Below are positions 1-64,000 of a stretch of 64,000 nt of DNA, piece after piece. Location of the stretch: positions 1-64,000 of the forward strand of contig CAMYYB010000003.1 of NCBI GenBank assembly GCA_947303335.1, written 5' to 3'. The notes beneath the pieces are model-generated. The model worked only from the letters and a program-made list of their open reading frames with translations. It was not told the origin of the DNA and did no database searches. Position 1 is the first letter of the stretch. Every line of letters starts with the position of its first letter. Source of the stretch: an uncultured Bacteroidales bacterium. GTDB lineage: Bacteria > Bacteroidota > Bacteroidia > Bacteroidales > F082. The translations under genes and the position numbers were made by a program.

Positions 1-64
1 TTTATCCATTTATTTCGCTTATTCCCCCCTTTTCCCTAATTCCGCCAACGGGTTGTATATATCA

Positions 65-421
65 CTAAAACCGTTCAAAATCCATTTGAACATAGTTAGT
101 AAAGGGTAAATTTTCATATACGCATTTGATGAGTTTTTTGCATATTTCCGTTTGAGCATAACAAAATAGTATACCATTTTTTTCTGGAATTGGAATCTCT
201 ACCCTCCATTCATCTTCATTTTCACAGATAAACTGCAATGTTCGATTATCTTTGTTGACCAAGCCAAAGAAAGAACCGGATATTTCTGTAAGAACATTAA
301 ACAATGAGAGAGCTTTTTGCTTGGAGCAAACCTCTGGTTGGAGACTATCTATTGTATCTCCTGTTTCTTCATCATAATAAAAAACTCGAACCATAGCATT
401 ATTGCCAATTAACCATATCAT
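65..421 (-). CDS. small hypothetical protein, probable accessory immunity protein
   Basis: 118-residue soluble protein with no signal peptide, no membrane segment and no motif I recognise. It is acidic and rich in aromatic residues, like many small immunity proteins. Its start overlaps the end of the PoNi gene by 23 nt, so it is translated in the same transcript, as the last visible gene of the T6SS effector module. The inference that it is a second immunity or orphan immunity gene rests only on this position. It could equally be an unrelated cargo gene. The family is not recognised. Confidence 0.6.
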   Translation of the reverse strand: MIWLIGNNAMVRVFYYDEETGDTIDSLQPEVCSKQKALSLFNVLTEISGSFFGLVNKDNRTLQFICENEDEWRVEIPIPEKNGILFCYAQTEICKKLIKCVYENLPFTNYVQMDFERF

Positions 422-1175
422 AAGGATAAAACTGCTGTCCTTTTAGTATGGAGTCATCTGACTTCAAAATTTTCATGATTGCACCGCTTTCAAAACTCCA
501 ATAACCTACATGCATCCCTGAATTGTGGGTAGTCAAGAAACCTTGCCTCTTATAATCTTTCATCCATTGCTTTTTCAAATAATCAGACATCAATTTTGGA
601 AGATTCTCGGCACTATGTTTTATAATAACATCCACAAGCCCATTAAATTTATTACCAACAAGTTGCGTATTTATGATTTTGCGTTTGTCAAAATGTGATG
701 AAAGAAAATCTAAAATCACATCTGGTGTTGGAATTTTGTCACGTATGTATAGAATTTTTGCTTTAGATTCTTCGTCGACATTTAAAAGTACTCCCAATGA
801 GAGCACTTGTAGAATTTCCCAGTATTCATCTGTTCCATAGAAAGGTTCAGATCCATAGTAAGTAAAATCATTTTCTTTTTTAGCGAGAAAGTTACAATAT
901 TTTTGCTCCAATAATTTTGGAAATAGCTTTTTTATCTCAATAATAGGATATCCGGCAGAGTACATTGAGAAAACTAAATCCAAATAATAAGTAAAAATGG
1001 TATGTCTTGTTGCGGTTATGACTTCCGAATTGGATTTTGGAAATCTATTTATTCCTTTTTTTTCATCTTCTTCAACAGTCACAATTTTGTTTAATAAGTT
1101 CTCAATATATAATTGCGTTTCGTTTATTATTTCATCAAAACCCTCTTTCGTATTTAAATATTCTCTATTTTCCAT
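399..1175 (-). CDS. PoNi-type immunity protein (DUF1910/DUF1911)
   Basis: 258 residues. The C-terminal part (about 140-258) has the DUF1911 signature: a GYWSFESGAI block followed by LKSDDSILKGQQFYPYD and a final aromatic/charged end; the N-terminal helical part fits DUF1910. These domains are the known immunity partners (PoNi) of PoNe DNases. The gene lies 12 nt downstream of a PoNe-tailed effector, in the expected order effector then immunity. It should bind and neutralise the C-terminal nuclease in the cytoplasm. Family assignment is from motif recognition; specific pairing is inferred from adjacency. Confidence 0.85.
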   Translation of the reverse strand: MENREYLNTKEGFDEIINETQLYIENLLNKIVTVEEDEKKGINRFPKSNSEVITATRHTIFTYYLDLVFSMYSAGYPIIEIKKLFPKLLEQKYCNFLAKKENDFTYYGSEPFYGTDEYWEILQVLSLGVLLNVDEESKAKILYIRDKIPTPDVILDFLSSHFDKRKIINTQLVGNKFNGLVDVIIKHSAENLPKLMSDYLKKQWMKDYKRQGFLTTHNSGMHVGYWSFESGAIMKILKSDDSILKGQQFYPYDMVNWQ

Positions 1176-1187
1176 GATAAATATAGA

Positions 1188-2435
1188 TTAAGGCCACGGG
1201 CCAATTATTTCTCCTTTATTATTTAATTCAAAAGTTGTTACTTTACCATCCTCTGAGACTTTGGATAAAACTTTCTTAACAGAGCCATCATCAAGTCCTT
1301 GTTTTATTTCATTAATAATTCTTCTTTTCTCTTTATCAGGAAGGTCTAGGTCTTCAAATTGCTTCTCCAATCGTTTTCCACCTGTAATCCAGTCATCATT
1401 CATCTGCTTTGTTCCGTCTTTTAGTTTACTTAATCGGGATGATCCATATTTTGCTTCATCAATTATGTAATCAGGTGGTGGAGTCCTATTTTTATATATC
1501 CCATCAATGCCTTGATGCCCTTTGTCTGCCAATCCAGAAGGTGGTTCTTTTCCAATTCTTTCCAAATCATACCCTTTTTCTTTTAATAACGGATTATTGA
1601 CTTTATTATTGTGTGATACGATTTCACCATAATTACCTTTTTCTAAATTTGTAGCAGTAGCAGGATCAAACCCTTCTATTCCTTTGGGTTTTGTAGGCGA
1701 CTTTACAACCCTTTTCGTAACAGGGTCGTGTTGTACAATTTTTTTACTTGCTGTAGCCTTCTTGATTTTTGAAGTTGCTTTTGTAGTCTTAGCAAATTTT
1801 ACTCCTTTCCGCGCAATCTTCACTGCAGCAGCTGCATCACCAATCAAAGGTACTGCTGCAAGAAGCGACATTCCCGCCTCTGCCCAGTTGCCTCTTAACG
1901 CCGAAATGCTTGCGTTTATTAAATCTGGAATCGCTCCAAATCCAGGGACAAACCCTGCTGCATCCAAAGCCAACTGAATACCATCTAATACGGAGTCTTG
2001 ATCTAGCCCACTAGTGTCTTCTTGTTGGATCTCAAAATCATCTCCCTGCTTCTTCTGTACGTACTGCGTCCCCTCTCCCACTTGTCCATCCGTTACCAAG
2101 CTAATCGTCCCTCCCCACATGCATTGGCACTTGCAAGATTTCAACAAGGCGGGCTGTCCTTTAATGAGGTAATCCATCTTGCCAACGAACCAGGGCGCAG
2201 GGGTGTTTGGCATACACGGCGTTGGGGTACCATGTGCGGCAGCGGTAGGCGGATAGGCCATTGAACGACACAAACCAAATGGCGGTATATTGAGCATTTG
2301 CTTATGGTCGCTGATGTTGGCCATTGGTTGACCCGTAAGATCAACTGTTCTGGTAGGCAGCACAGTCAGTTTGGCCAGGGTCGTGCCCATTGTGCAACGC
2401 ATCATTGCGCCAGAGCACACGTAAGAATCAGCCAT
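1188..2435 (-). CDS. T6SS effector: DUF4280 PAAR-like domain with PoNe DNase toxin
   Basis: 415-residue polymorphic toxin. Residues 1-115 are a Cys/Pro-rich DUF4280 (PAAR-like) domain (starts MADSYVCSGAMMRCTMG) that should cap the VgrG spike. Residues about 145-215 are a hydrophobic Ala/Gly-rich pre-toxin segment, typical of effectors that must cross a membrane. The C-terminal domain (about 260-415) has the PoNe pattern: GNYGE near 266, GHQGIDGIY near 307, and IIDEAKYG near 323, consistent with a PD-(D/E)xK-like nuclease core. PoNe effectors degrade DNA of rival bacteria. It lies downstream of vgrG in the same direction and upstream of its PoNi immunity gene. Confidence 0.88.
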   Translation of the reverse strand: MADSYVCSGAMMRCTMGTTLAKLTVLPTRTVDLTGQPMANISDHKQMLNIPPFGLCRSMAYPPTAAAHGTPTPCMPNTPAPWFVGKMDYLIKGQPALLKSCKCQCMWGGTISLVTDGQVGEGTQYVQKKQGDDFEIQQEDTSGLDQDSVLDGIQLALDAAGFVPGFGAIPDLINASISALRGNWAEAGMSLLAAVPLIGDAAAAVKIARKGVKFAKTTKATSKIKKATASKKIVQHDPVTKRVVKSPTKPKGIEGFDPATATNLEKGNYGEIVSHNNKVNNPLLKEKGYDLERIGKEPPSGLADKGHQGIDGIYKNRTPPPDYIIDEAKYGSSRLSKLKDGTKQMNDDWITGGKRLEKQFEDLDLPDKEKRRIINEIKQGLDDGSVKKVLSKVSEDGKVTTFELNNKGEIIGPWP

Positions 2436-2483
2436 AAAAAAACAGATTATTATTACCCCCTCACGAAGGAGGCAAAGATGTTG

Positions 2484-2948
2484 TTAGAATAGGATGATGT
2501 CACTGCAAAGGGCAGCAAGCATCTTCTGAACAATCATTATTTCAGGAGTAATAGGCGAATTTGCCCTTACCCTATTATTATCAATATCAACAACAATTCC
2601 TGCATGATTCGGCAATCTGTTACTTGGATAAGGAACAACATCGATGCCGACATGATTCTCCAACACAGGATTGTTTTTGATTTCTCTTATTTCTTTTACT
2701 TGAAGCATGGCATAGCCATAGCGTGAGTCTCCTTCTGTCCGTGCTCTGAAATCCTTGGTCTGTTCGTCGATATTATTCTCGGTATTACAACGAAGGACAG
2801 AAATATAGTCTTCCGCAGTGCCACTCGGAAGAATTTCCCACCTGAATGCCGTAGGAGCTACTCGCCCGTTGTAGATATATGATGGAGAAAAGATGACCCT
2901 TGCCACTTTCTCTTCATCAGACACAATATTGACTCCAGATTCAAGCAT
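2484..2948 (-). CDS. hypothetical protein in the T6SS cargo module
   Basis: 154-residue soluble protein, family not recognised. It contains an N-terminal segment rich in beta-type residues (IFSPSYIYNGRVAPTAFRWE) and a conserved-looking NHAGIVVDID stretch near the C-terminus. Its start overlaps the end of the upstream 159-residue gene by 8 nt, so the two are translationally coupled. It sits between vgrG and the PoNe effector. Possible roles are effector adaptor/chaperone or a separate toxin-antitoxin-like pair; the sequence alone does not decide. Confidence 0.7.
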   Translation of the reverse strand: MLESGVNIVSDEEKVARVIFSPSYIYNGRVAPTAFRWEILPSGTAEDYISVLRCNTENNIDEQTKDFRARTEGDSRYGYAMLQVKEIREIKNNPVLENHVGIDVVPYPSNRLPNHAGIVVDIDNNRVRANSPITPEIMIVQKMLAALCSDIILF

Positions 2949-3420
2949 TTACTTTATTAAGAACAGAAATCAGATTGGCAGTAGTGAAAAGAATGCCATT
3001 ATTCTTTTCCAAAACATTTCCCTTTTGTATGAAGTACACAAGTCGGTCAGCAGTAATAGTGATACCTGCTGTTCCGTTCTTGCCTGTGTAATCAAGATAA
3101 AGACAGCCCCTTGCATCCGGAAAAAGCACCCATCCTGAAAGTTGCTTTTCTGTAGCTCTATTGAGCGCCGTCCTCAGTTTTGTGACACACTGACGGTCTA
3201 TGGCTTTGCTCCCAACGCCATCCCAACCGTCCTCCAACTGGCTTAGAGAAGCCAATCGTACTGTCAACTCACGATGCAATTTCCCGCTTTTGCGCACAGA
3301 AGCCGATTTGCTCTCAGCACGCAACGACTTGACTTCTACAACCCCACGGAGCTGTTTGATGGCCGTTTTGAGTTGAGGAAGCATTGCATTTTCGTTGATG
3401 GTCACTACTAACTGTGTCAT
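2941..3420 (-). CDS. hypothetical protein, first gene of a coupled pair
   Basis: 159 residues, basic N-terminal half with a helical segment, then a motif of the form LSQLEDGWDGVGSKAID (about 80-96) seen in small Bacteroidota proteins often encoded next to a second short gene. No signal peptide. The stop codon overlaps the start of the 154-residue gene. A Bacteroides -7 element lies 24 nt upstream of the start, suggesting that this pair and the effector behind it can be transcribed separately from vgrG. Function unknown; an antitoxin-like or adaptor role is only a guess from gene layout. Confidence 0.7.
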   Translation of the reverse strand: MTQLVVTINENAMLPQLKTAIKQLRGVVEVKSLRAESKSASVRKSGKLHRELTVRLASLSQLEDGWDGVGSKAIDRQCVTKLRTALNRATEKQLSGWVLFPDARGCLYLDYTGKNGTAGITITADRLVYFIQKGNVLEKNNGILFTTANLISVLNKVNA

Positions 3421-3443
3421 AAGCTCAATTGATTTCTTGGCGG

Positions 3444-3475
3444 CAAAGGTACAATGTTTTTTTGGATTTAAGAAA
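3444..3475 (-). promoter_or_regulatory. probable promoter for the T6SS cargo module
   Basis: On the minus strand a perfect TAnnTTTG -7 box (TACCTTTG, plus coordinates 3444-3451) is followed upstream at 20-nt spacing by TTTC (3472-3475), one mismatch from the -33 TTTG. It lies in the 72-nt gap between vgrG and the first cargo gene. Confidence 0.5.
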
Positions 3476-3492
3476 TAGCCTGTATTTTTTTC

Positions 3493-5550
3493 TTATTGCA
3501 CCTTAACCATAGTGGCCTTAATGTCAATCTTGGTACCGGCATTGAGTGCCATATCTTTGCTGGCTTTAGCGTGATGCGTCTTCGAGTATTCAAGCAGTTG
3601 GTCTTTGGCCTCCTCACGGATATTCTCCGCTGTGATTTGCAACTTGTGGGCTATCTGCTCGTCCTTGTTGTCATCCACCTTGATGAATTGGTTCTCCGTT
3701 ACTGTCAGCGAATCGTTGCGGTCAATGGTGGCAGTACGGTCATTGCCGGCATGCTCGCGTATATCATTATCAGCAGTACGCTGCATATCGTGGTCGGCAG
3801 AAAGGAACATATCGTTGTGTGCAGTCTCAGTAATATCATGGTCGGCTGTAGCAGTAATATCGTGTCCGGCATGCATAATGATGTCGTTCTTGGCATACAG
3901 CTCGATATTTCCCGTCGATTCCAGCTTGATGAGCTTCTCATCGGTGGAGAAAGTCAATATATAGTTTTCTTTCTTGTTGTCGTAAATCCGGATATAGCCA
4001 TCGCTGCCTTCATCGTGGATTTCAATGGTATGTCCGTTGCGGGTGCGGATGGCCTTGATTTGGTTGGCTTGGTTGTTGTTGGGGAGCCATTGGGCATCAG
4101 GCGTGCCTATTTCGGTGTCACCATTGTATAATGTGCCTTTCACGTAAGGCCGCTCAGCATTGCCGCCTTCAAAGTCGACCATCACCTCCTCCCCTTTCTC
4201 GGGGATAAAGCTGAAGCCTTTCTCCACACCTGCGTAGGGTTGTGCGATGCGGAGCCAGGGGGTCATCATGTTCTCGTCAAGCTCTGCCTGCCAGTCGAAC
4301 TGTACACGAATACGACCCAAAAGCATGGGGTCTTCGTTGTCGGTTACTGTTGCGCGGCACGAGGGGGCTGCCGGATACACGTCGCTGTTGGCGTAGGGCG
4401 GATAGTCACAGGCCGACGGAATGCCGACAAAATGGTTACTGTACATCTCGTCGGACGAGAAACTGTGCAACAAATCCGTGATAAGGATTTCGTCCTGGTT
4501 GACATCACTTTTAGCATTGGTGGCTTCGTCAGAGATAAAGTTGTCCACTATAACCAAAGTGGTTCCAATCTTTAGCTTCGAGCAATAAGTGTTGCCAGAA
4601 TAGGTGAGCATTCCCGCTTTTTCGCCCCGAGCCTGCGTCTTGGTTGATACATTGAGTATGGTATCACGCCCATCCTGGTCGGCGAAGCCTCCAGAGTGGA
4701 GATTCTGGAGCGTAGGTTTGGTAAAGTTGTTTTGCGAGGCTTCAAACACGCTGTCACCCAAGGTATTATACGGCCTTTGCATCTCCTCAAGACCTTCCTT
4801 GCGGGTGGCCTCGTATGCATTGTAAGACGATGTCAAATGGCTGAAAGCCACATGTCGCATCTTCAAATCCACATTGTAGGACGGGATGTCCTTGCTGGGA
4901 TAGTTGAGCCTCACCGGGTCTTGACTGACCAAGTTGCCAAACACCATCTTTTCACCATCGTTATAGAGCCATTCGCCATAACGCCGTGCCAGACGTTGGA
5001 GAAACTGGTAGTCAGTCTCGTTGTATTGCACACAATAGGCTATGGAGTCGGTAAATCTTGCGTCGACTGTGGATTCAACGCTATTGCCATTGATATCTAT
5101 GACATCTTTGACAATATCGTTGAGGGTCTTTTCCTCAAACGACTTGCAGTTGGGGTTGTCGTCAAGCAAGGCCTCTCTGCTCCTTGCCTCCACACTCACG
5201 ATGTACTGGCTTCCCATCCGTCTTCCCGAAGCCGACATGATAATGCCCTTGAAACTGATTTCTGCCGTTTTCTCGTTGCTGGTGCTGAGTGAAAGGTTTT
5301 CGATGTTGTCTGTGTCCAACGAAAGGGTGATTTCCTTTCCGATGATTTGGCTGCACAGCGAAAACTTGGCTTCCTTTTCATCTTCCTTGGGGCCTTTGTG
5401 CATAGTGAAGCACAATGTGTTGTAAGACAACAGGCTTTGATGGAGTGTGAAGTCGTTGAGACGCCACATCTCACCGTCTATAGTAAGGTCGAAGCCCGAT
5501 GACTTAACCCCATCAATGGTTACTGTGATGTGTTTTACTGAGATTGACAT
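3493..5550 (-). CDS. tssI: T6SS spike protein VgrG/TssI
   Basis: 685 residues. The N-terminal 370 residues are the gp27-like hub (LNYPSKDIPSYNVDLKMRHV and the YNETDYQFLQRLARRYGEWLY motif), followed by an OB-fold gp5-like region near 390-470 (MLLGRIRVQFDW, WLRIAQPYAG, FIPEKGEEVMVDFEGG, PYVKGTLYNG). Residues about 545-610 are a run of short repeats with HDI/ADHD cores that build the triple-stranded beta-helix needle. It forms the membrane-puncturing tip and carries the DUF4280 effector encoded downstream. The gene follows hcp with a 3-nt gap. Confidence 0.95.
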   Translation of the reverse strand: MSISVKHITVTIDGVKSSGFDLTIDGEMWRLNDFTLHQSLLSYNTLCFTMHKGPKEDEKEAKFSLCSQIIGKEITLSLDTDNIENLSLSTSNEKTAEISFKGIIMSASGRRMGSQYIVSVEARSREALLDDNPNCKSFEEKTLNDIVKDVIDINGNSVESTVDARFTDSIAYCVQYNETDYQFLQRLARRYGEWLYNDGEKMVFGNLVSQDPVRLNYPSKDIPSYNVDLKMRHVAFSHLTSSYNAYEATRKEGLEEMQRPYNTLGDSVFEASQNNFTKPTLQNLHSGGFADQDGRDTILNVSTKTQARGEKAGMLTYSGNTYCSKLKIGTTLVIVDNFISDEATNAKSDVNQDEILITDLLHSFSSDEMYSNHFVGIPSACDYPPYANSDVYPAAPSCRATVTDNEDPMLLGRIRVQFDWQAELDENMMTPWLRIAQPYAGVEKGFSFIPEKGEEVMVDFEGGNAERPYVKGTLYNGDTEIGTPDAQWLPNNNQANQIKAIRTRNGHTIEIHDEGSDGYIRIYDNKKENYILTFSTDEKLIKLESTGNIELYAKNDIIMHAGHDITATADHDITETAHNDMFLSADHDMQRTADNDIREHAGNDRTATIDRNDSLTVTENQFIKVDDNKDEQIAHKLQITAENIREEAKDQLLEYSKTHHAKASKDMALNAGTKIDIKATMVKVQ

Positions 5551-5553
5551 GGG

Positions 5554-5964
5554 TTATGTCCATTCGTTAGTGAAGACAGCATTATCCATCAGTCCTCCTA
5601 TATGGATAATTTGCGCGCTGATGGTGACGGTGGTGTACATCAATTTGCTGTCGTTGTCGTTGAAATAGTCTTTGAGTTCAATGCAATAGGCATTGATGAA
5701 TTCCACGGTTTTAAAACTTTTCTTATTGTCGTTGGTATAGACGACAAACCTGAAATAGCCGGATTGCACCTCGGTTTTGTTGAACATCCATTTGTAGAAG
5801 AACAAATCCTCATCGCTGGTGGAGGGCATCACGAAGGTAATGCTGCCGCCTTGGGGTCGTGAGACAGGCTTGCCCGTCTCGTCAATGGATTGGTGGAAAT
5901 CGTAAGCGCATTCCACCACGCCGTATGTCTTGTCACCTATGGTAAGGCTGCCTTGAAGTGCCAT
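5554..5964 (-). CDS. tssD: T6SS tube protein Hcp/TssD, second copy
   Basis: 136 residues from the ATG at 5962-5964, chosen because the sequence then begins MALQGSLTIGDKTYGVVEC as in other Bacteroidetes TssD proteins; the open frame runs 17 codons further upstream to 6015 through a hairpin, which is unlikely coding. The sequence carries the family features: GGSITFVMPS, FYKWMF, then a C-terminal YTTVTISAQIIHIGG beta strand. It should form hexameric rings of the inner tube. It is a diverged paralog of the adjacent hcp and is 3 nt from vgrG. Confidence 0.92.
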   Translation of the reverse strand: MALQGSLTIGDKTYGVVECAYDFHQSIDETGKPVSRPQGGSITFVMPSTSDEDLFFYKWMFNKTEVQSGYFRFVVYTNDNKKSFKTVEFINAYCIELKDYFNDNDSKLMYTTVTISAQIIHIGGLMDNAVFTNEWT

Positions 5965-5989
5965 GATGTTGAGATTGATGGGGAGTCGC

Positions 5990-6015
5990 TTGGGGGAGGA
6001 AACGTCCTCCCCCAA
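5990..6015 (-). other. strong hairpin between the two hcp genes
   Basis: Perfect 11-bp inverted repeat (arms 5990-6000 and 6005-6015, mostly G:C) with the 4-nt loop AACG. On the minus strand it is not followed by a U-run, so it is better read as an RNA processing/stability or partial attenuation element separating hcp1 from hcp2-vgrG than as a terminator. Confidence 0.7.
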
Positions 6016-6036
6016 AAGCCTACTTCCGATGATGGA

Positions 6037-6441
6037 TTAATTGTCGATGGTCCAACGGTTGTTGTGACGGGCGTTGCCCACTTCGATTTCCTTGGCGGAA
6101 ATGGTGAACTCTTCGTACTGCTGCGTCTCATTCTTGTTGTCATAAGTCTCAGCATACTCCACCATATAGCCTTCCTTGAAGGAGAGGTGCTTCATCTCGC
6201 CACCTTGACGGTTGGGGAAGGAGATGGTGCCGCTCTTGCTCATGTAGGTGTCGCACATCCATTCCATGAGGTCGCTGTTGCCATCGTCGTTTGATTTCAC
6301 TTTAACATAGATCTTGCCACCACGGGTGGTACCAGTGGGTTGACCTTCGACGTCCGTCTGCTGGTTGAGCTCATAGCGGACATACATCACTTCGCGTTCG
6401 GCAATGCCGTCGGCATTGATAGTTACAGTTCTTGTAGCCAT
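6037..6441 (-). CDS. tssD: T6SS tube protein Hcp/TssD, first copy
   Basis: 134 residues, start MATRTVTINADGIAEREV. It shows the TssD pattern: TTRGGKIYVKVKSNDD, MEWMCDTYMS, and a C-terminal EFTISAKEIEVGN strand. It should form the inner tube inside the TssB/TssC sheath. It lies 66 nt downstream of tssC and ahead of a second hcp. Having two different Hcp proteins in one operon suggests mixed or cargo-specific tubes. Confidence 0.93.
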   Translation of the reverse strand: MATRTVTINADGIAEREVMYVRYELNQQTDVEGQPTGTTRGGKIYVKVKSNDDGNSDLMEWMCDTYMSKSGTISFPNRQGGEMKHLSFKEGYMVEYAETYDNKNETQQYEEFTISAKEIEVGNARHNNRWTIDN

Positions 6442-6507
6442 AGTTGTTAATGATTTAAGTTAATTAATGATTGAATTATTGATGGATAATTCGTGATGGT
6501 ACACGAT

Positions 6508-7890
6508 TTATTTCACGTCTTGTTCCCATTCGGCGCCAGCGGTGCCGTTGTGACCGGTCAGCTCGATGAAGAAGTTCTTGGCCGCGAAGAAAGGCTTCAG
6601 TTCCACTTCAATCTTGATGTCCTTGGTCTTCGGGTCTTGGTCAAGTTTCTTGAGATTGTAGTTTTCGATGAGTTTGCCAGGACCTTTGTAGTCGCTGAGG
6701 AAGTCATGGATGGCCTGCTGCAATTCGGCTTTGACGTTCGAGTTCCAGTTGATGAAGGCTTCGTCGTTGAAGAAGTTCTGGAACACCTTGCCAATCCAAT
6801 CGAACACACGGACGATGGGATACTCTTGCAAGCCGATGGTTGCACCGTTATACAGCGAGCGGTTGGAGAAGGCCATAGTACGTCCGTCTTCTTCCACCAT
6901 CGGGATAACGCCTTGGTCGATAAGAGCGGCGATTTGGGCTTTACGCAAGTCGAGGCGTGCGCCTTTCACATTGCTCATGGTGCCGTATTTCTTACCGGCT
7001 GCACCTTGGGCGATAACGATTTCCTCGGTGTTGGTCATGCGGCCTGCGAGAGCTCCTGAACCCGGCAGGTAGACATCATCGTCCTCACCGGCCAACTCGG
7101 ACTTCTTACGGCCCAGGATATAGTTGCAGGTCATGATGACATTGGCCAAGTGGGCATCCTGTCCTTGCAGGCTGGCATCATCGAGTTCGTCTTTCAGCAT
7201 CTCGAAGTTCAGGCTGTCCTTGAAGTCAGTCACCATGATGACCTTGTTGCGGTAGGCCGTGTCAGCCCACATCCTGATGGTGGTTGAATCGCCCAAATAG
7301 CCAGGTATCACAAGCAGGCTATAGTTGTTCTTCAGGTTCAATCTGTCATAGTATTGCTCCAGTTCCTCGCGGATGGCCTTGGTGTCTTCCGAGTCGTGCG
7401 AACCCAATTCTTCTTTGTTGACATTCATCAGCGTGAGGCAGTCAATTTTGCCTTGTCCCGCATTGGCGAAGAAAGCATCGAGGGCACGGTAGGCGACTTC
7501 CAACTTCCTGACTTCGTCATGAATGGTGAACAGGTTGTTCTTCACGTTCTCTTCGGCCTTGTCGCGTTTGGCCTTGCACGAATCAATGATGGCCATCGGG
7601 TCAGTGCCACCTTTTTCAAGGATGGAGACCCAAAGCTCCAGCTCGTTTTGCAGTTTCTTACGGGCATCCTTATAAGCCGCGTCGTTAAGGAAGATATTTT
7701 TGACGGCTTTACGTCGGGGATCCATGTTGTCAACACCCTTGAGGAGGCCTTTGAGCATCTGGAAACCGCCGAATTTATCCAAGCCACCGATACTTTCTTT
7801 CAGTAGCCCTTCGGGGTTTTCTATCTTTTTTCTTTCTTGAAGTTCAGGCGCTGCAGCCTGGGCTTCTTGTTTCATTTCTTCTGTAGCCAT
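6508..7890 (-). CDS. tssC: T6SS contractile sheath large subunit TssC
   Basis: 460 residues, close to the usual Bacteroidetes TssC length. Recognisable stretches include MDPRRKAVKNIFLNDAAY near 55, LVIPGYLGDSTTIRMW near 192, and a C-terminal EVELKPFFAAKNFFIELTGH that matches the sheath handshake region. The N-terminal 30 residues are charged and low-complexity. With TssB it polymerises around the Hcp tube and contracts to fire. It is 16 nt downstream of tssB and is disassembled by the ClpV encoded upstream. Confidence 0.95.
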   Translation of the reverse strand: MATEEMKQEAQAAAPELQERKKIENPEGLLKESIGGLDKFGGFQMLKGLLKGVDNMDPRRKAVKNIFLNDAAYKDARKKLQNELELWVSILEKGGTDPMAIIDSCKAKRDKAEENVKNNLFTIHDEVRKLEVAYRALDAFFANAGQGKIDCLTLMNVNKEELGSHDSEDTKAIREELEQYYDRLNLKNNYSLLVIPGYLGDSTTIRMWADTAYRNKVIMVTDFKDSLNFEMLKDELDDASLQGQDAHLANVIMTCNYILGRKKSELAGEDDDVYLPGSGALAGRMTNTEEIVIAQGAAGKKYGTMSNVKGARLDLRKAQIAALIDQGVIPMVEEDGRTMAFSNRSLYNGATIGLQEYPIVRVFDWIGKVFQNFFNDEAFINWNSNVKAELQQAIHDFLSDYKGPGKLIENYNLKKLDQDPKTKDIKIEVELKPFFAAKNFFIELTGHNGTAGAEWEQDVK

Positions 7891-7906
7891 AGTTGTAGTG
7901 TCTTAA

Positions 7907-8362
7907 TTATTGATTTTCTTCAAGTTCAGCTAATAAGGCTTTCAGTGCATTGGTAAGACTGCCACGTGCGGCATCGTCTTTCAGGGCGTTACGCAGGGTC
8001 TTGTTCTTTTCCAGTTGGGCGATGACGGAATTAAAGGCGTCTATTTTGCCTTTTTCCGTGCTGAGGAGTTCGCTCTGCCCGATGAGTTGCTCGTCTTCGA
8101 AGTCCTTGATGCATTTGAAGTCGAAATCTTCAAAAGCGGCACCACCTTCTTCGGTTTCGAGGGTGACGCCTTTCTTGCTGGGCTGGTAGTGTTCAAACAC
8201 TTCTTTCATGTTTTTGGCCTTGAAGCCTTCACGATCCTCGTCACTGCTCGGAGCCTCGTCGGTGAACTGGTCGGCATAGAGTGTACGGTTCTGCGGGAAT
8301 TCGATGATACCGTCCTGGGCATCAACGTCCAATACTTTCGATATTACAGTTTTTCTTGCCAT
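7907..8362 (-). CDS. tssB: T6SS contractile sheath small subunit TssB
   Basis: 151 residues from the ATG at 8360-8362 (MARKTVISKVLDVDAQDG). The open frame continues 34 codons upstream but that part overlaps the end of clpV and is basic and Gln-rich, unlike TssB. The protein has the family's FEDFDFKCIKDFEDEQLI block near 80 and a C-terminal helical domain (LEKNKTLRNALKDDAARG). It pairs with TssC to form the contractile sheath. The corrected start leaves a 34-nt gap after tssH. Confidence 0.93.
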   Translation of the reverse strand: MARKTVISKVLDVDAQDGIIEFPQNRTLYADQFTDEAPSSDEDREGFKAKNMKEVFEHYQPSKKGVTLETEEGGAAFEDFDFKCIKDFEDEQLIGQSELLSTEKGKIDAFNSVIAQLEKNKTLRNALKDDAARGSLTNALKALLAELEENQ

Positions 8363-8396
8363 AGGTTGATGTATTTGTTGATTATGTTGTTGATCA

Positions 8397-10679
8397 TCAA
8401 TTTGCTGTTTCGCTTGTTTCCTCGGGTGAATCAATCTCCCAAACCATTTCATGAGTTTCTTCATTGTACTTCATTATTACTGTGTCGCCGGGATTGATTT
8501 GGCCGGAGATAATGAGCTTGGAAAGCGGTCTGCGTATCTCCTTGCGGATGATGCCGAGGATGGGGCGGGCACCATAATGGGCGTTGAAGCCGACCTTGGT
8601 GATGTATTTACGTGCCGTCTCGTCAATCTCCAACTTGATGTTTTGCTCATTAAGAGTCTTCAGCAGATTCTTGATATGAATGTCAAAGATGCGGTCAATC
8701 ATCTCTTCGGTAATCGGCGAGAAGGGTACGATTTCGGTCAGACGGGCCAGGAACTCTGGACGGAACTGGCCTTGCATCACCTCAAGCAACTGGTCGTGGG
8801 TTGGCACCTTGCCTTCACCAAACGACTTGAAGATGTATTCACTACCGATGTTGGAGGTGAAGATGATAAGGGCGTTGGAGAAGTCGCCCACTCGACCTAA
8901 ACGGTCGTGCAGCTTGCCTTCGTCCAGAATCTGCAAGAAGAGGTCGAACACAGAACGGTGGGCTTTCTCAATCTCATCGAACAGCACCACTGAATAAGGA
9001 TGCTGACGAATCTGGTTCACCAACAAACCGCCTTCTTCGTAACCGACGTATCCGGGAGGCGCTCCATACAGCAAGGCCACCGAGTGCTCTTCCTTGTATT
9101 CCGACATGTCGAAACGCAACATGGCGGTCTCGTCATTAAAGAGGAACTCAGCAAGCGACTTGGCCAACTCCGTCTTACCTGTACCCGTAGGCCCGAGGAA
9201 GAAGAAGGAGCCGATGGGCTGTCCTTTTTTATTGAGGCCTGAACGCGACTCGAAGATGGCATCCAAGATGCTCTTGATGGCGTGGTTCTGACCTACAACG
9301 CGATTGTGGAGAATCTCCTCGGCGTTGGACAGTTTCTGTCTTTCCTCCGACTGGATGTTGCCCATAGGAATGCCCGTCATCTTGGAGACCACATCGCGCA
9401 CGGCTTCTTTTTCAAGTTGCTCTTGCTTGGGAGCCTGTTCGTCGGAAAGCGTAGCCATCTCGTTGGCAATCTTCACCGAGGCCATAGCGCGGTCGAGCAA
9501 GTCAAGAGCCGAAGCAGGCAGACGGCGGTCGGGCATATAGCGTTTGGCCAAACGGACAATCTCAGCCGGGACTTCTTCACCGATGGTGAGGTGGTGGTAT
9601 TGCTCATAGCTCTCACGACGCGACTTGATGATGTCGATGGCTTGTGCCTCATTGGGCTCCTCAACGGTGATTTTCTCGAAGTAGGCCGTGAATTCTTTGT
9701 CCTTTTCAATGTCTTTGGTATAGCCGTCGGTGGTGGTGGTGCAGATGATTTGCAGCTGGTTCTTAGACAACAGTTTCTTTATGGCGGGCAACAGTCCGTT
9801 CAACACAGATTGTTTGTCTTCCACACGGTGGAAGTTCTCAATCACCAAGATGGGTTGTGCCATGTTTTGCAAGGACTGTATCACCGTCTTGAAGCGGTCT
9901 TCAATCTCACCTTTATAGCTTACGCCTTGGCTCAAAGCAATCAGGTCGAGTTCGATGGGTTGCAGGTTTTCGAGCGAGGCAGGTACTTTCTTGTCGCGCA
10001 GCCTTTGCAGAATACCGTAGATGAGGCTCGTCTTCCCCACCCCAGTCTCGCCGACAATCAGCACATTGGCCCTGTCCTTGCGAGCCAGCACCTCGATGAG
10101 GGAGAGTATCTCTGCGTCAAAGCCGATGACCTCTGTCTCGGGCAACTCGTCCATCATCATGATGCAGTAGTCGGAGCTACCTGTGTCGGCAGCGGAAGAC
10201 ATATTATTAATATAGGTGGGCTGCTTTTTAGGGGCAGGTCCGTCGCCTTGCAGGGTCTTCAATATCTTGTCGGCCTGCAAAGGAAAGGTCTTCAGTTGCT
10301 CGTAGGTGAAGCCGATGCCCGGAGTGGCCAATGAGGCTAATAGGCAAGCTCCGTTAATCTCGTCCAAACCGTATTTCTCGCTGATTTCGATAGCTTCTTT
10401 GACAACGTTTTGTGCATCGTGCGACAGTTCGATGCCCTTCATCGCGTAAGGCGACTTCTCACATTGCTGCATCCGCATGTCGGCCCAGTCGACGAGGTAG
10501 TAGTAATCCTCGTCGAGGGTGTTCTCTATGAAATCGACCAATCCCGCACTTTTATGCAGCAATGCCCTCAGCAGGTGCGCCGGCTCAATCTTAGGCGACT
10601 TGTTGTCGTTGGCAAAAGACTGCGCAATGTGCGGCAGGTCGAAGGGAAGATTCTCTAACCGTTGTACGTATTTATCCAT
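8397..10679 (-). CDS. tssH: T6SS sheath-recycling AAA+ ATPase ClpV/TssH
   Basis: 760 residues, with two AAA+ modules. The N-domain is residues 1-145. Walker A motifs are GETGVGKT near 209 and GPTGTGKT near 494; the second module has the ClpB/ClpV-type VVLFDEIEKAH Walker B, an IIFTSNIGS sensor and the C-terminal GARPILGIIRKEI block. The middle region is short, as in Bacteroidetes TssH rather than ClpB. It unfolds contracted TssB/TssC sheaths in the cytoplasm. First structural gene of the T6SS operon, 16 nt downstream of the UpxY-like gene. Confidence 0.94.
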   Translation of the reverse strand: MDKYVQRLENLPFDLPHIAQSFANDNKSPKIEPAHLLRALLHKSAGLVDFIENTLDEDYYYLVDWADMRMQQCEKSPYAMKGIELSHDAQNVVKEAIEISEKYGLDEINGACLLASLATPGIGFTYEQLKTFPLQADKILKTLQGDGPAPKKQPTYINNMSSAADTGSSDYCIMMMDELPETEVIGFDAEILSLIEVLARKDRANVLIVGETGVGKTSLIYGILQRLRDKKVPASLENLQPIELDLIALSQGVSYKGEIEDRFKTVIQSLQNMAQPILVIENFHRVEDKQSVLNGLLPAIKKLLSKNQLQIICTTTTDGYTKDIEKDKEFTAYFEKITVEEPNEAQAIDIIKSRRESYEQYHHLTIGEEVPAEIVRLAKRYMPDRRLPASALDLLDRAMASVKIANEMATLSDEQAPKQEQLEKEAVRDVVSKMTGIPMGNIQSEERQKLSNAEEILHNRVVGQNHAIKSILDAIFESRSGLNKKGQPIGSFFFLGPTGTGKTELAKSLAEFLFNDETAMLRFDMSEYKEEHSVALLYGAPPGYVGYEEGGLLVNQIRQHPYSVVLFDEIEKAHRSVFDLFLQILDEGKLHDRLGRVGDFSNALIIFTSNIGSEYIFKSFGEGKVPTHDQLLEVMQGQFRPEFLARLTEIVPFSPITEEMIDRIFDIHIKNLLKTLNEQNIKLEIDETARKYITKVGFNAHYGARPILGIIRKEIRRPLSKLIISGQINPGDTVIMKYNEETHEMVWEIDSPEETSETAN

Positions 10680-10695
10680 AGTAGGTAATTTGAAA

Positions 10696-11229
10696 TTATA
10701 TCAGCGACAGTTGGCTGGCAGGCACAAAAGCTATGGCCACAGCTGCCACGCCTTCCAGTTGAACCACTACCCGCTTGTTCTTGTTAATCCTTTTGATAAC
10801 GCCTTCCACTCCAGCGAAGAATCCCTCATTGACCTTCACACGCTGGCCTACCTTATTGATGAACGCATTGTTGTCAAGAAACATCACACGGTCATCCTGC
10901 ACCGAGGCCACACGCATGAAGTTGTCCATCTGCATGTCGGGGACTTGCAATATTTCACCCTTGGACTCACCTGACACAGACTTTTTCATCATATATCGCA
11001 TCGGGGCAAACTCCTCGCGGCACATCTTCAGACGGGTCAGGAATTCCTGGGTAGAACGGACAAAAATCAAATTGTGGATGGCAGGTGAAAGCACACGCTT
11101 CTTTCCTCCCGTTTTGGCTTCCACCAGCTCATAATGCATGGGAAGGAAACACTCAACGCCCAGCTCATCAAGCAAGGCTTTGATTTTCATTTCCCTATGA
11201 TAGGTGACGCGCATGGGAAACCAACGCAC
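10696..11229 (-). CDS. UpxY-family (NusG-like) transcription antiterminator
   Basis: 177 residues. N-terminal NGN-like domain (RWFPMRVTYHREMKIKALLD, then FLPMHYEL and PAIHNLIFV) and C-terminal KOW domain (VGQRVKVNEGFFAGVEGVIKRINKNKRV, about 130-160). This is the UpxY type known at the head of Bacteroides capsule operons, where it lets RNA polymerase read through its own 5' leader. The conserved W is at residue 3 if the GTG at 11227-11229 is used; ATG at 11212-11214 would cut the domain. No in-frame ATG exists upstream before the stop at 11332-11334. Placement as first gene of a T6SS operon is unusual. Confidence 0.87.
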   Translation of the reverse strand: MRWFPMRVTYHREMKIKALLDELGVECFLPMHYELVEAKTGGKKRVLSPAIHNLIFVRSTQEFLTRLKMCREEFAPMRYMMKKSVSGESKGEILQVPDMQMDNFMRVASVQDDRVMFLDNNAFINKVGQRVKVNEGFFAGVEGVIKRINKNKRVVVQLEGVAAVAIAFVPASQLSLI

Positions 11230-11265
11230 ATCTTCACTAACTGACTGATTTACAGTATTATAACT

Positions 11266-11284
11266 GGGGGGGGGGGGGGGGGGG
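11266..11284. repeat. 19-nt homopolymer (G on plus, C in the upxY leader)
   Basis: Uninterrupted run of 19 G on the plus strand, so 19 C in the transcript leading to the UpxY-like gene, 37-55 nt upstream of its GTG. It lies downstream of the predicted promoter, within the 5' leader. It may be length-variable in the population. Poly-G can also be a base-calling artefact of two-colour sequencing, so the exact length is uncertain. Confidence 0.85.
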
Positions 11285-11427
11285 TAAAGGTGAGGGTCAC
11301 CCCACCGTTTTAAGTTATTCCAAAAGTGGTTTCATTATTAAGAAATCTGTTCATATAGTGCTGATTTCCAGCTACGTTGATGAAACGGATTAGGCTATCG
11401 CCGCATAAAACACAACGAATAACGCTG

Positions 11428-11458
11428 CAAAAATAAATAATTTTGAAAAGCGAGCAAA
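11428..11458 (-). promoter_or_regulatory. Bacteroides-type promoter of the UpxY-T6SS operon
   Basis: On the minus strand TTTG (plus 11455-11458), a spacer of exactly 19 nt, and TATTTTTG (plus 11428-11435) match the sigma-ABfr consensus TTTG-N19-21-TAnnTTTG without a mismatch. The predicted start near 11421 gives a leader of about 190 nt before the UpxY-like gene, which includes the poly-C tract. Confidence 0.75.
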
Positions 11459-11546
11459 ATTTAAACAAAATATTTTCGCAGCTCGAATGCCTAATTGAGA
11501 ATGAAAAAAATTCATGAATCCCACTCGCGGTCTGCCTCCCCCTCCT

Positions 11547-11589
11547 GTTCATAACCCTGTTGATAAGTTGTTCACAACCCTGTTGATAA
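11547..11589. repeat. two direct repeats with TTATCAACA boxes
   Basis: Two 20-nt direct repeats (11547-11566 and 11570-11589) differ at one position. Each contains TGTTGATAA, whose complement TTATCAACA is one or two bases from the DnaA-box consensus TTATCCACA. They lie about 100 nt upstream of the plus-strand island, which encodes a DnaA-domain-IV-like protein. Confidence 0.6.
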
Positions 11590-11673
11590 TTTTTCACAAA
11601 ACAGGACATTGAATATTCCAAACTAAATTCCTATATTTGTCGCGTTTGTGGGAGGGATGATGTCCCTTTTAAC

Positions 11674-12642
11674 ATGGGATTAACAATGTTCGGGAGCAGA
11701 TTGTATGGAGCCGTGTCTACCATCAGACTCATATCACCCAATGCGACCGGCAAGGTTCGGCAAGGACGACCTGGACAGCGTCCCGACACCCCTTTCTTCA
11801 ATCCTCCATCGTCGACCGACGACGAGGAAAGGCTGAATTTCAAGCTAACAGAACGAATAAGAGATGCGGAACGCATCATGGCGCTGACTGGCCCAGACGA
11901 ACCCAAGAAATGGAAAGGCATCAGAGGCCTGTTGAAAAAGATGCGCAACGAATTCCCTTATCTGATCGATGACAGCACTTGGCTGGAACTCAGGTTCGAG
12001 AAGACCGTCGGCGGCGTGACGGATAAGGCACGGGGATTTCTCAACTTCAGCCAGTTCATCGAGGTCAAGGACTCCGCAGCCACCATCGACAAGCACCACC
12101 AGTACATCGTCACCCAAGGCTGGCGCGTCGTGAGCGGCGACAATGAGCGCGAGACCCTTCGTGCCGAGGACCTGCTGCTGATGCTCTATACCGCCCTCAG
12201 GTATGAGCTGGAAGACCACGAGAACTTCGAATCCTATTTTGTGGATGACGACGAATCAGAGGAACCCGCCGCCAACGTGATACCTATGCCCCACTTCGGC
12301 TTTGAAAATGGCGAAAGGGAGCAGGAACGCTGGGAGACTGCTTACAAAGTTCTGACTAACGAGGGCTTTATCAGGCGCAACGAAGTCGGCTGCAACAACT
12401 GGGTCTATATCTGTTGCGGCGAAAAGACGCCCCCAAAAGGCCCCATTGTGTGGTACGGAAGCACTGCTTCTTTGGCGTATCTCGTAAGGGAGCATCTTCA
12501 GGGCCAATGGGATAAGGCCAAGGAAATTTTTTGCCTTGACAAGGGCAAACCTTTCCCTGCTTCTTTCAAAACGACCCACAAACCCATCGATAAAGTGGCA
12601 AAACGCATCGACCGGGCCTTCCCGGCCACTAATTCCCACTAA
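11674..12642 (+). CDS. hypothetical protein, first gene of the plus-strand island
   Basis: 322-residue cytoplasmic protein. I do not recognise the family with certainty. The N-terminal 60 residues are basic and Gly/Pro-rich; a central acidic segment (YELEDHENFESYFVDDDESEEPAAN, split by loops) precedes a C-terminal part with PIVWYGSTASLAYLVREHL near 260, similar in pattern to the winged 'W-x-G-S-x-x-x-L-x-x-L' segment of RteC-like proteins from Bacteroides mobile elements. This resemblance is only a pattern, not a homology call. Start: the ATG at 11674 is used; the next in-frame ATG is at residue 5. Followed by an iteron region. Confidence 0.7.
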   Translation: MGLTMFGSRLYGAVSTIRLISPNATGKVRQGRPGQRPDTPFFNPPSSTDDEERLNFKLTERIRDAERIMALTGPDEPKKWKGIRGLLKKMRNEFPYLIDDSTWLELRFEKTVGGVTDKARGFLNFSQFIEVKDSAATIDKHHQYIVTQGWRVVSGDNERETLRAEDLLLMLYTALRYELEDHENFESYFVDDDESEEPAANVIPMPHFGFENGEREQERWETAYKVLTNEGFIRRNEVGCNNWVYICCGEKTPPKGPIVWYGSTASLAYLVREHLQGQWDKAKEIFCLDKGKPFPASFKTTHKPIDKVAKRIDRAFPATNSH

Positions 12643-12677
12643 CCTCTTCAAAAATTTTTCATGAAGGTCTCAAACCG

Positions 12678-12756
12678 TCCACTACATTTCCACTAAAATT
12701 CCACTAAATATCCACTAAATATCAGCTAAATGCTAATTAGTGGTTTTTTAGCTGAT
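12678..12756. repeat. iteron-like CCACTAAAT array with hairpin
   Basis: Four tandem near-copies of an 11-nt unit with core CCACTAAA (about 12678-12720), then ATCAGCTAAA (12721-12730) whose inverse TTTAGCTGAT is at 12747-12756, enclosing an inverted CCACTAA at 12737-12743. The array lies just upstream of the DnaA-IV-like gene. The layout resembles plasmid or phage iterons, or operator repeats. Confidence 0.75.
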
Positions 12757-12802
12757 TTTCAGCGTTTTAAATGCTGATTTTTGCCGCAAATTCTTACGGA
12801 AA

Positions 12803-13219
12803 ATGAAAGCAAGACAAGACCTGAAAAACACCCTGTCAGCCCTCGCACAAGGCTTGGGCGTAACGAAAAAGGACCTCCTCTCCCACTGTCGCAAGGTCGA
12901 GCTGGTGGACGCCCGCTCGATGATTGTCGCCGTGCTGATGGAACACGCCCACCTGCGCCAGCAGGACGTGGCCCCGCTGCTTGACATCACCCAATCTGCC
13001 GTGAGCTGGCTTCTCATCCGCCACCGACTCATGATGAAGCACCCGGGCGGCAACCCCGACTACCAGAAACGCTTTGCCGAGTTTGTGATGAAAGCCCTCA
13101 CCCCCCTGCCCCCCTCTCCCAAAGGCGAGGGGGACGCGAAGCGACGCAAAGACTCTGCGTCCGGCAGGCATCCCTCTCCACCATGGAGAGGGGCCGGGGG
13201 TGAGGTCAAAAAAAACTGA
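12803..13219 (+). CDS. DnaA domain IV-like DNA-binding protein
   Basis: 138 residues. Residues about 22-75 (KKDLLSHCRKVELVDARSMI followed by AVLMEHAHLRQQDVAPLLDI and a TQSAVSWLLIRHR end) follow the DnaA C-terminal domain IV layout: basic helix, an ELVDAR helix corresponding to 'r-e-x-v-x-A-R', then a helix-turn-helix. There is no AAA+ domain. The C-terminal 35 residues (from about 100) are encoded by an inserted dispersed repeat and are probably not functional. It should bind DNA, plausibly the iterons immediately upstream. Its native C-terminus may be missing. Confidence 0.75.
   Translation: MKARQDLKNTLSALAQGLGVTKKDLLSHCRKVELVDARSMIVAVLMEHAHLRQQDVAPLLDITQSAVSWLLIRHRLMMKHPGGNPDYQKRFAEFVMKALTPLPPSPKGEGDAKRRKDSASGRHPSPPWRGAGGEVKKN
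13098..13205. repeat. dispersed inverted-repeat element inside a gene
   Basis: A G/C-rich composite element: arms CCTCACCCCCCTGCCCCCCT (from 13098) and its near-complement ending GGGGGTGAGG (to 13205), with an internal perfect 9-bp hairpin CCCTCTCCA/TGGAGAGGG at 13172-13180 and 13184-13192. It is in frame with, and supplies the tail of, the DnaA-IV-like protein. Confidence 0.7.
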
Positions 13220-13267
13220 CGATCCGGATCAATAATCAATAATTTATTAACCATTAAAAGTACCACA

Positions 13268-13489
13268 ATGAAACAACATTTGAAAATCGGAGAGTACTCC
13301 GTCTACGACAAAAAGACCTTCCGCTGCAAGGCCGACAACCACAGCCAAAAGAAACGCTGCCTCCTCTGCGACTTGCGCGACTACAACCTGTGCCCCTACG
13401 TGGCCTGCCAGCCCGATGAGCGCGACGACCACAAGGCCGTCATCTTCAAGCTGACCAGAAAATACAAAAAGGAGCAAGGCAATGGATGA
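13268..13489 (+). CDS. small Cys/His-rich protein
   Basis: 73 residues with six Cys: FRCKADN, RCLLCDL and LCPYVACQP, plus a conserved-looking basic C-terminus, consistent with a small zinc-binding fold. The stop overlaps the start of the RecA-fold ATPase gene (ATG at 13482), so it is translationally coupled to it and probably works with it. Family not recognised; function unknown. Confidence 0.75.
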   Translation: MKQHLKIGEYSVYDKKTFRCKADNHSQKKRCLLCDLRDYNLCPYVACQPDERDDHKAVIFKLTRKYKKEQGNG

Positions 13490-14468
13490 CGAGCGCGACT
13501 ATGCCGCCATGATAGGCGACGAACTGGCCAACGCCGACGCGATGCGCGACAGCACCCCCGAAACAGTGGGGGTGCTCCGCATCAAGACGGCCAACGAGAC
13601 CCTCAGCGAGGCGCAACGCCGACCCGACCCTACTCCCCTGTGGCTGTCCCTCTGGTATGAAGGCGAGGTGTGCTGCCTCTTCGCCGACAGCAACCTCGGC
13701 AAGTCCATCTATGCCGTGCAGATTGGCGAGGTCATCGCCTACACACAAAAAGTGCTGTACTTCGACTTCGAGCTGTCCGACAAGCAGTTCCAACTGCGCT
13801 ACACGGATGAACAAGACCATCTGTACCAGTTTTCCAACAACTTCTATCGGGTCGAGATTGACAGAGAATCGTTGGACGTGGCCAACTTCGAGGACCTCCT
13901 GATCAACAACATCGAAGCGGCGGCGCTGCAATACGGGGCAAAGGTATTGATTATCGACAACCTGACCTGGCTGTGCTGCAACAGCGAACAAGGCGAAGAT
14001 GCCGGACAGTTCATGAAACGCCTGATGGCCCTCAAGAAGAAGCACGACCTCTCGCTGCTCATCATCGCCCACACACCCAAACGCAACCTGTCGAGTCCCA
14101 TCACCGCCAACGACTTGGCTGGCAGCAAGAAGCTGTACAATTTTTTCGACAGCTGCTTCGCCATCGGACAGAGCGCGAAGGACAGCGGACTGCGCTACAT
14201 CAAGCAGATGAAGAACCGTCACGGCGAGTTCGTCTACGACGCCGAGAACGTCATCGTGTGCCAGATCGAGAAAATCGAAGCCTTCCTTCAGTTCACGACG
14301 ATTGGATACGCGACAGAGCGGGAGCACCTGAGGCGTCCCACCGAGAACGATGTGTCCCAGGACATCATTTCAGTCAAGGAATTGAATCAACAGGGACTAT
14401 CCGTAAGAGAAATCGCTAAACAATTGAATATGAGCAAATCTAAAGTCCATAGAATACTGAAATGCTGA
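13482..14468 (+). CDS. RepA/RadA-like RecA-fold ATPase with C-terminal HTH
   Basis: 328 residues. Walker A FADSNLGKS near 66-74, Walker B KVLIIDNLTWL near 154-164, and IIAHTPKR near 196, the layout of AAA_25 (RepA-type hexameric helicase/RadA-like) proteins. The C-terminal 40 residues contain VKELNQQGLSVREIAKQLN plus MSKSKVHRILK, a Fis/Hin-type helix-turn-helix. It probably acts as a DNA-loading helicase or motor in element replication. Encoded between the Cys-rich protein and a TOPRIM-like protein, across an iteron-like hairpin. Confidence 0.8.
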   Translation: MDDERDYAAMIGDELANADAMRDSTPETVGVLRIKTANETLSEAQRRPDPTPLWLSLWYEGEVCCLFADSNLGKSIYAVQIGEVIAYTQKVLYFDFELSDKQFQLRYTDEQDHLYQFSNNFYRVEIDRESLDVANFEDLLINNIEAAALQYGAKVLIIDNLTWLCCNSEQGEDAGQFMKRLMALKKKHDLSLLIIAHTPKRNLSSPITANDLAGSKKLYNFFDSCFAIGQSAKDSGLRYIKQMKNRHGEFVYDAENVIVCQIEKIEAFLQFTTIGYATEREHLRRPTENDVSQDIISVKELNQQGLSVREIAKQLNMSKSKVHRILKC

Positions 14469-14480
14469 CGCGGCCTTAGT

Positions 14481-14572
14481 GTCCCGCTCTGTCCCACACT
14501 GTCCCACTGTCCCTTATAGGGACAGGTGGGACACTTGGGACACCTGGGACACTTGGGACACTTTGGGACACC
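14481..14572. repeat. TGTCCCA/TGGGACA inverted tandem repeat array
   Basis: Four copies of TGTCCC-type units are followed by five TGGGACA units in the opposite sense, centred on CTGTCCC-TTATA-GGGACAG (14507-14525). The stem can be extended through 14501-14532 with a one-base bulge. The array fills the gap between the RecA-fold ATPase and the DUF6371 gene. Confidence 0.85.
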
Positions 14573-14587
14573 AAATCATCAAACATC

Positions 14588-15556
14588 ATGTATCATCTAC
14601 AGAAATACCGCACCAAAGCCTCACGCCACGAGTGTCCGAACTGCCACGACCGGCATTCGTTCACCTACTACGTTGACGAAAACGAGGAACCACTTGACCC
14701 CATCTGCGGCCGCTGCAACCATGAGACCCGATGCAAATATCACTACACGCCGAAACAATACTTTCAGAACCACCCCGTTGACCGCAAGGCGAAGCGGCCT
14801 TTCATCCCTAAGATGCAGCTCATCACCAAGCCGCCACAGCCGCTATGTACCCTACCCTTCAGCTATGTGAGGCAGTCGGCGAGCTACAACAGCACCTTCG
14901 TCCGCTTTCTCTGCGGCCTGTTCGACAAAGGCAGACTCGACTGCCCTACCGTCAGACGGCTCGGCGAGCTGTATGCCCTCGGCGCCACCAAGGAAAGGGA
15001 GGTCATCTTCTGGCAAATCGACGTGAAAGGTCGCGTCAGGAGCGGCAAAATCATGCGGTACGGCGAGGACGGGCATAGGGTCAAAACGGGTGGCGGCACG
15101 GACTGGATCCACTCCAAGCTGATGAAAACCGGTCTGTTGCCTGCCGACTGGCAGCTGACGCAATGCCTCTTCGGCGAGCATTTGCTCAACTGGTCGACCA
15201 ACCGCGACAAGGTGGTGGCCCTCGTGGAGAGCGAGAAATCAGCCCTCATCGGTGCCGCCTGCTTCCCCGACTACGTCTGGTTGGCCACAGGAGGCAAGTC
15301 GCAACTCGCCTCCGACAAGATGAAGGTGCTGTCGGGCAGGACGGTAATCATGTTTCCCGACGTGGACGGCTACCACGACTGGAAGGAAAAAGCCAAGGAG
15401 CTCATCTACTGCAAGGTGACCGTATCGGATATCCTTGAGCGAAACGCCACCGACGACGAACGCAACGCCAAAATCGACATCGCCGACTGGCTCGTCAAAC
15501 AGCTGCAGGACAGGGACACGAAAATAGCGTCTAACATTGACTTCAATTCCGCGTAA
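14588..15556 (+). CDS. zinc-ribbon/TOPRIM-like DUF6371 protein
   Basis: 322 residues. N-terminal zinc ribbon with CPNCH (16-20) and CGRCN (about 40-44) next to a YTPKQYFQNHP segment, then a C-terminal region with VALVESEKSALIGA near 210 and a VIMFPDVDGYHDW block near 255, matching the acidic motifs of TOPRIM-like folds. This arrangement fits the DUF6371/CHC2-primase-like family found in Bacteroidetes phages and elements. It may act as a primase or DNA-binding partner of the preceding helicase-like protein. The catalytic function is inferred, not shown. Confidence 0.75.
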   Translation: MYHLQKYRTKASRHECPNCHDRHSFTYYVDENEEPLDPICGRCNHETRCKYHYTPKQYFQNHPVDRKAKRPFIPKMQLITKPPQPLCTLPFSYVRQSASYNSTFVRFLCGLFDKGRLDCPTVRRLGELYALGATKEREVIFWQIDVKGRVRSGKIMRYGEDGHRVKTGGGTDWIHSKLMKTGLLPADWQLTQCLFGEHLLNWSTNRDKVVALVESEKSALIGAACFPDYVWLATGGKSQLASDKMKVLSGRTVIMFPDVDGYHDWKEKAKELIYCKVTVSDILERNATDDERNAKIDIADWLVKQLQDRDTKIASNIDFNSA

Positions 15557-15578
15557 CAATGACTCCAACACCTTCCAA

Positions 15579-15632
15579 CTTTGACACTCCTTTGATACAA
15601 CCTTGACTCACCTTTGACTTACCTTTGACTTA
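15579..15632. repeat. CCTTTGACTTA direct repeat array
   Basis: Five imperfect direct copies of a C(C)TTTGAC core at about 15579, 15590, 15601, 15611 and 15622; the last two are identical over 11 nt (15611-15621 and 15622-15632). They lie in the 249-nt gap between the DUF6371 gene and the next gene. Confidence 0.75.
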
Positions 15633-15715
15633 GCCCTAACGCCCAAAAAAACGTCATCGCGGAAAAAAGTTATTTGTACAAATAACTAATTGTCAGCTGT
15701 TTGAAATAAAGTTCG

Positions 15716-15723
15716 TATCTTTG
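15716..15723 (+). promoter_or_regulatory. Bacteroides -7 promoter element
   Basis: TATCTTTG matches TAnnTTTG, 82 nt upstream of the ATG at 15806. No TTTG occurs at 19-21 nt spacing (one is at 12 nt), so only the -7 box is supported. Confidence 0.45.
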
Positions 15724-15805
15724 CATCGTCTTAAGACAAGGACCAAAAACCAAAATTACCAAACCAATTAACCTAATTCATTAACCAACCAAAAACCTTA
15801 AAACC

Positions 15806-16855
15806 ATGGCAAGAATTGTTTCAATCTTCCAGTTCACCGGACGCGCCGGATCGGCCGTCGGTTACAAGGGCAAAAACGGAAAAATCGCCCTTCGTCAGTA
15901 TCAACCTTCAATGGCGGACCGCCGCACCCAGGCTCAGATGAGCCAGCGTGCCAAAATCAAGCTCGCTTCGCAAGTGGCAGGTATGCTCGGCGAGGTAGGC
16001 CGCACCGCCCTCATCGCCAACGGTCAGCGCAAGACCGACCGCGGACAGCTCATCAAGCAGCTGCTGAAGAGCATCAAGGTCAACGGCACCAAGGCCTCCT
16101 TGGGCTACGACCTCAACCTGGTCAACAACCCCAGCTACGCCGAGAGCATCAGCGTCGTCATCACCTCTGAGACTTCCGCTTTCGTGGCCACCTTCTCCGG
16201 TGCCGCAGAGGGTGAAGTCATCGCCAAGGCCATCCTGGTTCACGACCTCGCCACCGGCAACTGGCGCCGCACCTCGGGGATGGACTCCAACACGACCATC
16301 GCCATCAGCAAGAGTGCCAACGAGGCTGGCGACGCACTCGAAGTGTTCGCCTACGGCATCGTCCTGCAGCCCAAGACTAACGAGGGCTTCAACAACATCG
16401 GCCAGACGGGTGCCAACTCCACCGGCTACGTCATCGACTTGAACATGGTGAACTCCTCCAACTTCGCTTTCTCGCCTTGCGTGAGCGCAGCCCTCAACGT
16501 GGAGGGCGACGGCACCACGAGCGGTGGCAACGGCAGCAGCGGCCCTTCGACAGGCTCAGGGACCGGTTCAGGCTCAGACACCGTCCAAGCGCCCACCATC
16601 AGCGGAACGACGCCTTTCGCTGAGACGACCCAAGTGAGCATCACGGGTCCTGACGACGCCCGCGTGTACTACACCACCGACGGCACCACGCCGACCTCTG
16701 AAAGCACACTCTACACAGCGGCTTTCACCCTGAGCGCGACGACCACCGTCAAGGCTGTCGCCATCAAGGAGGGCATTAGCAGCTCGGTGACGACCAAGAC
16801 CTTCACCAAGGCCGCTGGCGGCGGCAACGGCGGGGATGACCCCTTCGCGGGATGA
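15806..16855 (+). CDS. two-domain island protein with C-terminal chitobiase-like domain
   Basis: 349 residues, no signal peptide. The N-terminal domain (1-230) starts MARIVSIFQFTGRAGSAVGY and has the pattern G-R-x-G-x-x-V-G-Y-K-G then QAQMSQRAKIKLA, seen in short Bacteroidota proteins that resemble DUF6266. A Gly/Ser linker (about 233-252), partly made by a dispersed repeat, leads to a CHB_HEX_C-type domain (VYYTTDGTTPTSESTLYTAAF) and a Gly/Asp tail. Role unknown; a particle or surface-associated structural role is possible. The Ala/Gly-rich composition resembles phage structural proteins, but no phage family was recognised. Confidence 0.75.
   Translation: MARIVSIFQFTGRAGSAVGYKGKNGKIALRQYQPSMADRRTQAQMSQRAKIKLASQVAGMLGEVGRTALIANGQRKTDRGQLIKQLLKSIKVNGTKASLGYDLNLVNNPSYAESISVVITSETSAFVATFSGAAEGEVIAKAILVHDLATGNWRRTSGMDSNTTIAISKSANEAGDALEVFAYGIVLQPKTNEGFNNIGQTGANSTGYVIDLNMVNSSNFAFSPCVSAALNVEGDGTTSGGNGSSGPSTGSGTGSGSDTVQAPTISGTTPFAETTQVSITGPDDARVYYTTDGTTPTSESTLYTAAFTLSATTTVKAVAIKEGISSSVTTKTFTKAAGGGNGGDDPFAG
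16543..16564. repeat. dispersed repeat within the linker
   Basis: A 22-nt imperfect palindrome beginning CCCTTCGACAGGCTCAGGG, a sequence type that recurs as an intergenic repeat in many bacterial genomes. Here it is in frame and encodes part of the Ser/Gly/Thr linker. Confidence 0.55.
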
Positions 16856-16879
16856 TGAACCTTCTAAATCCATTGCACT

Positions 16880-16996
16880 ATGAACAAGAAGCGCATCATC
16901 GAGATTGTGGTGAAGATGTTAGTAGCCGCTCTCACAGCTTTCATTACTGCGATAACAACCACGAGTTGTATGGGTAGAGGGCCGATCTTCCTTTAG
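16880..16996 (+). CDS. 38-residue 'smalltalk'-type membrane peptide
   Basis: Short gene with ATG at 16880 and TAG at 16994-16996. The peptide is MNKKRIIEIVVKMLVAALTA, then FITAITTTSCMGRGPIFL: a basic start, one hydrophobic helix and a Cys after TTTS that resembles a loose lipobox. Size, composition and position just upstream of a cell-wall hydrolase match the Bacteroidetes 'smalltalk' protein family, whose function is unknown. It lies 24 nt after the two-domain protein. A holin- or spanin-like role is inference from its pairing with the M15 peptidase. Confidence 0.75.
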   Translation: MNKKRIIEIVVKMLVAALTAFITAITTTSCMGRGPIFL

Positions 16997-17050
16997 TTGA
17001 GAGTTGACAGTTGACAGTTGACAGTTGGGCTGGCGGCGATGCCGCCAGCC
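16995..17050. repeat. AGTTGAC tandem array and 10-bp hairpin
   Basis: Three perfect copies of the 7-nt unit AGTTGAC (17002-17022), flanked by degenerate copies at 16995 and 17023, are followed by a perfect inverted repeat GGCTGGCGGC/GCCGCCAGCC (17028-17037 and 17041-17050) with loop GAT. No U-run follows, so it is not a standard terminator. Confidence 0.75.
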
Positions 17051-17074
17051 CTGTTTCTTGAAAACGACAACATC

Positions 17075-17533
17075 ATGAAATACTTTACCATAAGCGAACT
17101 GATTAGGAGCGAAACGGCTCTGAAGCACGGCATCTGGAACGGTGCCAGCCAGGAGGTGGAGGACAACCTCATCGCCCTCGTGGACAATGTCCTCGATCCC
17201 TTGCGCGAAGCCTACGGCAAGCCCATCCGCGTCACCAGCGGCTACCGCTGCCCACGACTGAACCGCCTCGTCGGCGGCGCACCCAACAGCCAGCACATGC
17301 GCGGCGAAGCGGCTGACATCGTGGCCAGTACCCTTGGCGCAGGGGATTGCGGGTCAAAGCCCGCAATGAGGGTATCGGGGGGTGAAAACCTGAAGCTCGG
17401 TAAACTCATAGAGCAGCTCGGCCACTTCGACCAGCTCATCTATGAGCAATGCGACGAGTACGGCTATCCCCGCTGGATTCACGTCAGCTACAAGCGCCTC
17501 GGCTGGAACCGCAGGCAAGTGCTGTACACGTAA
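17075..17533 (+). CDS. M15-family (M15_3) peptidase, endolysin-like
   Basis: 152 residues from the ATG at 17075, chosen because MKYFTISELIRSETA is the usual family start; upstream codons read through a hairpin. Zinc site motifs are SQHMRGEAADIV near 70 and WIHVSY near 135, preceded by VTSGYRCPRLN. These enzymes cleave peptidoglycan peptides (D,D- or L,D-bonds). Between the two metal motifs is an insert of about 20 residues coming from a palindromic repeat, probably in a loop. No signal peptide, as in phage endolysins, so delivery would need a partner such as the small membrane peptide upstream. Confidence 0.85.
   Translation: MKYFTISELIRSETALKHGIWNGASQEVEDNLIALVDNVLDPLREAYGKPIRVTSGYRCPRLNRLVGGAPNSQHMRGEAADIVASTLGAGDCGSKPAMRVSGGENLKLGKLIEQLGHFDQLIYEQCDEYGYPRWIHVSYKRLGWNRRQVLYT
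17346..17367. repeat. palindromic repeat inside the M15 gene
   Basis: Perfect 8-bp inverted repeat ATTGCGGG/CCCGCAAT (17346-17353 and 17360-17367) with a 6-nt spacer. It is in frame and codes for the loop between the two zinc motifs, a segment usually absent from M15_3 proteins. Confidence 0.7.
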
Positions 17534-17555
17534 TCATGTAAATCCTTCCGCACCT

Positions 17556-17600
17556 CTGGTGCTCATCATCCATCATGATGATGAGCACCAGTTGCGTTTT
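17556..17600 (+). terminator. rho-independent terminator closing the island
   Basis: Perfect 14-15 bp stem CTGGTGCTCATCAT/ATGATGAGCACCAG (17556-17569 and 17578-17591) followed by TTGCGTTTTTT. It lies 22 nt after the M15 stop on the plus strand and separates the island from the convergent T9SS gene. Confidence 0.85.
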
Positions 17601-17606
17601 TTCTGA

Positions 17607-20411
17607 TCATCTCACCAAGACCATCTTCTTGGTAACCACTCCCCTATCAGTCACGACTCGCAACAGATAGGCTCCTGCAACTTTATCACAGAGGTTAATC
17701 TGCAAGTAGTCGTTCCTCACCCCCTCTGAGAGGATGACTTGGCCATAAGAATCAACTACCTCAACCTTACGTATGCCCACACCTTCAACACAGAAGATGC
17801 CCTTTGACGGGTTGGGATAGACGTAGACGGAACCCATCAAGTCGTCAGCCACGCCCAGTGTTCCGAAATGCAGGGTGGCAGGCTCCGTCACCGTGCCAAC
17901 GGTGCCGTCCGTGATGTAGGTCATACTCTCGTCAGACCAGACTGCATCTGTTCCGTCAGTAAGCACAAAGCGCATATCCTCCGTCTCGTCGCCGAAGGCC
18001 AGCAGGAAGGCCACATAGCGGTCAAACGGCTCGACGTACATCAGCTTGACGCTGCCACGGCACTCATCGCCGACAAAAGCGGCCAGTTCATAGTCCTCCG
18101 AACGCAGTTCCTCTCCGCCCATTTCCACCACAGCAGTAATGAGCATGTTGTCGGCATAGTTTTCACCTTCCGGGACGTAGATGTTGCTTTGCGGCGTGAT
18201 GTTGGGTTTCAACTCAACATTTGAAGCTCCGGATTGGTACACCAGTGTCTTGGCTGTGCTGCTGTTCGACTTGTACATGTAGCCTTGGCCTGGCTCAAGC
18301 GTGTTGAGTGGCCCATACCACGAGTTGAAGTTGCCGACTGAAACGTAGGTCGCCGAGCCGGTCCTGCCCTTGATGACATCATCAGGCTCAGGCGTGAAGC
18401 CGCCCAGGGCTTCATTGAGGCTGACGGGCTGGTTGGAGGGATATCCTATCCAGTTCCAGCCTCCGACAATGCTGATGGGGTGGCTCTCCAGCTGGGCCAG
18501 TGCACCGTCCAACTCTACTACGCAGGCCTCGGAGGTGCGCACCTTGAACATCTGCTCGTTGTTGATGGAAACGAGTGTTCCGTACCATAAGCCCGTGCCT
18601 TGGTATTCAATATACTCGACGCTACCGCTCCTGCCCTGGATGCGCAAACCCGAAGTCCCGAGGCTGTTCTCCAGCATCTGCAAGCCGTTAATGCCGTCCT
18701 GCTCGATGTAGGTACTCCACCAGTTCCAGCCAGCAATAAGCTGTGTGGTTTGTTGGGATGCGGCTCCCCCTGTACTGAATCCTAGCACGTAAGGCTCCAG
18801 AGGCGTACCAAGGTCGTTCTGGCTGAAAGCAACCGGTGTGATGCAGACGGCCTCCACCTCCTGCTGGACGCTGTGGTCATACAGGCGGAAGGTGAACTCG
18901 TCGCCGTCCTCGCCATAGACATTCATCATGGCGAGATAACGTCCGGTGACGTAAAACTCCTGCATGATCTGCGAGCCACGGCATTGCGTGCCGCAGAAGG
19001 CACCCACTTCAAGCCATTCGGAGGTCTGCTCCACTCCGTCAATCTGGACCACGGCAGTCACAGCCATGTAGAATGGGAACTGGGCTGTCTCAGGAGTCCA
19101 ATGGTTCTCGATATAGCCTTCCTCCGCGAACCGCGCCACATAGTGGGCGGCTCCCGTCACCGTGAAGGTATAGGAGGCGTTGTTCGAGACGTAGACCCCG
19201 TTGCGCTGCCAGCTGACAAAGACGTAGCCTTCGGCAGGCGTGGCCGTCAGCGTGCATTCCGAGCCGTACTCGTAAGTGCCCATGCCCTCCACCGTTCCGG
19301 CGTTGTCGGGAGTGACACTGGCGGTAATCTCATAGCTCTGTACCTGGAAGTGGGCCACATAGGCGGCGGCTTCCGTCACGGTGAAGCTGTAAGTGGCTTC
19401 ATCGGAAACCACCGCGCCGTCCTTTGTCCAGTTCACAAAGTCGTATCCCGTGGCGGCTGTGGCGGTCAGCGTGCAGGACGCGTTGTACTCGTAGGTGCCT
19501 GCGCCTTGCACCGTTCCACCATCGCTTGGGTTGGCGCTGGCGGCAATCTCGAAGCTCTGTATCTGGAAGTTAGCCACATAGGTGGCGGCCTCCGTCACGG
19601 TGAAGCTATAAGCCGCAGCATCGGAGACTACCGTGCCGTCCATCGTCCAATTCACAAAGTCGTATCCCGTGGCGGGCGTCGCGGTCAGCGTGCAGGTCTG
19701 TCCGTAGTCGTAAGTGCCTGCGCCTTGCACCGTTCCGCTGTTGAGGGGACTGACGTTGGCGGTAATCTGGAAGCTCTGTATCTGGAAGTTAGCCACATAG
19801 GTAGCGGCCTCTGTCACCGTGAAGGTGTAGCTCGGGTTGGTCGACACCACGTTGCCGTCCAGCGTCCAATTAATAAAGGTGTAGCCTATATTGGGCGTGG
19901 CCGTCAGGGTGCATTCCGAGTCATAGAGGTAACTGCCTTCTCCCGTCACCGTACCCCCGTTGGCGGGGGTAGCGGTAACGGTGATGTTCAAATTCGTATA
20001 GAAGCCTATGGTCATAGGCTGCAAGGGCGTGCCGTAGCCGTTCTGACTGAAGGTGATTGTCGTCAGGCCGATGCCATCCACCTCCTGCCCCGTGCTGTGG
20101 TCGTACAGGCGGAAGCTAATCTCGTCGCCTATATCGCCATAGACGGTAATCATGGCGAGGTAACGTCCGGAGTACGTGAACAGCGAGGTCATCTGCGACC
20201 CTCGGCATTGCGTACCGCAGAAGGCACCCACTTCGAGCTGGGCGGAGGCTTGCTCCACCTCGTTGATTTCAACGACCGAAGTGACACCCATCACGTAAGC
20301 GTACGCGCCTGGGTTGTCTGGTGTCCAATGGTTCGCAAGCAGCAAGGTGCTTGACAGGCAGGCCCACAATAGAACTATTACTCTTTTCATGGTTCTATGT
20401 GTTTGATTCAT
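17607..20411 (-). CDS. T9SS-secreted surface protein with bacterial repeat domains
   Basis: 934 residues from 20411; an alternative ATG at 20388-20390 (MKRVIVLLWACLSSTLLLA) gives a tidier signal peptide. After the signal come a domain starting NHWTPDNPGAYAYVMGVTSV, four tandem repeats of about 73 residues with core GGTVxGxGTYxYxxxCTLTATP and GYxFVNWT, a second copy of the NHWTPETAQ domain, a WNWWSTYIEQDG module, and a C-terminal Por sorting domain (VYVYPNPSKGIFCVEGVGIRK, ending TKKMVLVR). Exported by the Sec system and then T9SS to the surface. Its start overlaps the stop of the upstream paralog (TAATG). Confidence 0.9.
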   Translation of the reverse strand: MNQTHRTMKRVIVLLWACLSSTLLLANHWTPDNPGAYAYVMGVTSVVEINEVEQASAQLEVGAFCGTQCRGSQMTSLFTYSGRYLAMITVYGDIGDEISFRLYDHSTGQEVDGIGLTTITFSQNGYGTPLQPMTIGFYTNLNITVTATPANGGTVTGEGSYLYDSECTLTATPNIGYTFINWTLDGNVVSTNPSYTFTVTEAATYVANFQIQSFQITANVSPLNSGTVQGAGTYDYGQTCTLTATPATGYDFVNWTMDGTVVSDAAAYSFTVTEAATYVANFQIQSFEIAASANPSDGGTVQGAGTYEYNASCTLTATAATGYDFVNWTKDGAVVSDEATYSFTVTEAAAYVAHFQVQSYEITASVTPDNAGTVEGMGTYEYGSECTLTATPAEGYVFVSWQRNGVYVSNNASYTFTVTGAAHYVARFAEEGYIENHWTPETAQFPFYMAVTAVVQIDGVEQTSEWLEVGAFCGTQCRGSQIMQEFYVTGRYLAMMNVYGEDGDEFTFRLYDHSVQQEVEAVCITPVAFSQNDLGTPLEPYVLGFSTGGAASQQTTQLIAGWNWWSTYIEQDGINGLQMLENSLGTSGLRIQGRSGSVEYIEYQGTGLWYGTLVSINNEQMFKVRTSEACVVELDGALAQLESHPISIVGGWNWIGYPSNQPVSLNEALGGFTPEPDDVIKGRTGSATYVSVGNFNSWYGPLNTLEPGQGYMYKSNSSTAKTLVYQSGASNVELKPNITPQSNIYVPEGENYADNMLITAVVEMGGEELRSEDYELAAFVGDECRGSVKLMYVEPFDRYVAFLLAFGDETEDMRFVLTDGTDAVWSDESMTYITDGTVGTVTEPATLHFGTLGVADDLMGSVYVYPNPSKGIFCVEGVGIRKVEVVDSYGQVILSEGVRNDYLQINLCDKVAGAYLLRVVTDRGVVTKKMVLVR

Positions 20412-23400
20412 TATTTCTTAACCAGTTTGCGCGTTGTCACTCCGCCGTCGGTGACCACCCTCAGCAGGTAGTTGCCGGCTGCCATGTCGCTCAGGTCGAT
20501 GCGCAGCGCGTCGTCCTTGGTCTCAAGCGAGTAGACAATCTGTCCGTAGGCGTTGACGACCTCGACTTTGCGGACTCCCACACCGTTGACGTTGAAGACG
20601 CCGTTGGAGGGGTTGGGATAGACATGCACGTTGCCCAGGGTCTCGTCCACGCCCAGCGTGCCGAAGTGCAGCACGGCAGGTGCGGCAGGCGTGCCCACGA
20701 TGGCGTTGGCTTCATAGGCGATGTGGTCGGATGACCAGCTGAGGCCCTCGCCGTCGGTGAGAACGAAGTCCAAGGTCTCCTCCGTGTCGCCATAGACGGT
20801 CAAGAAGGCCACGTAGCGGTCCATCGGCTCGACGTAGATGAGTCTGACGCTACCACGGCACTCGTCGCCCACAAAGGCGGCCAGCTCATAGCCAGCGTTG
20901 CGCAGCTCGCTGCCATTGATGTCAACAACGGCAGTTACCGTCATGTTGTAGGCATAGTCGCCGTCGGCAGGCTGGAAGGTGTTGCCTTCCGTGGTGATGT
21001 TCTCAACGAGGTTGCCACCGCGCTCGACGTTGTAGACGAAGGTCTTCACGTCGCCGCTGTTCGACCTGTACATGTAGCCCTTGCCGGGTTCCAGCATGTT
21101 CAGCGTGCCGTACCAGAAGCCGTTGTTGCCGTAGACGACATAGACCGAGTAGCCGTAACGGCCCTTAATCACATCGTTGGCCTCGGGGCTCAGGTCGCTC
21201 AGAGCGTTCGTCAGGTCGATGCTCTGTTCTACGGGATAACCCACCCAGTTCCAGCCTGAGCTGAGGCTGACGGGATGGTTGATGGCCTCGGCGATGGGAC
21301 CGGTCACCACAGCCTCGCAGTCCGCGCTGGTGTGGATCATGTACATCTGCTCGTTGGCGATTTGCTGCAGGTCACCGTACCAGAAGTTGCCGCCCTGGGC
21401 TTCAATGTATTCGCTGTAGCCGTCGTTTCTCGACTGGATGCGGATGCCCGACTCGCCGAGCGAGCTCTCCAGCATGTCAAGACCGTCAGGGCCGGTCTGC
21501 TCGATGTAGGTCGACCACCAGTTCCAGCCTTCGGCCAGCTCCTCTACATGGTCGTACACCACCTGGAAGTTGGCCACCAGGGCTCTGTCGCTGTCCACCA
21601 CGAAGGTGTACTCGGCCTCCGTCGAGACCAATGCGCCGTTCTCGGTCCAGTTCACGAAGCTGAAGCCCGGGTTAGCTGTGGCCGTCAGGGTGCATTGCGA
21701 ACCGTATTCGTATTCGCCGGTGCCTTCCACCGTGCCGCCGTTGTTCAGATTGACGGTGGCGGTAATCTGGTAGGTCTGCAGCTCGAACACTGCGGTGTAG
21801 AGTCCGCCTGCCGTCACGACAAAGCTGTAGGTGGCGTCATAGGAGACGATTTCATCGAAGTACATCCAGTGGACGAATTGGTAACCCGTGTTGGGTGTGG
21901 CCGTCAGTGTGGCGGTTTCGCCATAGTAGTATCTGGCGCCACCGTCCACAACGCCGCCATCCCAAGGATCAGCGAGGACGTTGATGATGAAGTCCATCAG
22001 TTGGAAGTTGGCCACGAGGTTCCGGTCGCCGGTCACCATAAAGCTGTATTCAGCCGAGGTGGAGACCACTTCGCCGTCCTCAGTCCAGTTCACGAAGGTG
22101 TAGCCCTCGGCAGGTGTGGCCGTCAGGGTGATCTCGGTGCCCTGCTCGTAAATGCCAGCGCCTTCAATGCTACCGCCTTCAGCCGGACTCGGCGTTGCCC
22201 CGATGTTGTAGGTGACATAGTTGACCAAACGCACGGGATAGCCACGGTGGCGATAACTCTGGTCGTTAGGGTCAATCGAAGTGTTCTTTATCCAAAGATT
22301 ACGGGCATGCTGTGTATCGACGCCGTAGGTGGACCAGTAGCTGACCCATTCGTTCACTTCTGAAATCACGGTGCCGGTACGCCAGCCCGCTGCGGGGAGG
22401 AACACCGCGCCTGCGGCCTGCATCTTCAGCCAGTCGATGAGGGCGTAGTTATTCGTATTGAAACGGCTGCTGCTGCCGCTCGCCAGTTGGGCGACGCCGT
22501 CAGGCTGCGTCCACTCGTCAGGCAGCAGGAACACGCCGTTGGTGCCGTCGATGTTGCCGCGTCCCCATTTCGAGGAGGCGCCATCGCGGTCTTCAAACAG
22601 GTAGGTCCATTCCGGACGGGTCATCGTCTTCCAGGCAGCCGGCACATTGCCGCCGTTGCTGATGGCGTTGTAGATGCCCCAGTCGCCGTTGATGTATTCG
22701 CCAAAGATGTCGGCATTGAAAACCGACGGACCATAGTTGCTGCCGCTTCCTTCGTATGTGTTATAAGGCTGGTAGTAGTAATTCGTCAGGTCTTCGCGCA
22801 GGGGGCAACCGCTGGTGGCCCAGCCGAAGTAGCTGACGATGTCGACATTGGCATGGTCTTCACCCACAAATTCTCCCTCGGTGCCCAACACGTCGTATTG
22901 GTGCTCCATGAAGCTCCAGGTCTGGGTGCTCTTTTCATATTGCAGGTTGCCTTGCGAGAAATGCACCTGTCTGCCATCGGCGATGGAGAACAGGCCGCTG
23001 ATGGCACCTTCGGGGGTGTCGCCCTGCCAGGCGAAGTAAGCCTCGACGTTTCTGGCACCATTCACCGTGAAGGTGTAGGTGGGGTCGGTGGAGGCAAGCT
23101 CACCGTTCTCCGACCAGAAGTGGAAACGGTACCCTTCGGCAGGCGTGGCCGTCAGGGTGCATTCGTCGAAGTGATAGTAGGTGCCTGAGCCTTCCACCGT
23201 GCCGCCTTCAGCGATGTTGGCGGTGGCGACGATGTCGTAGCTCCTCAGCTGGAAGCTGGCCACAAAGGCGGTGTCGTTGTACAGGGGGAAGGACATCTCA
23301 GGGTCGGTGGCTATCACCTCGCCGTTGTGCGTCCAGCCCACGAAGTCGTAGCCTTCATTGGGTATGGCATTAAGGGTGCAGATGCTGTCGACCAACTGTC

Positions 23401-24100
23401 CCGTCGCCGTGCCGCCTTCTTCAGGCTCGACGGTGACGAAAGCCATCGGGGTGCGGTTGAAGTCGAAGTTCATGGGCATGTTGAGCGTCGTGCCGTCCTC
23501 GAGTTGCAGAATCATGTTGTGGCTGCCGATGGGGAGGGCGGAGACGTCAATCAGGCAGTAGCCGTCGCCCACAGGACCCGTCACTAAGGTGCTGTAGTCC
23601 TGGTCGAACCAGCAATGGTATTCCAGCTGCGACTCGGGATTCAGCACGGGGAGCTTCACAAAAAGATAGTTGTGGGTCAAATTCATCGTGTTGCCTTGCA
23701 AGGCGAGGTGCAGCGTGTGCATTCCGTCGCTGAGGCCCTCTACATTGAGGAACATCGAGCCGTTGTCGAGGTTGCCGGTCTGGCGGCCCTCAATGTCGCG
23801 GTCGAACCAGTAGGTAAAGGTCATCTCCTCAGCGGGATGGGCATCGGCCTTGATGAAATAATAGTTGTATGGCGCACTCCAAACCTCTGTCGTGTCCATC
23901 ACCTGGATGTGCAGGGCGTGCAGCCCCTCATCCAGCATGCTGACGTTCCACTCCATCTGCACGGTGCTGCCGGTGAACGTGGTGGTGACGGCTTGCTCGA
24001 TGTCGCGGTCGAACCAGTGGCGGCACGAGTAGGTCACCGACTGCGCCCTCACCGTGAGGCCGAGCAGGATGGCACCAATAAGGATTAAAAAACGTTTCAT
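20411..24100 (-). CDS. T9SS-secreted multidomain surface protein
   Basis: 1229 residues with signal peptide MKRFLILIGAILLGLTVRAQ. Residues about 25-215 are three tandem copies of a domain with a conserved (H/Y)WFD(R/Q)D core. Then come repeat domains of the GGTxxGxGxY/CTLTATP type, a Bacteroidales domain with FSVxxGxxVxFSxGNLQY and a GYPVRLV end (about 370-605), three more repeats, the WNWWSTYIEQTG module, and a type A T9SS sorting domain (VHVYPNPSNGVFNVNGV, ending TRKLVKK). Closely related in its second half to the following gene. Probably a large surface adhesin or binding protein; ligand unknown. Confidence 0.9.
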   Translation of the reverse strand: MKRFLILIGAILLGLTVRAQSVTYSCRHWFDRDIEQAVTTTFTGSTVQMEWNVSMLDEGLHALHIQVMDTTEVWSAPYNYYFIKADAHPAEEMTFTYWFDRDIEGRQTGNLDNGSMFLNVEGLSDGMHTLHLALQGNTMNLTHNYLFVKLPVLNPESQLEYHCWFDQDYSTLVTGPVGDGYCLIDVSALPIGSHNMILQLEDGTTLNMPMNFDFNRTPMAFVTVEPEEGGTATGQLVDSICTLNAIPNEGYDFVGWTHNGEVIATDPEMSFPLYNDTAFVASFQLRSYDIVATANIAEGGTVEGSGTYYHFDECTLTATPAEGYRFHFWSENGELASTDPTYTFTVNGARNVEAYFAWQGDTPEGAISGLFSIADGRQVHFSQGNLQYEKSTQTWSFMEHQYDVLGTEGEFVGEDHANVDIVSYFGWATSGCPLREDLTNYYYQPYNTYEGSGSNYGPSVFNADIFGEYINGDWGIYNAISNGGNVPAAWKTMTRPEWTYLFEDRDGASSKWGRGNIDGTNGVFLLPDEWTQPDGVAQLASGSSSRFNTNNYALIDWLKMQAAGAVFLPAAGWRTGTVISEVNEWVSYWSTYGVDTQHARNLWIKNTSIDPNDQSYRHRGYPVRLVNYVTYNIGATPSPAEGGSIEGAGIYEQGTEITLTATPAEGYTFVNWTEDGEVVSTSAEYSFMVTGDRNLVANFQLMDFIINVLADPWDGGVVDGGARYYYGETATLTATPNTGYQFVHWMYFDEIVSYDATYSFVVTAGGLYTAVFELQTYQITATVNLNNGGTVEGTGEYEYGSQCTLTATANPGFSFVNWTENGALVSTEAEYTFVVDSDRALVANFQVVYDHVEELAEGWNWWSTYIEQTGPDGLDMLESSLGESGIRIQSRNDGYSEYIEAQGGNFWYGDLQQIANEQMYMIHTSADCEAVVTGPIAEAINHPVSLSSGWNWVGYPVEQSIDLTNALSDLSPEANDVIKGRYGYSVYVVYGNNGFWYGTLNMLEPGKGYMYRSNSGDVKTFVYNVERGGNLVENITTEGNTFQPADGDYAYNMTVTAVVDINGSELRNAGYELAAFVGDECRGSVRLIYVEPMDRYVAFLTVYGDTEETLDFVLTDGEGLSWSSDHIAYEANAIVGTPAAPAVLHFGTLGVDETLGNVHVYPNPSNGVFNVNGVGVRKVEVVNAYGQIVYSLETKDDALRIDLSDMAAGNYLLRVVTDGGVTTRKLVKK

Positions 24101-24112
24101 GGCTTATCGGTC

Positions 24113-25162
24113 TTACTGGTTGAGGATTTCGATTTCAACATTCAGCTTGCCCTGGGTGTCCGACTGCTGGGGAACGTTGAGGGTTCTCAGCATTTGGTAG
24201 GAAGGACGGGCCGTGTAAGGCATCTGGCCGCCGTGAATGCCCACTTCAGTGCCGTCGGAGGTCGGGAAGCCGCCGGCAATTTCGGGAAGTAGATCGTAGG
24301 TTTCCTCAAAGTCGAAGGGAGTGTCGAAGCGATAGGTGGTGTAAACGCTTGCGTAGGGATCGACGCCACCTTCAGTGTTATAATAGACACAGTCTTCAGT
24401 GTAAGCTGTGCCAAACGGGTTGCCTGTCTCGTTGGCCATGATGCCTATACAGTTGTAAAACTGGCAAGTGTTGTTAGGAAGAGCTTGCCCTGACACTTTA
24501 TATATGATAGAGTTATACGCAGTAACATTAATATAACCATTCGATATGCCACCCCAATGGCAGTTGTAAACCGTGGTGTTGTTGCCGCAAATATTAGAGG
24601 CTGCCCAAACAACACAATTGACAAAAACGGGGCAGTTCAAAGGAGCCCGACTATCAAGATTCTTGATAACACAGTTGACAAATTCAGGGTTGAGGATTTG
24701 CCTTCCATACTCATTGACAAAGATTCTCATGAAATTGCATCTTGTAAAAGTCGGGTCTGCCATCTGCCAAAACACCACAGTTCCATTGAAATAGATGCCT
24801 TCCAGATGAAGGGTATGGTCAATATAGTCAGTATTACCAATATTAAAATTTCCGCTAAGAATTGTGCAGGCCGTACCAGCCAGTGTGTCGGGCACAGCGC
24901 CTGCTCCGCGCACAGTGATACTCTTATCAATGGTGCAGCCCGTGAAGGTGCCGCTCGAAAGGGTGATGATGTCGCCCTCTTCAGCGGCAGTATAGGCGGA
25001 CACGAAGGCGTTACCGCCGTAGTATGCGGTGAGGGTATCGCCGTGTTGCAGGGTAGCTAATTGGGTTTGGGCAAGTGCGTTCTTCGTTCCCGCCACGCTC
25101 AGCAGCAGGACGAACAAGGCGGCACTCATCGCCTTTCCGAATTGTAAAGCTTTTGCTTTCAT
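24113..25162 (-). CDS. exported right-handed beta-helix protein
   Basis: 349 residues with a signal peptide (cleavage after NALAQ, near 32). The body has short repeated beta-strand/turn units (SGTFTGCTIDKSITVRGAG, TLHLEGIYFNGTVV, NCVIKNLD, FVNCVVWA, VYNCHWG) typical of parallel beta-helix surface proteins. It lacks a type A T9SS sorting domain, unlike its two downstream neighbours, and ends KLNVEIEILNQ. It is 12 nt upstream of the 1229-residue protein and is the first gene of the three-gene unit, behind a good promoter. Confidence 0.85.
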   Translation of the reverse strand: MKAKALQFGKAMSAALFVLLLSVAGTKNALAQTQLATLQHGDTLTAYYGGNAFVSAYTAAEEGDIITLSSGTFTGCTIDKSITVRGAGAVPDTLAGTACTILSGNFNIGNTDYIDHTLHLEGIYFNGTVVFWQMADPTFTRCNFMRIFVNEYGRQILNPEFVNCVIKNLDSRAPLNCPVFVNCVVWAASNICGNNTTVYNCHWGGISNGYINVTAYNSIIYKVSGQALPNNTCQFYNCIGIMANETGNPFGTAYTEDCVYYNTEGGVDPYASVYTTYRFDTPFDFEETYDLLPEIAGGFPTSDGTEVGIHGGQMPYTARPSYQMLRTLNVPQQSDTQGKLNVEIEILNQ

Positions 25163-25268
25163 AGGTTGAGAATTTTAATTAGAAATTGATTATTAATTGA
25201 GTTGCTAACCTTTTTATTAATTTCGTTGCCTACCTTTTTATTAGTTTCGTTCAAAGAACACTACCCCG

Positions 25269-25299
25269 CAAAAATACTCAACCGTCCTCACATAATAAA
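25269..25299 (-). promoter_or_regulatory. promoter of the surface-protein operon
   Basis: On the minus strand TATTTTTG (plus 25269-25276) is preceded at 19-nt spacing by TTTA (plus 25296-25299), one mismatch from TTTG. It would start transcription about 100 nt upstream of the beta-helix gene. Confidence 0.55.
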
Positions 25300-25311
25300 G
25301 GTGTAAAACCC

Positions 25312-25402
25312 AAAATCGACTGACATCGTGTAAAATGTCAGTCGATTTTACGAATTGTCAGTTTTTTCGGTGCAAATTGTCAGTCTTGGGTGTGGGAATT
25401 GT
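25312..25402. repeat. 14-bp inverted repeat and TGTCAGT array
   Basis: Perfect inverted repeat AAAATCGACTGACA/TGTCAGTCGATTTT (25312-25325 and 25336-25349) with a 10-nt loop, followed by three further direct (T)TGTCAGT copies up to about 25405. It lies just upstream of the promoter of the surface-protein operon. Nothing coding was seen between 25163 and 25539. Confidence 0.75.
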
Positions 25403-25539
25403 CAGTTGGGGGAGGCGTCACGTGTCACCTGCGGAGGCTGCACGTGTTACCCGGGGAGTCGGAAATTTTTTTGAGATTCCGCTAATTTACGGTAATAATT
25501 CGAAGAAACTTTCTAGTTAACAGGGGGCTGTTATTATTG

Positions 25540-25941
25540 TTAACGAGCCACCCAATTCTCAATTTTCACACCAGGCATCGGTTCAAAGTCTTTCAAATTA
25601 TCAGTCACAACTGTGAGGCCATAGTGACGAGCTGTAGCACCAATAAGCAAGTCAAATTGCCCAATAGGATTCCCTTTGTGCTTAGTGGCAAATCGAATCT
25701 CACCATAGTCGTCAAAGACCTCAGAAATAGGGATTATTTGAATATTACGTCAAAGCCATTCAGCTTCGCGATAGTGCTTTTCGAAATTCTTGCTATTGTA
25801 AGCGCCATAAACCAATTCGGCTACAGTAACCTCTGAAGCACATAGTTGTTGACGAGGGAGGGCATCAACTCGGTCGGCTACGCCATTGCGGTTCTTGAAA
25901 TACTCAATCCATGAGACTGTGTCAAGCAGATACTTTTCCAT
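25540..25941 (-). pseudogene. VapC-like PIN-domain toxin with in-frame TGA
   Basis: Reading from ATG at 25939-25941 gives a typical 133-residue PIN protein (MEKYLLDTVSWIEYF with the first Asp, AELVYGA, then FDLLIGATA and VVTDNLKDFEPMPG), but codon 64, after AEWL, is TGA. The frame resumes immediately (RNIQIIPISEVFDD) and continues to TAA at 25540-25542. No frameshift is needed, so a single nonsense change split the gene. The truncated 63-residue product lacks half of the acidic active site. PIN toxins of this class are RNases. Confidence 0.85.
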
Positions 25942-25946
25942 AGTTT

Positions 25947-26255
25947 TCAGTCATCAAGGTTAATTTCCCGTGGAATATCTGCTGCTCTTGCCTCTAAGAT
26001 TGCAGTTTCCATCAAAGCTGCGTCTTCGGGGTCATCATTCCAACAGCCGCGCAAACTACGAAATTGACGCTCGGCTTCAGCTTCAGCTTCACGTTCCTGC
26101 TGGGCTTCAAAGTCGGCTAATGCCATCGGATTCATATACATCAAACGAATGAGCCTCGCGGCTTCAAGCATTCTTCTCATGGCCTCTGCGTTGCCACGTA
26201 TTTTCCCGATTTCACGATCAAGTTCCAAATCCATTTGTACTGCTGTCATAATCAA
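25947..26255 (-). CDS. VapB-like antitoxin
   Basis: 102-residue, strongly acidic, mostly helical protein encoded 5 nt upstream of the PIN-domain gene, in the usual antitoxin-toxin order. It has no ribbon-helix-helix or AbrB motif I can point to; the call depends on context. A -7 box (TATTTTTG, plus 26275-26282) lies just upstream. If the toxin is dead this antitoxin is an orphan. Start could also be the second Met (position 3). Confidence 0.65.
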   Translation of the reverse strand: MIMTAVQMDLELDREIGKIRGNAEAMRRMLEAARLIRLMYMNPMALADFEAQQEREAEAEAERQFRSLRGCWNDDPEDAALMETAILEARAADIPREINLDD

Positions 26256-26324
26256 CTTCTTTTTAAACTAGCCGCAAAAATAAACATTTTTCCAAAATGA
26301 CAGGGCGTTTTCGAAAAAATCAGA

Positions 26325-28289
26325 TTATCGCTCTGCGGCCCACTCTTTGGGAGTTTGGCCGGTGGCGTCTTTGAAGACGCGGAAGAAAGTGCGCTCGTTG
26401 GCGAAGCCGGATTCCAAGCCTATGGCGGACATCTTCTTGTCGGAGGACTGGCTCAGCAACGTCTTGGCGTACTGCACGCGGTAGTCGTTCACCAGCTGGC
26501 TGAAGGTACTGCCCTGCGCATTGATGCAGGCCGACACCATATTACGATGAACACCAAGAGCATGGGCCACATCGGCGAGCTTCAACTCTGGATTCAGATA
26601 GAGACGCTCCGTCTCCATCATCTGGGTGATGCGGGCCAACAGACCTTCTAAAGTTGGATTGGGGCGGGAATCTGAGGCGGATGGCTCGGGCTGGTCAGTC
26701 TGTTCTGGTTGTTCTTGTTTTTCAGGTTGTTCCTCTTGTTCAGGCTGTTCCTGTTGCTCAGGTTGGTCTTGTTGTTCGAACTGTTCTGGTTGTTCCTGCT
26801 GTTCAGGCTGGTCTTGTTGTTCAACTTGTTCGGGCTGTTCAGGCTGTTCAATTTGTTCAGGTTGTACAATCTGTTCTGTTGAAACCGACTCTTGGTCAGG
26901 TTCGTCATTGCGAGCGAAGCGCGGCAAACTAGACGCATTTTCCCTAGATTGCTTCGTCGTTCCTCCTCGCAAATCGTCAGATTCGAAGTTAGTCAATGAC
27001 GCAAAGCGGCGTACAGCTATCACAATCACGGCAAGCAGCAACAGGATACCGAGAATCCACCAAATAGTGGGGTTGGAATGAGAGTCCTCTACTGGCGCAG
27101 CCATCGCCGCATACACTTCAGAGGCATCCCGTCCGCTGACGGGCAGAAGCCACACAGCGGAAAAAGGAGTGAAATTGTCGTTGGTCAGGCCACCGGTGAC
27201 GATAAGGTCGCCGTCGGGTGTCAGCACAGGCGTGATGAAGCCGAAGTCCTCCAAAGGCTCGGTATAATAAAAGATGAGTGGCGCAGGGCGCTTGTCGTAA
27301 TCCACCGCCACCACGTAGGCACGCCCTGTGGTGTCCTGTCCAACCAAATAGGCGCGACGGGCAGCACGGTCCACAATGGCAGGACGTTCGTACTGAATAG
27401 GTCCCCACTCCGGCGTCCCCGACGGCACGGGACATACGGTAGGCAGTATGGAAAAGACCGTATCCTGAACGAGGAGGAAGGTCACTTCCCCATCGGGAGT
27501 ACGCGCCGATACGATATAGGAATAGTCGCCAGCGGCTTTGTCGCCGATGAAAGCCTCTTCAGAATGGCTGTTCCCTTCATAGTACATCGGCATCCACTTG
27601 CCCAGCATGGGTTCACGGAAAGGCTCACCCTTCAGCCGGTCCACCGTGTCACAAGGCTGAAACCCGTCGCCCCTCCATATCGATCCGAACACGATGGCGT
27701 CATCAGGAGCCACCGGCAGCACATAGGGTGAGGCATGCCAACGGACGACATCCTTCACGTGGTAAAAGAATTTCTCCCCGTCAAACTTCTCGAAGGAATC
27801 GTTGCCCTGGTGGTTGCCTGCAATCAGCACCTCCCCGTTCCCCATCACCACGCCTTGCGCCAAGGCCCGTTTATGGTCGAGGCAGCCGAAGCCCTCGAAG
27901 GTATGCGTCTCGGGATAGTACATCTCCGCCTCGTAGCTCTGTCCGATGCCGAGGTTCTTCTCGTGTCCACCGGCGAGGAGCACCCTACTGCCCCCGTCAA
28001 GCACAACAGCCATACCGTCGTCGTGGGCATAGACCGTATGCATCAGGTGCCAGGCGCCGTCTTTGAAATACTCGGCGGTAGGGGTCAAGACAAAACCGGA
28101 GGTATGCCCGCCCACCACCGTCAGCTCGCCGTTGACGTAGAACACGTTATGCGAAGCACGCGGAAGGTTCATGTCGGGCAGTCGCACAGCTTCCATCTTC
28201 TTCTGCACCAAAGCACTATCCGCCACCGGCTGTCCCAACAGCAGGGAGGCCGACACCAGCAGGAATACTATGACGAGGTATCTTTTCAT
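26325..28289 (-). CDS. membrane-spanning AraC-family regulator with Kelch-like sensor
   Basis: 654 residues from ATG 28287-28289 (MKRYLVIVFLLVSASLLLGQ); the open frame extends 15 codons further but the signal peptide supports this start. After the signal is a Kelch-type beta-propeller (about 30-400: ELTVVGGH, RVLLAGGH, EVLIAGNH, DLIVTGG blades), a transmembrane helix (NPTIWWILGILLLLAVIVIA, about 408-428), a linker with roughly 20 Glu-Gln-Pro pentads (about 473-533), and a C-terminal AraC DNA-binding domain (LADVAHALGVHRNMVSACIN, then FFRVFKDATGQTPKEW). It should sense something in the periplasm and act on DNA directly. Hybrid regulators with this topology usually also carry kinase domains, absent here. 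Confidence 0.85.
   Translation of the reverse strand: MKRYLVIVFLLVSASLLLGQPVADSALVQKKMEAVRLPDMNLPRASHNVFYVNGELTVVGGHTSGFVLTPTAEYFKDGAWHLMHTVYAHDDGMAVVLDGGSRVLLAGGHEKNLGIGQSYEAEMYYPETHTFEGFGCLDHKRALAQGVVMGNGEVLIAGNHQGNDSFEKFDGEKFFYHVKDVVRWHASPYVLPVAPDDAIVFGSIWRGDGFQPCDTVDRLKGEPFREPMLGKWMPMYYEGNSHSEEAFIGDKAAGDYSYIVSARTPDGEVTFLLVQDTVFSILPTVCPVPSGTPEWGPIQYERPAIVDRAARRAYLVGQDTTGRAYVVAVDYDKRPAPLIFYYTEPLEDFGFITPVLTPDGDLIVTGGLTNDNFTPFSAVWLLPVSGRDASEVYAAMAAPVEDSHSNPTIWWILGILLLLAVIVIAVRRFASLTNFESDDLRGGTTKQSRENASSLPRFARNDEPDQESVSTEQIVQPEQIEQPEQPEQVEQQDQPEQQEQPEQFEQQDQPEQQEQPEQEEQPEKQEQPEQTDQPEPSASDSRPNPTLEGLLARITQMMETERLYLNPELKLADVAHALGVHRNMVSACINAQGSTFSQLVNDYRVQYAKTLLSQSSDKKMSAIGLESGFANERTFFRVFKDATGQTPKEWAAER
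26690..26978. repeat. Glu-Gln-Pro coding repeat and dispersed repeat in the AraC linker
   Basis: From about 26690 to 26870 the coding strand is a run of 15-nt units encoding EQPEQ-like pentads. From about 26901 to 26978 it carries an imperfect inverted repeat whose in-frame reading includes LRGGTTKQSR and LPRFARNDE, hallmarks of a dispersed intergenic repeat that has been captured into the gene. Confidence 0.7.
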
Positions 28290-28327
28290 TAAGGGTTGCA
28301 AAAGTAGGGAAAAAAACGACACGAAAT

Positions 28328-29542
28328 TTAACAAATCGTTTTTATATCCCTCAGGTCACGGACCTCGTAGGTGCGTTCCCCCTCCACAGGTTCGCCCTTG
28401 GGGTTGAACAGCAGGGTGTCCATGCCTACGGCACGGGCACCGTCGATGTCGACAGCCATCTCGTCGCCTATCATCAGGCTCTCCTCGGCTTGGGCTCCGG
28501 CTTTCTGCAAGGCATACAGGAAGATGTCGGGGTTGGGCTTCTTCACCCCAACCTCCTCTGAGACCGTCAGGGTCTCAAAATAAGGTGCCATCCCTGAGCC
28601 ATTCAACTTGGTGTGCTGCACCTCCTGAAAACCGTTGGTGATGAGGTGGAGATGGTATTTCGGCTTCAGATAGTCGAGCAGTTCCATCGTACCCGGAACA
28701 AGACGGACAATGCGCGGCGACCAGTACACATAATCTTCGCTCAGATGGTCGGCTAAGTCAACATCGTGGATGCCGTAATGCTCCAAAGGTTTTAAAAATC
28801 GGGTGCGGTTCAACTCGTCCTTGGTGATGGCATTGGCGCGGTATTGCACCCATAGTTGCTCGTTCAAGGGATGATATACCTCGTGAAACTCATGCGCCGA
28901 AGGGACGCCGAGGGCTTTCAAATCATACTTCTCATAGATGCGTTCGAAAGCCACCTCAGCAGCGGCATCGAAGTCCCAAAGGGTTCGGTCAAGATCAAAG
29001 AAGAGGTGACGGTATTTTTTCTTTCCAATCCTCATCTGGCGTTGCCACTCAAACAAGGCCACAGCAGCGGCATGGCTCACATTGAGAGAGCGCGTAGGGC
29101 CAGGGACGGGGATGTAGACCACTTGGTCGCATTGGGCCAAAAGCGCGTCGCTCAGTCCATGACTCTCACTACCCACGATAAAGGCCACGTCTTCGGGCAG
29201 TTCGGTATCATAGATACAGGTGGCGTTGTCGGCAGTCTCGATGGCGACAATCTTTTTGTTGGCAGGGACAATCTTCCTCAAGTCGGTCTCCTCGCTGAAA
29301 TACCAGCGGATATTGTCGCGGCTCGAAGCGGCGGCGCGGCGCACCTTGCCGAGCTTATGTTCCTCTTCCCTACCCAGGAAACATATCTCGGTGGCTCCGA
29401 TATTGTCTGCCAGTCGAATCATCGCCCCGATATTGTCGGGTGTCAGCAGGTGGTCGGCCAATAGCACGGGACGGGGGATGTGCCGATACACATCCTCCGT
29501 CCTGATTTGCTCGAACAAGGTGTTTGACTTCAGATAGCTCAT
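28328..29542 (-). CDS. fused SpoU-type RNA methyltransferase and HAD nucleotidase
   Basis: 404 residues from ATG 29540-29542 (overlaps the upstream stop as ATGA). Residues 1-172 are a SpoU/TrmH SPOUT methyltransferase: NIGAMIRLADNIGA, FIVGSESHGLS, and the knot motif IPVPGPTRSLNVSHAAAVALFEW. Residues about 175-404 are a YjjG-like HAD hydrolase: FFDLDRTLWDFD (motif I), ITNGFQ (motif II), KKPNPDIF and IGDEMAVDIDGARAVG (motif IV). The first half would methylate tRNA or rRNA 2'-O-ribose; the second would dephosphorylate nucleotides. Both active sites look intact. These are normally separate proteins. Confidence 0.9.
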   Translation of the reverse strand: MSYLKSNTLFEQIRTEDVYRHIPRPVLLADHLLTPDNIGAMIRLADNIGATEICFLGREEEHKLGKVRRAAASSRDNIRWYFSEETDLRKIVPANKKIVAIETADNATCIYDTELPEDVAFIVGSESHGLSDALLAQCDQVVYIPVPGPTRSLNVSHAAAVALFEWQRQMRIGKKKYRHLFFDLDRTLWDFDAAAEVAFERIYEKYDLKALGVPSAHEFHEVYHPLNEQLWVQYRANAITKDELNRTRFLKPLEHYGIHDVDLADHLSEDYVYWSPRIVRLVPGTMELLDYLKPKYHLHLITNGFQEVQHTKLNGSGMAPYFETLTVSEEVGVKKPNPDIFLYALQKAGAQAEESLMIGDEMAVDIDGARAVGMDTLLFNPKGEPVEGERTYEVRDLRDIKTIC

Positions 29543-32500
29543 TTCACCATACACCCACGGGCGGGAATCTGATAGTAAATCTCGTTGTTATACATGTCCT
29601 CGCAGCGCACCGCAGGAATCATGTAGTTGCCCTCGTAGGTGGCGTTGGCCTTCAAGACGAAGGTCTTCTGGGTCTTGGGTGCCAGGTCGAAGTAGAAGTA
29701 AGCGCGATCATCGCGCAGGTCGATGTGCTTGGCGCCTTCATTCTGGGCTTCCTCGTCACCCATACGCTCGTTGACCAGTTCCCAGCCAGAAGGCAGGTAG
29801 TAAGACAAGGCCAGTTCGGTGACTTTCCATTCACTCGGGTTCTGCACGGTGACACGTACCACGACGTCGGTACCAACCTTCAGGTTGGCCGGATCCAGGG
29901 CGTTGCCGTTCTTGTCTGAATAACTCATGCTCATCTTGATGAAGTTGCCGCTTTCCGTCATATCGTATTCGGCTACGGAAGTCTTGGTGAAGAGGTTGGC
30001 CACCAGCTTCTGGTCGGTGTTGTTCTTGATTTCGAGCGTGTTGTTACCCACCTTCGGCGTGAACTTAATGCCTGCGGAGCTCATGTTGCTACTCAGGGTG
30101 TGTTCCTCACCGTTCACCTTGACGACAGCGGAGAGGTTGCCGTTGCTGACATTGTTCTTCTCGGCATACTTGCCTAAGACAAACAAGGAGAAGGCCGTCG
30201 TCTGGGTATCCATCCAGCGGTGGCTGTTCAGCATCTGGCAAATCTCATTGATGTTGTTTTGCACTGTCTGTGCGTCTAAGTCACAAAGCATCTGTGTGTA
30301 GGTCAGGAAGGCAAGGTCGCGAGTGGTGGAGCCGAAGGAGGTGTAGTAGTCCGACATGTGGCCGCTGGTCTCCGTCGGCAGCAGGCTCTGGGCAATAGTG
30401 GTCTTACCCGTCAAGGCGAATGCAGCGGCGGCAAGGGCTTTGCTCAGCGAATAATTCATCTCCATCTCCTTGAAACGGTTCATGGCACCCATCTCAGGCT
30501 GACCCGCCAAGGCCAGCACGAAGAGGCGGTAGGCTTGGATGGTCTCACCCTGCTTGAAGTCGGGGTTGTGCCTCCATTGCTTGGCGCGGCTGGCTTGGTA
30601 GCTCTTCAGGCCATCGATGAAGTACTGCGGCACGTTGAAGCCTTGCTTCTTGGCCTCGACGAGGAAATGCAGCGCATAAATCTCCGTCCATGGGTCGGTA
30701 TAGCTGCCACCAATCCAGTTGGTCATGCTGTTGTCTGACTTCTGGTAGGCTTTCAGGTTGTTGATGGCCGCTTCGATGTGGTTACGCATCTGTGCCGTCG
30801 CCTCCTCGTCCTGTTGGACGAAGTAGTTGAGATACAACTGCGGGAAAGCCTTCGAGGTCAGCTGTTCAAGGCAACCGTGAGGATAGGTGGTCAAGTAATC
30901 GAGACGACTGTAGAGGTCAACGGGCAGCAGCGACGACAGCATCAAGCTGCCTTCCTGCGTGCCATTCATACCTGCCAGTTCGAAGGGGATGTTGATGGAT
31001 TGTCCGCCTTCAATCTCCTCGGTGATGAGATTCCGGCGTTCGGCGTAAGGCATCCGGATGGGCATGGCCGTCGACGACTCGGCGCTATAGTCCGAACCCG
31101 ACACTGTCACCTTCAGCAGGGCGTTGCCTGTGGTTTCAGGCACACGGGTATTCAAGGCAATCATGCCTTCTCCGTTCTGGTCGATGTTAACCGTAGTGGG
31201 CAATGTTCCGACGGCATCAAGGTTCTGGTTTTCGAAATGCACATTGAGGCTCTTTCCTTTCATCGTAGGCGACAGAACCTGCACCTTCATCGTCAGCTCG
31301 TCACCGGGAGCCACCACACGCGGAGCGGAGGCATAGAGGGTAATCGGGTCGATGACCTTCATCTGCTTTTCGGCAGCGCCGTAGGCCTTGCCGTTGCCTT
31401 TGGCCACCACCATGAAGCGCAAGGCACCTGAGCATTGAGGCACCTCAAAGCTGTGGCTGTTGGTTTCGCCTGCTTTCAGCTCGAAGGGGCCTAAAGTCAC
31501 CGCGTAGGCTTTGAAACGGTTGTCCAAGGTGATTTCCTGGTTAAGGATGCCGTCGCCTCCGATGGCATACACTGAGCCCAGTTCGCCACTGAAGGCATCA
31601 ACTATCGCGGCGTAGTTATCCCAAGTACGCACTTTCAGGGCTTGCTTGCTGTTGAAATAGGCGTAGGGGTTGGCCGTCTTGAAATTGGTCAGTCCAAGAA
31701 TGCCTTCATCGACGACAGCCAAGGTATAGGTCATGCCTTGCTTGTTGGACTCACTGACTTTCACCTCGATGTTTTTCTTGGTGTTCGCTGTCTCAGGAAC
31801 AACCAGGTTAGGTTGCAGCTGCAATTGCTTGTTCTCGACCTTGACGGAAGCCACGCCATAGAGACGGACGGGCAGACCGTTGGCGGCATCATGCGGCTGA
31901 ATCAAGGCCACATAGACGTAGACATTCGGAATCATCTCCTCGGTAGTGGGAATTTCCACCCTGCCTTCTTCACCCAGATTCTCCAAGACTTGGGTCTGCA
32001 GCACTTTGTCGTTGGCCTCCACGGTGACAAGGGCTTTGGCCTTGTCGTTGGCGGGGAAGGTCACCACAATCTTCTCGCCTATCTGGTAGCTGTCGGCAGT
32101 GGCACGCAGCGAGAGCTGTGCCGGAGCACCCGATGCACCGTTGGCGTGTCCGTAGGATTCGCCCCAGTCGAAACTGATAATCTTGGCAAAGCGGTTCCCG
32201 CCTTCCTCATCGCTGACCACAAGGAGGTAACTGCCCCATTCCTTATCAGGGATATTGAGTGTGAAGGCAGCGTTGCCGTTGCAAGTCAGCGTACCGTCTT
32301 TCGCAGGACGCTTGTAAGTACCCGAGGCATACTGCTGCAGGCTGTATTCGTCCTCGCTGGACCACCACCAATAAGAATCGAGCTTGTAGAGTGCATAGTC
32401 GAGCGCAACGGCTGAGCGGTTGGGCTGGCCATCCTCGTTGACCACAGCAACATTGAACACCCAATCCCTACCGGTATCATAATAGCTGCCGTATTTGGAC

Positions 32501-35052
32501 AAAGTCTCAGGGAGTTGCACACCCACGTAACGCGAGTAAGGCGAAAGCACCGACTTGAAGGAGGCAATGCTGAAGTCGCCGCCCTGCTCAAAGACCTTCG
32601 TGGTGAAGACGGCATTCATCATCTGCGGTGAGGACAGATTGGAAAGCGGGTCAAATCCCACGTTGGCCAGACCTTCGCTATTGAGCGAACCGCTGTAGAG
32701 TGCAATTTCTTCGGCATAGAACGATTCAGCCTCATTTACGAAGGAATAGCTTTCATAACCCTTGAAAGCGGTTTGTCCTTGGCGTACTTTCACGTCGATT
32801 TCAGTTTTCAGTCCGTTAGCTTTCATGCCATTGAGCCACTTGGAACTCAGAGCGACCTTTTCAGGATGGCTGAGGCTGATGACCTCAGGCAAGTCGAAGG
32901 TGATTTCCAGGCGGTTGGGCTTCACCGTCTCCACACGCAGAGATTTCTGTATGGTATTGGTGCCAATCTTGAAACGGGCAGTCCACAACCCGGTCTCATC
33001 GCTGACGTGGGTCGGGACTGTGAAGCAATAGATGCCGTTCACGGGTTTGGCATTCACCTGTTTGGCATAGAGCCGCTCGGTGGCATCGGTGATTTCAAGA
33101 ACAACAGGATAGTTTTCAGGCAACCTATCGTCGAAGTCATTCAGCATCAGGTTCAGCTGGATTTCATCCCCGGGACGCCACACGCCACGGTTGCTGTAGG
33201 CGAAGCCTGAGACGCCCTTTTCCACCGGTTCGCCTTCCACGTTGAAACGGCTATACGACAAGGCGTTGCCGTTGGTCAGCTTGATAACCGACTTGCTGCC
33301 TTTGTTATCTTGCGCCACCACGAAAGCGGGGCGGTTTTCACATAGCAGCTGCACATGGCCTTGCGCATCGGTCCTGCCCTTAGCCAATTCCTGACGCTGG
33401 AAGTTGTAGGCCACCACTTGGGCACCCACTGAGGGGTTGGCATCGGAGATTTGGAAAACATACACATCGGTGACATCGTTGCGGCCCATCTTGGCAGTTA
33501 CCGCCAGGTCGCTGATGACGATGTTCTTCTTTTGCTCCACATAGTTGTAGAAATAATACCCATTGGGGTCGCCCCACTCGCCTTCATATCGGTATTCCTT
33601 ATAGTCATAGCTCTGCCCATCCCAATAGTCGGCTTCTTTCTTCTCGTTGGTATAGACATCGTTCTTCATCTCATCGGAAGCAAAGGTGTAGTCGGCAGGG
33701 CCGAAATCGAGGCTGAGCTGGTACATTGAACCAGGCTCCACCTTGATATAGTCAGACAATTTGATGGGGAAAGTCTTCCATTGGGTCGGGTACGGGTTGT
33801 CAAGTTGGAGACGCACTTTTTTCTCCAAGCGGCCCACCTTACGCACACCGTAGGTCTCATTCAGTTCATTATCCTGCAAGAAGGAGAGAATGTTGTCGTC
33901 GAAGATACGAATGATTCTCAAAGTCACGGAGTTCAGGCAAGTGGCATCAAAGAATACGGTAGTTTCATCTACGTTGGGAATAATGATTCCTTCATCGGTC
34001 CAACGCACCTTGGGTTCATAGTCAGTCAAGGCAAACTGGAAGGTCGTCTCCTCTTGCAGCACCTGATCCGCCTCGCTGCGGATGCCCGCTTCGACGGTCA
34101 TCTCCATCTCTTCCATCTGATAATAATACAGGCTCGACTTATCGAAATAGAAAAGCACCTTGTTATCTTTGATGTCGGTCTTATAACCCACCTTATTATC
34201 AAAGGAGATGAGTCCATTGAGATTCTGCCCTTGTTTGAGGGCTTGGGAGAAATACAACGTTCCCTGTCCTGCGGTTTGGTCCACGTCAAACTTCACCGGC
34301 ATGAAATCACCTTGGGCATAGACGGGCAGCACAAGGTCCATTTCCTTGTCGGTTTCCACAGCTGAACCGTTCAAGGTTACCTTCAATTCCGATGCAACGT
34401 CTTTTCTTTCAATGCCTTTGATTTCAATGTCACAGAGGTTGTTGCCTAAGAAACTGGCATTGACGGCATAGCTTTTTCTCACCTCTTTATTGAGCATCTC
34501 AGCCACATCGCCATCCACAGGATTGACGAAGGCGAGGCGCAGGATGTAGTCCATCTTGCCGCTTTCGATGCAGACAGGATAGGTGCCAACCACACTGAAA
34601 TTCTGGCGGCGCACAGCGAAACCGAATTGCAGCGGCTCGGTATCGTCCACATCAAGGAAATCGCTGATACGGAAGTCACAGGTGTAGTTTTGGTTCGGGT
34701 CAATGTCGTCGTATTGGAACCCGACGGTGTTTTCATCCATCCAAACGGCTTTACCCTTTAACGCTGGCTTGAACGCGAAAGCCTTAGCAGGGATGGTTTC
34801 GCCATATTTCACTTTCATAGTCTCGGGACTCTTGAAGCGCACCACGATAGGTTCGCCTTTCATGATGGCACCCGAGGTGAAACCATCAATCAACGGCAGC
34901 AAGGCTTCGTTCAAGGGCCGCAACTGCTCTACAATCACGGTGGACGGAGTCTTTAGGTTTGCTTTTTTGCCACAAGTGGTCAGAAAGCCAAGCATCAGCG
35001 CAATTGCCATCACGCTGAGGCATACTCTTTTGAGATTCTGTTTTGCATTCAT
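29539..35052 (-). CDS. bacterial alpha-2-macroglobulin lipoprotein
   Basis: 1837 residues. N-terminal lipoprotein signal with lipobox ending in Cys (LGFLTTC, residue 27). It has MG-type beta-sandwich domains, an alpha-2-macroglobulin region with GVWRPGDEIQL and YASAPRVVAPGDEL segments, and a thioester site YPHGCLEQL near 1390 inside the alpha/alpha barrel. The intact CxEQ motif indicates covalent trapping of attacking proteases in the periplasm. Such genes usually sit beside pbpC; here the neighbours are an ABC-F ATPase and the SpoU-HAD gene, and no penicillin-binding protein is present. Confidence 0.93.
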   Translation of the reverse strand: MNAKQNLKRVCLSVMAIALMLGFLTTCGKKANLKTPSTVIVEQLRPLNEALLPLIDGFTSGAIMKGEPIVVRFKSPETMKVKYGETIPAKAFAFKPALKGKAVWMDENTVGFQYDDIDPNQNYTCDFRISDFLDVDDTEPLQFGFAVRRQNFSVVGTYPVCIESGKMDYILRLAFVNPVDGDVAEMLNKEVRKSYAVNASFLGNNLCDIEIKGIERKDVASELKVTLNGSAVETDKEMDLVLPVYAQGDFMPVKFDVDQTAGQGTLYFSQALKQGQNLNGLISFDNKVGYKTDIKDNKVLFYFDKSSLYYYQMEEMEMTVEAGIRSEADQVLQEETTFQFALTDYEPKVRWTDEGIIIPNVDETTVFFDATCLNSVTLRIIRIFDDNILSFLQDNELNETYGVRKVGRLEKKVRLQLDNPYPTQWKTFPIKLSDYIKVEPGSMYQLSLDFGPADYTFASDEMKNDVYTNEKKEADYWDGQSYDYKEYRYEGEWGDPNGYYFYNYVEQKKNIVISDLAVTAKMGRNDVTDVYVFQISDANPSVGAQVVAYNFQRQELAKGRTDAQGHVQLLCENRPAFVVAQDNKGSKSVIKLTNGNALSYSRFNVEGEPVEKGVSGFAYSNRGVWRPGDEIQLNLMLNDFDDRLPENYPVVLEITDATERLYAKQVNAKPVNGIYCFTVPTHVSDETGLWTARFKIGTNTIQKSLRVETVKPNRLEITFDLPEVISLSHPEKVALSSKWLNGMKANGLKTEIDVKVRQGQTAFKGYESYSFVNEAESFYAEEIALYSGSLNSEGLANVGFDPLSNLSSPQMMNAVFTTKVFEQGGDFSIASFKSVLSPYSRYVGVQLPETLSKYGSYYDTGRDWVFNVAVVNEDGQPNRSAVALDYALYKLDSYWWWSSEDEYSLQQYASGTYKRPAKDGTLTCNGNAAFTLNIPDKEWGSYLLVVSDEEGGNRFAKIISFDWGESYGHANGASGAPAQLSLRATADSYQIGEKIVVTFPANDKAKALVTVEANDKVLQTQVLENLGEEGRVEIPTTEEMIPNVYVYVALIQPHDAANGLPVRLYGVASVKVENKQLQLQPNLVVPETANTKKNIEVKVSESNKQGMTYTLAVVDEGILGLTNFKTANPYAYFNSKQALKVRTWDNYAAIVDAFSGELGSVYAIGGDGILNQEITLDNRFKAYAVTLGPFELKAGETNSHSFEVPQCSGALRFMVVAKGNGKAYGAAEKQMKVIDPITLYASAPRVVAPGDELTMKVQVLSPTMKGKSLNVHFENQNLDAVGTLPTTVNIDQNGEGMIALNTRVPETTGNALLKVTVSGSDYSAESSTAMPIRMPYAERRNLITEEIEGGQSINIPFELAGMNGTQEGSLMLSSLLPVDLYSRLDYLTTYPHGCLEQLTSKAFPQLYLNYFVQQDEEATAQMRNHIEAAINNLKAYQKSDNSMTNWIGGSYTDPWTEIYALHFLVEAKKQGFNVPQYFIDGLKSYQASRAKQWRHNPDFKQGETIQAYRLFVLALAGQPEMGAMNRFKEMEMNYSLSKALAAAAFALTGKTTIAQSLLPTETSGHMSDYYTSFGSTTRDLAFLTYTQMLCDLDAQTVQNNINEICQMLNSHRWMDTQTTAFSLFVLGKYAEKNNVSNGNLSAVVKVNGEEHTLSSNMSSAGIKFTPKVGNNTLEIKNNTDQKLVANLFTKTSVAEYDMTESGNFIKMSMSYSDKNGNALDPANLKVGTDVVVRVTVQNPSEWKVTELALSYYLPSGWELVNERMGDEEAQNEGAKHIDLRDDRAYFYFDLAPKTQKTFVLKANATYEGNYMIPAVRCEDMYNNEIYYQIPARGCMVK

Positions 35053-35095
35053 AGCGATTAGATTTTATTGTTTGTTCTCTATGTTTTCTTCTCTG

Positions 35096-36856
35096 TTATC
35101 CACCGATTTCATCGAGTTCGAGCCAACGCAACTCTTTTTCATCCAACAAGTCTTTGATTTCCTGCAAACGGTTGCCCAACTTCTGTAACGATTGGTATTC
35201 GGTTTCTGTATTTAAAGCACTCTCAACAGCTTGTTTTTCGTCTTCAAGTGCAGCTATTTCTTTGACGAGTTGTTCATATTCACGCTGTTCCTTGAATGAG
35301 CGTTTCACTTTCTCGCGTTGTTTCACAGGCTTGATGCCCTGCGGCTTTTGTTCCGCTTTCTCCTTTCTCTCTTCTTTCTGTTTGGCATCCAGCCATTCTT
35401 TATATTGGCTATAGTTGCCCATAAAGCCCTTGATGTTGCCGTCGCCCTGGAACACGAACAGCTGGTCGACGACCTGATCCATAAAGAATCGGTCGTGCGA
35501 CACCACCAGCAGACAGCCCTTGTAGCCTTGCAGGAAGTCCTCCAGCTTCTGCAAGGTCAACAGGTCCAAGTCGTTGGTAGGCTCATCCAAGATAAGGAAA
35601 TTCGGGTTTTGTACCAAGATGGTCAGCAGGTACAGGCGTCGCTTTTCGCCACCGCTCAGCAAGGAAACGGGCTGGCGGTGCATCTTGTGGGGAAACATGA
35701 AATGCGCCAGCAGTTGGTCAGCGGTATAGACCTTGTCCTTGCCGTAGTTGACCACCTCGGCAATGTCACGCAAGGTGTCGATGATGGTTTTGTCCTCTTC
35801 CAAATGGATGCCTTCCTGACGGTAATACCCGTAAGTCACCGTCTCGCCGGTTTTGATACGTCCATGATCGGGCAAAACACTACCGGTAATCAAATTCAGG
35901 AAGGTGGACTTCCCCACTCCATTCTTACCAATCAACCCGATACGCTCGCCGCGCTTGAAGACGTAATCGAAATCACGCAACACGTTAAGCTCACCGTAGG
36001 ATTTCGACACGTTGCTCATTTCCAATATCTTCCCGCCCAAACGTTGCATATTCAGGCCAAACTCAAGTTTGTTGTCTTCCTCATGGTACTTGGCCCGTTC
36101 CTTCAAGTCATAGAACGCATCGATTCGGCTCTTTGACTTTCCCGTTCGGGCCTGTGGCGTGCTTCGCATCCATTCCAGCTCATATTTCAACAGCTGGCTG
36201 TTGCGCTCGGCAGTGGCGCGTTTGACCTCTTCCCGCTCCCGGCTTTTCTGCACATAGTAATCAAAATTACCGTTGTGGGTGTACATCACGCCTTGGTAAA
36301 GCTCAAAAATCTTGTTACAGACTCTATCAAGGAAATATCGGTCATGGGTCACCATCAGCAGGGTCATGTTCGACTGGGTAAGGAACTTCTCCAGCCATTC
36401 CACCATCTCCACGTCAAGGTGGTTGGTGGGCTCGTCGAGGATGAGAAAATCCGGCTCATGCAACAGCACCAAGGCCAAAGCCAAACGTTTCACCTGACCG
36501 CCTGAGAGCTCGTCAACCGACCGGCTCAAGTCGTTGAGGGCGAAGCGGGTTAGGTATTGCTTCGCTTTCAGATGCTGTTCCTCGTTCAAATCCTCAAGCA
36601 AGTCGGCAATCAGGGTGCCCGGCGGATATACTGGCAGTTGTTCCAGATAGCCCACCTTGATGTCGTTGGCGTAGGTCACCACCCCAGAATCGGGGGATTC
36701 CTTCCCCACCAGTATCTTCAGCATGGTAGACTTGCCCGAGCCATTGGTGGCAATCAAGGCGGTCTTGTCGCCTTTCTCAACACCAAAGGTGACATCGGCA
36801 AACAAAGTCTTGATGCCATAGCTTTTTGATATGGATTTGACCGAGAGATAATTCAT
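35096..36856 (-). CDS. ABC-F family ATPase (Uup-like)
   Basis: 586 residues with two ATP-binding cassettes: Walker A NGSGKST near 37 and NGVGKST near 312, signature motifs LSGGQVKRL and LSGGEKRRL, and two LILDEPTN Walker B motifs. A charged linker (about 200-260) separates them, and a C-terminal coiled-coil extension (about 505-586) is of the Uup DNA/ribosome-associated type. It has no transmembrane domain. ABC-F proteins act on the ribosome; Uup relatives also affect branched DNA. Its start shares one base with the stop of the VOC gene. Confidence 0.93.
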   Translation of the reverse strand: MNYLSVKSISKSYGIKTLFADVTFGVEKGDKTALIATNGSGKSTMLKILVGKESPDSGVVTYANDIKVGYLEQLPVYPPGTLIADLLEDLNEEQHLKAKQYLTRFALNDLSRSVDELSGGQVKRLALALVLLHEPDFLILDEPTNHLDVEMVEWLEKFLTQSNMTLLMVTHDRYFLDRVCNKIFELYQGVMYTHNGNFDYYVQKSREREEVKRATAERNSQLLKYELEWMRSTPQARTGKSKSRIDAFYDLKERAKYHEEDNKLEFGLNMQRLGGKILEMSNVSKSYGELNVLRDFDYVFKRGERIGLIGKNGVGKSTFLNLITGSVLPDHGRIKTGETVTYGYYRQEGIHLEEDKTIIDTLRDIAEVVNYGKDKVYTADQLLAHFMFPHKMHRQPVSLLSGGEKRRLYLLTILVQNPNFLILDEPTNDLDLLTLQKLEDFLQGYKGCLLVVSHDRFFMDQVVDQLFVFQGDGNIKGFMGNYSQYKEWLDAKQKEERKEKAEQKPQGIKPVKQREKVKRSFKEQREYEQLVKEIAALEDEKQAVESALNTETEYQSLQKLGNRLQEIKDLLDEKELRWLELDEIGG

Positions 36857-37323
36857 TACACGAACCTCTTGACGTATTCGATGGGATATTGCGACTTCTC
36901 AGAGACTTGTTCCACCGTCATGCCTGATTTCAACATTCTCTTGATGACGACATCCATCGCCTCTCCCACTTCGATAATATGGAAATCGGGGTCATAGAGA
37001 CGAATCACACGCTGTCCCCAAGGCATCTCTTCCTCGTGATTGCCGTGGACATACTGGAGTTCAGGAAACTCTTTCAGATACTTGAGGAACCCGTCGAAAT
37101 CGTCTTCCTCGAAATACAATTCAGCGGCATTGTTCTTGAGATGCACGTCATCGGTATGAATCATGGATTGCCAGCGCTTCATCTCCTGAAGCGAAAAACC
37201 GCCCTCAAACGTGACGTTCTCTCCAAAGTTCATCGCCACCCTGTCGCCTATGACTTCCTCATAGAACTTGATGGATTGATCCATATTGGTAACCGCAAGC
37301 AGCGGACATTTGAATTTTAGCAT
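36856..37323 (-). CDS. VOC-fold (glyoxalase/bleomycin resistance-like) protein
   Basis: 155 residues. N-terminal VOC pattern (PLLAVTNMDQSIKFYEEVIG, then YDPDFHIIEVGE at about 108-119) followed by a C-terminal helical segment (about 120-155, MTVEQVSEKSQYPIEYVKRF). Metal-ligand positions (His/Glu) are partly kept, so it may be an enzyme or a ligand binder; the substrate cannot be told. It overlaps the ABC-F gene by one base (TAATG) and is in the same operon. Confidence 0.8.
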   Translation of the reverse strand: MLKFKCPLLAVTNMDQSIKFYEEVIGDRVAMNFGENVTFEGGFSLQEMKRWQSMIHTDDVHLKNNAAELYFEEDDFDGFLKYLKEFPELQYVHGNHEEEMPWGQRVIRLYDPDFHIIEVGEAMDVVIKRMLKSGMTVEQVSEKSQYPIEYVKRFV

Positions 37324-37360
37324 AGTGATTATTTTTTATGGTGCAAAACTTAGTTCATTA

Positions 37361-38038
37361 TCAATATTTCGCTTTAAATGTCAAACCAACATAAAACCTG
37401 TCGACAGGCTTTTTCACCTGCAAATCGTTATCCATACGGACAAAGGCCTCCAACGCGTACCGACGCGCCAAACGATAGTCTACGGTGAATACAGTACGAA
37501 GGTTGTCGAGATAGCTTCCCTTAGGGTCATTGGTGAGCCAAAACAGCTCAGCTGAGAGAGAGTACTTGAAACGACTATTGGGGTATTGATAGGTCACTTT
37601 CAGACGGTTGCGCCAATAAAGCTTAGGGTTGACGCGATGCTCTCCCGTGCTCTCGTCCATAAAGGTACCTATCAGTTTGCTGCGTCCCTGGAACTTGAAG
37701 TTTCGGAACTCCTCAGTATAAGTCACCTGCAATCCCAACCGGCTCCGGTTCTCATAGTACCCAGCGTCGTTGTAGCGGCGGATATAGTCGGCGGTAAGGC
37801 CAATGTTCATGCGGTTGTGCAAGCAGCTGTAGTCAACACCCACAGCGTTGAGCCAACGGTCAAACTGGGTGAAGTTGTTATTGAAACGCAACTCCTCCTC
37901 CACCGACAAGGCGAACGGACCGCCCAAGCCCACCGAAAGCTCTCCCGAGACGATGCCGCCGAAGTCGGTGGTGCGCTCGCTTTGGGAGAAAGCCGTCAAC
38001 GTAGCCGTCAACAACGCTATGAGCAATAACCTTTTCAC
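37361..38038 (-). CDS. exported DUF2490 outer-membrane-like protein
   Basis: 225 residues with signal peptide MKRLLLIALLTATLTAFSQ. The body alternates strands with aromatic girdle residues (LGGPFALSVEEELRFNNN, RWLNAVGVDYS, YENRSRLGLQVTYTEEF, KLYWRNRLKVTYQY) and ends with FYVGLTFKAKY, a typical outer-membrane strand. This matches the DUF2490 family. It follows the DUF4956 gene with a one-base overlap and the VTC polymerase, so it probably belongs to the same polymer export or sensing unit. Confidence 0.85.
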   Translation of the reverse strand: MKRLLLIALLTATLTAFSQSERTTDFGGIVSGELSVGLGGPFALSVEEELRFNNNFTQFDRWLNAVGVDYSCLHNRMNIGLTADYIRRYNDAGYYENRSRLGLQVTYTEEFRNFKFQGRSKLIGTFMDESTGEHRVNPKLYWRNRLKVTYQYPNSRFKYSLSAELFWLTNDPKGSYLDNLRTVFTVDYRLARRYALEAFVRMDNDLQVKKPVDRFYVGLTFKAKY

Positions 38039-38766
38039 TATTCTTCGAAGTTCTTCAGTTTGGTGATAGTGTCAATGGTGTTCACCTCATCGCTGATAGG
38101 CTTGTAGTACACCTTCACGAAAGCCACATCACGCAGATAATCGATATGCCCCACTTCCACTTTCGAAATCTCAAGTCCTGTACGCTCAACGAGGTCGGCT
38201 TTCAGGTCTTCTTCCTTCCCGTGCTTGGTGTTTTCGATGCGGTCGTAGAGGATAATCTTGGTAGCAGTATGTTTCAGCATCTTGGTGCCGTCGAGTACCC
38301 AAACAGCCAATATGGTCAACAGATTGACCATAAACAGCTCTGCATAGCTGGTAGACAACGCCATTCCGTTCACGATACTCAAGCCCATCACCACGAAGAG
38401 GTAGGTCATTTCCCGTATCTTGATGGTCTCCGTTCGGTATCGTATCATGCCGAAGATGGCAAACAGTCCCAAGGCGTAGGCAATGTTCATCTTCATGTTC
38501 TCCATCAGCGAAATGATGAGGAAGATGACCACAGCAAACATGATGAAGGTGAAGTAATAATCCTTGCGGTTGGCTTTCTTGTAATAGAAACAATGGATGA
38601 TAATCCAGCAAACAAGGAAGTTAAAGACGAAACGCAGGAGCATAGTCCAAAGGCTTTGGGCATCGAAAAGGGGAACGCCCAGAAAATCCGTTCCCGTCAC
38701 CCCGCCGCCAAACTCACGGGCGATGTCAGGGTCAAAGTCCTGCATGTTGATTTGTAGTAGGTTCAT
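38038..38766 (-). CDS. DUF4956 membrane protein
   Basis: 242 residues with four hydrophobic helices (about 40-62, 70-92, 95-110, 122-165) and a C-terminal cytoplasmic domain (about 165-242). The conserved membrane motif ALGLFAIFGMIRYRT is the DUF4956 hallmark. Genes of this family are regularly next to VTC-domain polymerases, as here, where 1 nt separates them. Likely role: membrane partner or channel for the polyphosphate polymerase; mechanism unknown. Confidence 0.9.
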   Translation of the reverse strand: MNLLQINMQDFDPDIAREFGGGVTGTDFLGVPLFDAQSLWTMLLRFVFNFLVCWIIIHCFYYKKANRKDYYFTFIMFAVVIFLIISLMENMKMNIAYALGLFAIFGMIRYRTETIKIREMTYLFVVMGLSIVNGMALSTSYAELFMVNLLTILAVWVLDGTKMLKHTATKIILYDRIENTKHGKEEDLKADLVERTGLEISKVEVGHIDYLRDVAFVKVYYKPISDEVNTIDTITKLKNFEE

Positions 38767-38767
38767 A

Positions 38768-39526
38768 TTATTCTTGTTTTAGTTTTTCAATTCTACGTAG
38801 TTTCTTCTTAAACCGGTTTTGCTTTACGTCGGGACGGGTCATACAAGTACCGATACAGTACTTGCTGACCTTAAAGGGACGTATTCTCATGTCGAAAAGC
38901 ACGTCTTTCAAAAGCGATTTCGCACGCCCGTCCTGTTTCAGTTCCATCACTACAAGCGGAGCCATCGATGCGGTTTTCCCGTTGCGTAGGTTCTCAAACC
39001 GCAGGTTGCAGTCGATGGTAAGCCGCTCCGTCTTTTCGTAGTTCACTAAGGTGAAACGGTCAAAGATGGTGATAAGATGGGGGCTCAAGGAACTAATCTC
39101 GTAAGGCTGCTTCTCTGCCAGAAAGGCCGCTGCCTCGGGATTGTCGAGGATGTTAGGGATGGGGTCCACGACGATACGCTTCTTCTTCGTGCGCCCCTTG
39201 TTGTTCTTGTGTTTCACCTCACAGAAGGTTAGATGTGAATCGACGTAGGTCCGCACCCTCACCTTGTCGCGTACCAAATGCCGGTTGTGGTGGATGACGT
39301 ACATCGTCAGTTCTGGGGTGTCGTAATACACCGTGTTGTAGGGTGACAGGCGGTTGCCCTCCACCTCTTGGGCATAATAGGCATCGCAGATACGCACAAG
39401 GATATCCCTAAGCTGACTCTCCGTCACCAAATACTTGGTGTCAATGCGGTTCATCAGCTTCACGCCACTCATCTCATCGAGCGTGATGGGCTTCATGCCT
39501 TGCACTATGCCGAGAATCTCCTCCAC
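38768..39526 (-). CDS. VTC-domain polyphosphate polymerase
   Basis: 252 residues. Tunnel-fold VTC core with basic substrate residues: NRIDTKYLV near 26, YDTPELTMY near 70, VRVRTYVDS near 87, FCEVKHKNNKGRTKKKR near 97 and VVMELKQDGR near 195. In yeast Vtc4 these Arg/Lys/Glu residues bind ATP, polyphosphate and metal. It should make polyphosphate from ATP at the membrane together with DUF4956. Shares its operon with exported proteins upstream and downstream. Confidence 0.88.
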   Translation of the reverse strand: MEEILGIVQGMKPITLDEMSGVKLMNRIDTKYLVTESQLRDILVRICDAYYAQEVEGNRLSPYNTVYYDTPELTMYVIHHNRHLVRDKVRVRTYVDSHLTFCEVKHKNNKGRTKKKRIVVDPIPNILDNPEAAAFLAEKQPYEISSLSPHLITIFDRFTLVNYEKTERLTIDCNLRFENLRNGKTASMAPLVVMELKQDGRAKSLLKDVLFDMRIRPFKVSKYCIGTCMTRPDVKQNRFKKKLRRIEKLKQE

Positions 39527-39961
39527 TTAATCCTCCTTGGCCACGTATTCAAAAGTCTTTACCGATTCGAGCTTGCCATTCGGATAATAGTTAAGCTGGC
39601 GTTTCTTCGAGCCGTCTTCGTTGTACTCGAACTTGCGGATACGCACCACCTTGTCTCTATCGTTGTACTCAATCTCGCGCACCACTTTGGCGGTGATGTC
39701 GCTGTTCTCAGGATACTCACTCACTATGCGCCACTTCTGTCCATAAGTAGCATATTCGATTTCCTCCACTTTGCGTCCAAGGGCGTCATAGGTAGTCTTG
39801 CGGTCCAGAAAGGCACGTTTGTCGCCAGCAGGGGTGTTCCATTCCTTCAGCACCATGCCTTTGCGGTTTTCACGCTTTGCGATAGTAGCGTCAGAGACTG
39901 CCTGAGCAAAGCCGCCCACACAAACGACAAATAATGCCAATGTAATTACAAGCTTCTTCAT
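39527..39961 (-). CDS. small exported protein with antitoxin-like YD/MORN-type repeats
   Basis: 144 residues with signal peptide MKKLVITLALFVVCVGGFAQ. The body has short repeats (TYDALGRKVEEIEYATYG, EIEYNDRDKVVRIRKFEY, NYYPNGKLESVKTFEY) of the kind found in secreted Bacteroidota beta-strand repeat proteins. Periplasmic or surface, function unknown. It directly abuts the VTC gene and follows a lipoprotein gene with a 14-nt gap. Confidence 0.8.
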   Translation of the reverse strand: MKKLVITLALFVVCVGGFAQAVSDATIAKRENRKGMVLKEWNTPAGDKRAFLDRKTTYDALGRKVEEIEYATYGQKWRIVSEYPENSDITAKVVREIEYNDRDKVVRIRKFEYNEDGSKKRQLNYYPNGKLESVKTFEYVAKED

Positions 39962-39975
39962 TATTGTATTGCTAT

Positions 39976-40692
39976 TTAAACGTTGATTATCACTTCGAAC
40001 TGTTCTTCCATTTCAATAACCTGACCCGCTTCGTCCACCAAGATGCTTTGGTAGACAAAGTCGGGAATTTCAGTATTGATATCATCAGAGACGGTGAACA
40101 CCTCATAGTTGCCGGGTTGAAGTTTTTGGAAGGCGAACCATCCGTCAGGTCCCACACGGGTATCGTTGAAGGGCAAGTCCTCGCCCACTCTGCGGATGTA
40201 GACGCGGTGCTCACAAGCCCAGCCCTCGCCCCGATAGCTGCCATTATGATAATAGGTGGCATGTACTTGTCCCTTCACTATCGAGGTACCATAGGCTTTA
40301 CCATCATGGATATAAAGCGTAGGTACTTCAGCCACTGCGCCCTTGGCCAGCTCCACCGTCTCACTCACCGTTATTTTCTCGCCAGAAGGCAAGACGGAAT
40401 AAGCGAACACCGTGTAATGACCTGGCAGGAGATACTCAAAACGGTACATCCCGTCAGAACCTGTCTCTACGTCATCACCATAGAAAGCTTCATCGCCATA
40501 GACGATAAATACATCCGTCTTAGCTGCCACCATCGTGTCGGGGGTAAGTGTGAAGTCGTCATCGGGATGGTGTACCAGTTGCACAAAACCTTGCACCGTG
40601 CCCCTGCCTCCCTCGCCCGGGCCTTTGTTGCAAGAAGGCATAACACAAGCCAATGCGAAGAGCATCAATAGAAATTCGGTCAATCTTTTCAT
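39976..40692 (-). CDS. lipoprotein with Ig-like/carboxypeptidase-regulatory domains
   Basis: 238 residues with lipoprotein signal MKRLTEFLLMLFALACVMPSC. Two domains share the pattern YRFEYLLPGHYTVFAYS and FAFQKLQPGNYEVFTVS, the G-x-Y ending of carboxypeptidase-regulatory/SpaA-like beta sandwiches. Probably surface- or periplasm-facing and structural. First gene of the minus-strand run; a -7 box (TACTTTTG, plus 40713-40720) lies 21 nt upstream of the start. Confidence 0.82.
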   Translation of the reverse strand: MKRLTEFLLMLFALACVMPSCNKGPGEGGRGTVQGFVQLVHHPDDDFTLTPDTMVAAKTDVFIVYGDEAFYGDDVETGSDGMYRFEYLLPGHYTVFAYSVLPSGEKITVSETVELAKGAVAEVPTLYIHDGKAYGTSIVKGQVHATYYHNGSYRGEGWACEHRVYIRRVGEDLPFNDTRVGPDGWFAFQKLQPGNYEVFTVSDDINTEIPDFVYQSILVDEAGQVIEMEEQFEVIINV

Positions 40693-40759
40693 TTCATTGC
40701 GTTTTTATGGGACAAAAGTATAAAATCCAAATGTAAACACGTCGGTTTTCTTCCAATTA

Positions 40760-41221
40760 TTATACCAAAGCCAGTTCTTCCTGTTCTTTTCCAAAGTCGC
40801 TGATGTTGGTACACAATTTCTTCAAAACGCTGACGAAAGTCAACACATCCGCTTCGGGAACCCCTTCAAGCACCTTGTTCATCGTCTCAATGGCCAATTG
40901 TTTTGTGGTGTCTTTCATGGCCATTCCTTCTTCTGTGACCACAATGTTGTTCACACGACGGTCTTCCTTCGACACCGAGCGGGTGACGAGTCCTTTCTTT
41001 TCCAAGTTGTCTATGAACTGTGTCACCGAGTTCTTGTCTTTCTGGATGATGAACGAAATCGCCTGCTGAGTAAGCGTACCTTCATTCCACAACGTATCCA
41101 TCACCAGGTATTGCTCCGCTGTCAGGTTGACATTGTTCTTCTTGAATACTTCGGACAAGTACTTTTTAAGCCTGCAATTCAAGATATTGACGTAAACGCC
41201 CGCTTGTTTGACCAGTATCAT
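40760..41221 (-). CDS. MarR-family transcription regulator
   Basis: 153 residues with a winged helix-turn-helix: LTQQAISFIIQKDKNSVTQFIDNLEKKGLV (recognition helix near 60-80) and the wing SVSKEDRRVNNIVVTEEG. Helical N- and C-termini would form the dimer. It is transcribed divergently from cstA across a 127-nt gap, so cstA is a plausible target along with its own gene. Confidence 0.9.
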   Translation of the reverse strand: MILVKQAGVYVNILNCRLKKYLSEVFKKNNVNLTAEQYLVMDTLWNEGTLTQQAISFIIQKDKNSVTQFIDNLEKKGLVTRSVSKEDRRVNNIVVTEEGMAMKDTTKQLAIETMNKVLEGVPEADVLTFVSVLKKLCTNISDFGKEQEELALV

Positions 41222-41320
41222 ATTATCACAACTTAGGGATTATCTCTATTTTTGAATGTGCAATAATACGAATTTTTCCCCATAGAGAACAAAAAAAAAT
41301 AACCGTTTTGAAAGAATGTT

Positions 41321-41328
41321 TATTTTTG
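41321..41328 (+). promoter_or_regulatory. -7 element of the cstA promoter
   Basis: TATTTTTG matches TAnnTTTG 20 nt upstream of the cstA ATG. No TTTG is found at 19-21 nt spacing, so the -33 part is weak; the region is also within reach of the divergent MarR gene. Confidence 0.5.
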
Positions 41329-41348
41329 CGGTTTAAAACAAACTCTTT

Positions 41349-42803
41349 ATGGTTACTTTTTTCATTGCAATTGCCTTATTGGTCATCGGTTACTTTATTT
41401 ACGGAAAGCTCGTAGAGCGTGTGTTTGGCGCTGACCCGCAGCGTCCTACTCCTGCCAACACTATGGCTGATGGCGTTGACTATGTGCCCATGAAACCTTG
41501 GCGTATCTATCTCATCCAGTTCCTCAACATCGCTGGTGTAGGACCTATCATCGGTGCCATCATGGGTGCCCAGTTCGGTACCGCCTCTTTCCTCTGGATT
41601 GTGTTTGGCAGCATCTTTGCCGGTGCGGTACACGACTATCTTTCCGGCATGATCTCTCTTCGCGACAGAGGAGCCAGCCTGCCTGAGATTCACGGCTCCT
41701 ATCTGGGTAACGGAGCCAAGCAGGTGATGCGTGGCTTCACCGTATTATTAATGATTTTGGTGGGTGTGGTCTTCATCAACACCCCTGCCACTTTGTTGAT
41801 AAACAACTTCACGCCTGCGTGGAACAAATACATCTGGGTAGTCATCATTCTGGCCTATTACTTGATTGCCACGTTACTGCCCATCGACAAACTTATTGGC
41901 AAAATTTATCCCATATTCGGCATACTCTTGCTTGGTATGGCTGTCGCCATCTTTGTGGCTTTCTTGCTCTACAAGCCTGAAATCCCTGAGTTGTGGAGCG
42001 GAATGCAAAACCGCCACCCCGATGCACCCAACAACCCCATCTTCCCCATGATGTTCATCAGCATCGCTTGCGGTGCCATCAGCGGTTTTCACGCCACCCA
42101 ATCGCCCTTGATGGCACGTTGCATGACGAACGAGAAACAAGGTCGCCCCATCTTCTACGGAGCCATGATTACCGAAGGCATCGTCGCCCTCATTTGGGCT
42201 GCGGCAGCGGCTTTTTTCTTTGGTCCCAACAGTGTGGTCGATGTCAGCGGCAAAAGCGGTGCCGCCATCGTCGGCATCATCGCCAAGACCTGGTTCACCC
42301 CTGTTATCGCAGTAATTACCATCCTGGGAGTCATTTCGGCTGCCGTCACTACGGGTGACACGGCTTTGCGTTCGGCACGACTCATCATTGCGGACTTCAT
42401 GCACTATGACCAGAAGCCCATCAAGAACCGCCTCTTTATCGCAGTTCCTATGTTTGTGGTTACTGCTATCATCCTCGTCTACAGCCTCGCCGACGACAAG
42501 GGTTTCCAGCTGATTTGGCGTTACTTTTCCTGGGCTAACCAAGTGCTGGCAACGGTGACATTGTGGGCCATCTCAGTGTATCTTTGCAAAAACAAGGAAG
42601 GCTTGTGGTATCTCATCACCCTGATTCCAGCCCTGTTCATGACGATGGTGACGGGCTGTTTCCTCTTTGTCGCCAAAGCTGCCGATGGCGGTTTGGGCTC
42701 CATCCTGCCCCGCCCCGTGGGCTATGGCATAGGTATCGTCCTCACCGTGATGGCCTTGGTACTGTTTATTAGGGCGAAAAAGAAGATGAAGAAATCAATG
42801 TAA
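41349..42803 (+). CDS. cstA: CstA-family carbon starvation transporter
   Basis: 484 residues with about 13 hydrophobic helices. Family motifs are IAGVGPIIGAIMGAQFG near 57, GAVHDYLSGMISLRDRGASLPEIHG near 97 and SACGAISGFHATQSPLMARC-type sequence near 232. CstA carriers import peptides and/or pyruvate across the inner membrane. The protein is shorter than enterobacterial CstA (about 700) but of normal length for Bacteroidota. Its 3' end overlaps the convergent DUF58 gene by 9 nt. Confidence 0.92.
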   Translation: MVTFFIAIALLVIGYFIYGKLVERVFGADPQRPTPANTMADGVDYVPMKPWRIYLIQFLNIAGVGPIIGAIMGAQFGTASFLWIVFGSIFAGAVHDYLSGMISLRDRGASLPEIHGSYLGNGAKQVMRGFTVLLMILVGVVFINTPATLLINNFTPAWNKYIWVVIILAYYLIATLLPIDKLIGKIYPIFGILLLGMAVAIFVAFLLYKPEIPELWSGMQNRHPDAPNNPIFPMMFISIACGAISGFHATQSPLMARCMTNEKQGRPIFYGAMITEGIVALIWAAAAAFFFGPNSVVDVSGKSGAAIVGIIAKTWFTPVIAVITILGVISAAVTTGDTALRSARLIIADFMHYDQKPIKNRLFIAVPMFVVTAIILVYSLADDKGFQLIWRYFSWANQVLATVTLWAISVYLCKNKEGLWYLITLIPALFMTMVTGCFLFVAKAADGGLGSILPRPVGYGIGIVLTVMALVLFIRAKKKMKKSM

Positions 42804-43730
42804 CCTGGTCCGCTTGATGAGGTAACTCGTCAGGATTTGGTTGTAATCCTTGTTGATGTCGGCTTCCACATAGTCGATTTGGTATTGGTAGCAATGGCGT
42901 AGCAAAGCCTGCTTGCGTTCTTCCATGATTTTCCTGTAGGTCTCCTGAACCTCAACGGGGTTCAGTTTCAAGGTGTCGCCCGTCTCCAAATCGACGAAAC
43001 GGTACGGGCGGTTCTCAAAGTCGAGGTTCAATTCCAAGGCACTGTCGTACACATGAAACAAAATGACCTCATGCTTATTATATTTAAGGTGTTCCAATGC
43101 CTCAAACATCGGCTGGTAGTCGTCAAGGCCGTCCAGCATATCGGTGAAAATCACCACTAAGCTGCGACGATGCGTCATCTCGGCAATCTGGTGCAGACAT
43201 TGGGGTGTTGAGGTGGTTTTGCGGTTGTTCTTGTCGTAGCCATCCATCAGTTTCTCCAGTTCGCTATAGATGAGTTTCTGGTGAACTTGTGACGACTTGG
43301 CTGGCTCGTGGAACGAAATCTTGTCGTCAAACAAGTCCAAGCCCACAGCATCACGCTGGCGGCGCATCAGTTCCATCAGCGAGGCAGCAGCATAGATGGA
43401 AAAAAAGAGTTTGTTGGGATGATCGAAGTCGACCTTCTGCCGCACAGGGAAACACATGCTGGAGCTTTGGTCGATGACGAGCTGGCAGCGCAGGTTAGTC
43501 TCCTCCTCGTAGCGTTTCACGAAGAGCTTCTCCGTGCGACCATATAGTTTCCAGTCGATATGACGAATGGGTTCGCCCGTATTATAGAGGCGATGTTCGG
43601 CAAACTCAACAGAAAAACCGTGGAAGGGACTCTTGTGTAAACCAGTGATGAATCCCTCCACGATTTGACGTGCCAAGAACTCTAAGCTGCCGAATTGCGT
43701 CAGCCGGTTCCTATCAATTGAAAAGTCCAA
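42795..43730 (-). CDS. DUF58 domain protein (VWA-like)
   Basis: 311 residues with the DUF58 signature GEPIRHIDWKLYGRTEKLFVKRYEEE near 52-77 and a following von Willebrand A-like fold (LVIDQSSSMCFP near 84, VVIFTDMLDGLD near 190). DUF58 proteins usually accompany MoxR ATPases and help assemble or activate protein complexes; no MoxR gene is present here. It abuts the thioredoxin gene and converges with cstA. Confidence 0.88.
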   Translation of the reverse strand: MDFSIDRNRLTQFGSLEFLARQIVEGFITGLHKSPFHGFSVEFAEHRLYNTGEPIRHIDWKLYGRTEKLFVKRYEEETNLRCQLVIDQSSSMCFPVRQKVDFDHPNKLFFSIYAAASLMELMRRQRDAVGLDLFDDKISFHEPAKSSQVHQKLIYSELEKLMDGYDKNNRKTTSTPQCLHQIAEMTHRRSLVVIFTDMLDGLDDYQPMFEALEHLKYNKHEVILFHVYDSALELNLDFENRPYRFVDLETGDTLKLNPVEVQETYRKIMEERKQALLRHCYQYQIDYVEADINKDYNQILTSYLIKRTRLH

Positions 43731-44051
43731 TTAGAGCAGCTTTTCAAGTTTTTCCACAAAGACCTTCTTGGGGGCGGCACCGACGTTCTTGTCGACGGGT
43801 TGTCCGCCTTTGAAGAACAGCACGGTGGGGATGTTCATGATGCCGAACTTGCCTGCGGTCTCGGGGCATTCCTCGACGTCGCATTTCACGGCAACCATTT
43901 TGCCGGCATATTCTTCTGAGATTTCCTCAATGATGGGTTCCACTTTCTTGCAAGGACCGCACCAAGTAGCACCAAAGTCCACAATTACAGGGAGTTCCGA
44001 TTTCAGGACGACTTCTTCAAAACGGTCGTCAGTCATTTGAATTACTGCCAT
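43731..44051 (-). CDS. trxA: thioredoxin
   Basis: 106 residues, full-length thioredoxin with active site TWCGPCKK near 30 and the cis-Pro motif IPTVLFFKGG near 73. It reduces protein disulfides in the cytoplasm. No signal peptide. A -7 box (TATTTTTG, plus 44108-44115) lies upstream, so it is probably transcribed from its own promoter with DUF58 downstream. Confidence 0.95.
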   Translation of the reverse strand: MAVIQMTDDRFEEVVLKSELPVIVDFGATWCGPCKKVEPIIEEISEEYAGKMVAVKCDVEECPETAGKFGIMNIPTVLFFKGGQPVDKNVGAAPKKVFVEKLEKLL

Positions 44052-44125
44052 AGTTTTAATTCGTTTAGTTTATTATTAATGCATCAATATCTTTCAAAAT
44101 GCGTGTGCAAAAATAGGAAAAATCT

Positions 44126-44524
44126 CTAACCATTGACCAATTTTTCAATAGTTTCAATCATTTCACGAGCAGGTTCTATTCTATCCTCCAATTCCTCAGG
44201 ATCAGCGTTAAAGGCACAATTATAATCACTTTCCTCACGCATGGTTTGAAGCTGATTGTACAATCTGCCATATTCCTCAGACAAAATACCAGTTTTAATG
44301 TAATGAAGACCAAAAACAGCATGTGAACCATGATGGGTATAGACTTGATGGCCGTCATGAATTAGCAAGGCGGAAACAGCATGAAATACAGCATAATATA
44401 AACGATTGCAGACTCCATTCCATAACCCTGCTTCCTTCAATGTCTCAACTTCAGTAAAGGTCCGTTTAGCTCGTTCCAATTCAAGCTGAACTATTGTCCT
44501 GCGTTCTTCTTCACTCAAGCTCAT
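44126..44524 (-). CDS. HEPN-domain toxin
   Basis: 132 residues, all-helical. It has NRLYYAVFHAVSALLIHDG with an R-x6-H arrangement and HHGSHAVFGLHYIKTG, the pattern of HEPN proteins partnered with minimal nucleotidyltransferases. HEPN toxins are RNases. Start ATG overlaps the stop of the MNT gene (ATGA), the standard mntA-hepT layout. The MNT partner is expected to neutralise it by adenylylating a Tyr near the active site. Confidence 0.88.
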   Translation of the reverse strand: MSLSEEERRTIVQLELERAKRTFTEVETLKEAGLWNGVCNRLYYAVFHAVSALLIHDGHQVYTHHGSHAVFGLHYIKTGILSEEYGRLYNQLQTMREESDYNCAFNADPEELEDRIEPAREMIETIEKLVNG

Positions 44525-44835
44525 ACCAATATGATTTTATCCTGTTCAACATTTTTGTAAAACGGCAGAAAAGACCAGTTGACCCACTGGCTTTTAGAAT
44601 AGATGTGTGGACTGATTTCAGCACCCAAATCCCAACCCAACTCACGGAAACTATAGGTCAAATCATAGTCTTTTGAAGTGATTTTCGATTTGTCAAGCAA
44701 AATGAGCAAGTCCCAATCACTATTGTCATGAAAATCGCCACGGGCATGAGAGCCATACAGCCAAAGCGAACTGCCATGAGGCAATATAGCAATTGCTAAC
44801 TGCTTGATTCTCTCTAATATCTGACCTTTCTCCAT
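44521..44835 (-). CDS. MNT-domain nucleotidyltransferase antitoxin
   Basis: 104 residues from ATG 44833-44835 (MEKGQILERIKQ); an upstream frame extension of 15 codons is Cys/Lys-rich and lies over the promoter region. It carries the exact GSx10DxD motif of MntA enzymes (GSHARGDFHDNSDWDL, near 30). MntA-type antitoxins inactivate HEPN toxins by AMP transfer. A -7 box TATTTTTG is at plus 44859-44866. It sits directly downstream of the replicative polymerase gene's end region, in the same orientation. Confidence 0.88.
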   Translation of the reverse strand: MEKGQILERIKQLAIAILPHGSSLWLYGSHARGDFHDNSDWDLLILLDKSKITSKDYDLTYSFRELGWDLGAEISPHIYSKSQWVNWSFLPFYKNVEQDKIILV

Positions 44836-44879
44836 AAAGCAACAATTTTTCTGCTTTGCAAAAATACATATTTTCTTCA

Positions 44880-47800
44880 TTACCGCAAGTCAAATTCCAC
44901 AAAAGGCATTTTTTCCAACAGTGGAAGTACCTCCTGGGCGTTGACCCCTCCTGTTATAGGAGTCATGTTGCACGACCTCTTGACGATGGGGTCAAAGAGA
45001 TGGAGTTTGTAGTTCTGTTTGCCCGGATTGTCTTTCAGGGTCTTGATGAATTCTTCCATATTAGGCTGTGTCATTTCCGACACATTCAGCTTGATAAACA
45101 CCGTCTTGCCAGTGGTTTCAAGCAACGAGTCGAGCAAACGCACCTCGTTGAAGCGCACCTCCAGCGTTTGAGGCATCTCATTCGGGTCTTGCCCGGAACG
45201 CGGGAAAGGCTTGTCCAAAGTGCCGTAAAGCATGACGAAGGAATTCAGGGTCAACAGGTTCTTGCAGTTGGCATAGTTCTCCTTAAACAAGGCAAACTGG
45301 AAAGCACCGCTTTGGTCTTCGATGGTGAAACGTCCGTAGGGATTTCCGTTCTTCGCAGTAAACTCTTCCGCCCGTGTGATTTGTCCACCGAGGCGTACAG
45401 GCTGCTTGAGGAACTTCTCCGGATTGTTTTGTGCAGCCTTCAGCTGTTCCACGTTGCAGTTGGAGAAAAACTTCAAGGGCAGGTGGTAGACCTCCATGGG
45501 ATGCGATGAAATATAGAAGCCCAGAGCCTCCTTCTCCATCTCCAGCTCCTTCATCTTCGACCAAGGCTCGCATTCGGGCAGAGGCATGGAGAAGGCTTCC
45601 TCTGCTTCGTCGCTGCCGAAGCCAAAGAGATCCATCTGAGCTGAGTTCCTACGTTCATTGTACGAAGCCACCATTCGCATGGCTTTCTCGGCAAAGGTCG
45701 AAATCTCGTTGGGAGCCATATAAACCAGCATGGCACGATGGAAACCCTTGAAGCCATCGAAGCAACCCGCCATACCCATGCTTTCCAACGCTCTCGTGTT
45801 GAGTCCCTTGTCGGCTACACGCATCACGAAGTCACCAAAGTCCTTGAACTTTCCGTGAGCCTCGCGTTCAGCCACGATGCCAGCCACAGCCGCCTCGCCC
45901 ACGTTCTTGATGCCGCCCATGCCGTAGCGAATCTCGCCTTTGTCGTTGACAGAAAACTCGTATTCCGATTCATTGACGTCAGGACCCAGCACAGCAATCT
46001 TCATGCGCTTGCATTCCTCCGTCATGAAATTCACTTGCTTGATGTCGCCCAGCTCGTTGTTGAGCACAGCCGCCATGAACTCGGCAGGATAATGTGCCTT
46101 GAGGTAGGCCGTCTGGTACGACACCCAGCTGTAGCAGGCCGCATGCGACTTGTTGAAGGCATACGAGGCGAATTTCTTCCACTCTTCCCAAATCTTCTCC
46201 AAGCGTTTCTTCACCTCTTCCTCGGGCAGGCCCTCGGTCTGGGTGAGTTTGGCCACACCTTGTTTCATGAACTTGCCGTACAGCTCTTCCATCTTTGCCA
46301 GCTGCTTCTTACCCATCGCCTTACGCAAGGTGTCCGACTCGCCTCGGGTGAAGTCGGCCAACTCGCGCGAGAGCAACATCACCTGCTCCTGATAGACGCA
46401 GATGCCGTAGGTGTCCTTCAGGTACTTCTCCATGCAATTGAAGTCATACTTGATTTCCTGCCTACCCTGCTTGCGGGCGATGAAATCAGGGATGTTGTCC
46501 ATCGGGCCGGGACGGTAGAGGGCGTTCATGGCGATGATGTCGCCGATGACGGAAGGCTGCAGCTCGCGCAGGTATTTCTGCATCCCGGGCGATTCAAACT
46601 GGAAGGTGCCGATGGTGTTGCCCGAGCAATACAGGTCGTAGGTCAGCTTGTCGTCAATCGGGATATGGTCGATGTCAATGTCGATGCCCTGTGTCTTTTT
46701 AATGTTTTTCAGGGCATCCTTGATTAGGGTCAAGGTCTTCAGGCCGAGGAAGTCCATCTTGATGAGGCCCACCGTCTCAATGACGTGTCCGTCGTATTGC
46801 GTCACCACGACATCTTCCTTGGTATCTTTGTCCTTGACGGTACACACAGGGGCAACGTTGGTTAGGTCATCGGCACCGATAATCACGCCGCAGGCATGTA
46901 TGCCAATCTGGCGGTTAGTGTCCTCCAACTCCTCGGCATAGGTCAGCATCGACGAGATGTTCTGGTCGTCGCCTTCCAGCATCTCCTTCAGCTCAGGCAC
47001 GTATTTGTAGCAGTTCTTCAGGTTGACCTTGGGCATCTTCTTGGGCAGCTCGCCTTCCACGGCTTTCACCGCTGCCTCGTCGAAGCCCCTGTCAGGGATG
47101 TAGCTTTTGATTTTGGCCACCTCGGGCAGCGGTACCTTCTGCACCCGCCCCACGTCCTGAATGGCCGACTTGGCCGCCATCGTGCCGTAGGTGATGATAT
47201 GGGCCACCTTCTCTTTGCCGTATTTCTTCGTCACCCAGTCCAGCACGCGCTCGCGTCCGTCGTCGTCGAAGTCGACATCGATATCAGGCAGAGAGATACG
47301 GTCGGGATTGAGGAAACGCTCAAACAGCAGGTCGTATTTCAAAGGGTCGAGGTCGGTAATCTTCAGGCAATAGGCCACCACCGAGCCAGCCGCCGAACCA
47401 CGTCCCGGTCCTACCGAGACGCCCAGCTCCTCGCGGGCTGCACGGATATAGTCGCTTACGATGAGGAAGTAGCCAGGGAATCCCATGGTCTTCATCACGT
47501 GCAACTCGAACTTAATGCGCTCAATTTGCTCTTCAGTAAGGTTGTCGCCATAGCGTTCCTTGGCACCTTCCCAAGTCAGCTTGGCTAAGTAGTCGGCTTC
47601 CAGCTTGATGCGGTACAGGCGGTTGTAGCCCCCCAGTTTCTTCACTTTCTTCTCGGCCTCTTCCCGGCTCATCACTTCGTTGCCGTGTTCATCGCGGGTA
47701 AACTCGTTGAGAAGGTCTTCCTCGGTGAATTTCTGACGGTATTCCTCCTCGGTGCCGAAGTCCTCGGGGATGGGAAATACCGGCATGATGGGGTCTGAGT

Positions 47801-49499
47801 CGATGCTGTAGGTCTCCACTTTATCGACAATCTCCTGTGTGTTTTCGAGGGTGAAAGGCACGTCGGAAAAGATGCGTCCCATCTCGGCAGGAGTCTTCAG
47901 CCATTCTTGCTTGGTATAATGCATTCGGGTAGGGTCGTCGAGGTCCTTGCCTGTGCTGAGACAAATCAGCCTATCGTGTGCTTCGCCGTGCTCCTCTTCC
48001 ACAAAGTGTACATCGTTGGTGGCTATCACCTTCACGTGATGTTTCTCAGCCAGCTGCAGTATGATTTTGTTCACCTCCTTCTGGCGTTCATACACCTCCG
48101 TGTCGCCACCGGGCTTGTCGGTTTTGTGCCGTTGTATCTCCAAATAGTAATCCTCGCCGAAGAGGTTCTTGAACCACTCAATGGAAGCCTCAGCTCCGGC
48201 CAAGTCACCATTCATAATCTTTTGCGGCACCTCGCCTGCCAGGCAGGCCGAGCTGCATATCACACCCTCATGGTACTTTTCCAACAGGCTGTGGTCGATA
48301 CGGGGATTGTAGTAGAAGCCCTCGGTGTAAGCAATGGAGCTCAGTTTGCACAGGCTGTGGTAGCCCGCCTTGTTCTTGGCTAATAATATAAGGTGCCATC
48401 CCCTATCCTGCCGTCCGTCACGTTTTGCGATGTCAACAGGGGCACAATAAGTCTCGATTCCAAAAATCGGTTTGAAGAACTGTCCGTTCAACTTGTCGAT
48501 TTCAGCTTGTGCGGCTACTTTCTCCTCCTCTGTAGCTTCTTCCTTTTCAAGGATGGCCTTTTGTACTTTGATAGCGTCCTTCACCTTGCCGTTTTCTTTG
48601 TTCACGGTGTCGGCGAAGTCCTTGATGCCGAACATATTGCCGTGGTCGGTGAGGGCAAGGCTATACATCCCGTTCTTCTTGCATTTCTCCACCAAATCTG
48701 GCACCTTCGACATACCGTCGAGCATGGAGTAATGGGAGTGGACATGCAGGTGGGTGAAGTGCTTCGGTATATAGTCTCCGGTCTCTGGTACTGACTCTTC
48801 TCCCCTGTTGTCGATAGTTTCAAAGTTGTTCTCTACAACGATGCCGGCAGGCTGTATCACCTCAGGATTGGCAGCCTTGAAGTCGGCAATAAACTGGGGC
48901 GACACGTTCAAGTCGTTCTCGTCAATCACGCCGCGACGCACCAATTCCAAAAACACGCGGGCGGTAGCCTGCACATCGGCGCAGGCGTTGTGGGCTGAGT
49001 CGAAGTCTTCGCCAAAGAGGATACGGTGAATCTCGTTCAGGCGGGGCAGTTTGAACCTGCCGCCCTTGCCGCCCGGAAGTTGGCAGAAGGTGGCGGTCTT
49101 CTCGGTGCAAGTGTCGACGATAGGCCAACGGTGCAGCGGATTGTCGCGTCCGCTTCTCAGGAACTCACAGCCCAGCACGTTCAAGTCGAAGTTGATGTTA
49201 TGTCCCACAAGGTATTTCACCTGAGCCGCCGACTGCATGAAGCGGTCGAGTACCTCGCTGAGCGGAAGACCATGTTCGGTGGCGTATTCCGTGGAGATGC
49301 CATGCACCATCTTGGCATCGATGGGGATGACGAAGCCCTCAGGCTTCACCAGATAATTGTGGTTTTCCACAAAGCGCCCCTGCTCGTCGTGAACCTGCCA
49401 AGCCAGCTGCACCATGCGGGGCCAGTTGTCGAAGTCGGTTAACGGGGCGTTATCAGATTTAGGGAGACCCGTGGTCTCTGTATCAAAGATGAGAAACAT
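44880..49499 (-). CDS. dnaE: DNA polymerase III alpha subunit with fused DnaQ-type exonuclease
   Basis: 1539 residues, about 350 longer than a usual DnaE1. Residues 1-190 are a DEDD 3'-5' exonuclease: FDTETTGLP (ExoI), VGHNINFDLNVL (ExoII), HNACADVQATA (ExoIII). A linker leads to the PHP domain (HLHVHSHYSMLDG near 246) and the C-family polymerase palm (PGRGSAAGSVVAYCL, then PDIDVDFDDDGRERV near 736), fingers, HhH region and a C-terminal OB domain (VRLGGQITRAEEF). It combines synthesis and proofreading in one chain, like PolC but with DnaE architecture. Confidence 0.95.
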   Translation of the reverse strand: MFLIFDTETTGLPKSDNAPLTDFDNWPRMVQLAWQVHDEQGRFVENHNYLVKPEGFVIPIDAKMVHGISTEYATEHGLPLSEVLDRFMQSAAQVKYLVGHNINFDLNVLGCEFLRSGRDNPLHRWPIVDTCTEKTATFCQLPGGKGGRFKLPRLNEIHRILFGEDFDSAHNACADVQATARVFLELVRRGVIDENDLNVSPQFIADFKAANPEVIQPAGIVVENNFETIDNRGEESVPETGDYIPKHFTHLHVHSHYSMLDGMSKVPDLVEKCKKNGMYSLALTDHGNMFGIKDFADTVNKENGKVKDAIKVQKAILEKEEATEEEKVAAQAEIDKLNGQFFKPIFGIETYCAPVDIAKRDGRQDRGWHLILLAKNKAGYHSLCKLSSIAYTEGFYYNPRIDHSLLEKYHEGVICSSACLAGEVPQKIMNGDLAGAEASIEWFKNLFGEDYYLEIQRHKTDKPGGDTEVYERQKEVNKIILQLAEKHHVKVIATNDVHFVEEEHGEAHDRLICLSTGKDLDDPTRMHYTKQEWLKTPAEMGRIFSDVPFTLENTQEIVDKVETYSIDSDPIMPVFPIPEDFGTEEEYRQKFTEEDLLNEFTRDEHGNEVMSREEAEKKVKKLGGYNRLYRIKLEADYLAKLTWEGAKERYGDNLTEEQIERIKFELHVMKTMGFPGYFLIVSDYIRAAREELGVSVGPGRGSAAGSVVAYCLKITDLDPLKYDLLFERFLNPDRISLPDIDVDFDDDGRERVLDWVTKKYGKEKVAHIITYGTMAAKSAIQDVGRVQKVPLPEVAKIKSYIPDRGFDEAAVKAVEGELPKKMPKVNLKNCYKYVPELKEMLEGDDQNISSMLTYAEELEDTNRQIGIHACGVIIGADDLTNVAPVCTVKDKDTKEDVVVTQYDGHVIETVGLIKMDFLGLKTLTLIKDALKNIKKTQGIDIDIDHIPIDDKLTYDLYCSGNTIGTFQFESPGMQKYLRELQPSVIGDIIAMNALYRPGPMDNIPDFIARKQGRQEIKYDFNCMEKYLKDTYGICVYQEQVMLLSRELADFTRGESDTLRKAMGKKQLAKMEELYGKFMKQGVAKLTQTEGLPEEEVKKRLEKIWEEWKKFASYAFNKSHAACYSWVSYQTAYLKAHYPAEFMAAVLNNELGDIKQVNFMTEECKRMKIAVLGPDVNESEYEFSVNDKGEIRYGMGGIKNVGEAAVAGIVAEREAHGKFKDFGDFVMRVADKGLNTRALESMGMAGCFDGFKGFHRAMLVYMAPNEISTFAEKAMRMVASYNERRNSAQMDLFGFGSDEAEEAFSMPLPECEPWSKMKELEMEKEALGFYISSHPMEVYHLPLKFFSNCNVEQLKAAQNNPEKFLKQPVRLGGQITRAEEFTAKNGNPYGRFTIEDQSGAFQFALFKENYANCKNLLTLNSFVMLYGTLDKPFPRSGQDPNEMPQTLEVRFNEVRLLDSLLETTGKTVFIKLNVSEMTQPNMEEFIKTLKDNPGKQNYKLHLFDPIVKRSCNMTPITGGVNAQEVLPLLEKMPFVEFDLR

Positions 49500-49567
49500 A
49501 ATTGTCCATTAATTCAAGGGGTCAAAATTAGGGAAATTTTTTGATACAGCATCATAGTGATGCGGAT

Positions 49568-49600
49568 TAAAAATTCCCGTCGAGTATCAAGCCCGACGGG
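49568..49600 (-). terminator. rho-independent terminator after the methyltransferase gene
   Basis: Stem CCCGTCG/CGACGGG (49576-49582 and 49594-49600); on the minus strand it is followed by AATTTTTAA. It lies between the cytosine methyltransferase stop and the dnaE start and ends the restriction-modification transcript. Confidence 0.75.
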
Positions 49601-49648
49601 ATGGCTAAAAACCTTAATGTCTAAAGTCATAAGTGCATAAGCGGATAA

Positions 49649-51391
49649 TTAAAGATCTGAAATATATCGATTAAGCACTTTACCCAAGAACGTATCCGTA
49701 AACGCTTGCTGGAAATTCAAGTGAATCATTTTGTATTCGGGCAGGCTTTCCAGGTATTCCAACTCAAACACTAGTCGAGGAGCTTTTTCATCAACCAAAT
49801 TGGGATGCGTCTCGGCTTTACTGCCAATTCTTACAATTCTAATCAAATAAAGGTCACGCACCCCTTTGCCTTTGATATAAGGCATGAAGTAGTAGAGCTT
49901 GTTTAAAGCAATAGTAGACGGAAATGTCTCAACATTACCTGTGTAATAAAGTTTTGAAGGCTCTTCTGTTAGGAAATAGTCTTCGTTGTCTTTTTTAATC
50001 AGACCAATAAGCAGACGTTTAGAGGTGTCCAATTGATATGTTTTCTTAGGCTTATTGTATACCAACTCCTTATCTTCGTTGGAGAACAAGTCTAATGTCA
50101 ATGCTGGACGCGGATTCCGCTGCGTGTGTATAGGTTTGGTCGACACAGGAGCTTCGTCATAGATAAAGCGATATAAAGACTTACCTACTTCTTGAATAAT
50201 ACCACACACCAAAGCGTTGCCCATCAAAAAAGCCCTTCGGCCATCCGATACATCGGGGTGATAAGTGTGGTTGTCGGGGAACATATTCAAGCGTTCCATT
50301 TCCAGCGGAATCAAACGGCGGTAGCGACCCGACGGAGTTTGCACTACATGTTTGAAACGAGATGGAGAAGAACCACCTTCGCCAGTTATCATGGTGCGGG
50401 ACGGTTTGTCCAAATAGTCGGGGAAAGCCATTCCACCCTCAGAGAAGACGTATTCAAAGCCTTCTTTCGAGATGCGATTTATCTTCTTCGCCCCCTTTTC
50501 GTATTGCCACCTCGGTAGTTCCTTTTCGGAAATGAAAAACTCTTCTGGAACAAAGTCCTCGTTAACAAGAATGTCTCCCAACATCTGACGAGTTCCGTCA
50601 TATACTGGTATCGCGTCGGCAGAGTAAACATGACGGTCTATCATAATGCCAGCATTCCCAAACGGGCTATCTTTCACCCCTTTATTGAACAGGGTAGAAA
50701 CCTCTTGAATAGTGCCTTTGATGTCAAATTTTGATTGCGTTCCTTCGCTCGCCTTGAAGGGAAATGCCTGTGCCATTACTCCGTCGAACTCTACCCAATC
50801 CTCCATCCCCTTAATCTTGTTGGCGACAATCGAGTTCTTCAAATATCCAACGATGTATGTTCTGCGTCTGCGTTGAGGCATTCCATAGTCAGCAGCATTG
50901 ATGATGCGCCACTCGACCGCATATCCGAGGTCGGCCAAGGAAGCAAGGATGATGGCAAAATCACGTCCTCGCTGTGTGGCTGGTGAATTCAACAGACGGT
51001 CAACATTTTCGAAAAAGATGTATTTGGGGCGCTTAACGCCCTTCTCTTCAAGGATGCGGTAAATCTGCCACCAAAGCACACCTTTTTTGCCCTCGATGCC
51101 ACCTGAACGGCTCAGAGTTGCAGCTACCGAATAATCCTGACAGGGAAAGCCACCCACAAGCAAATCGTGGTCGGGAATCTCCTCAGTCTTCACAAGGTTG
51201 ATGTCTTTGTTCACGTGCCCCTTGTATCCAAATCTCGCCTTATATACCAATGAAGCGTCCTGATGCTGTGTTGATGGTTCCCACTGGTTGTTCCAAATGG
51301 TATCAAATGCATCCGACGCGCCTTCCAATCCGATGCGGAAACCACCCACACCAGCAAATAATTCAACTACTCTTATATGATGTTTAAGCAT
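49649..51391 (-). CDS. C5-cytosine DNA methyltransferase of a Sau3AI-like system
   Basis: 580 residues. Motif I VELFAGVGGFRIGLEG (8-23), motif IV GGFPCQDYSVA with catalytic Cys (near 80), motif VI FFENVDRLL (near 130), motif VIII-like PQRRRRTYIVGY, and motif X MGNALVCGIIQEVGKSLYRF (near 390). The last 170 residues are an extra domain not needed for catalysis. Its start overlaps the restriction endonuclease stop by 8 nt. Target GATC (methylated at C5) is inferred from the partner enzyme. Confidence 0.92.
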   Translation of the reverse strand: MLKHHIRVVELFAGVGGFRIGLEGASDAFDTIWNNQWEPSTQHQDASLVYKARFGYKGHVNKDINLVKTEEIPDHDLLVGGFPCQDYSVAATLSRSGGIEGKKGVLWWQIYRILEEKGVKRPKYIFFENVDRLLNSPATQRGRDFAIILASLADLGYAVEWRIINAADYGMPQRRRRTYIVGYLKNSIVANKIKGMEDWVEFDGVMAQAFPFKASEGTQSKFDIKGTIQEVSTLFNKGVKDSPFGNAGIMIDRHVYSADAIPVYDGTRQMLGDILVNEDFVPEEFFISEKELPRWQYEKGAKKINRISKEGFEYVFSEGGMAFPDYLDKPSRTMITGEGGSSPSRFKHVVQTPSGRYRRLIPLEMERLNMFPDNHTYHPDVSDGRRAFLMGNALVCGIIQEVGKSLYRFIYDEAPVSTKPIHTQRNPRPALTLDLFSNEDKELVYNKPKKTYQLDTSKRLLIGLIKKDNEDYFLTEEPSKLYYTGNVETFPSTIALNKLYYFMPYIKGKGVRDLYLIRIVRIGSKAETHPNLVDEKAPRLVFELEYLESLPEYKMIHLNFQQAFTDTFLGKVLNRYISDL

Positions 51392-52799
51392 TTAGCTTCT
51401 CCTTTCTCCTATTATCTACAATCTCACGAACATATTCATTATTAAACCAATAGCAGAATTTCTTTGCGCCTTTACCATCTAATGTAGGCGCAAGGTCAAT
51501 AGCTTTCTGTGCCTTTGGACGAACATGGAATTTCTTCCTATCCGCACCTTTCCACCAATACTCCTCTGAAATATGGCCAGCGAGAACGTTGTCCCTGATA
51601 TGCTTCCAGTAGACTTCCGCCCATTCCAAGTCCTTTTGCGGCATCGTCCAGAAGAAAACATCATCCAAAACATAGTCCTCCTTGCCAACAGTTTGCTCCC
51701 TGAAAACCACAAACATAAAGCGGCTGGAATAGAGTTCATACAAACGAGACTCAATCCAATCCTCGCACTCAGCCACCTCGATATAGTCAATATTCTCGAA
51801 AGACATTGCTTCTTTGATAATGCCATTGGCTTGTACGCGAATCGTTTTCATCGTTAAACCTGCTTTGAGGAATTCCTCTGAACGGTTCACATTGACACAC
51901 TTCTCAGAGGCCGCAATCGCATTGGCTATCATTGCAAACTTGTTCTTCGGATTGTTTGACATGCTCACTTTCTTGCGTTGCGCAATCTTCTCAAACGGCA
52001 TATTCAAGAATGGCAGAAAACGACCAAGCAGGATGTCATCGAAAGAATGTTTCAGAAGTGCGTTGACGCTAACAAGCTCTGATTTCGCTTCTGTCACATT
52101 TGAGACTGCATTTTTGCCGCTTTTGACGACATAATCCAAAACGGTACGCATATAGGCCATTTTGAGGCTGAAAGCACGTCTGGGAGCGTCAATATCAGGG
52201 TTATTCGGTTGCTTCATCAAGCTTTCCCCCTTCTGCCCCTTGCGACAAGCACCAAGGTACATCGTGTCGCCCTCGGAAAGTTCATGAGCTTTGCCCTGTT
52301 TTATCTTATCAATGATGACCTCGTAATCGTGCTTGATTATTAACACATCTTTCTCTGGTAATTTCCACAGCACGGAAAAGATAAACTCAAAATCGAGGTT
52401 GTCGCAATCCGATTTATGCAGATAGAAAAGCAGCAACATCAGTTGACATTTCAGATAGAAGTGTGACTGCTCGAAATCGTCCTTCACCACCTCGCAATAG
52501 TTAATCATATTGCAAACGAGACGCTCCTTGATAAGGTAATCTCCCTTTTCGCTTTTTTTCAGTGGGGTGCATTTCAATTCCATTCCGGCCTCCGAAAAGT
52601 CGGCACTGGCATAGTTATTCGTTTCAAGCAGGAAAAAGATATTTTCCACCATCTGTCCAAGACTTCCCTTGCCCCTCTTTGTCTCATATCCTTCCCACAC
52701 AAAGTCACGCAAAGTCTTCCCCAACAAGCCTTTGCTATATTCAAAAATACTTGTTGACTTTGTAATGTCGTAAGGTAATGTTGTTTTAAAACTTTCCAT
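51384..52799 (-). CDS. Sau3AI/MutH-type restriction endonuclease
   Basis: 471 residues from ATG 52797-52799 (MESFKTTLPYD); eight codons upstream are probably untranslated. Residues about 45-105 hold the MutH/Sau3AI core GKGSLGQMVENIFFLLETN, then DFSEAGMELKCTPLKK, supplying the Glu, Asp and ExK catalytic residues. The C-terminal half is a second degenerate MutH-like domain, as in Sau3AI, which binds DNA. Family members cut GATC. It precedes its C5-methyltransferase. Lower G+C than neighbouring genes suggests acquisition by transfer. Confidence 0.88.
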   Translation of the reverse strand: MESFKTTLPYDITKSTSIFEYSKGLLGKTLRDFVWEGYETKRGKGSLGQMVENIFFLLETNNYASADFSEAGMELKCTPLKKSEKGDYLIKERLVCNMINYCEVVKDDFEQSHFYLKCQLMLLLFYLHKSDCDNLDFEFIFSVLWKLPEKDVLIIKHDYEVIIDKIKQGKAHELSEGDTMYLGACRKGQKGESLMKQPNNPDIDAPRRAFSLKMAYMRTVLDYVVKSGKNAVSNVTEAKSELVSVNALLKHSFDDILLGRFLPFLNMPFEKIAQRKKVSMSNNPKNKFAMIANAIAASEKCVNVNRSEEFLKAGLTMKTIRVQANGIIKEAMSFENIDYIEVAECEDWIESRLYELYSSRFMFVVFREQTVGKEDYVLDDVFFWTMPQKDLEWAEVYWKHIRDNVLAGHISEEYWWKGADRKKFHVRPKAQKAIDLAPTLDGKGAKKFCYWFNNEYVREIVDNRRKEKLNA

Positions 52800-53231
52800 A
52801 TTATTAAATCCAAAAACGCCCAACTATTAAGAATTTCAGAAATCTTATCACCAGGTGTTACTCATAATTGATGATTATTGTATATGATGTGAAAAGATGA
52901 TACTCATTTTAGCAATACGTTAGCTACAATAGGTTTGTGTTGTCTTTGACTTTTTGTCGGGTGTCGGAATGGCGTGATACGTGCAACATGCCCTTTCTTC
53001 CAAGGCGCAGCTGTACATTGCAGTTGTAATGGTTGGAAAAACTGTATTCTTCATGGCGGATTCCAAATCAGACCACAAAAATACATATTTTTTCCATGTT
53101 TCAATACTCAGAATGAATCATTCCAAACTTTTTTGCCAATTTATAAACTCCACAGGTTCCAATAATAGTAATCACGTCAGGGATTTTATCGGCTCAGGGG
53201 GTGTTTTTCCAAAAAAAGAAGGAATGAAGTC

Positions 53232-53428
53232 ACTCACTTACTCACTTACTCACTTACTCACTTTTGACATTAAGGTTTTTCGATGTTGAAATGACAGGTA
53301 ACATCATTAAAAACTTAATTTTATTATTATACTAATATTACTATAGTAATATTAGTATAATAATAAGTTTTTCTTGTCACAAGTTTGCAAAGTGTAAATG
53401 TCCGAAGTGAGTAAGTGAGTAACTGAGT
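53232..53428. repeat. inverted ACTCACTT arrays flanking a palindrome
   Basis: Four perfect 8-nt copies of ACTCACTT (53232-53263) face three copies of the inverse AAGTGAGT (53405-53428, the last with one change). Between them is a 46-bp perfect palindrome. The rest of the 900-nt gap between the restriction gene and the next T9SS gene (52800-53700) holds further hairpins (53432-53452; 53480-53536), one coding remnant and a terminator, and no complete gene that I can support. Confidence 0.8.
53321..53366. repeat. 46-bp perfect A/T palindrome
   Basis: Arms 53321-53343 and 53344-53366 are exact reverse complements with no spacer, centred on TTACTATAGTAA. A short AAAAAC/GTTTTT pair lies just outside, offset by six bases. 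It could form a cruciform or a long hairpin RNA. Confidence 0.9.
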
Positions 53429-53535
53429 AAGTTCGGCGCAAAACGCGCCGAAAACGGACATGGTAGAACCTCGTTAGTTTGGTGCCGCCAAACTGGGAGT
53501 TCGCCACAAGCAAACTGGGAGTTTGGTGCCGCCAA

Positions 53536-53634
53536 AGTAACTATTACCCTAAAGCAGGCCGCCAGAAGACCCTCTCGCTGCGAGGCTTCGCCGAGCATAT
53601 CGAGAGCCACCGCCTCAATCCCTTTATCCGATAG
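53536..53634 (+). pseudogene. short coding remnant
   Basis: A 32-codon plus-strand reading SNYYPKAGRQKTLSLRGFAE then HIESHRLNPFIR and TAG. It has no start codon and its upstream part is replaced by hairpin repeats. The LSLRGFAEHIESH pattern resembles an N-terminal stretch of Bacteroidetes HU-like DNA-binding proteins; the match is weak and from memory. Confidence 0.3.
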
Positions 53635-53644
53635 ACTCAGAACA

Positions 53645-53673
53645 AAAAAGGAGGCTCAAAAAGCCTCCTTTTT
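53645..53673. terminator. bidirectional rho-independent terminator
   Basis: Perfect 12-bp stem AAAAAGGAGGCT/AGCCTCCTTTTT (53645-53656 and 53662-53673). A-run and U-run flanks let it work in both directions. It ends the minus-strand T9SS gene, whose stop is at 53701. Confidence 0.88.
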
Positions 53674-53700
53674 GGGTTTTGAGCACCAACCTCAGAATCT

Positions 53701-55260
53701 TTATTCCTTCACGAAACGGCGTGTTGTAACAAAAGCCTCACCTGTTAGACTGATGACGTAGGTCCCGGCAGGAAGTTCGCTCACATTCAGCTCGAATGCC
53801 TTGGTGCCGACATTCTGGCTACGCATCAACGCGCCCGTTATGCTATAGATATCGCAGCTCAGGACGGTTTGTTCACACTCAATCTTCACGGCCTCCGTTG
53901 CAGGATTGGGATAGATGGTGGCCTTGCTCATGAGATGCTCCGTGGTCGCATCCCACTCTCTAATCAGGTTGATGTCGTCCACCACCAGCATGAACTGGTC
54001 GGTGCAGTCGAAATGACGGAAGGCGACCCAGATGTCCTGTCCGGCAAACTCGCGAAGGTCGACTTGGTATTCATACCACTGCCCTTGAGTCTTGGCCGTC
54101 ATCGTGGTCTCCCAGATGGTCTTGAAGTCTTCAGGATTGGTATTGCTCTCGGTGGACACTGCAATGCCGAAATGCTCGGCAGGGTAAGCCTGGTCTTGGG
54201 CGCAAGCCCTGAAGGTAATCAGCTGGCAGTCGAGCTTATAAGGCGTGACCATATAGTTGTCGGGGGTCAAAGGGATGTTGTTGAAATCGTCCATCGAGGC
54301 CGATCTGACGCTGAAGGGGTTCGCGGAATTGCCCCAGTTGTTGTTCATCTGCCAGTTGTAGCCGTCGCCGTCAGCATCAATGGTGGTCCAGGTCAGGATA
54401 CCGTCGTTGAAATCGAAAGTGATGTCACCCGCCGGCGGTTCCGGTGTAGGCGGCAACTCGCCCTCGCCCAACATATAGATGCCAATCAGGTTGGGACTTT
54501 GGTCGGCATCACCGATGAAGCAGATATTGCCCCTGTACTCGCCAATGTAAGCACCACCTGCGCTACCAGCTATCGAGAAGCCCGGGGTGGTGCCGAAGTC
54601 GAAGATGTAGGAACTGCTCAGTTGGTCGGCTTCAATCTCATAGTCGAAGACGTGAGCTGTGAAGCCTGCCACCGCGTGGATAAACAGATGGGCTATGCCG
54701 TTCTCGTCGGTGAAATAGCCCGTGCCGTGTACCGAATGTGCGCCCATAGGGTGTGCCGTCGCCGTCTTGATGACGTTGCCGCTGCGGTCGATGAGGCGGA
54801 GGTCAAGATGCAGGTCAGGATTGTTGCCTGTTGCACCCGAGCCTACCCAGAAGCCGTCGTACACGGGATCGTAGGTGCAGTGGCGTAGCTCCTGGAAGTT
54901 GGTGTTCAGCGTACTGACCAAGGTCTTGTTGTGCAGGTCGAAGCACCACACCGTGTTGGTGACGTCGCAACCGTAGAAATACTGTCCGTCGTAGGTCATG
55001 TCGCGGATGAAGCCGCAGCCATCGATGTCAAACTCTTCGAGGAAGTTGCCGTCCAAGTCGTACTTGAAGAACATGGACTGCACCGTGGAGGAATAGCCCC
55101 AGGCACTGGTGTAGATGTTCTCACCGTCGCACACCACACCGTGCTGTCGGCCTGTGGTGGTAACGAAAGAGGTGATAAAGTCCCACATATCGGTGGTTTC
55201 AGCCGATGCGGGCAAGGTCATCGCAAAAAGCGGAATCAAAAAAAATAAGAGTTTTTTCAT
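53701..55260 (-). CDS. T9SS-secreted beta-propeller/adhesin protein
   Basis: 519 residues from ATG 55258-55260 (MKKLLFFLIPLFAMTLPASA, clean signal peptide); the frame runs 14 codons further upstream. A propeller-like N-terminal half (GVVCDGENIYTSAWG, MTYDGQYFYGCD, YDPVYDGFWVGSG), a 'choice-of-anchor J'/cleaved-adhesin domain (about 280-430, FDFNDGILTWTTIDADGDGY, ending FMLVVDDINLI) and a type A Por sorting domain (IYPNPATEAVKIE, ending TTRRFVKE). Exported through T9SS to the surface. It lies 7 nt downstream of the NnrD gene. Confidence 0.9.
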   Translation of the reverse strand: MKKLLFFLIPLFAMTLPASAETTDMWDFITSFVTTTGRQHGVVCDGENIYTSAWGYSSTVQSMFFKYDLDGNFLEEFDIDGCGFIRDMTYDGQYFYGCDVTNTVWCFDLHNKTLVSTLNTNFQELRHCTYDPVYDGFWVGSGATGNNPDLHLDLRLIDRSGNVIKTATAHPMGAHSVHGTGYFTDENGIAHLFIHAVAGFTAHVFDYEIEADQLSSSYIFDFGTTPGFSIAGSAGGAYIGEYRGNICFIGDADQSPNLIGIYMLGEGELPPTPEPPAGDITFDFNDGILTWTTIDADGDGYNWQMNNNWGNSANPFSVRSASMDDFNNIPLTPDNYMVTPYKLDCQLITFRACAQDQAYPAEHFGIAVSTESNTNPEDFKTIWETTMTAKTQGQWYEYQVDLREFAGQDIWVAFRHFDCTDQFMLVVDDINLIREWDATTEHLMSKATIYPNPATEAVKIECEQTVLSCDIYSITGALMRSQNVGTKAFELNVSELPAGTYVISLTGEAFVTTRRFVKE

Positions 55261-55267
55261 GATGTGT

Positions 55268-56776
55268 TTATTTGTTTTGTAATGATAGATAAGCTTTTCC
55301 AAGATATTCGGTGATGTCGCTGGCGATTAGGGACTCCTGCCCTATTTCCTCAGCGGCGTAGTCTCCGGCAAGGCCGTGGAGATAGACCCCAAGAACCGCT
55401 GCCTCCTCGGGTGAATAGCGTTGCGCCAAAAGCGAGAGGATGATACCTGTCAGCACGTCGCCGCTGCCTGCTGTAGCCATTCCGGGGTTGCCTGTGGTGT
55501 TGAAGAAACAGGTGCCGTTCGGAAAGGTGATGGCGGTGTGGGCGCCCTTCAGGACGATGATGAGGTTGTATTTCACCGATAGTTCACGCTGTTTTTCGAG
55601 TCGTTCAAACGAGGTTGAGGTCTTCCCTACCAAGCGTTCAAACTCCTTGGGATGAGGCGTCAGGATGGTCTTGGCGGGCAGGAAAGCGAGCCAAGTGGGA
55701 TTGTCGGAGAGGATATTCAAGGCATCGGCATCCATGACGAGGGGCACCTGTACCTCTTGTATTAATCGCTTCAAAGCACAGACGGTGCCATCGGCCTTGC
55801 CCAGTCCAGGGCCTACGCCTACAGCGGTAAAGGCATCCAAATGCCCGAAAGACGAGAAACAGGTTTCGGAGTCGTCACCGTCAATCATGGCTTCGGGGAT
55901 GGCAGTCTGCAAGGGCAACTGGGCCACCTTAGGCAAGTGTACACTCAGCAGGCCTACGCCTGTGCGCAGACAGGATTTAGCACCTAACAGAGCTGCTCCC
56001 GTTTTGCCTTCGGAACCAGCAATCAGCAGGGCGTGACCGTAAGTGCCTTTGTGGGAGTATTTTGTGCGGTTGTGCAGGATGGGCTTTACCATCGCCTTGA
56101 CGGTCAGCAGGTTGTTGGTCTCCACCTCTTCCAGATAGCGCGGGTGCAGGCCGATGTCCAACACCTCGAAGCGACCCACGTATGGGTCATTCTCCGGCAG
56201 CAGAAACGCCAGCTTGGGGAACTGGAAGGTCAGCGTGTAGTCGGCCTTGAAGATGAAACCCAAAGCGCTGGGCGCGTCGGCGAAGAGGCCCGAAGGGATG
56301 TCGATGGCCACTCGGATGGCTTTGGTTTGGTTGAGGTAGGCAATCAGGTCAGCGGTCATGCCCTGCGGCGGACGGTTGAGGCCCGAACCGAAGATGGCAT
56401 CGACCACCACATCGTTGGCATCGACTTTCGGGAAGTCGTCCTCGGTGAGGATGTCGAACATCGGCACCTTGGTCTCGTTCACGAGGCGGTAGTAGTTCAC
56501 CTCGCAGTCGTGGCTCATGCGGTCGCTGTAGCGCACCATAAACACCTGCGGGACAATCTCTTGCCGGTTCAGCATACGGGCTACGGCCAGACCGTCTCCC
56601 CCGTTGTTTCCCATGCCGCAGAAAATCTTGATGGTCTTCTCTCGCGGGGTTCTACGATAAAGCCATTCGAAGACCTTCGTCGCCGCCCGTTCCATCAAGT
56701 CAATGGACTCGATAGGCTCGTTTTCAATGGTATAGCGATCCGCTTCTCTTATTTGTTCTACTGACAGTATCTTCAT
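55268..56776 (-). CDS. nnr: bifunctional NAD(P)H-hydrate repair enzyme (epimerase + dehydratase)
   Basis: 502 residues. N-terminal YjeF_N domain (1-215; GMGNNGGDGLAVARML near 51, VVDAIFGSGLNR near 123) is the epimerase. C-terminal ribokinase-like domain (about 230-495; GSEGKTGAALLGAKS near 255, GVGPGLGKADG near 315, TPHPKEFERLVG near 375, GMATAGSGDVLTG near 430) is the ADP/ATP-dependent dehydratase. The two activities restore damaged NADHX and NADPHX. The fused form is the usual one in Bacteroidota. Confidence 0.95.
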   Translation of the reverse strand: MKILSVEQIREADRYTIENEPIESIDLMERAATKVFEWLYRRTPREKTIKIFCGMGNNGGDGLAVARMLNRQEIVPQVFMVRYSDRMSHDCEVNYYRLVNETKVPMFDILTEDDFPKVDANDVVVDAIFGSGLNRPPQGMTADLIAYLNQTKAIRVAIDIPSGLFADAPSALGFIFKADYTLTFQFPKLAFLLPENDPYVGRFEVLDIGLHPRYLEEVETNNLLTVKAMVKPILHNRTKYSHKGTYGHALLIAGSEGKTGAALLGAKSCLRTGVGLLSVHLPKVAQLPLQTAIPEAMIDGDDSETCFSSFGHLDAFTAVGVGPGLGKADGTVCALKRLIQEVQVPLVMDADALNILSDNPTWLAFLPAKTILTPHPKEFERLVGKTSTSFERLEKQRELSVKYNLIIVLKGAHTAITFPNGTCFFNTTGNPGMATAGSGDVLTGIILSLLAQRYSPEEAAVLGVYLHGLAGDYAAEEIGQESLIASDITEYLGKAYLSLQNK

Positions 56777-56779
56777 ACA

Positions 56780-56962
56780 TCATTCCTCCACTTCCCATTC
56801 AAAACCACAATCCTCACACTCGTACACAATATCATTGCTACCAATAAAACCTATAAGGAAACCATCATTCCCCATTAACATTGAACCCATGATTCCATTT
56901 TCCCAATTGAATCCACGTTCACCGTAATCAATGTTTCTACTTCCACAATTCGGACAATACAT
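56780..56962 (-). CDS. zinc-ribbon mini-protein
   Basis: 60 residues with CPNCGSRN at the N-terminus and YECEDCGFEWEVEE at the C-terminus, two CxxC knuckles forming one zinc ribbon, separated by a Gly/Met-rich loop (GIMGSMLMGNDGFLIGFIG). It lies 3 nt upstream of the nnr gene in the same orientation. Function unknown; zinc ribbons of this size bind nucleic acid or proteins. Confidence 0.75.
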   Translation of the reverse strand: MYCPNCGSRNIDYGERGFNWENGIMGSMLMGNDGFLIGFIGSNDIVYECEDCGFEWEVEE

Positions 56963-57020
56963 ATCACTTCTTCATTAAAAGTTAATCACAATTTCCTCTA
57001 TTTGTCAGGATGCAAAACAA

Positions 57021-57623
57021 CTACTTTACATTAATCTGCTCAAGTTCATCCTCCAGTTTCTCCTTCCCCTCAAACAATATTCCCTTAATCCCTACAGCAT
57101 TCGCTCCAGCGACGTTGTTCGGGTTGTCGTCAATAAACACCGTCTCTTCAGCCTTGATGCCGAAACGTTGCAAAGCCAGTTGAAAGATTTCCGGGGAGGG
57201 CTTCATCACCCCTACGATGCCTGAAATCACCATGTCCTCCATGAGGTTGAGGACGGGATAAACCGGCCGCACCAAGGCAAATGTCTCCTCCGACCAGTTG
57301 GACAAACCAAAGACGCGAAAACCCTTTTCTTTCAAGTGCTTGATGTATTCCTCCATGCCGGGTATCTGTCCGCCCATCATCTTCATGAAGTCGCCGTAAT
57401 ACAACTCTATTTCTTTCTTCCACTCGGGATGCTCGGCAATCAGTTCCGCTGTGCCTTCCGCAATGGGTTTGCCATTGTCATGCTGGGCGTTCCATTCGTA
57501 GGTGCAGATATTCGTAAGGAACCATTCGGCCTTCTCAACATCGCCGAAATAAGGGTCATACAAATAATGCGGGTTCCAGTCAAGGAGCACGCCGCCATAG
57601 TCGAAGATGATATTTCTAATCAT
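57021..57623 (-). CDS. HAD-family phosphatase (YihX-like)
   Basis: 200 residues from ATG 57621-57623 (MIRNIIFDYGGVLLDWNP); ten upstream codons overlap a -7 box and are rejected. Motif I FDYGGVLLDWN, motif II GLSNWS near 102, motif III MKPSPEIF near 140, motif IV FIDDNPNNVAGANAVG near 162. Motif I has DxGG, as in YihX-type haloacid dehalogenase-like phosphatases acting on sugar phosphates or FMN. TATTTTTG at plus 57643-57650 is a probable -7 element. Confidence 0.9.
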   Translation of the reverse strand: MIRNIIFDYGGVLLDWNPHYLYDPYFGDVEKAEWFLTNICTYEWNAQHDNGKPIAEGTAELIAEHPEWKKEIELYYGDFMKMMGGQIPGMEEYIKHLKEKGFRVFGLSNWSEETFALVRPVYPVLNLMEDMVISGIVGVMKPSPEIFQLALQRFGIKAEETVFIDDNPNNVAGANAVGIKGILFEGKEKLEDELEQINVK

Positions 57624-57747
57624 AATGCTGTCTAAATTTCGGCAAAAATACAAAAAACAAGCACGAAATAATGCTAATTAATGTTGAAAGAAACTTATAA
57701 TCTTCATTTTGGACTATTATTCCAACATACGTTACATTTCTTTTTCA

Positions 57748-57755
57748 TACTTTTG
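57748..57755 (+). promoter_or_regulatory. -7 element upstream of the LolA-like gene
   Basis: TACTTTTG matches TAnnTTTG 43 nt upstream of the ATG at 57799. No -33 TTTG at correct spacing was found. Confidence 0.4.
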
Positions 57756-57798
57756 TCACTTCGTTAAGCCAACTTTTCCATACGAATCCATCATCAAA

Positions 57799-58437
57799 AT
57801 GAAGCACATCTATTTAATTATCAGCATTATCGGAGCAATGATTGCCTCCGTCAACCTAAATGCACAGACCCCCGAGGAGGTGGTCGAACGCATGTCAGCC
57901 GAGATTGCGAAAGGCGACTCCCTCGGTATGTCCTTCGACATGGTCATGTCCATCCCCATCCTCGGTGAGTTCCGCAGCACCAACTACACCCTTGGCAACA
58001 AGATGAGATTAGAAGTCACAATCCAGGGCAATAAAAACATCACCTGGAGCGACGGCACCACCGACTGGACCTATGACGCGGACAAGAACGAGGTGACCAT
58101 CTCCAACAGCAAACCCAAGGCAGACAACAACAACCAAGGCGACACAGGACTGGTCACAGGCGTAAACGAAGGCTACGACCTTTCCTTCGACAAGAAGACC
58201 GACGACAAGACCTGGTACATCACCTGCAAGAAATCAAAGTCAAACAAAGAGAAGGACGACCCGAAGCGCATCGACATCGCCGTCTCGAAAGCCGATTACA
58301 TGACCGTCTATATGAAGACCAAAATGAAAGCCATCGGCATCTCGATGGAGAAGTTCAAGCTGGGCGTCACTGAGGACCAAGTCACCTTCAACCCCGCCGA
58401 CTACCCCACCGCCAAGATTATTGACGAGAGGGAATAA
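57799..58437 (+). CDS. LolA-like periplasmic lipoprotein carrier family protein
   Basis: 212 residues from ATG 57799 (MKHIYLIISIIGAMIASVNLNAQ, signal peptide); an upstream extension of 30 codons overlaps the promoter. The fold pattern (MSFDMVMSIPILGEFRS, NKMRLEV, WSDGTTDWTYDADKNEVTI, NPADYPTAKIIDER) is that of LolA-like outer-membrane lipoprotein carriers. It contains a Lys/Asn/Asp-rich loop (about 105-125). Located ahead of two C25 peptidases and separated from them by only 4 nt, so it may assist their biogenesis or just share the transcript. Confidence 0.85.
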   Translation: MKHIYLIISIIGAMIASVNLNAQTPEEVVERMSAEIAKGDSLGMSFDMVMSIPILGEFRSTNYTLGNKMRLEVTIQGNKNITWSDGTTDWTYDADKNEVTISNSKPKADNNNQGDTGLVTGVNEGYDLSFDKKTDDKTWYITCKKSKSNKEKDDPKRIDIAVSKADYMTVYMKTKMKAIGISMEKFKLGVTEDQVTFNPADYPTAKIIDERE

Positions 58438-58441
58438 AGCC

Positions 58442-61400
58442 ATGAAAAAAACTGTCTTACTGCTTGCCCTCGTCGCAAGCCTTTACACCCTGCAAGCCCA
58501 GGAATATCGCTTCAACGGCGATCCTGACGGCTTCAGCATCAGCAACAGAAGCAGCCTTCAACTGACGATAAGACATAACCTCGGTGCCGTCACCATCGAA
58601 AATGCCGACCGCACCGAAGTGCAAGGTCAGGTCATCACCCTTTCAGGTATCCATTGCGCCAACCAAGCCGGTGCCCCCGACCTGCCAAGCCACAGCACCT
58701 TTATCGCCATCCCCAACGGGGCAACAGCCTCGCTCAAGATGGTGTCCTCCAATACCAAGCTCATCCAAAATGTCGACCTCATCCCTGCGGCGATGCCTCA
58801 GTTGGACAACAACGACAGCCCTGCCGTGTATCAAAAAGACATGAGCATCTATGGGCGCAACGCCTTCTACCCCGAGTCGCCTTTCCGTATCTCGGAGGTC
58901 AGTAGCATCCGTGGCGTGCAGGTGGTTGAGGTAGGCGTGATGCCCTTCCAATACAACCCCGTCACGAAGGAGCTGATGGTCTATAGCGAGATGGAACTGA
59001 GTTTGGATTTTGTCTTTGACGACGAGAACGGCTACCACGATGGGACGGCCCTACAGTATGGCGACCCTCGCTACCGCAGCCCCGAATGGGACCAGATTCT
59101 GCAGGACATCATCCTCAATCGTGATGCCTTGCCTGAAATCGACTACGGCGAACGCAGGCGCAATCACTATGAGAACCGCGAAACGGGCTGCGAATACATG
59201 ATTATCACTCCCGACAATGAAGACTTCATTCAACTGGCCGACAGCATCAAACTGTTTCGCACCGAGCAAGGCATCCCCACCGAAATCTTCACCGTCACGC
59301 AATGTGGCGGCAATACCCAGACAGCCCTCCGCAACTTTATCCGCAACGCCTACAACAACTGGGACATGCCCCCAACGGCAGTCCTGATACTGGGCGACCA
59401 CAACTCGGACGGCACGCAAGGTGTCGTTTCGTACACAATGAACAACCACCCGGGCGGTGACAGCTACAACCCCTACATCTCGGACCACGCCTATGCTGTG
59501 ATGGGCAACAACCACATGCCTGAAATTATCCTGGGCCGCATCACAGGACGCGACTTCGACGAGCTGTACCACATGATTAAGAAAGACCTCGACTATGAAC
59601 GCCAGCCTCCTACCGACCCCAACTTTTATGACCATCCCGTTACTGCTATGGGATTCCAGTTGGAACGCTGGTTCCAGCTCTGTTCTGAGGTGGTGTACGG
59701 CTTCTTTGAGAACGAGCTCGGCAAGCACCCCGTGCGTCAGAATGCCATCTACCAAGGCACCCCCGGCAGCCGATGGTCGACCTACGAATACACCAACTCG
59801 GTGCTGAACTACTTCGGTCCATCGGGTTGCGGCTACATTCCCCAAAACATGTCTCACCTCACGGACTGGAGTGCCACAGGCTACACGGTAAACGAAGCCA
59901 TCAACAGCGGAGCCTTCCTGCTTCAGCACCGCGACCACGGTGCGGAAGAGTTGTGGGGCGAGCCAAGTTACAGCATCGGCTTCATCAAGCGACTCACCAA
60001 CAAAGGCCTCACTTACGTCATGTCGAACAACTGCCTCACGGGCAGGTTCAACTACAGCGGCCCTGACGGCTGCTTCGCCGAAGCATTCCACCGTCACCAA
60101 TATGGTGCCCTGGGTCTCATCGCTGCCACTCAGGTCTCCTATTCATTCGTCAACGACATCTATGTTTGGGGCAATTATGATAATATGTGGCCCGACTTCA
60201 TGCCCACCTATGGCACACAACACCCCACCAACTTCGCCCGTCCCGCTTTCGGCAATGCGGCAGGAAAATACTTCCTCCGCCAGTCTTCGTGGACTGATGA
60301 CGGCGTAAAAGAAATCACCTATTATTTATTCCACCAGCATGGCGACGCCTACATGAACCTTTACACTGAGATGCCGCAGGAACTCACCGTAGAGATGCTT
60401 CCCGTCCTCGCTGCAGGCAACAGCTACTACACGGTGAAAGCCGATGAAGGAGCCAACATCTGCCTGAGTGTCAACGGACAAATCATCGGGTATGACATTG
60501 CTACGGGTAACACTCAACAGATTGCCGTCACACCTCAGGAAGTCGGTACCACCATAAAACTCACCATCACCAAACAGGACTACTATCGTTACGAGCGTTT
60601 CATCAAGACCATCCCCACCGACAAGCCTTACGTGATTTTCGATGCCATCGACATCAACGACGAGGAAGGAAACGGCAACCAAGCCCCTGACTATAACGAG
60701 ACTTGCCGCTTGGGAATCAGCCTACGCAATGCCGGCTTCTCCCATGTAGACAGTTTCAACGTCACCCTCAGTTGCGGCCACCCCTCGGTGGAAATCACGC
60801 AAAACACCTTCTCCTACAACAGCATGGAAAGCGCCGAGACCCAGATGCAAGCGGATGCCTTTACCGTGCATTTCGGCGACGACCTTTGCGACCAAGAGAA
60901 GGTGAAGTTTTACCTGAAAATGGAAAACGACGGCTACACCTTCTTCGATAGTGTCACCCTCATCGTAAAAGCCCCGAGCTTAAAATGCGGCAACCTCAGC
61001 ATCACCGGCTTGGACGGCACCCCTATGGATCGCTTGATGAAAGGCACTTCTTCTTATCTGACCTTCGACATCATCAACCAAGGAGGAAGCAAGTCAATGG
61101 AAATCATCAACAAGCTCAACCTTCTTGCTCCTTTCCTTAGTGTCGACGAGGCTGATATTTGCATTCCTGCCATCGAAGCCAGTGCCACGGAACAAGTCAC
61201 TTTCCTTGCCCATGTGGACGAGGATGCTGAAGATGGTGTCATCAACTATAGCCTGCAAGCCCAAAGCGGACACTACGCCGACCTGATAGAGCGCAGTATT
61301 CCATTGGGATACACCTCGGAAGACTTTGAAGACGAGGAACTAAACTCTAACCTGCAATGGAATCTGGGTTCGGGCAGCAAGAAATGGTACGTCACAGAAG

Positions 61401-62551
61401 ACAGCACCGCGAATGGAGGCCACTGCATGCGTTCACCTTCTTTAAACAACAACGCAAATGCACACCTCAACATTGGTATCTCCACTGAAATCAGTGACAA
61501 ATTCTCATTTTGGCACAGAACCTCCACCGACGACGGCGATATTCTCTCCTTCATGTTGAACGGAAAGGAAGTAGATTCCTGGAGCGGTATCAACGATTGG
61601 GAGTATGAGGAATTTGAGTTGCCGGCAGGAAATAATCTCATTCGCTTTTCCTTCAAGAAAGACACTGAAGGCAGTGCGGGCGAGGATGCTGTCATGATTG
61701 ACCAGCTCCGTTTCCCGCCTTTTGCCAATATGGTGCTTTATGCAGGTGATGACTCCGAGATCTGCCCCAACTCCACTTTCATCCCTGATGGTTACATCTA
61801 TAACCAAAAGAGTCTCATCTGGCTCACCAATGGCGATGGCGACTTCGACGATGCCACCCTTGAGCACCCAACCTATACCTTTGGCGAAGGCGACAAGGCA
61901 GAAGGTCAAGTGGAGCTCACCCTCATGGGTGTCTCTGCACAAAACAATACCCAGCAGAGCAGCACAGTAGTTGTGAGCCTATTCCCAATGTTTGACACCG
62001 GCGACCAACCCCAAACACCTATCGGCAGCACTGAAGTCGACTTGCGCGAAGTAAGTGAAACCGTGTATGATGCAGAAGAGGTGGATGATGTCATATATGT
62101 TTGGGAACTTGAACCAGAGACTGCTGGCATCCTCATCCAAGAAGGTCATCAAGCCCGCGTGGAATGGGACATCGACCATCGCGGTCAGGCCAGCATCAGT
62201 TACCGATACGAGAACACCTGCGGTTCCACTGCCCTTTCAGAAACACTCACCGTCAACATTTTCAATTCAACTGGAACAGACGAGCAAGAAGCCAAACGAA
62301 TTGAGGTATACCCCAACCCCGCAACCGACATGATTCTCGTGAAGAATCACGGAGAAGGCATCGATGCTTTACGTGTTGTTGATTTAACGGGAAAAGTAGT
62401 GTATGAATGCAATCAAGCCCAGAGAAATCAAGGCCCAGAAACCATCTTGATTGAGACTTCCAAATTTGGTGGCAGCGGCATCTATACCCTCCAAGTTGTC
62501 CAAAACGGCAAGGTTACCTATATCAAAGTTGTTGTCATTCAAACGGTTTAG
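58442..62551 (+). CDS. gingipain-like C25 cysteine peptidase with T9SS sorting domain
   Basis: 1369 residues from ATG 58442 (MKKTVLLLALVASLYTLQAQ). A propeptide (about 20-220) precedes the C25 domain (CEYMIITPDNEDFIQLADSI near 250), with a catalytic His in LLQHRDHGAEELW near 496 and catalytic Cys in VMSNNCLTG near 530. Ig-like domains, a choice-of-anchor domain (about 955-1110, SEDFEDEELNSNLQW to EDAVMIDQLRFPP) and a type A Por sorting domain (VYPNPATDMILVKN, to the end) follow. It is exported to the surface and degrades proteins. It starts 4 nt after the LolA-like gene. Confidence 0.93.
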   Translation: MKKTVLLLALVASLYTLQAQEYRFNGDPDGFSISNRSSLQLTIRHNLGAVTIENADRTEVQGQVITLSGIHCANQAGAPDLPSHSTFIAIPNGATASLKMVSSNTKLIQNVDLIPAAMPQLDNNDSPAVYQKDMSIYGRNAFYPESPFRISEVSSIRGVQVVEVGVMPFQYNPVTKELMVYSEMELSLDFVFDDENGYHDGTALQYGDPRYRSPEWDQILQDIILNRDALPEIDYGERRRNHYENRETGCEYMIITPDNEDFIQLADSIKLFRTEQGIPTEIFTVTQCGGNTQTALRNFIRNAYNNWDMPPTAVLILGDHNSDGTQGVVSYTMNNHPGGDSYNPYISDHAYAVMGNNHMPEIILGRITGRDFDELYHMIKKDLDYERQPPTDPNFYDHPVTAMGFQLERWFQLCSEVVYGFFENELGKHPVRQNAIYQGTPGSRWSTYEYTNSVLNYFGPSGCGYIPQNMSHLTDWSATGYTVNEAINSGAFLLQHRDHGAEELWGEPSYSIGFIKRLTNKGLTYVMSNNCLTGRFNYSGPDGCFAEAFHRHQYGALGLIAATQVSYSFVNDIYVWGNYDNMWPDFMPTYGTQHPTNFARPAFGNAAGKYFLRQSSWTDDGVKEITYYLFHQHGDAYMNLYTEMPQELTVEMLPVLAAGNSYYTVKADEGANICLSVNGQIIGYDIATGNTQQIAVTPQEVGTTIKLTITKQDYYRYERFIKTIPTDKPYVIFDAIDINDEEGNGNQAPDYNETCRLGISLRNAGFSHVDSFNVTLSCGHPSVEITQNTFSYNSMESAETQMQADAFTVHFGDDLCDQEKVKFYLKMENDGYTFFDSVTLIVKAPSLKCGNLSITGLDGTPMDRLMKGTSSYLTFDIINQGGSKSMEIINKLNLLAPFLSVDEADICIPAIEASATEQVTFLAHVDEDAEDGVINYSLQAQSGHYADLIERSIPLGYTSEDFEDEELNSNLQWNLGSGSKKWYVTEDSTANGGHCMRSPSLNNNANAHLNIGISTEISDKFSFWHRTSTDDGDILSFMLNGKEVDSWSGINDWEYEEFELPAGNNLIRFSFKKDTEGSAGEDAVMIDQLRFPPFANMVLYAGDDSEICPNSTFIPDGYIYNQKSLIWLTNGDGDFDDATLEHPTYTFGEGDKAEGQVELTLMGVSAQNNTQQSSTVVVSLFPMFDTGDQPQTPIGSTEVDLREVSETVYDAEEVDDVIYVWELEPETAGILIQEGHQARVEWDIDHRGQASISYRYENTCGSTALSETLTVNIFNSTGTDEQEAKRIEVYPNPATDMILVKNHGEGIDALRVVDLTGKVVYECNQAQRNQGPETILIETSKFGGSGIYTLQVVQNGKVTYIKVVVIQTV

Positions 62552-62554
62552 GCT

Positions 62555-64000
62555 ATGAAACAGCTTGTGCCACTACTCACCCTTGTCTTCGCCATAGGCA
62601 TACTTGAAGCGCAAGAGACGTACTGTTTCCGCACCGATGCGCCGCAAGGCTTCAGCATCGAGAGCAGTACGGACTCCGGGCTATTGCTACATTACACCAT
62701 TAATAAAATCGGCATTGCCGAAATCAATAACGATGAGGTTAAAGGACAGGAAATCGTGCTGAAAGGCAGCTTCGGCTCCTTCGCCGAGGGGAAGCCCAAC
62801 CTACCAGTCGAGAACCGCTACATTGCTGTCCCCCAAGGGGCCACCGTAAATATTGAGGTGAAAGAAAAAGGGAGCCAGACCTTGCACGGCATCGACCTGC
62901 TGCCCGCTACTTCAGTACAGGGCAACACCGCCGTAGGATTGCCCAAACTACGCAAGGACTTGAGCATATTCGGCAAGGATGCCGATTTCCCCGACAAGAA
63001 TGTAAGCATAGCACATAGCACACGAATCCGCGGACTGGACGTGGTATTACTTAGCGTGACCCCTTTCCGTTACAACCCCGTCAGGAAGACCTTAGACATT
63101 GTCTACGATATGGACATTGAGGTACGCTTTGAAGGCGGAAACGGTGTCTTTGGCGAGACCCGTTACCGCAATCCCGACTGGGACAACATCCTGCGTAATT
63201 TGGTACTCAATAGCGATATGCTTCCCAATGCGCATTATTATGAACGGATCAACGAAGTCCTGCAAAACCGCGAAAATGGTTGCGAATACCTCATCATCAC
63301 CCCCGACAACGACAGCCTCGTGGCCTGGGCGGACACGCTGAAAGCTTTCCGCAACAAGCAAGGCATCTTTACCAAGGTAGTTACAACAACTGAATGTGGC
63401 GGCAACGAGGCTGAGACTATCAAGGGCTACATCAAGAATGCTTACGACAACTGGGCCATACCTCCTGCGGCGGTATTGATATTCAATGGACTCACTGACA
63501 CAATGGCCTCTTCATGGCCTCCTCCAGAACAATATGTTGGTGGAACTCAAGGCATCCCTGGCTTCCCTCTTCTCTTCCTCAATTATAACGACGAGGGCAT
63601 CAATCACAGCTATAAGTCAGACAGCCCATACGCCGACATGAACAGTGACAGCATCCCCGACATCGCCCTCGGCAGGTTGCCCTTCACTACCCTCAATGAA
63701 TACCGAACGCAGGTACAAAAACTCATACGCTACGAGACCTATCCACCCACCGAACCACAGTATTACGACCAACCCGTCATCACTTCAGGCTATGAGAGCA
63801 ACAAATGGTTCCTGATTACCTCCCAAAGTGCCAATGGATTCTTCCAGAAAAAACTCGGTAAGCACCCCTATAATTTCTACATGCTTTACCAATATACCCA
63901 AAATGAGCCTACCGTCCCTGATTCAACCTGGTCGACGGGTTACAACACAGCTTCCGTTGTTGACTATTTCGGTCCTGACGGACAGAATTATTTCCCGCGT
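62555..64000 (+). CDS. second C25 gingipain-like peptidase, cut by the window end
   Basis: ATG at 62555, open for 482 codons to the last base with no stop, so the gene continues beyond the window. It begins MKQLVPLLTLVFAIGILEAQ (signal peptide) and is parallel to the preceding protein throughout: FSIESSTDSGLLLHYTINKI, RNPDWDNILRNLVLN, ENGCEYLIITPDNDSLVAWA, PDIALGRLPFTTLNEY. The catalytic His and Cys lie beyond the visible part. It is 3 nt after the first peptidase stop, so the two are a tandem duplication in one transcript. Confidence 0.9.
   Translation, partial: MKQLVPLLTLVFAIGILEAQETYCFRTDAPQGFSIESSTDSGLLLHYTINKIGIAEINNDEVKGQEIVLKGSFGSFAEGKPNLPVENRYIAVPQGATVNIEVKEKGSQTLHGIDLLPATSVQGNTAVGLPKLRKDLSIFGKDADFPDKNVSIAHSTRIRGLDVVLLSVTPFRYNPVRKTLDIVYDMDIEVRFEGGNGVFGETRYRNPDWDNILRNLVLNSDMLPNAHYYERINEVLQNRENGCEYLIITPDNDSLVAWADTLKAFRNKQGIFTKVVTTTECGGNEAETIKGYIKNAYDNWAIPPAAVLIFNGLTDTMASSWPPPEQYVGGTQGIPGFPLLFLNYNDEGINHSYKSDSPYADMNSDSIPDIALGRLPFTTLNEYRTQVQKLIRYETYPPTEPQYYDQPVITSGYESNKWFLITSQSANGFFQKKLGKHPYNFYMLYQYTQNEPTVPDSTWSTGYNTASVVDYFGPDGQNYFPR

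Follow-up and report, generated by a model that had tools for sequence, protein, structure and literature searches.

In the genome of an uncultured Bacteroidales bacterium, eight genes pointing in one direction (g1-g8) bring together replication-type and lysis-type functions, which raises the question of whether they form one element that replicates and releases something, as an earlier note on this DNA had proposed, or units of separate origin lying side by side. We analysed the first 64,000 nucleotides of contig CAMYYB010000003.1 (hereafter the window), and compared the island with same-genus genomes and with phage and plasmid collections.

Organization of the island

The gene calls on the 64-kb window verified eight plus-strand genes, all with open frames, between flanks of minus-strand genes and followed by a strong terminator, just as the earlier note had described them (Table 1). 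Five short tandem arrays, absent from that description, lie in the intergenic gaps of the island.

Table 1. Features of the island and its flanks
Feature	Position	Strand	Remark
UpxY-type antiterminator, left flank	10696-11229	minus	reads into T6SS genes
23-bp x2.4 direct repeat, island's left edge	11546-11599		holds one TTWTNCACA (DnaA-box-like) match, 11590-11598
g1, 322 aa, no family	11674-12642	+	no Pfam/NCBIfam/PHROG match
Iteron-like array, TCCACTAAATA-type 11 bp x4.9	12678-12731		directly upstream of g2
g2, HTH/DnaA-domain-IV-like	12803-13219	+	sub-cut-off Pfam matches
g3, 73 aa Cys-rich mini-protein	13268-13489	+	
g4, RepA-like AAA_25 helicase/ATPase with C-terminal HTH	13482-14468	+	
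Inverted word array, (TGTCCC)x4 / (GGGACA)x6	14480-14572		g4/g5 gap; origin/ssi candidate
g5, zinc-ribbon + DUF6371, primase-like	14588-15556	+	
CTTTGACTTAC-type 11-bp x4.6 direct array	15579-15629		upstream of g6
Candidate Bacteroidales -7 box TATCTTTG	15716-15723	+	upstream of g6; read from sequence
g6, 349 aa two-Ig protein	15806-16855	+	proposed released cargo
g7, 38 aa smalltalk/DUF6486 membrane peptide	16880-16996	+	proposed holin-like or lysis-lipopeptide-like
AGTTGAC x4.7 array	16995-17027	+	between g7 and g8
Terminator-like 11-pair hairpin	17027-17051	+	between g7 and g8
g8, 152 aa M15_3 endolysin-type peptidase	17075-17533	+	
Strong terminator, 15-pair stem	17556-17591	+	
Repeat-rich proteins, right flank	from 17607	minus	

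The eight genes are not clearly a single operon, because of the candidate -7 box before g6 and the 11-pair hairpin between g7 and g8. Note that TATCTTTG resembles the Bacteroidales -7 consensus, that no -33 box was found at the searched spacing, and that this box was not among the hits of the promoter-pattern search.

The earlier note advised looking for attachment-like boundaries. Of the repeats listed, 20 of the 37 direct families and 19 inverted pairs, none makes a convincing direct repeat at both ends or attachment-like ends. No tRNA or Rfam anchor was found at the thresholds used. A DnaA-box cluster at the left edge was considered and rejected, since TTWTNCACA shows no enrichment in the window, with 4 matches against an expectation of 5.06. 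Two genomes having 90-91% ClpV carry the UpxY-ClpV flank without the island; their other flank differs, and no exact empty site was obtained from them.

The proposal that all eight genes constitute one element is not supported. Among 99 same-genus genomes, g1 is present in one (the own genome only) and g2 in two, g4-g5 relatives occur elsewhere without g6-g8, many g6-like genes have no g4-g5 beside them, and the full eight-gene combination was found nowhere else. We thus read the island as a junction of two modules, g2-g5 for replication and g6-g8 for cargo and lysis, and estimate the probability of this reading, jointly with the functions proposed below, at about one half.

A replication module of the kind found in mobilizable elements

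Neither g1 nor g3 has a Pfam or NCBIfam family at E ≤ 1. By contrast with g2, whose assigned DnaA resemblance stays below the Pfam cut-off (Bac_DnaA_C, 18.6 bits versus 31.5), the family labels of g4 (AAA_25, 5.7e-13, Pfam) and g5 (Zn_ribbon_16 and DUF6371, 3.2e-48) stand, as does M15 for g8; that of g7 passes the Pfam cut-off but not that of NCBIfam. By eye, the conserved part of g2 comprises approximately the first 96 codons (about 12803-13090), the 3' rest being palindromic repeat DNA, and its AF2 model from the single sequence is too poor for use (pLDDT 53.5). A PDB sequence search yielded nothing useful for g5 and, for g4, no more than an HTH match (E 0.0014).

Relatives of g4 point to the provenance of this module. 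AAA ATPases on 8 plasmid records are 55% identical to g4 over the full length and, in the two records read, DUF6371 and a mobilization gene come next after the g4 relative, and integrase genes lie close by. The G024 and G019 relatives, 63-68% identical to g4, have a g5 relative next in order, and at four loci g4-g5 relatives lie beside integrase genes without g6-g8 (L020 and L021 as annotated, L026 and L027 by eye). Two unannotated records labelled 'Bacteriophage sp.' likewise contain full-length g4 relatives (55%). An inverted array occupies the RepA/DUF6371 junction in all four IME-type modules examined, one of them with a different word, and the g4/g5 array of the island forms, as a single strand, a long hairpin.

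The pair of a RepA-like ATPase and DUF6371 with an inverted GGGACA-type array at their junction, by which we recognise Tn4555-like IMEs (so labelled from their gene content), is present in g4-g5, both proteins being related over their full length to those of Bacteroidales mobilizable elements. The island differs from these IMEs in having a DnaA-like g2 with its own iterons where they have an excisionase-like HTH, and in lacking a recognised integrase or relaxase: none was found among the eight proteins with Pfam, NCBIfam and PHROG, nor by eye in the rest of the window. Capsid, portal and terminase were likewise not recognised among the eight proteins, in line with the earlier note, save for weak HTH-only PHROG matches of g4 that include terminase small subunit (E 0.0012). 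With its helicase, its primase-like gene and a junction array common to mobilizable elements, g2-g5 is, as far as sequence can tell, a replication module of the kind found in Bacteroidales mobilizable elements, as had been suggested for the first half of the island. Because integrase and relaxase were not recognised, this replicon is probably stranded in the chromosome.

RSF1010/IncQ plasmids replicate with a RepA helicase, a RepB' primase, a RepC initiator and ssi sites. By analogy, the island appears similarly split into a helicase, a primase-like protein, a putative initiator, iterons and a hairpin site, but g5 carries DUF6371, predicted to be primase-like, where IncQ has an AEP primase, and g2 is likened to RepC by its putative role. 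In such a scheme, g2 would bind the 11-bp iterons, g4 would act as a RepA-type helicase and g5 as a primase, and the TGTCCC/GGGACA hairpin would be a priming or initiation site, the arrays thereby functioning as an origin.

g6 belongs to a family of Ig-tailed proteins with swapped N-terminal domains

The g6 protein consists of a DUF6266-like N-domain, a Gly/Ser linker, a C-terminal Fn3_assoc/CHB_HEX_C Ig domain and the tail GGNGGDDPFAG. Its N-domain is predicted to comprise helices and an FN3/Ig-like sandwich; the VIA-align check of the model effectively covers residues 108-337, so we make no claim on the helical part. Although g6 does not reach the cut-off of Pfam DUF6266 (PF19781), its relatives L016 (50.7 bits) and L061 (40.0) pass it, a profile from A1, which includes L016, matches g6 at 22.7 bits, and phmmer matches its N-domain to L095 and L099 (2-3e-4). 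Through L016, this profile and the phmmer matches, g6 thus appears related to DUF6266. No HU-HIG (PF18291) match was found in g6 at E ≤ 1, whereas its paralogs L015, L017 and L018 carry this domain.

The own genome holds nine Ig-tailed copies in which the N-terminal domain is swapped, DUF6266-like or HU-HIG; this survey set aside Fn3 domains in larger or other frames. The Ig-smalltalk 3' block (16588-16995, +), 93% identical in DNA to C22 over 408 bp, is common to copies bearing other N-terminal domains. The copies of both g6 and g7 evolve under purifying selection, with dN/dS of 0.22-0.29 and 0-0.09, respectively. Neither the phage nor the plasmid collection yielded a match to g6 itself, with no full-length relative in phages, no close relative was found in the genome contig and viral contig collections, and the X-type domain has no match in the phage collection.

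On whether the island genes are related in other genomes, on which the earlier note had staked its reading, the answer is divided: the modules separate elsewhere, but each of the three g2-like genes found has a DUF6266-Ig gene at a distance of 0.4-3.6 kb, and the association of the two halves of the island may therefore not be due to chance alone.

Lysis-type genes and their neighbourhoods

The last two genes belong to phage-type lysis families, which upholds the lysis-like character first attributed to them. g7 scores 23.5 bits against DUF6486 (PF20096; Pfam cut-off 22.7) and 18.3 bits against smalltalk (NF033879; NCBIfam cut-off 24.7), and matches no holin family in Pfam, NCBIfam or PHROG. 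Its end is lipoprotein-like (TTTSCMG), the Cys being replaced by Y in one copy and by G in one relative. g8 matches Peptidase_M15_3 (7.4e-21) and PHROG endolysin (5.4e-37), its SQHMRGEAAD motif aligns to 1LBU, and its N-terminus, MKYFTISELIRSETALKHG, read directly, contains no visible signal peptide. No spanin was recognised in the window. We infer that g7 could be the permeabilising part and that g7-g8 could serve in lysis or secretion.

The gene order around g6-like proteins recurs within the genus. All five clear Ig-tailed proteins of other same-genus genomes have an M15 or amidase within ~3 kb; in the own genome, 7 of the 9 Ig-type copies lack an M15 or amidase match in their vicinity, so that g6-g7 stand there without g8. 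Among 14 full matches of the X-type relative, a smalltalk-like peptide follows in 10, an M15 precedes in 7 and an amidase match follows in 7. In L059 and L061, the M15 gene is followed by a TM protein overlapping a lipoprotein gene, the layout of a spanin pair. DUF6266 is followed by a holin, a lysozyme-like protein and a spanin-like lipoprotein at 12 of 80 loci, the seed locus among them; the holin of L095 is a Phage_holin_4_1 passing the Pfam cut-off, and the spanin-like lipoprotein matches 10 phage records, adjoining an M15 match in MT838663.1. Lysis neighbours are not a general rule for DUF6266 or HU genes: at least one searched lysis family was found at 15 of the 80 DUF6266 loci and none at 65, and amidase matches at no fewer than 5 of 40 HU-HIG loci, a count read together with the ORF list that is a lower bound because the HMMs built here are insensitive for HU-HIG neighbours.

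Repeat arrays near Ig-type genes

Seven other Ig-type genes of the own genome have upstream sequence, and inverted arrays lie within 600 bp upstream of four (L011, L013, L015 and L016, not L012, L017 and L018), each with a locus-specific word. For comparison, 400 kb of other own-genome sequence contains 2 inverted arrays, and shuffles contain 0. By eye, PD-(D/E)XK/Rpn-like genes are found near L011, L013 and L015. The own loci contain 11 inverted-array places, of which those in L012, L013 (second), L019 and L202 (second) are not beside Ig-type genes. Upstream of Ig-tailed genes in other genomes we found none (0/5); two X-type genes without Ig have one (L266, L269). Elsewhere, the count is 8 for the order loci (753 kb) and 1 for the named loci (1.0 Mb), with more in L263, L266, L269 (two) and L270.

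Tandem arrays precede 9 of 13 genes of the Ig-tailed class, or 6 of 13 without three AT-rich arrays at the start codon, a count that omits C37, which begins at a contig end. A rule by which all DUF6266 or HU-HIG genes have upstream tandem arrays was rejected, with 12/105 in the DUF6266 group (L016 and L061 included) and 3/42 in the HU group (Ig-tailed ones included) versus 42/809 controls.

A proposed release device beside a probably stranded replicon

Together, we consider that the island may combine a release device resembling a type 10 secretion system with an adjoining, stranded IME replicon, with a probability of about 0.5. At the level of sequence, the homologies, the linkage, the domain swapping, the selection on g6 and g7 and the lack of full-length g6 relatives in the phage and plasmid collections are established. 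On this reading, g6 would fold in the cytoplasm, g7 would open or weaken the inner membrane in some cells, g8, with no visible signal peptide, would reach and cut the peptidoglycan, and g6 would be released and bind something outside, as a cargo that binds a surface outside the cell.

The precedent is the T10SS, which comprises holin, endolysin, i-spanin and o-spanin with linked cargo (PMC10847048, PMC9527704). Like Serratia ChiWXYZ and Yersinia YenLC, the island has an endolysin-type hydrolase without visible signal peptide, a small membrane protein and a linked candidate cargo, and a spanin-like pair is found, though in two same-genus relatives. It differs in that g7 is a 38-aa smalltalk peptide and not a recognised holin, that no spanin lies in the window, and that the candidate cargo is an Ig-tailed, domain-swapping protein. 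Because no spanin pair was recognised in the island, we say that g6-g8 may work like a T10SS and do not file it as a member.

The Bacteroidetes HU-HIG expansion (PF18291) is the other family with which to compare g6. Its neighbourhoods hold DUF4248, DUF3987, HU, smalltalk and amidase genes. Both are multi-copy with a Gly-rich tail and Ig fusion, sometimes with smalltalk or amidase and sometimes with a primase-type gene nearby, but g6 has a DUF6266-like domain in place of HU and the helicase-primase of the island is of the RepA/DUF6371 kind.

It is unlikely, though to be taken seriously, that the island is a neutral mosaic without present joint function, in which g2-g5 are the stump of a decayed IME, g7-g8 lysis relics left by a prophage and g6 an Ig gene of repeat-like character. 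Such a mosaic agrees with the rarity of g1 and g2 and of the eight-gene set, with the unrecognised integrase and relaxase and with the UpxY-ClpV flanks that have no island; eight open frames, purifying selection on g6 and g7 copies and the recurring gene order near g6-like proteins argue against it.

Several paralogs adjoin, by eye, restriction-modification-like or other variable genes. Burroughs et al reportedly proposed in 2017 that Bacteroidetes HU expansions pre-empt mobile elements. Following this proposal, an anti-invader or abortive system, in which Ig-tailed proteins of HU-HIG or DUF6266 type detect foreign DNA and g7-g8 then bring about cell death, would suit these neighbours and the N-terminal domains that differ within one genome; we find it quite improbable, however, as no PADLOC model matches convincingly (best E 0.00098), spanin-like genes and two hydrolases suit release better than sensing, and the N-domain of g6 is predicted to hold an FN3-like sandwich.

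The inverted arrays at four of seven Ig-type genes, together with the like architecture of IME modules, suggest as a speculative reading, to which we give little weight, that the cassettes of Ig and smalltalk genes form a family of replicon-like elements without capsid. Each would have an origin-like array with a word of its own, a lysis part and a constant Ig tail to which a swapped N-module (HU or DUF6266-like) is joined, and would deliberately release nucleoprotein or a DNA-binding Ig protein, for example into an extracellular DNA matrix; their word-specific arrays would then resemble plasmid incompatibility groups. The count of 0/5 at Ig-tailed genes of other genomes speaks against this reading, although two X-type genes without Ig do have an array.

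X-type operons lie, by eye, among polysaccharide-type genes in L260, L263, L264 and L265, which would favour wall or surface remodelling, in which M15 or amidase would act on the cell's own wall while capsule or surface is being switched, g6 would be a surface protein and no lysis would occur. That g8 has no visible signal peptide, that two relatives have spanin-like pairs and that T10SSs were shown to be lytic in two other bacteria (PMC10847048) make this very doubtful. Still less credence goes to an active capsid-less element that excises, or replicates in situ from its arrays, and leaves the cell together with g6 through the action of its own lysis genes: the replication genes, origin-like arrays, lysis-type genes, nearness of g2-like to DUF6266-Ig genes (3/3) and g4 relatives in two phage-labelled records speak for it, but integrase and relaxase were not recognised, the end repeats listed were not convincing and the gene combination is not conserved. 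For the island itself, a prophage fragment is rejected, no structural gene being recognised and g6 being unmatched in the phage and plasmid collections.

To our knowledge, smalltalk and amidase genes recur across Bacteroidales with no known role. The release device proposed here recasts this puzzle, these genes becoming components of operons in which M15, amidase and spanin-like genes surround Ig-tailed proteins not known from phage; if true, Bacteroidales would carry many small type 10-like release devices. For the other module, a 2017 review states that no study had ever addressed how excised IMEs replicate (PMC5704250), and the RepA/DUF6371 junction array is a specific candidate for the replication origin of Bacteroidales mobilizable elements.

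Gene content and flanks of the island

The eight genes of the island (g1 to g8) were confirmed in the plus orientation, and a 15-pair stem closes the island, as expected from the terminator proposed in the earlier note. The replication and lysis families also held: g4, the RepA-like ATPase, belongs to AAA_25, g5 carries Zn_ribbon_16 and DUF6371, and g8 is an M15_3 peptidase matching a PHROG endolysin. The smalltalk-type call for g7 stands, with a DUF6486 match that is marginal, and the DnaA-domain-IV call for g2 is reduced to a weak resemblance to that domain or to an HTH; g1 and g3 have no family match in Pfam or NCBIfam.

On its left, the island borders an UpxY-type antiterminator (141 bits against a cut-off of 100), which reads into a Bacteroidales type VI secretion (T6SS) locus encoding TssC, TssD and VgrG-type proteins (Pfam) and, by eye, a ClpV-like protein. 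The UpxY-ClpV arrangement is kept in two same-genus genomes, with a ClpV identity of 90-91%. Between UpxY and a promoter-like site lies a 19-G run, which could be a phase-variable T6SS control or an assembly feature.

Coordinates of the features discussed, in the window unless a locus is named
Feature	Position	Strand	Remark
T6SS locus	1-10679	-	
19-G run	11266-11284		
Promoter-like site TANNTTTG	11428-11458	-	
Palindromic repeat DNA	13080-13210		g2 3' end; by eye
DNA common to full-length copies	about 15667-15770 to 16995		upstream region, g6 and g7
DNA common to copies with other N-terminal domains	about 16588-16995		
DNA shared with C86	16540-16853		79% identical, without g7
Short in-frame insertion	17337-17394		g8 versus L061; by eye
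HU-HIG gene remnant and inverted array	53232-53613		ACTCACTT/AAGTGAGT
SNase-family nuclease gene	L061:7394-7969	-	

An Ig-smalltalk block is dispersed in the genome

In its own genome (2.66 Mb, 71% complete), the two-Ig protein g6 is one of nine Ig-tailed copies: five are of g6 type (the window copy and C29, C8, C4 and C37, the last truncated by a contig start), one has a DUF6266 N-domain (C17) and three an HU-HIG N-domain (C22, C86, C13). Full-length copies lose similarity near the g7 end; copies with other N-terminal domains share a shorter stretch, 93% identical over 408 bp in C22 and 85% in C17. From these limits, the 3' Ig-smalltalk block is therefore constant and the 5' domain swapped, and, as judged from DNA similarity, g8 is outside the dispersed unit. 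The g7 gene is present in seven of the nine copies, and an M15 or amidase gene is found near two (M15 in the window, amidase at C13). With dN/dS of 0.22-0.29 for g6 (six pairs) and 0-0.09 for g7 (five pairs), both proteins are therefore under selection.

Four HU-HIG proteins of the same genome that have no Ig (L196, L197, L198, L202) end in the GGDDPFAG tail of g6; in another genome, HU-HIG proteins (L214, L233, L234) carry a Gly-rich stretch and an EAPDP-type terminal motif. Such a stretch with a short terminal motif is possibly a docking tag.

Three to five DUF6266 genes may also stand in tandem (L165, L169, L174, L182, L186, L189). Elsewhere a ~145-aa 'HFFILNKGLNSGKPL..PCPNCF' protein precedes DUF6266, with recurrent upstream DNA (L134-L139, L142, L168, L173, L185, L190); these units, 72-97% identical in DNA across different Bacteroidota records and with no transposase noticed by eye, represent a possible unrecognised mobile unit.

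Many relatives of the proposed release half lie among lysis-type genes in the genus

Among 40 same-genus genomes, five clear Ig-tailed relatives lie outside the own genome (L057, L058, L059, L060, L061), and each has M15 or Amidase_2-type genes no more than about 3 kb away. With the X-type N-domain as query, 99 genus genomes yielded 14 full matches, spread over 13 other genomes, and one fragment in the own genome. A smalltalk-like peptide directly follows the X-type gene in 10 of the 14, an M15 gene precedes it in seven (in L058 with a minus-strand ORF intervening) and an amidase match follows in seven. L262 and L263 encode after it a small protein similar to the smalltalk-like peptide, without match in the Pfam scan for L263. 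The four most divergent matches (54-58% identical, one near a contig end) have no smalltalk-like peptide, M15 or amidase. By eye, the M15/X/smalltalk-type operons of L260, L263, L264 and L265 lie amid polysaccharide-type genes.

In L059 and L061, M15 is followed by a protein with a hydrophobic N-terminus overlapping a lipoprotein-like gene, an i-spanin/o-spanin layout that we call spanin-like from layout and reading, without family match. A related lipoprotein of L095 matches 10 phage records and in MT838663.1 adjoins an M15 match; the L061 cassette runs on, right after its lipoprotein, into a SNase-family nuclease gene.

The g8 protein is matched by 795 phage records, as a phage-type lysin is, and neither g6 nor the X-type domain matches any of 50,697 phage records; this is the pattern of lysis genes that were domesticated and paired with a non-phage protein. 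Partial matches only were obtained for L016 (2 phage records) and L017 (4). The plasmid collection holds no match to g6, and viral_contigs no g6 relative and three DUF6266 relatives, one over 61 residues only.

The replication half resembles plasmid and mobile-element modules

AAA ATPases from plasmid records of Bacteroides, Phocaeicola and Butyricimonas are 55% identical to g4 over its full length (8 records at ≥80% coverage). In the two annotated records examined, DUF6371 comes next and a mobilization protein after it, and genes of integrase and of excisionase or HTH type are close by, a gene content which we take to be Tn4555-like. The phage collection holds four records with a g4 match; in two, both unannotated 'Bacteriophage sp.' entries (6.3 and 11.4 kb), it covers the full length at 55% identity. 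In the genus, g4 is matched in 4 of 40 genomes, its own included; in G019 and G024 a g5 66-68% identical follows, and HTH-like and integrase-like genes precede (by eye). Because g5 combines a zinc ribbon, DUF6371 and a weak PHROG primase match (E 7.6e-4), it may, tentatively, be a primase.

At the g4/g5 junction of the window, TGTCCC occurs four times, then GGGACA six times. Arrays of this kind occupy the junction in L020, L021 and L026, and another word, TTCTCA/TGAGAA, the corresponding place in L027. The array strand forms a long predicted hairpin, with z-scores of -7.4 (window) and -11.5 (L026) relative to 60 mononucleotide shuffles. An 11-bp array (x4.9) lies upstream of g2 and a second 11-bp array (x4.6) upstream of g6. 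RSF1010 has helicase RepA, primase RepB', initiator RepC and ssi sites (PMC4538821); the division of labour in the replication half would be similar, by analogy only. A 2017 review (PMC5704250) states that no study had addressed how integrative mobilizable elements replicate once excised.

Inverted arrays accompany several Ig-type genes in the own genome

The arrays were sought as 6-mers found three or more times in 55 bp whose reverse complement is repeated in the same way no more than 260 bp away. Own loci (278 kb) hold 11 such places, other sequence of the own genome (400 kb) holds 2, and one shuffled control none. In L011, L013, L015 and L016 an array precedes the Ig-type gene by no more than 600 bp, with a different word each time and, in the last three, surrounding an AT-rich palindrome; L012, L017 and L018 have none within this distance, and that of the window is 1.2 kb upstream of g6, within the replication module. 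The association within the own genome is strong (P(≥4 of 8) about 1e-8 for random placement, shared ancestry ignored); none of the five Ig-tailed genes from other genomes is preceded by an array. Arrays also adjoin the Ig-less HU-HIG gene of L202 and an HU-HIG remnant in the window, and precede two X-type genes lacking Ig and lysis neighbours (L266, 68 bp; L269, 147 bp). The window remnant, with its array, aligns to the C22 copy in two segments, at 88.7% and 93.5% identity. The arrays are candidate origins, regulatory sites or cruciform targets. By eye, PD-(D/E)XK/Rpn-like nuclease genes lie near the upstream arrays of L011, L013 and L015, and restriction-modification-like genes adjoin the window remnant.

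Two modules and a candidate release function

The 99 genus genomes contain three genes similar to g2, the match in G020 being weak (E 6.8e-5). Each of them (window, L011, L061) is 0.4-3.6 kb from a DUF6266-Ig-type gene, a proximity with a probability of about 1e-6 for random placement. In L011 the g2-like gene heads a run that includes a BT4734_N/DUF3987 protein, so that another kind of helicase-primase-type gene stands there in an arrangement parallel to the window; in L061 a phage-integrase-family gene adjoins it. The presence of g4 in phage-labelled records and the arrays at L266 and L269 weigh on the competing readings in both directions, each slightly. The reading of the island as two modules is firm, and the case for the whole as one element is weak.

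An open-literature search found no paper on DUF6266 and, for smalltalk/DUF4248/HU-HIG or for Bacteroidales with type 10 secretion or a lysis cassette, brought up none that proposes a release role. In PMC10434189, smalltalk and DUF4248 are entries in expression tables, and PMC6231650 deals with a DUF4248 gene in another setting; type 10 secretion, with holin, endolysin, i-spanin and o-spanin beside a linked cargo, is described in PMC10847048 and PMC9527704. A release function of g6-g8 is the best-supported inference for this half of the island.
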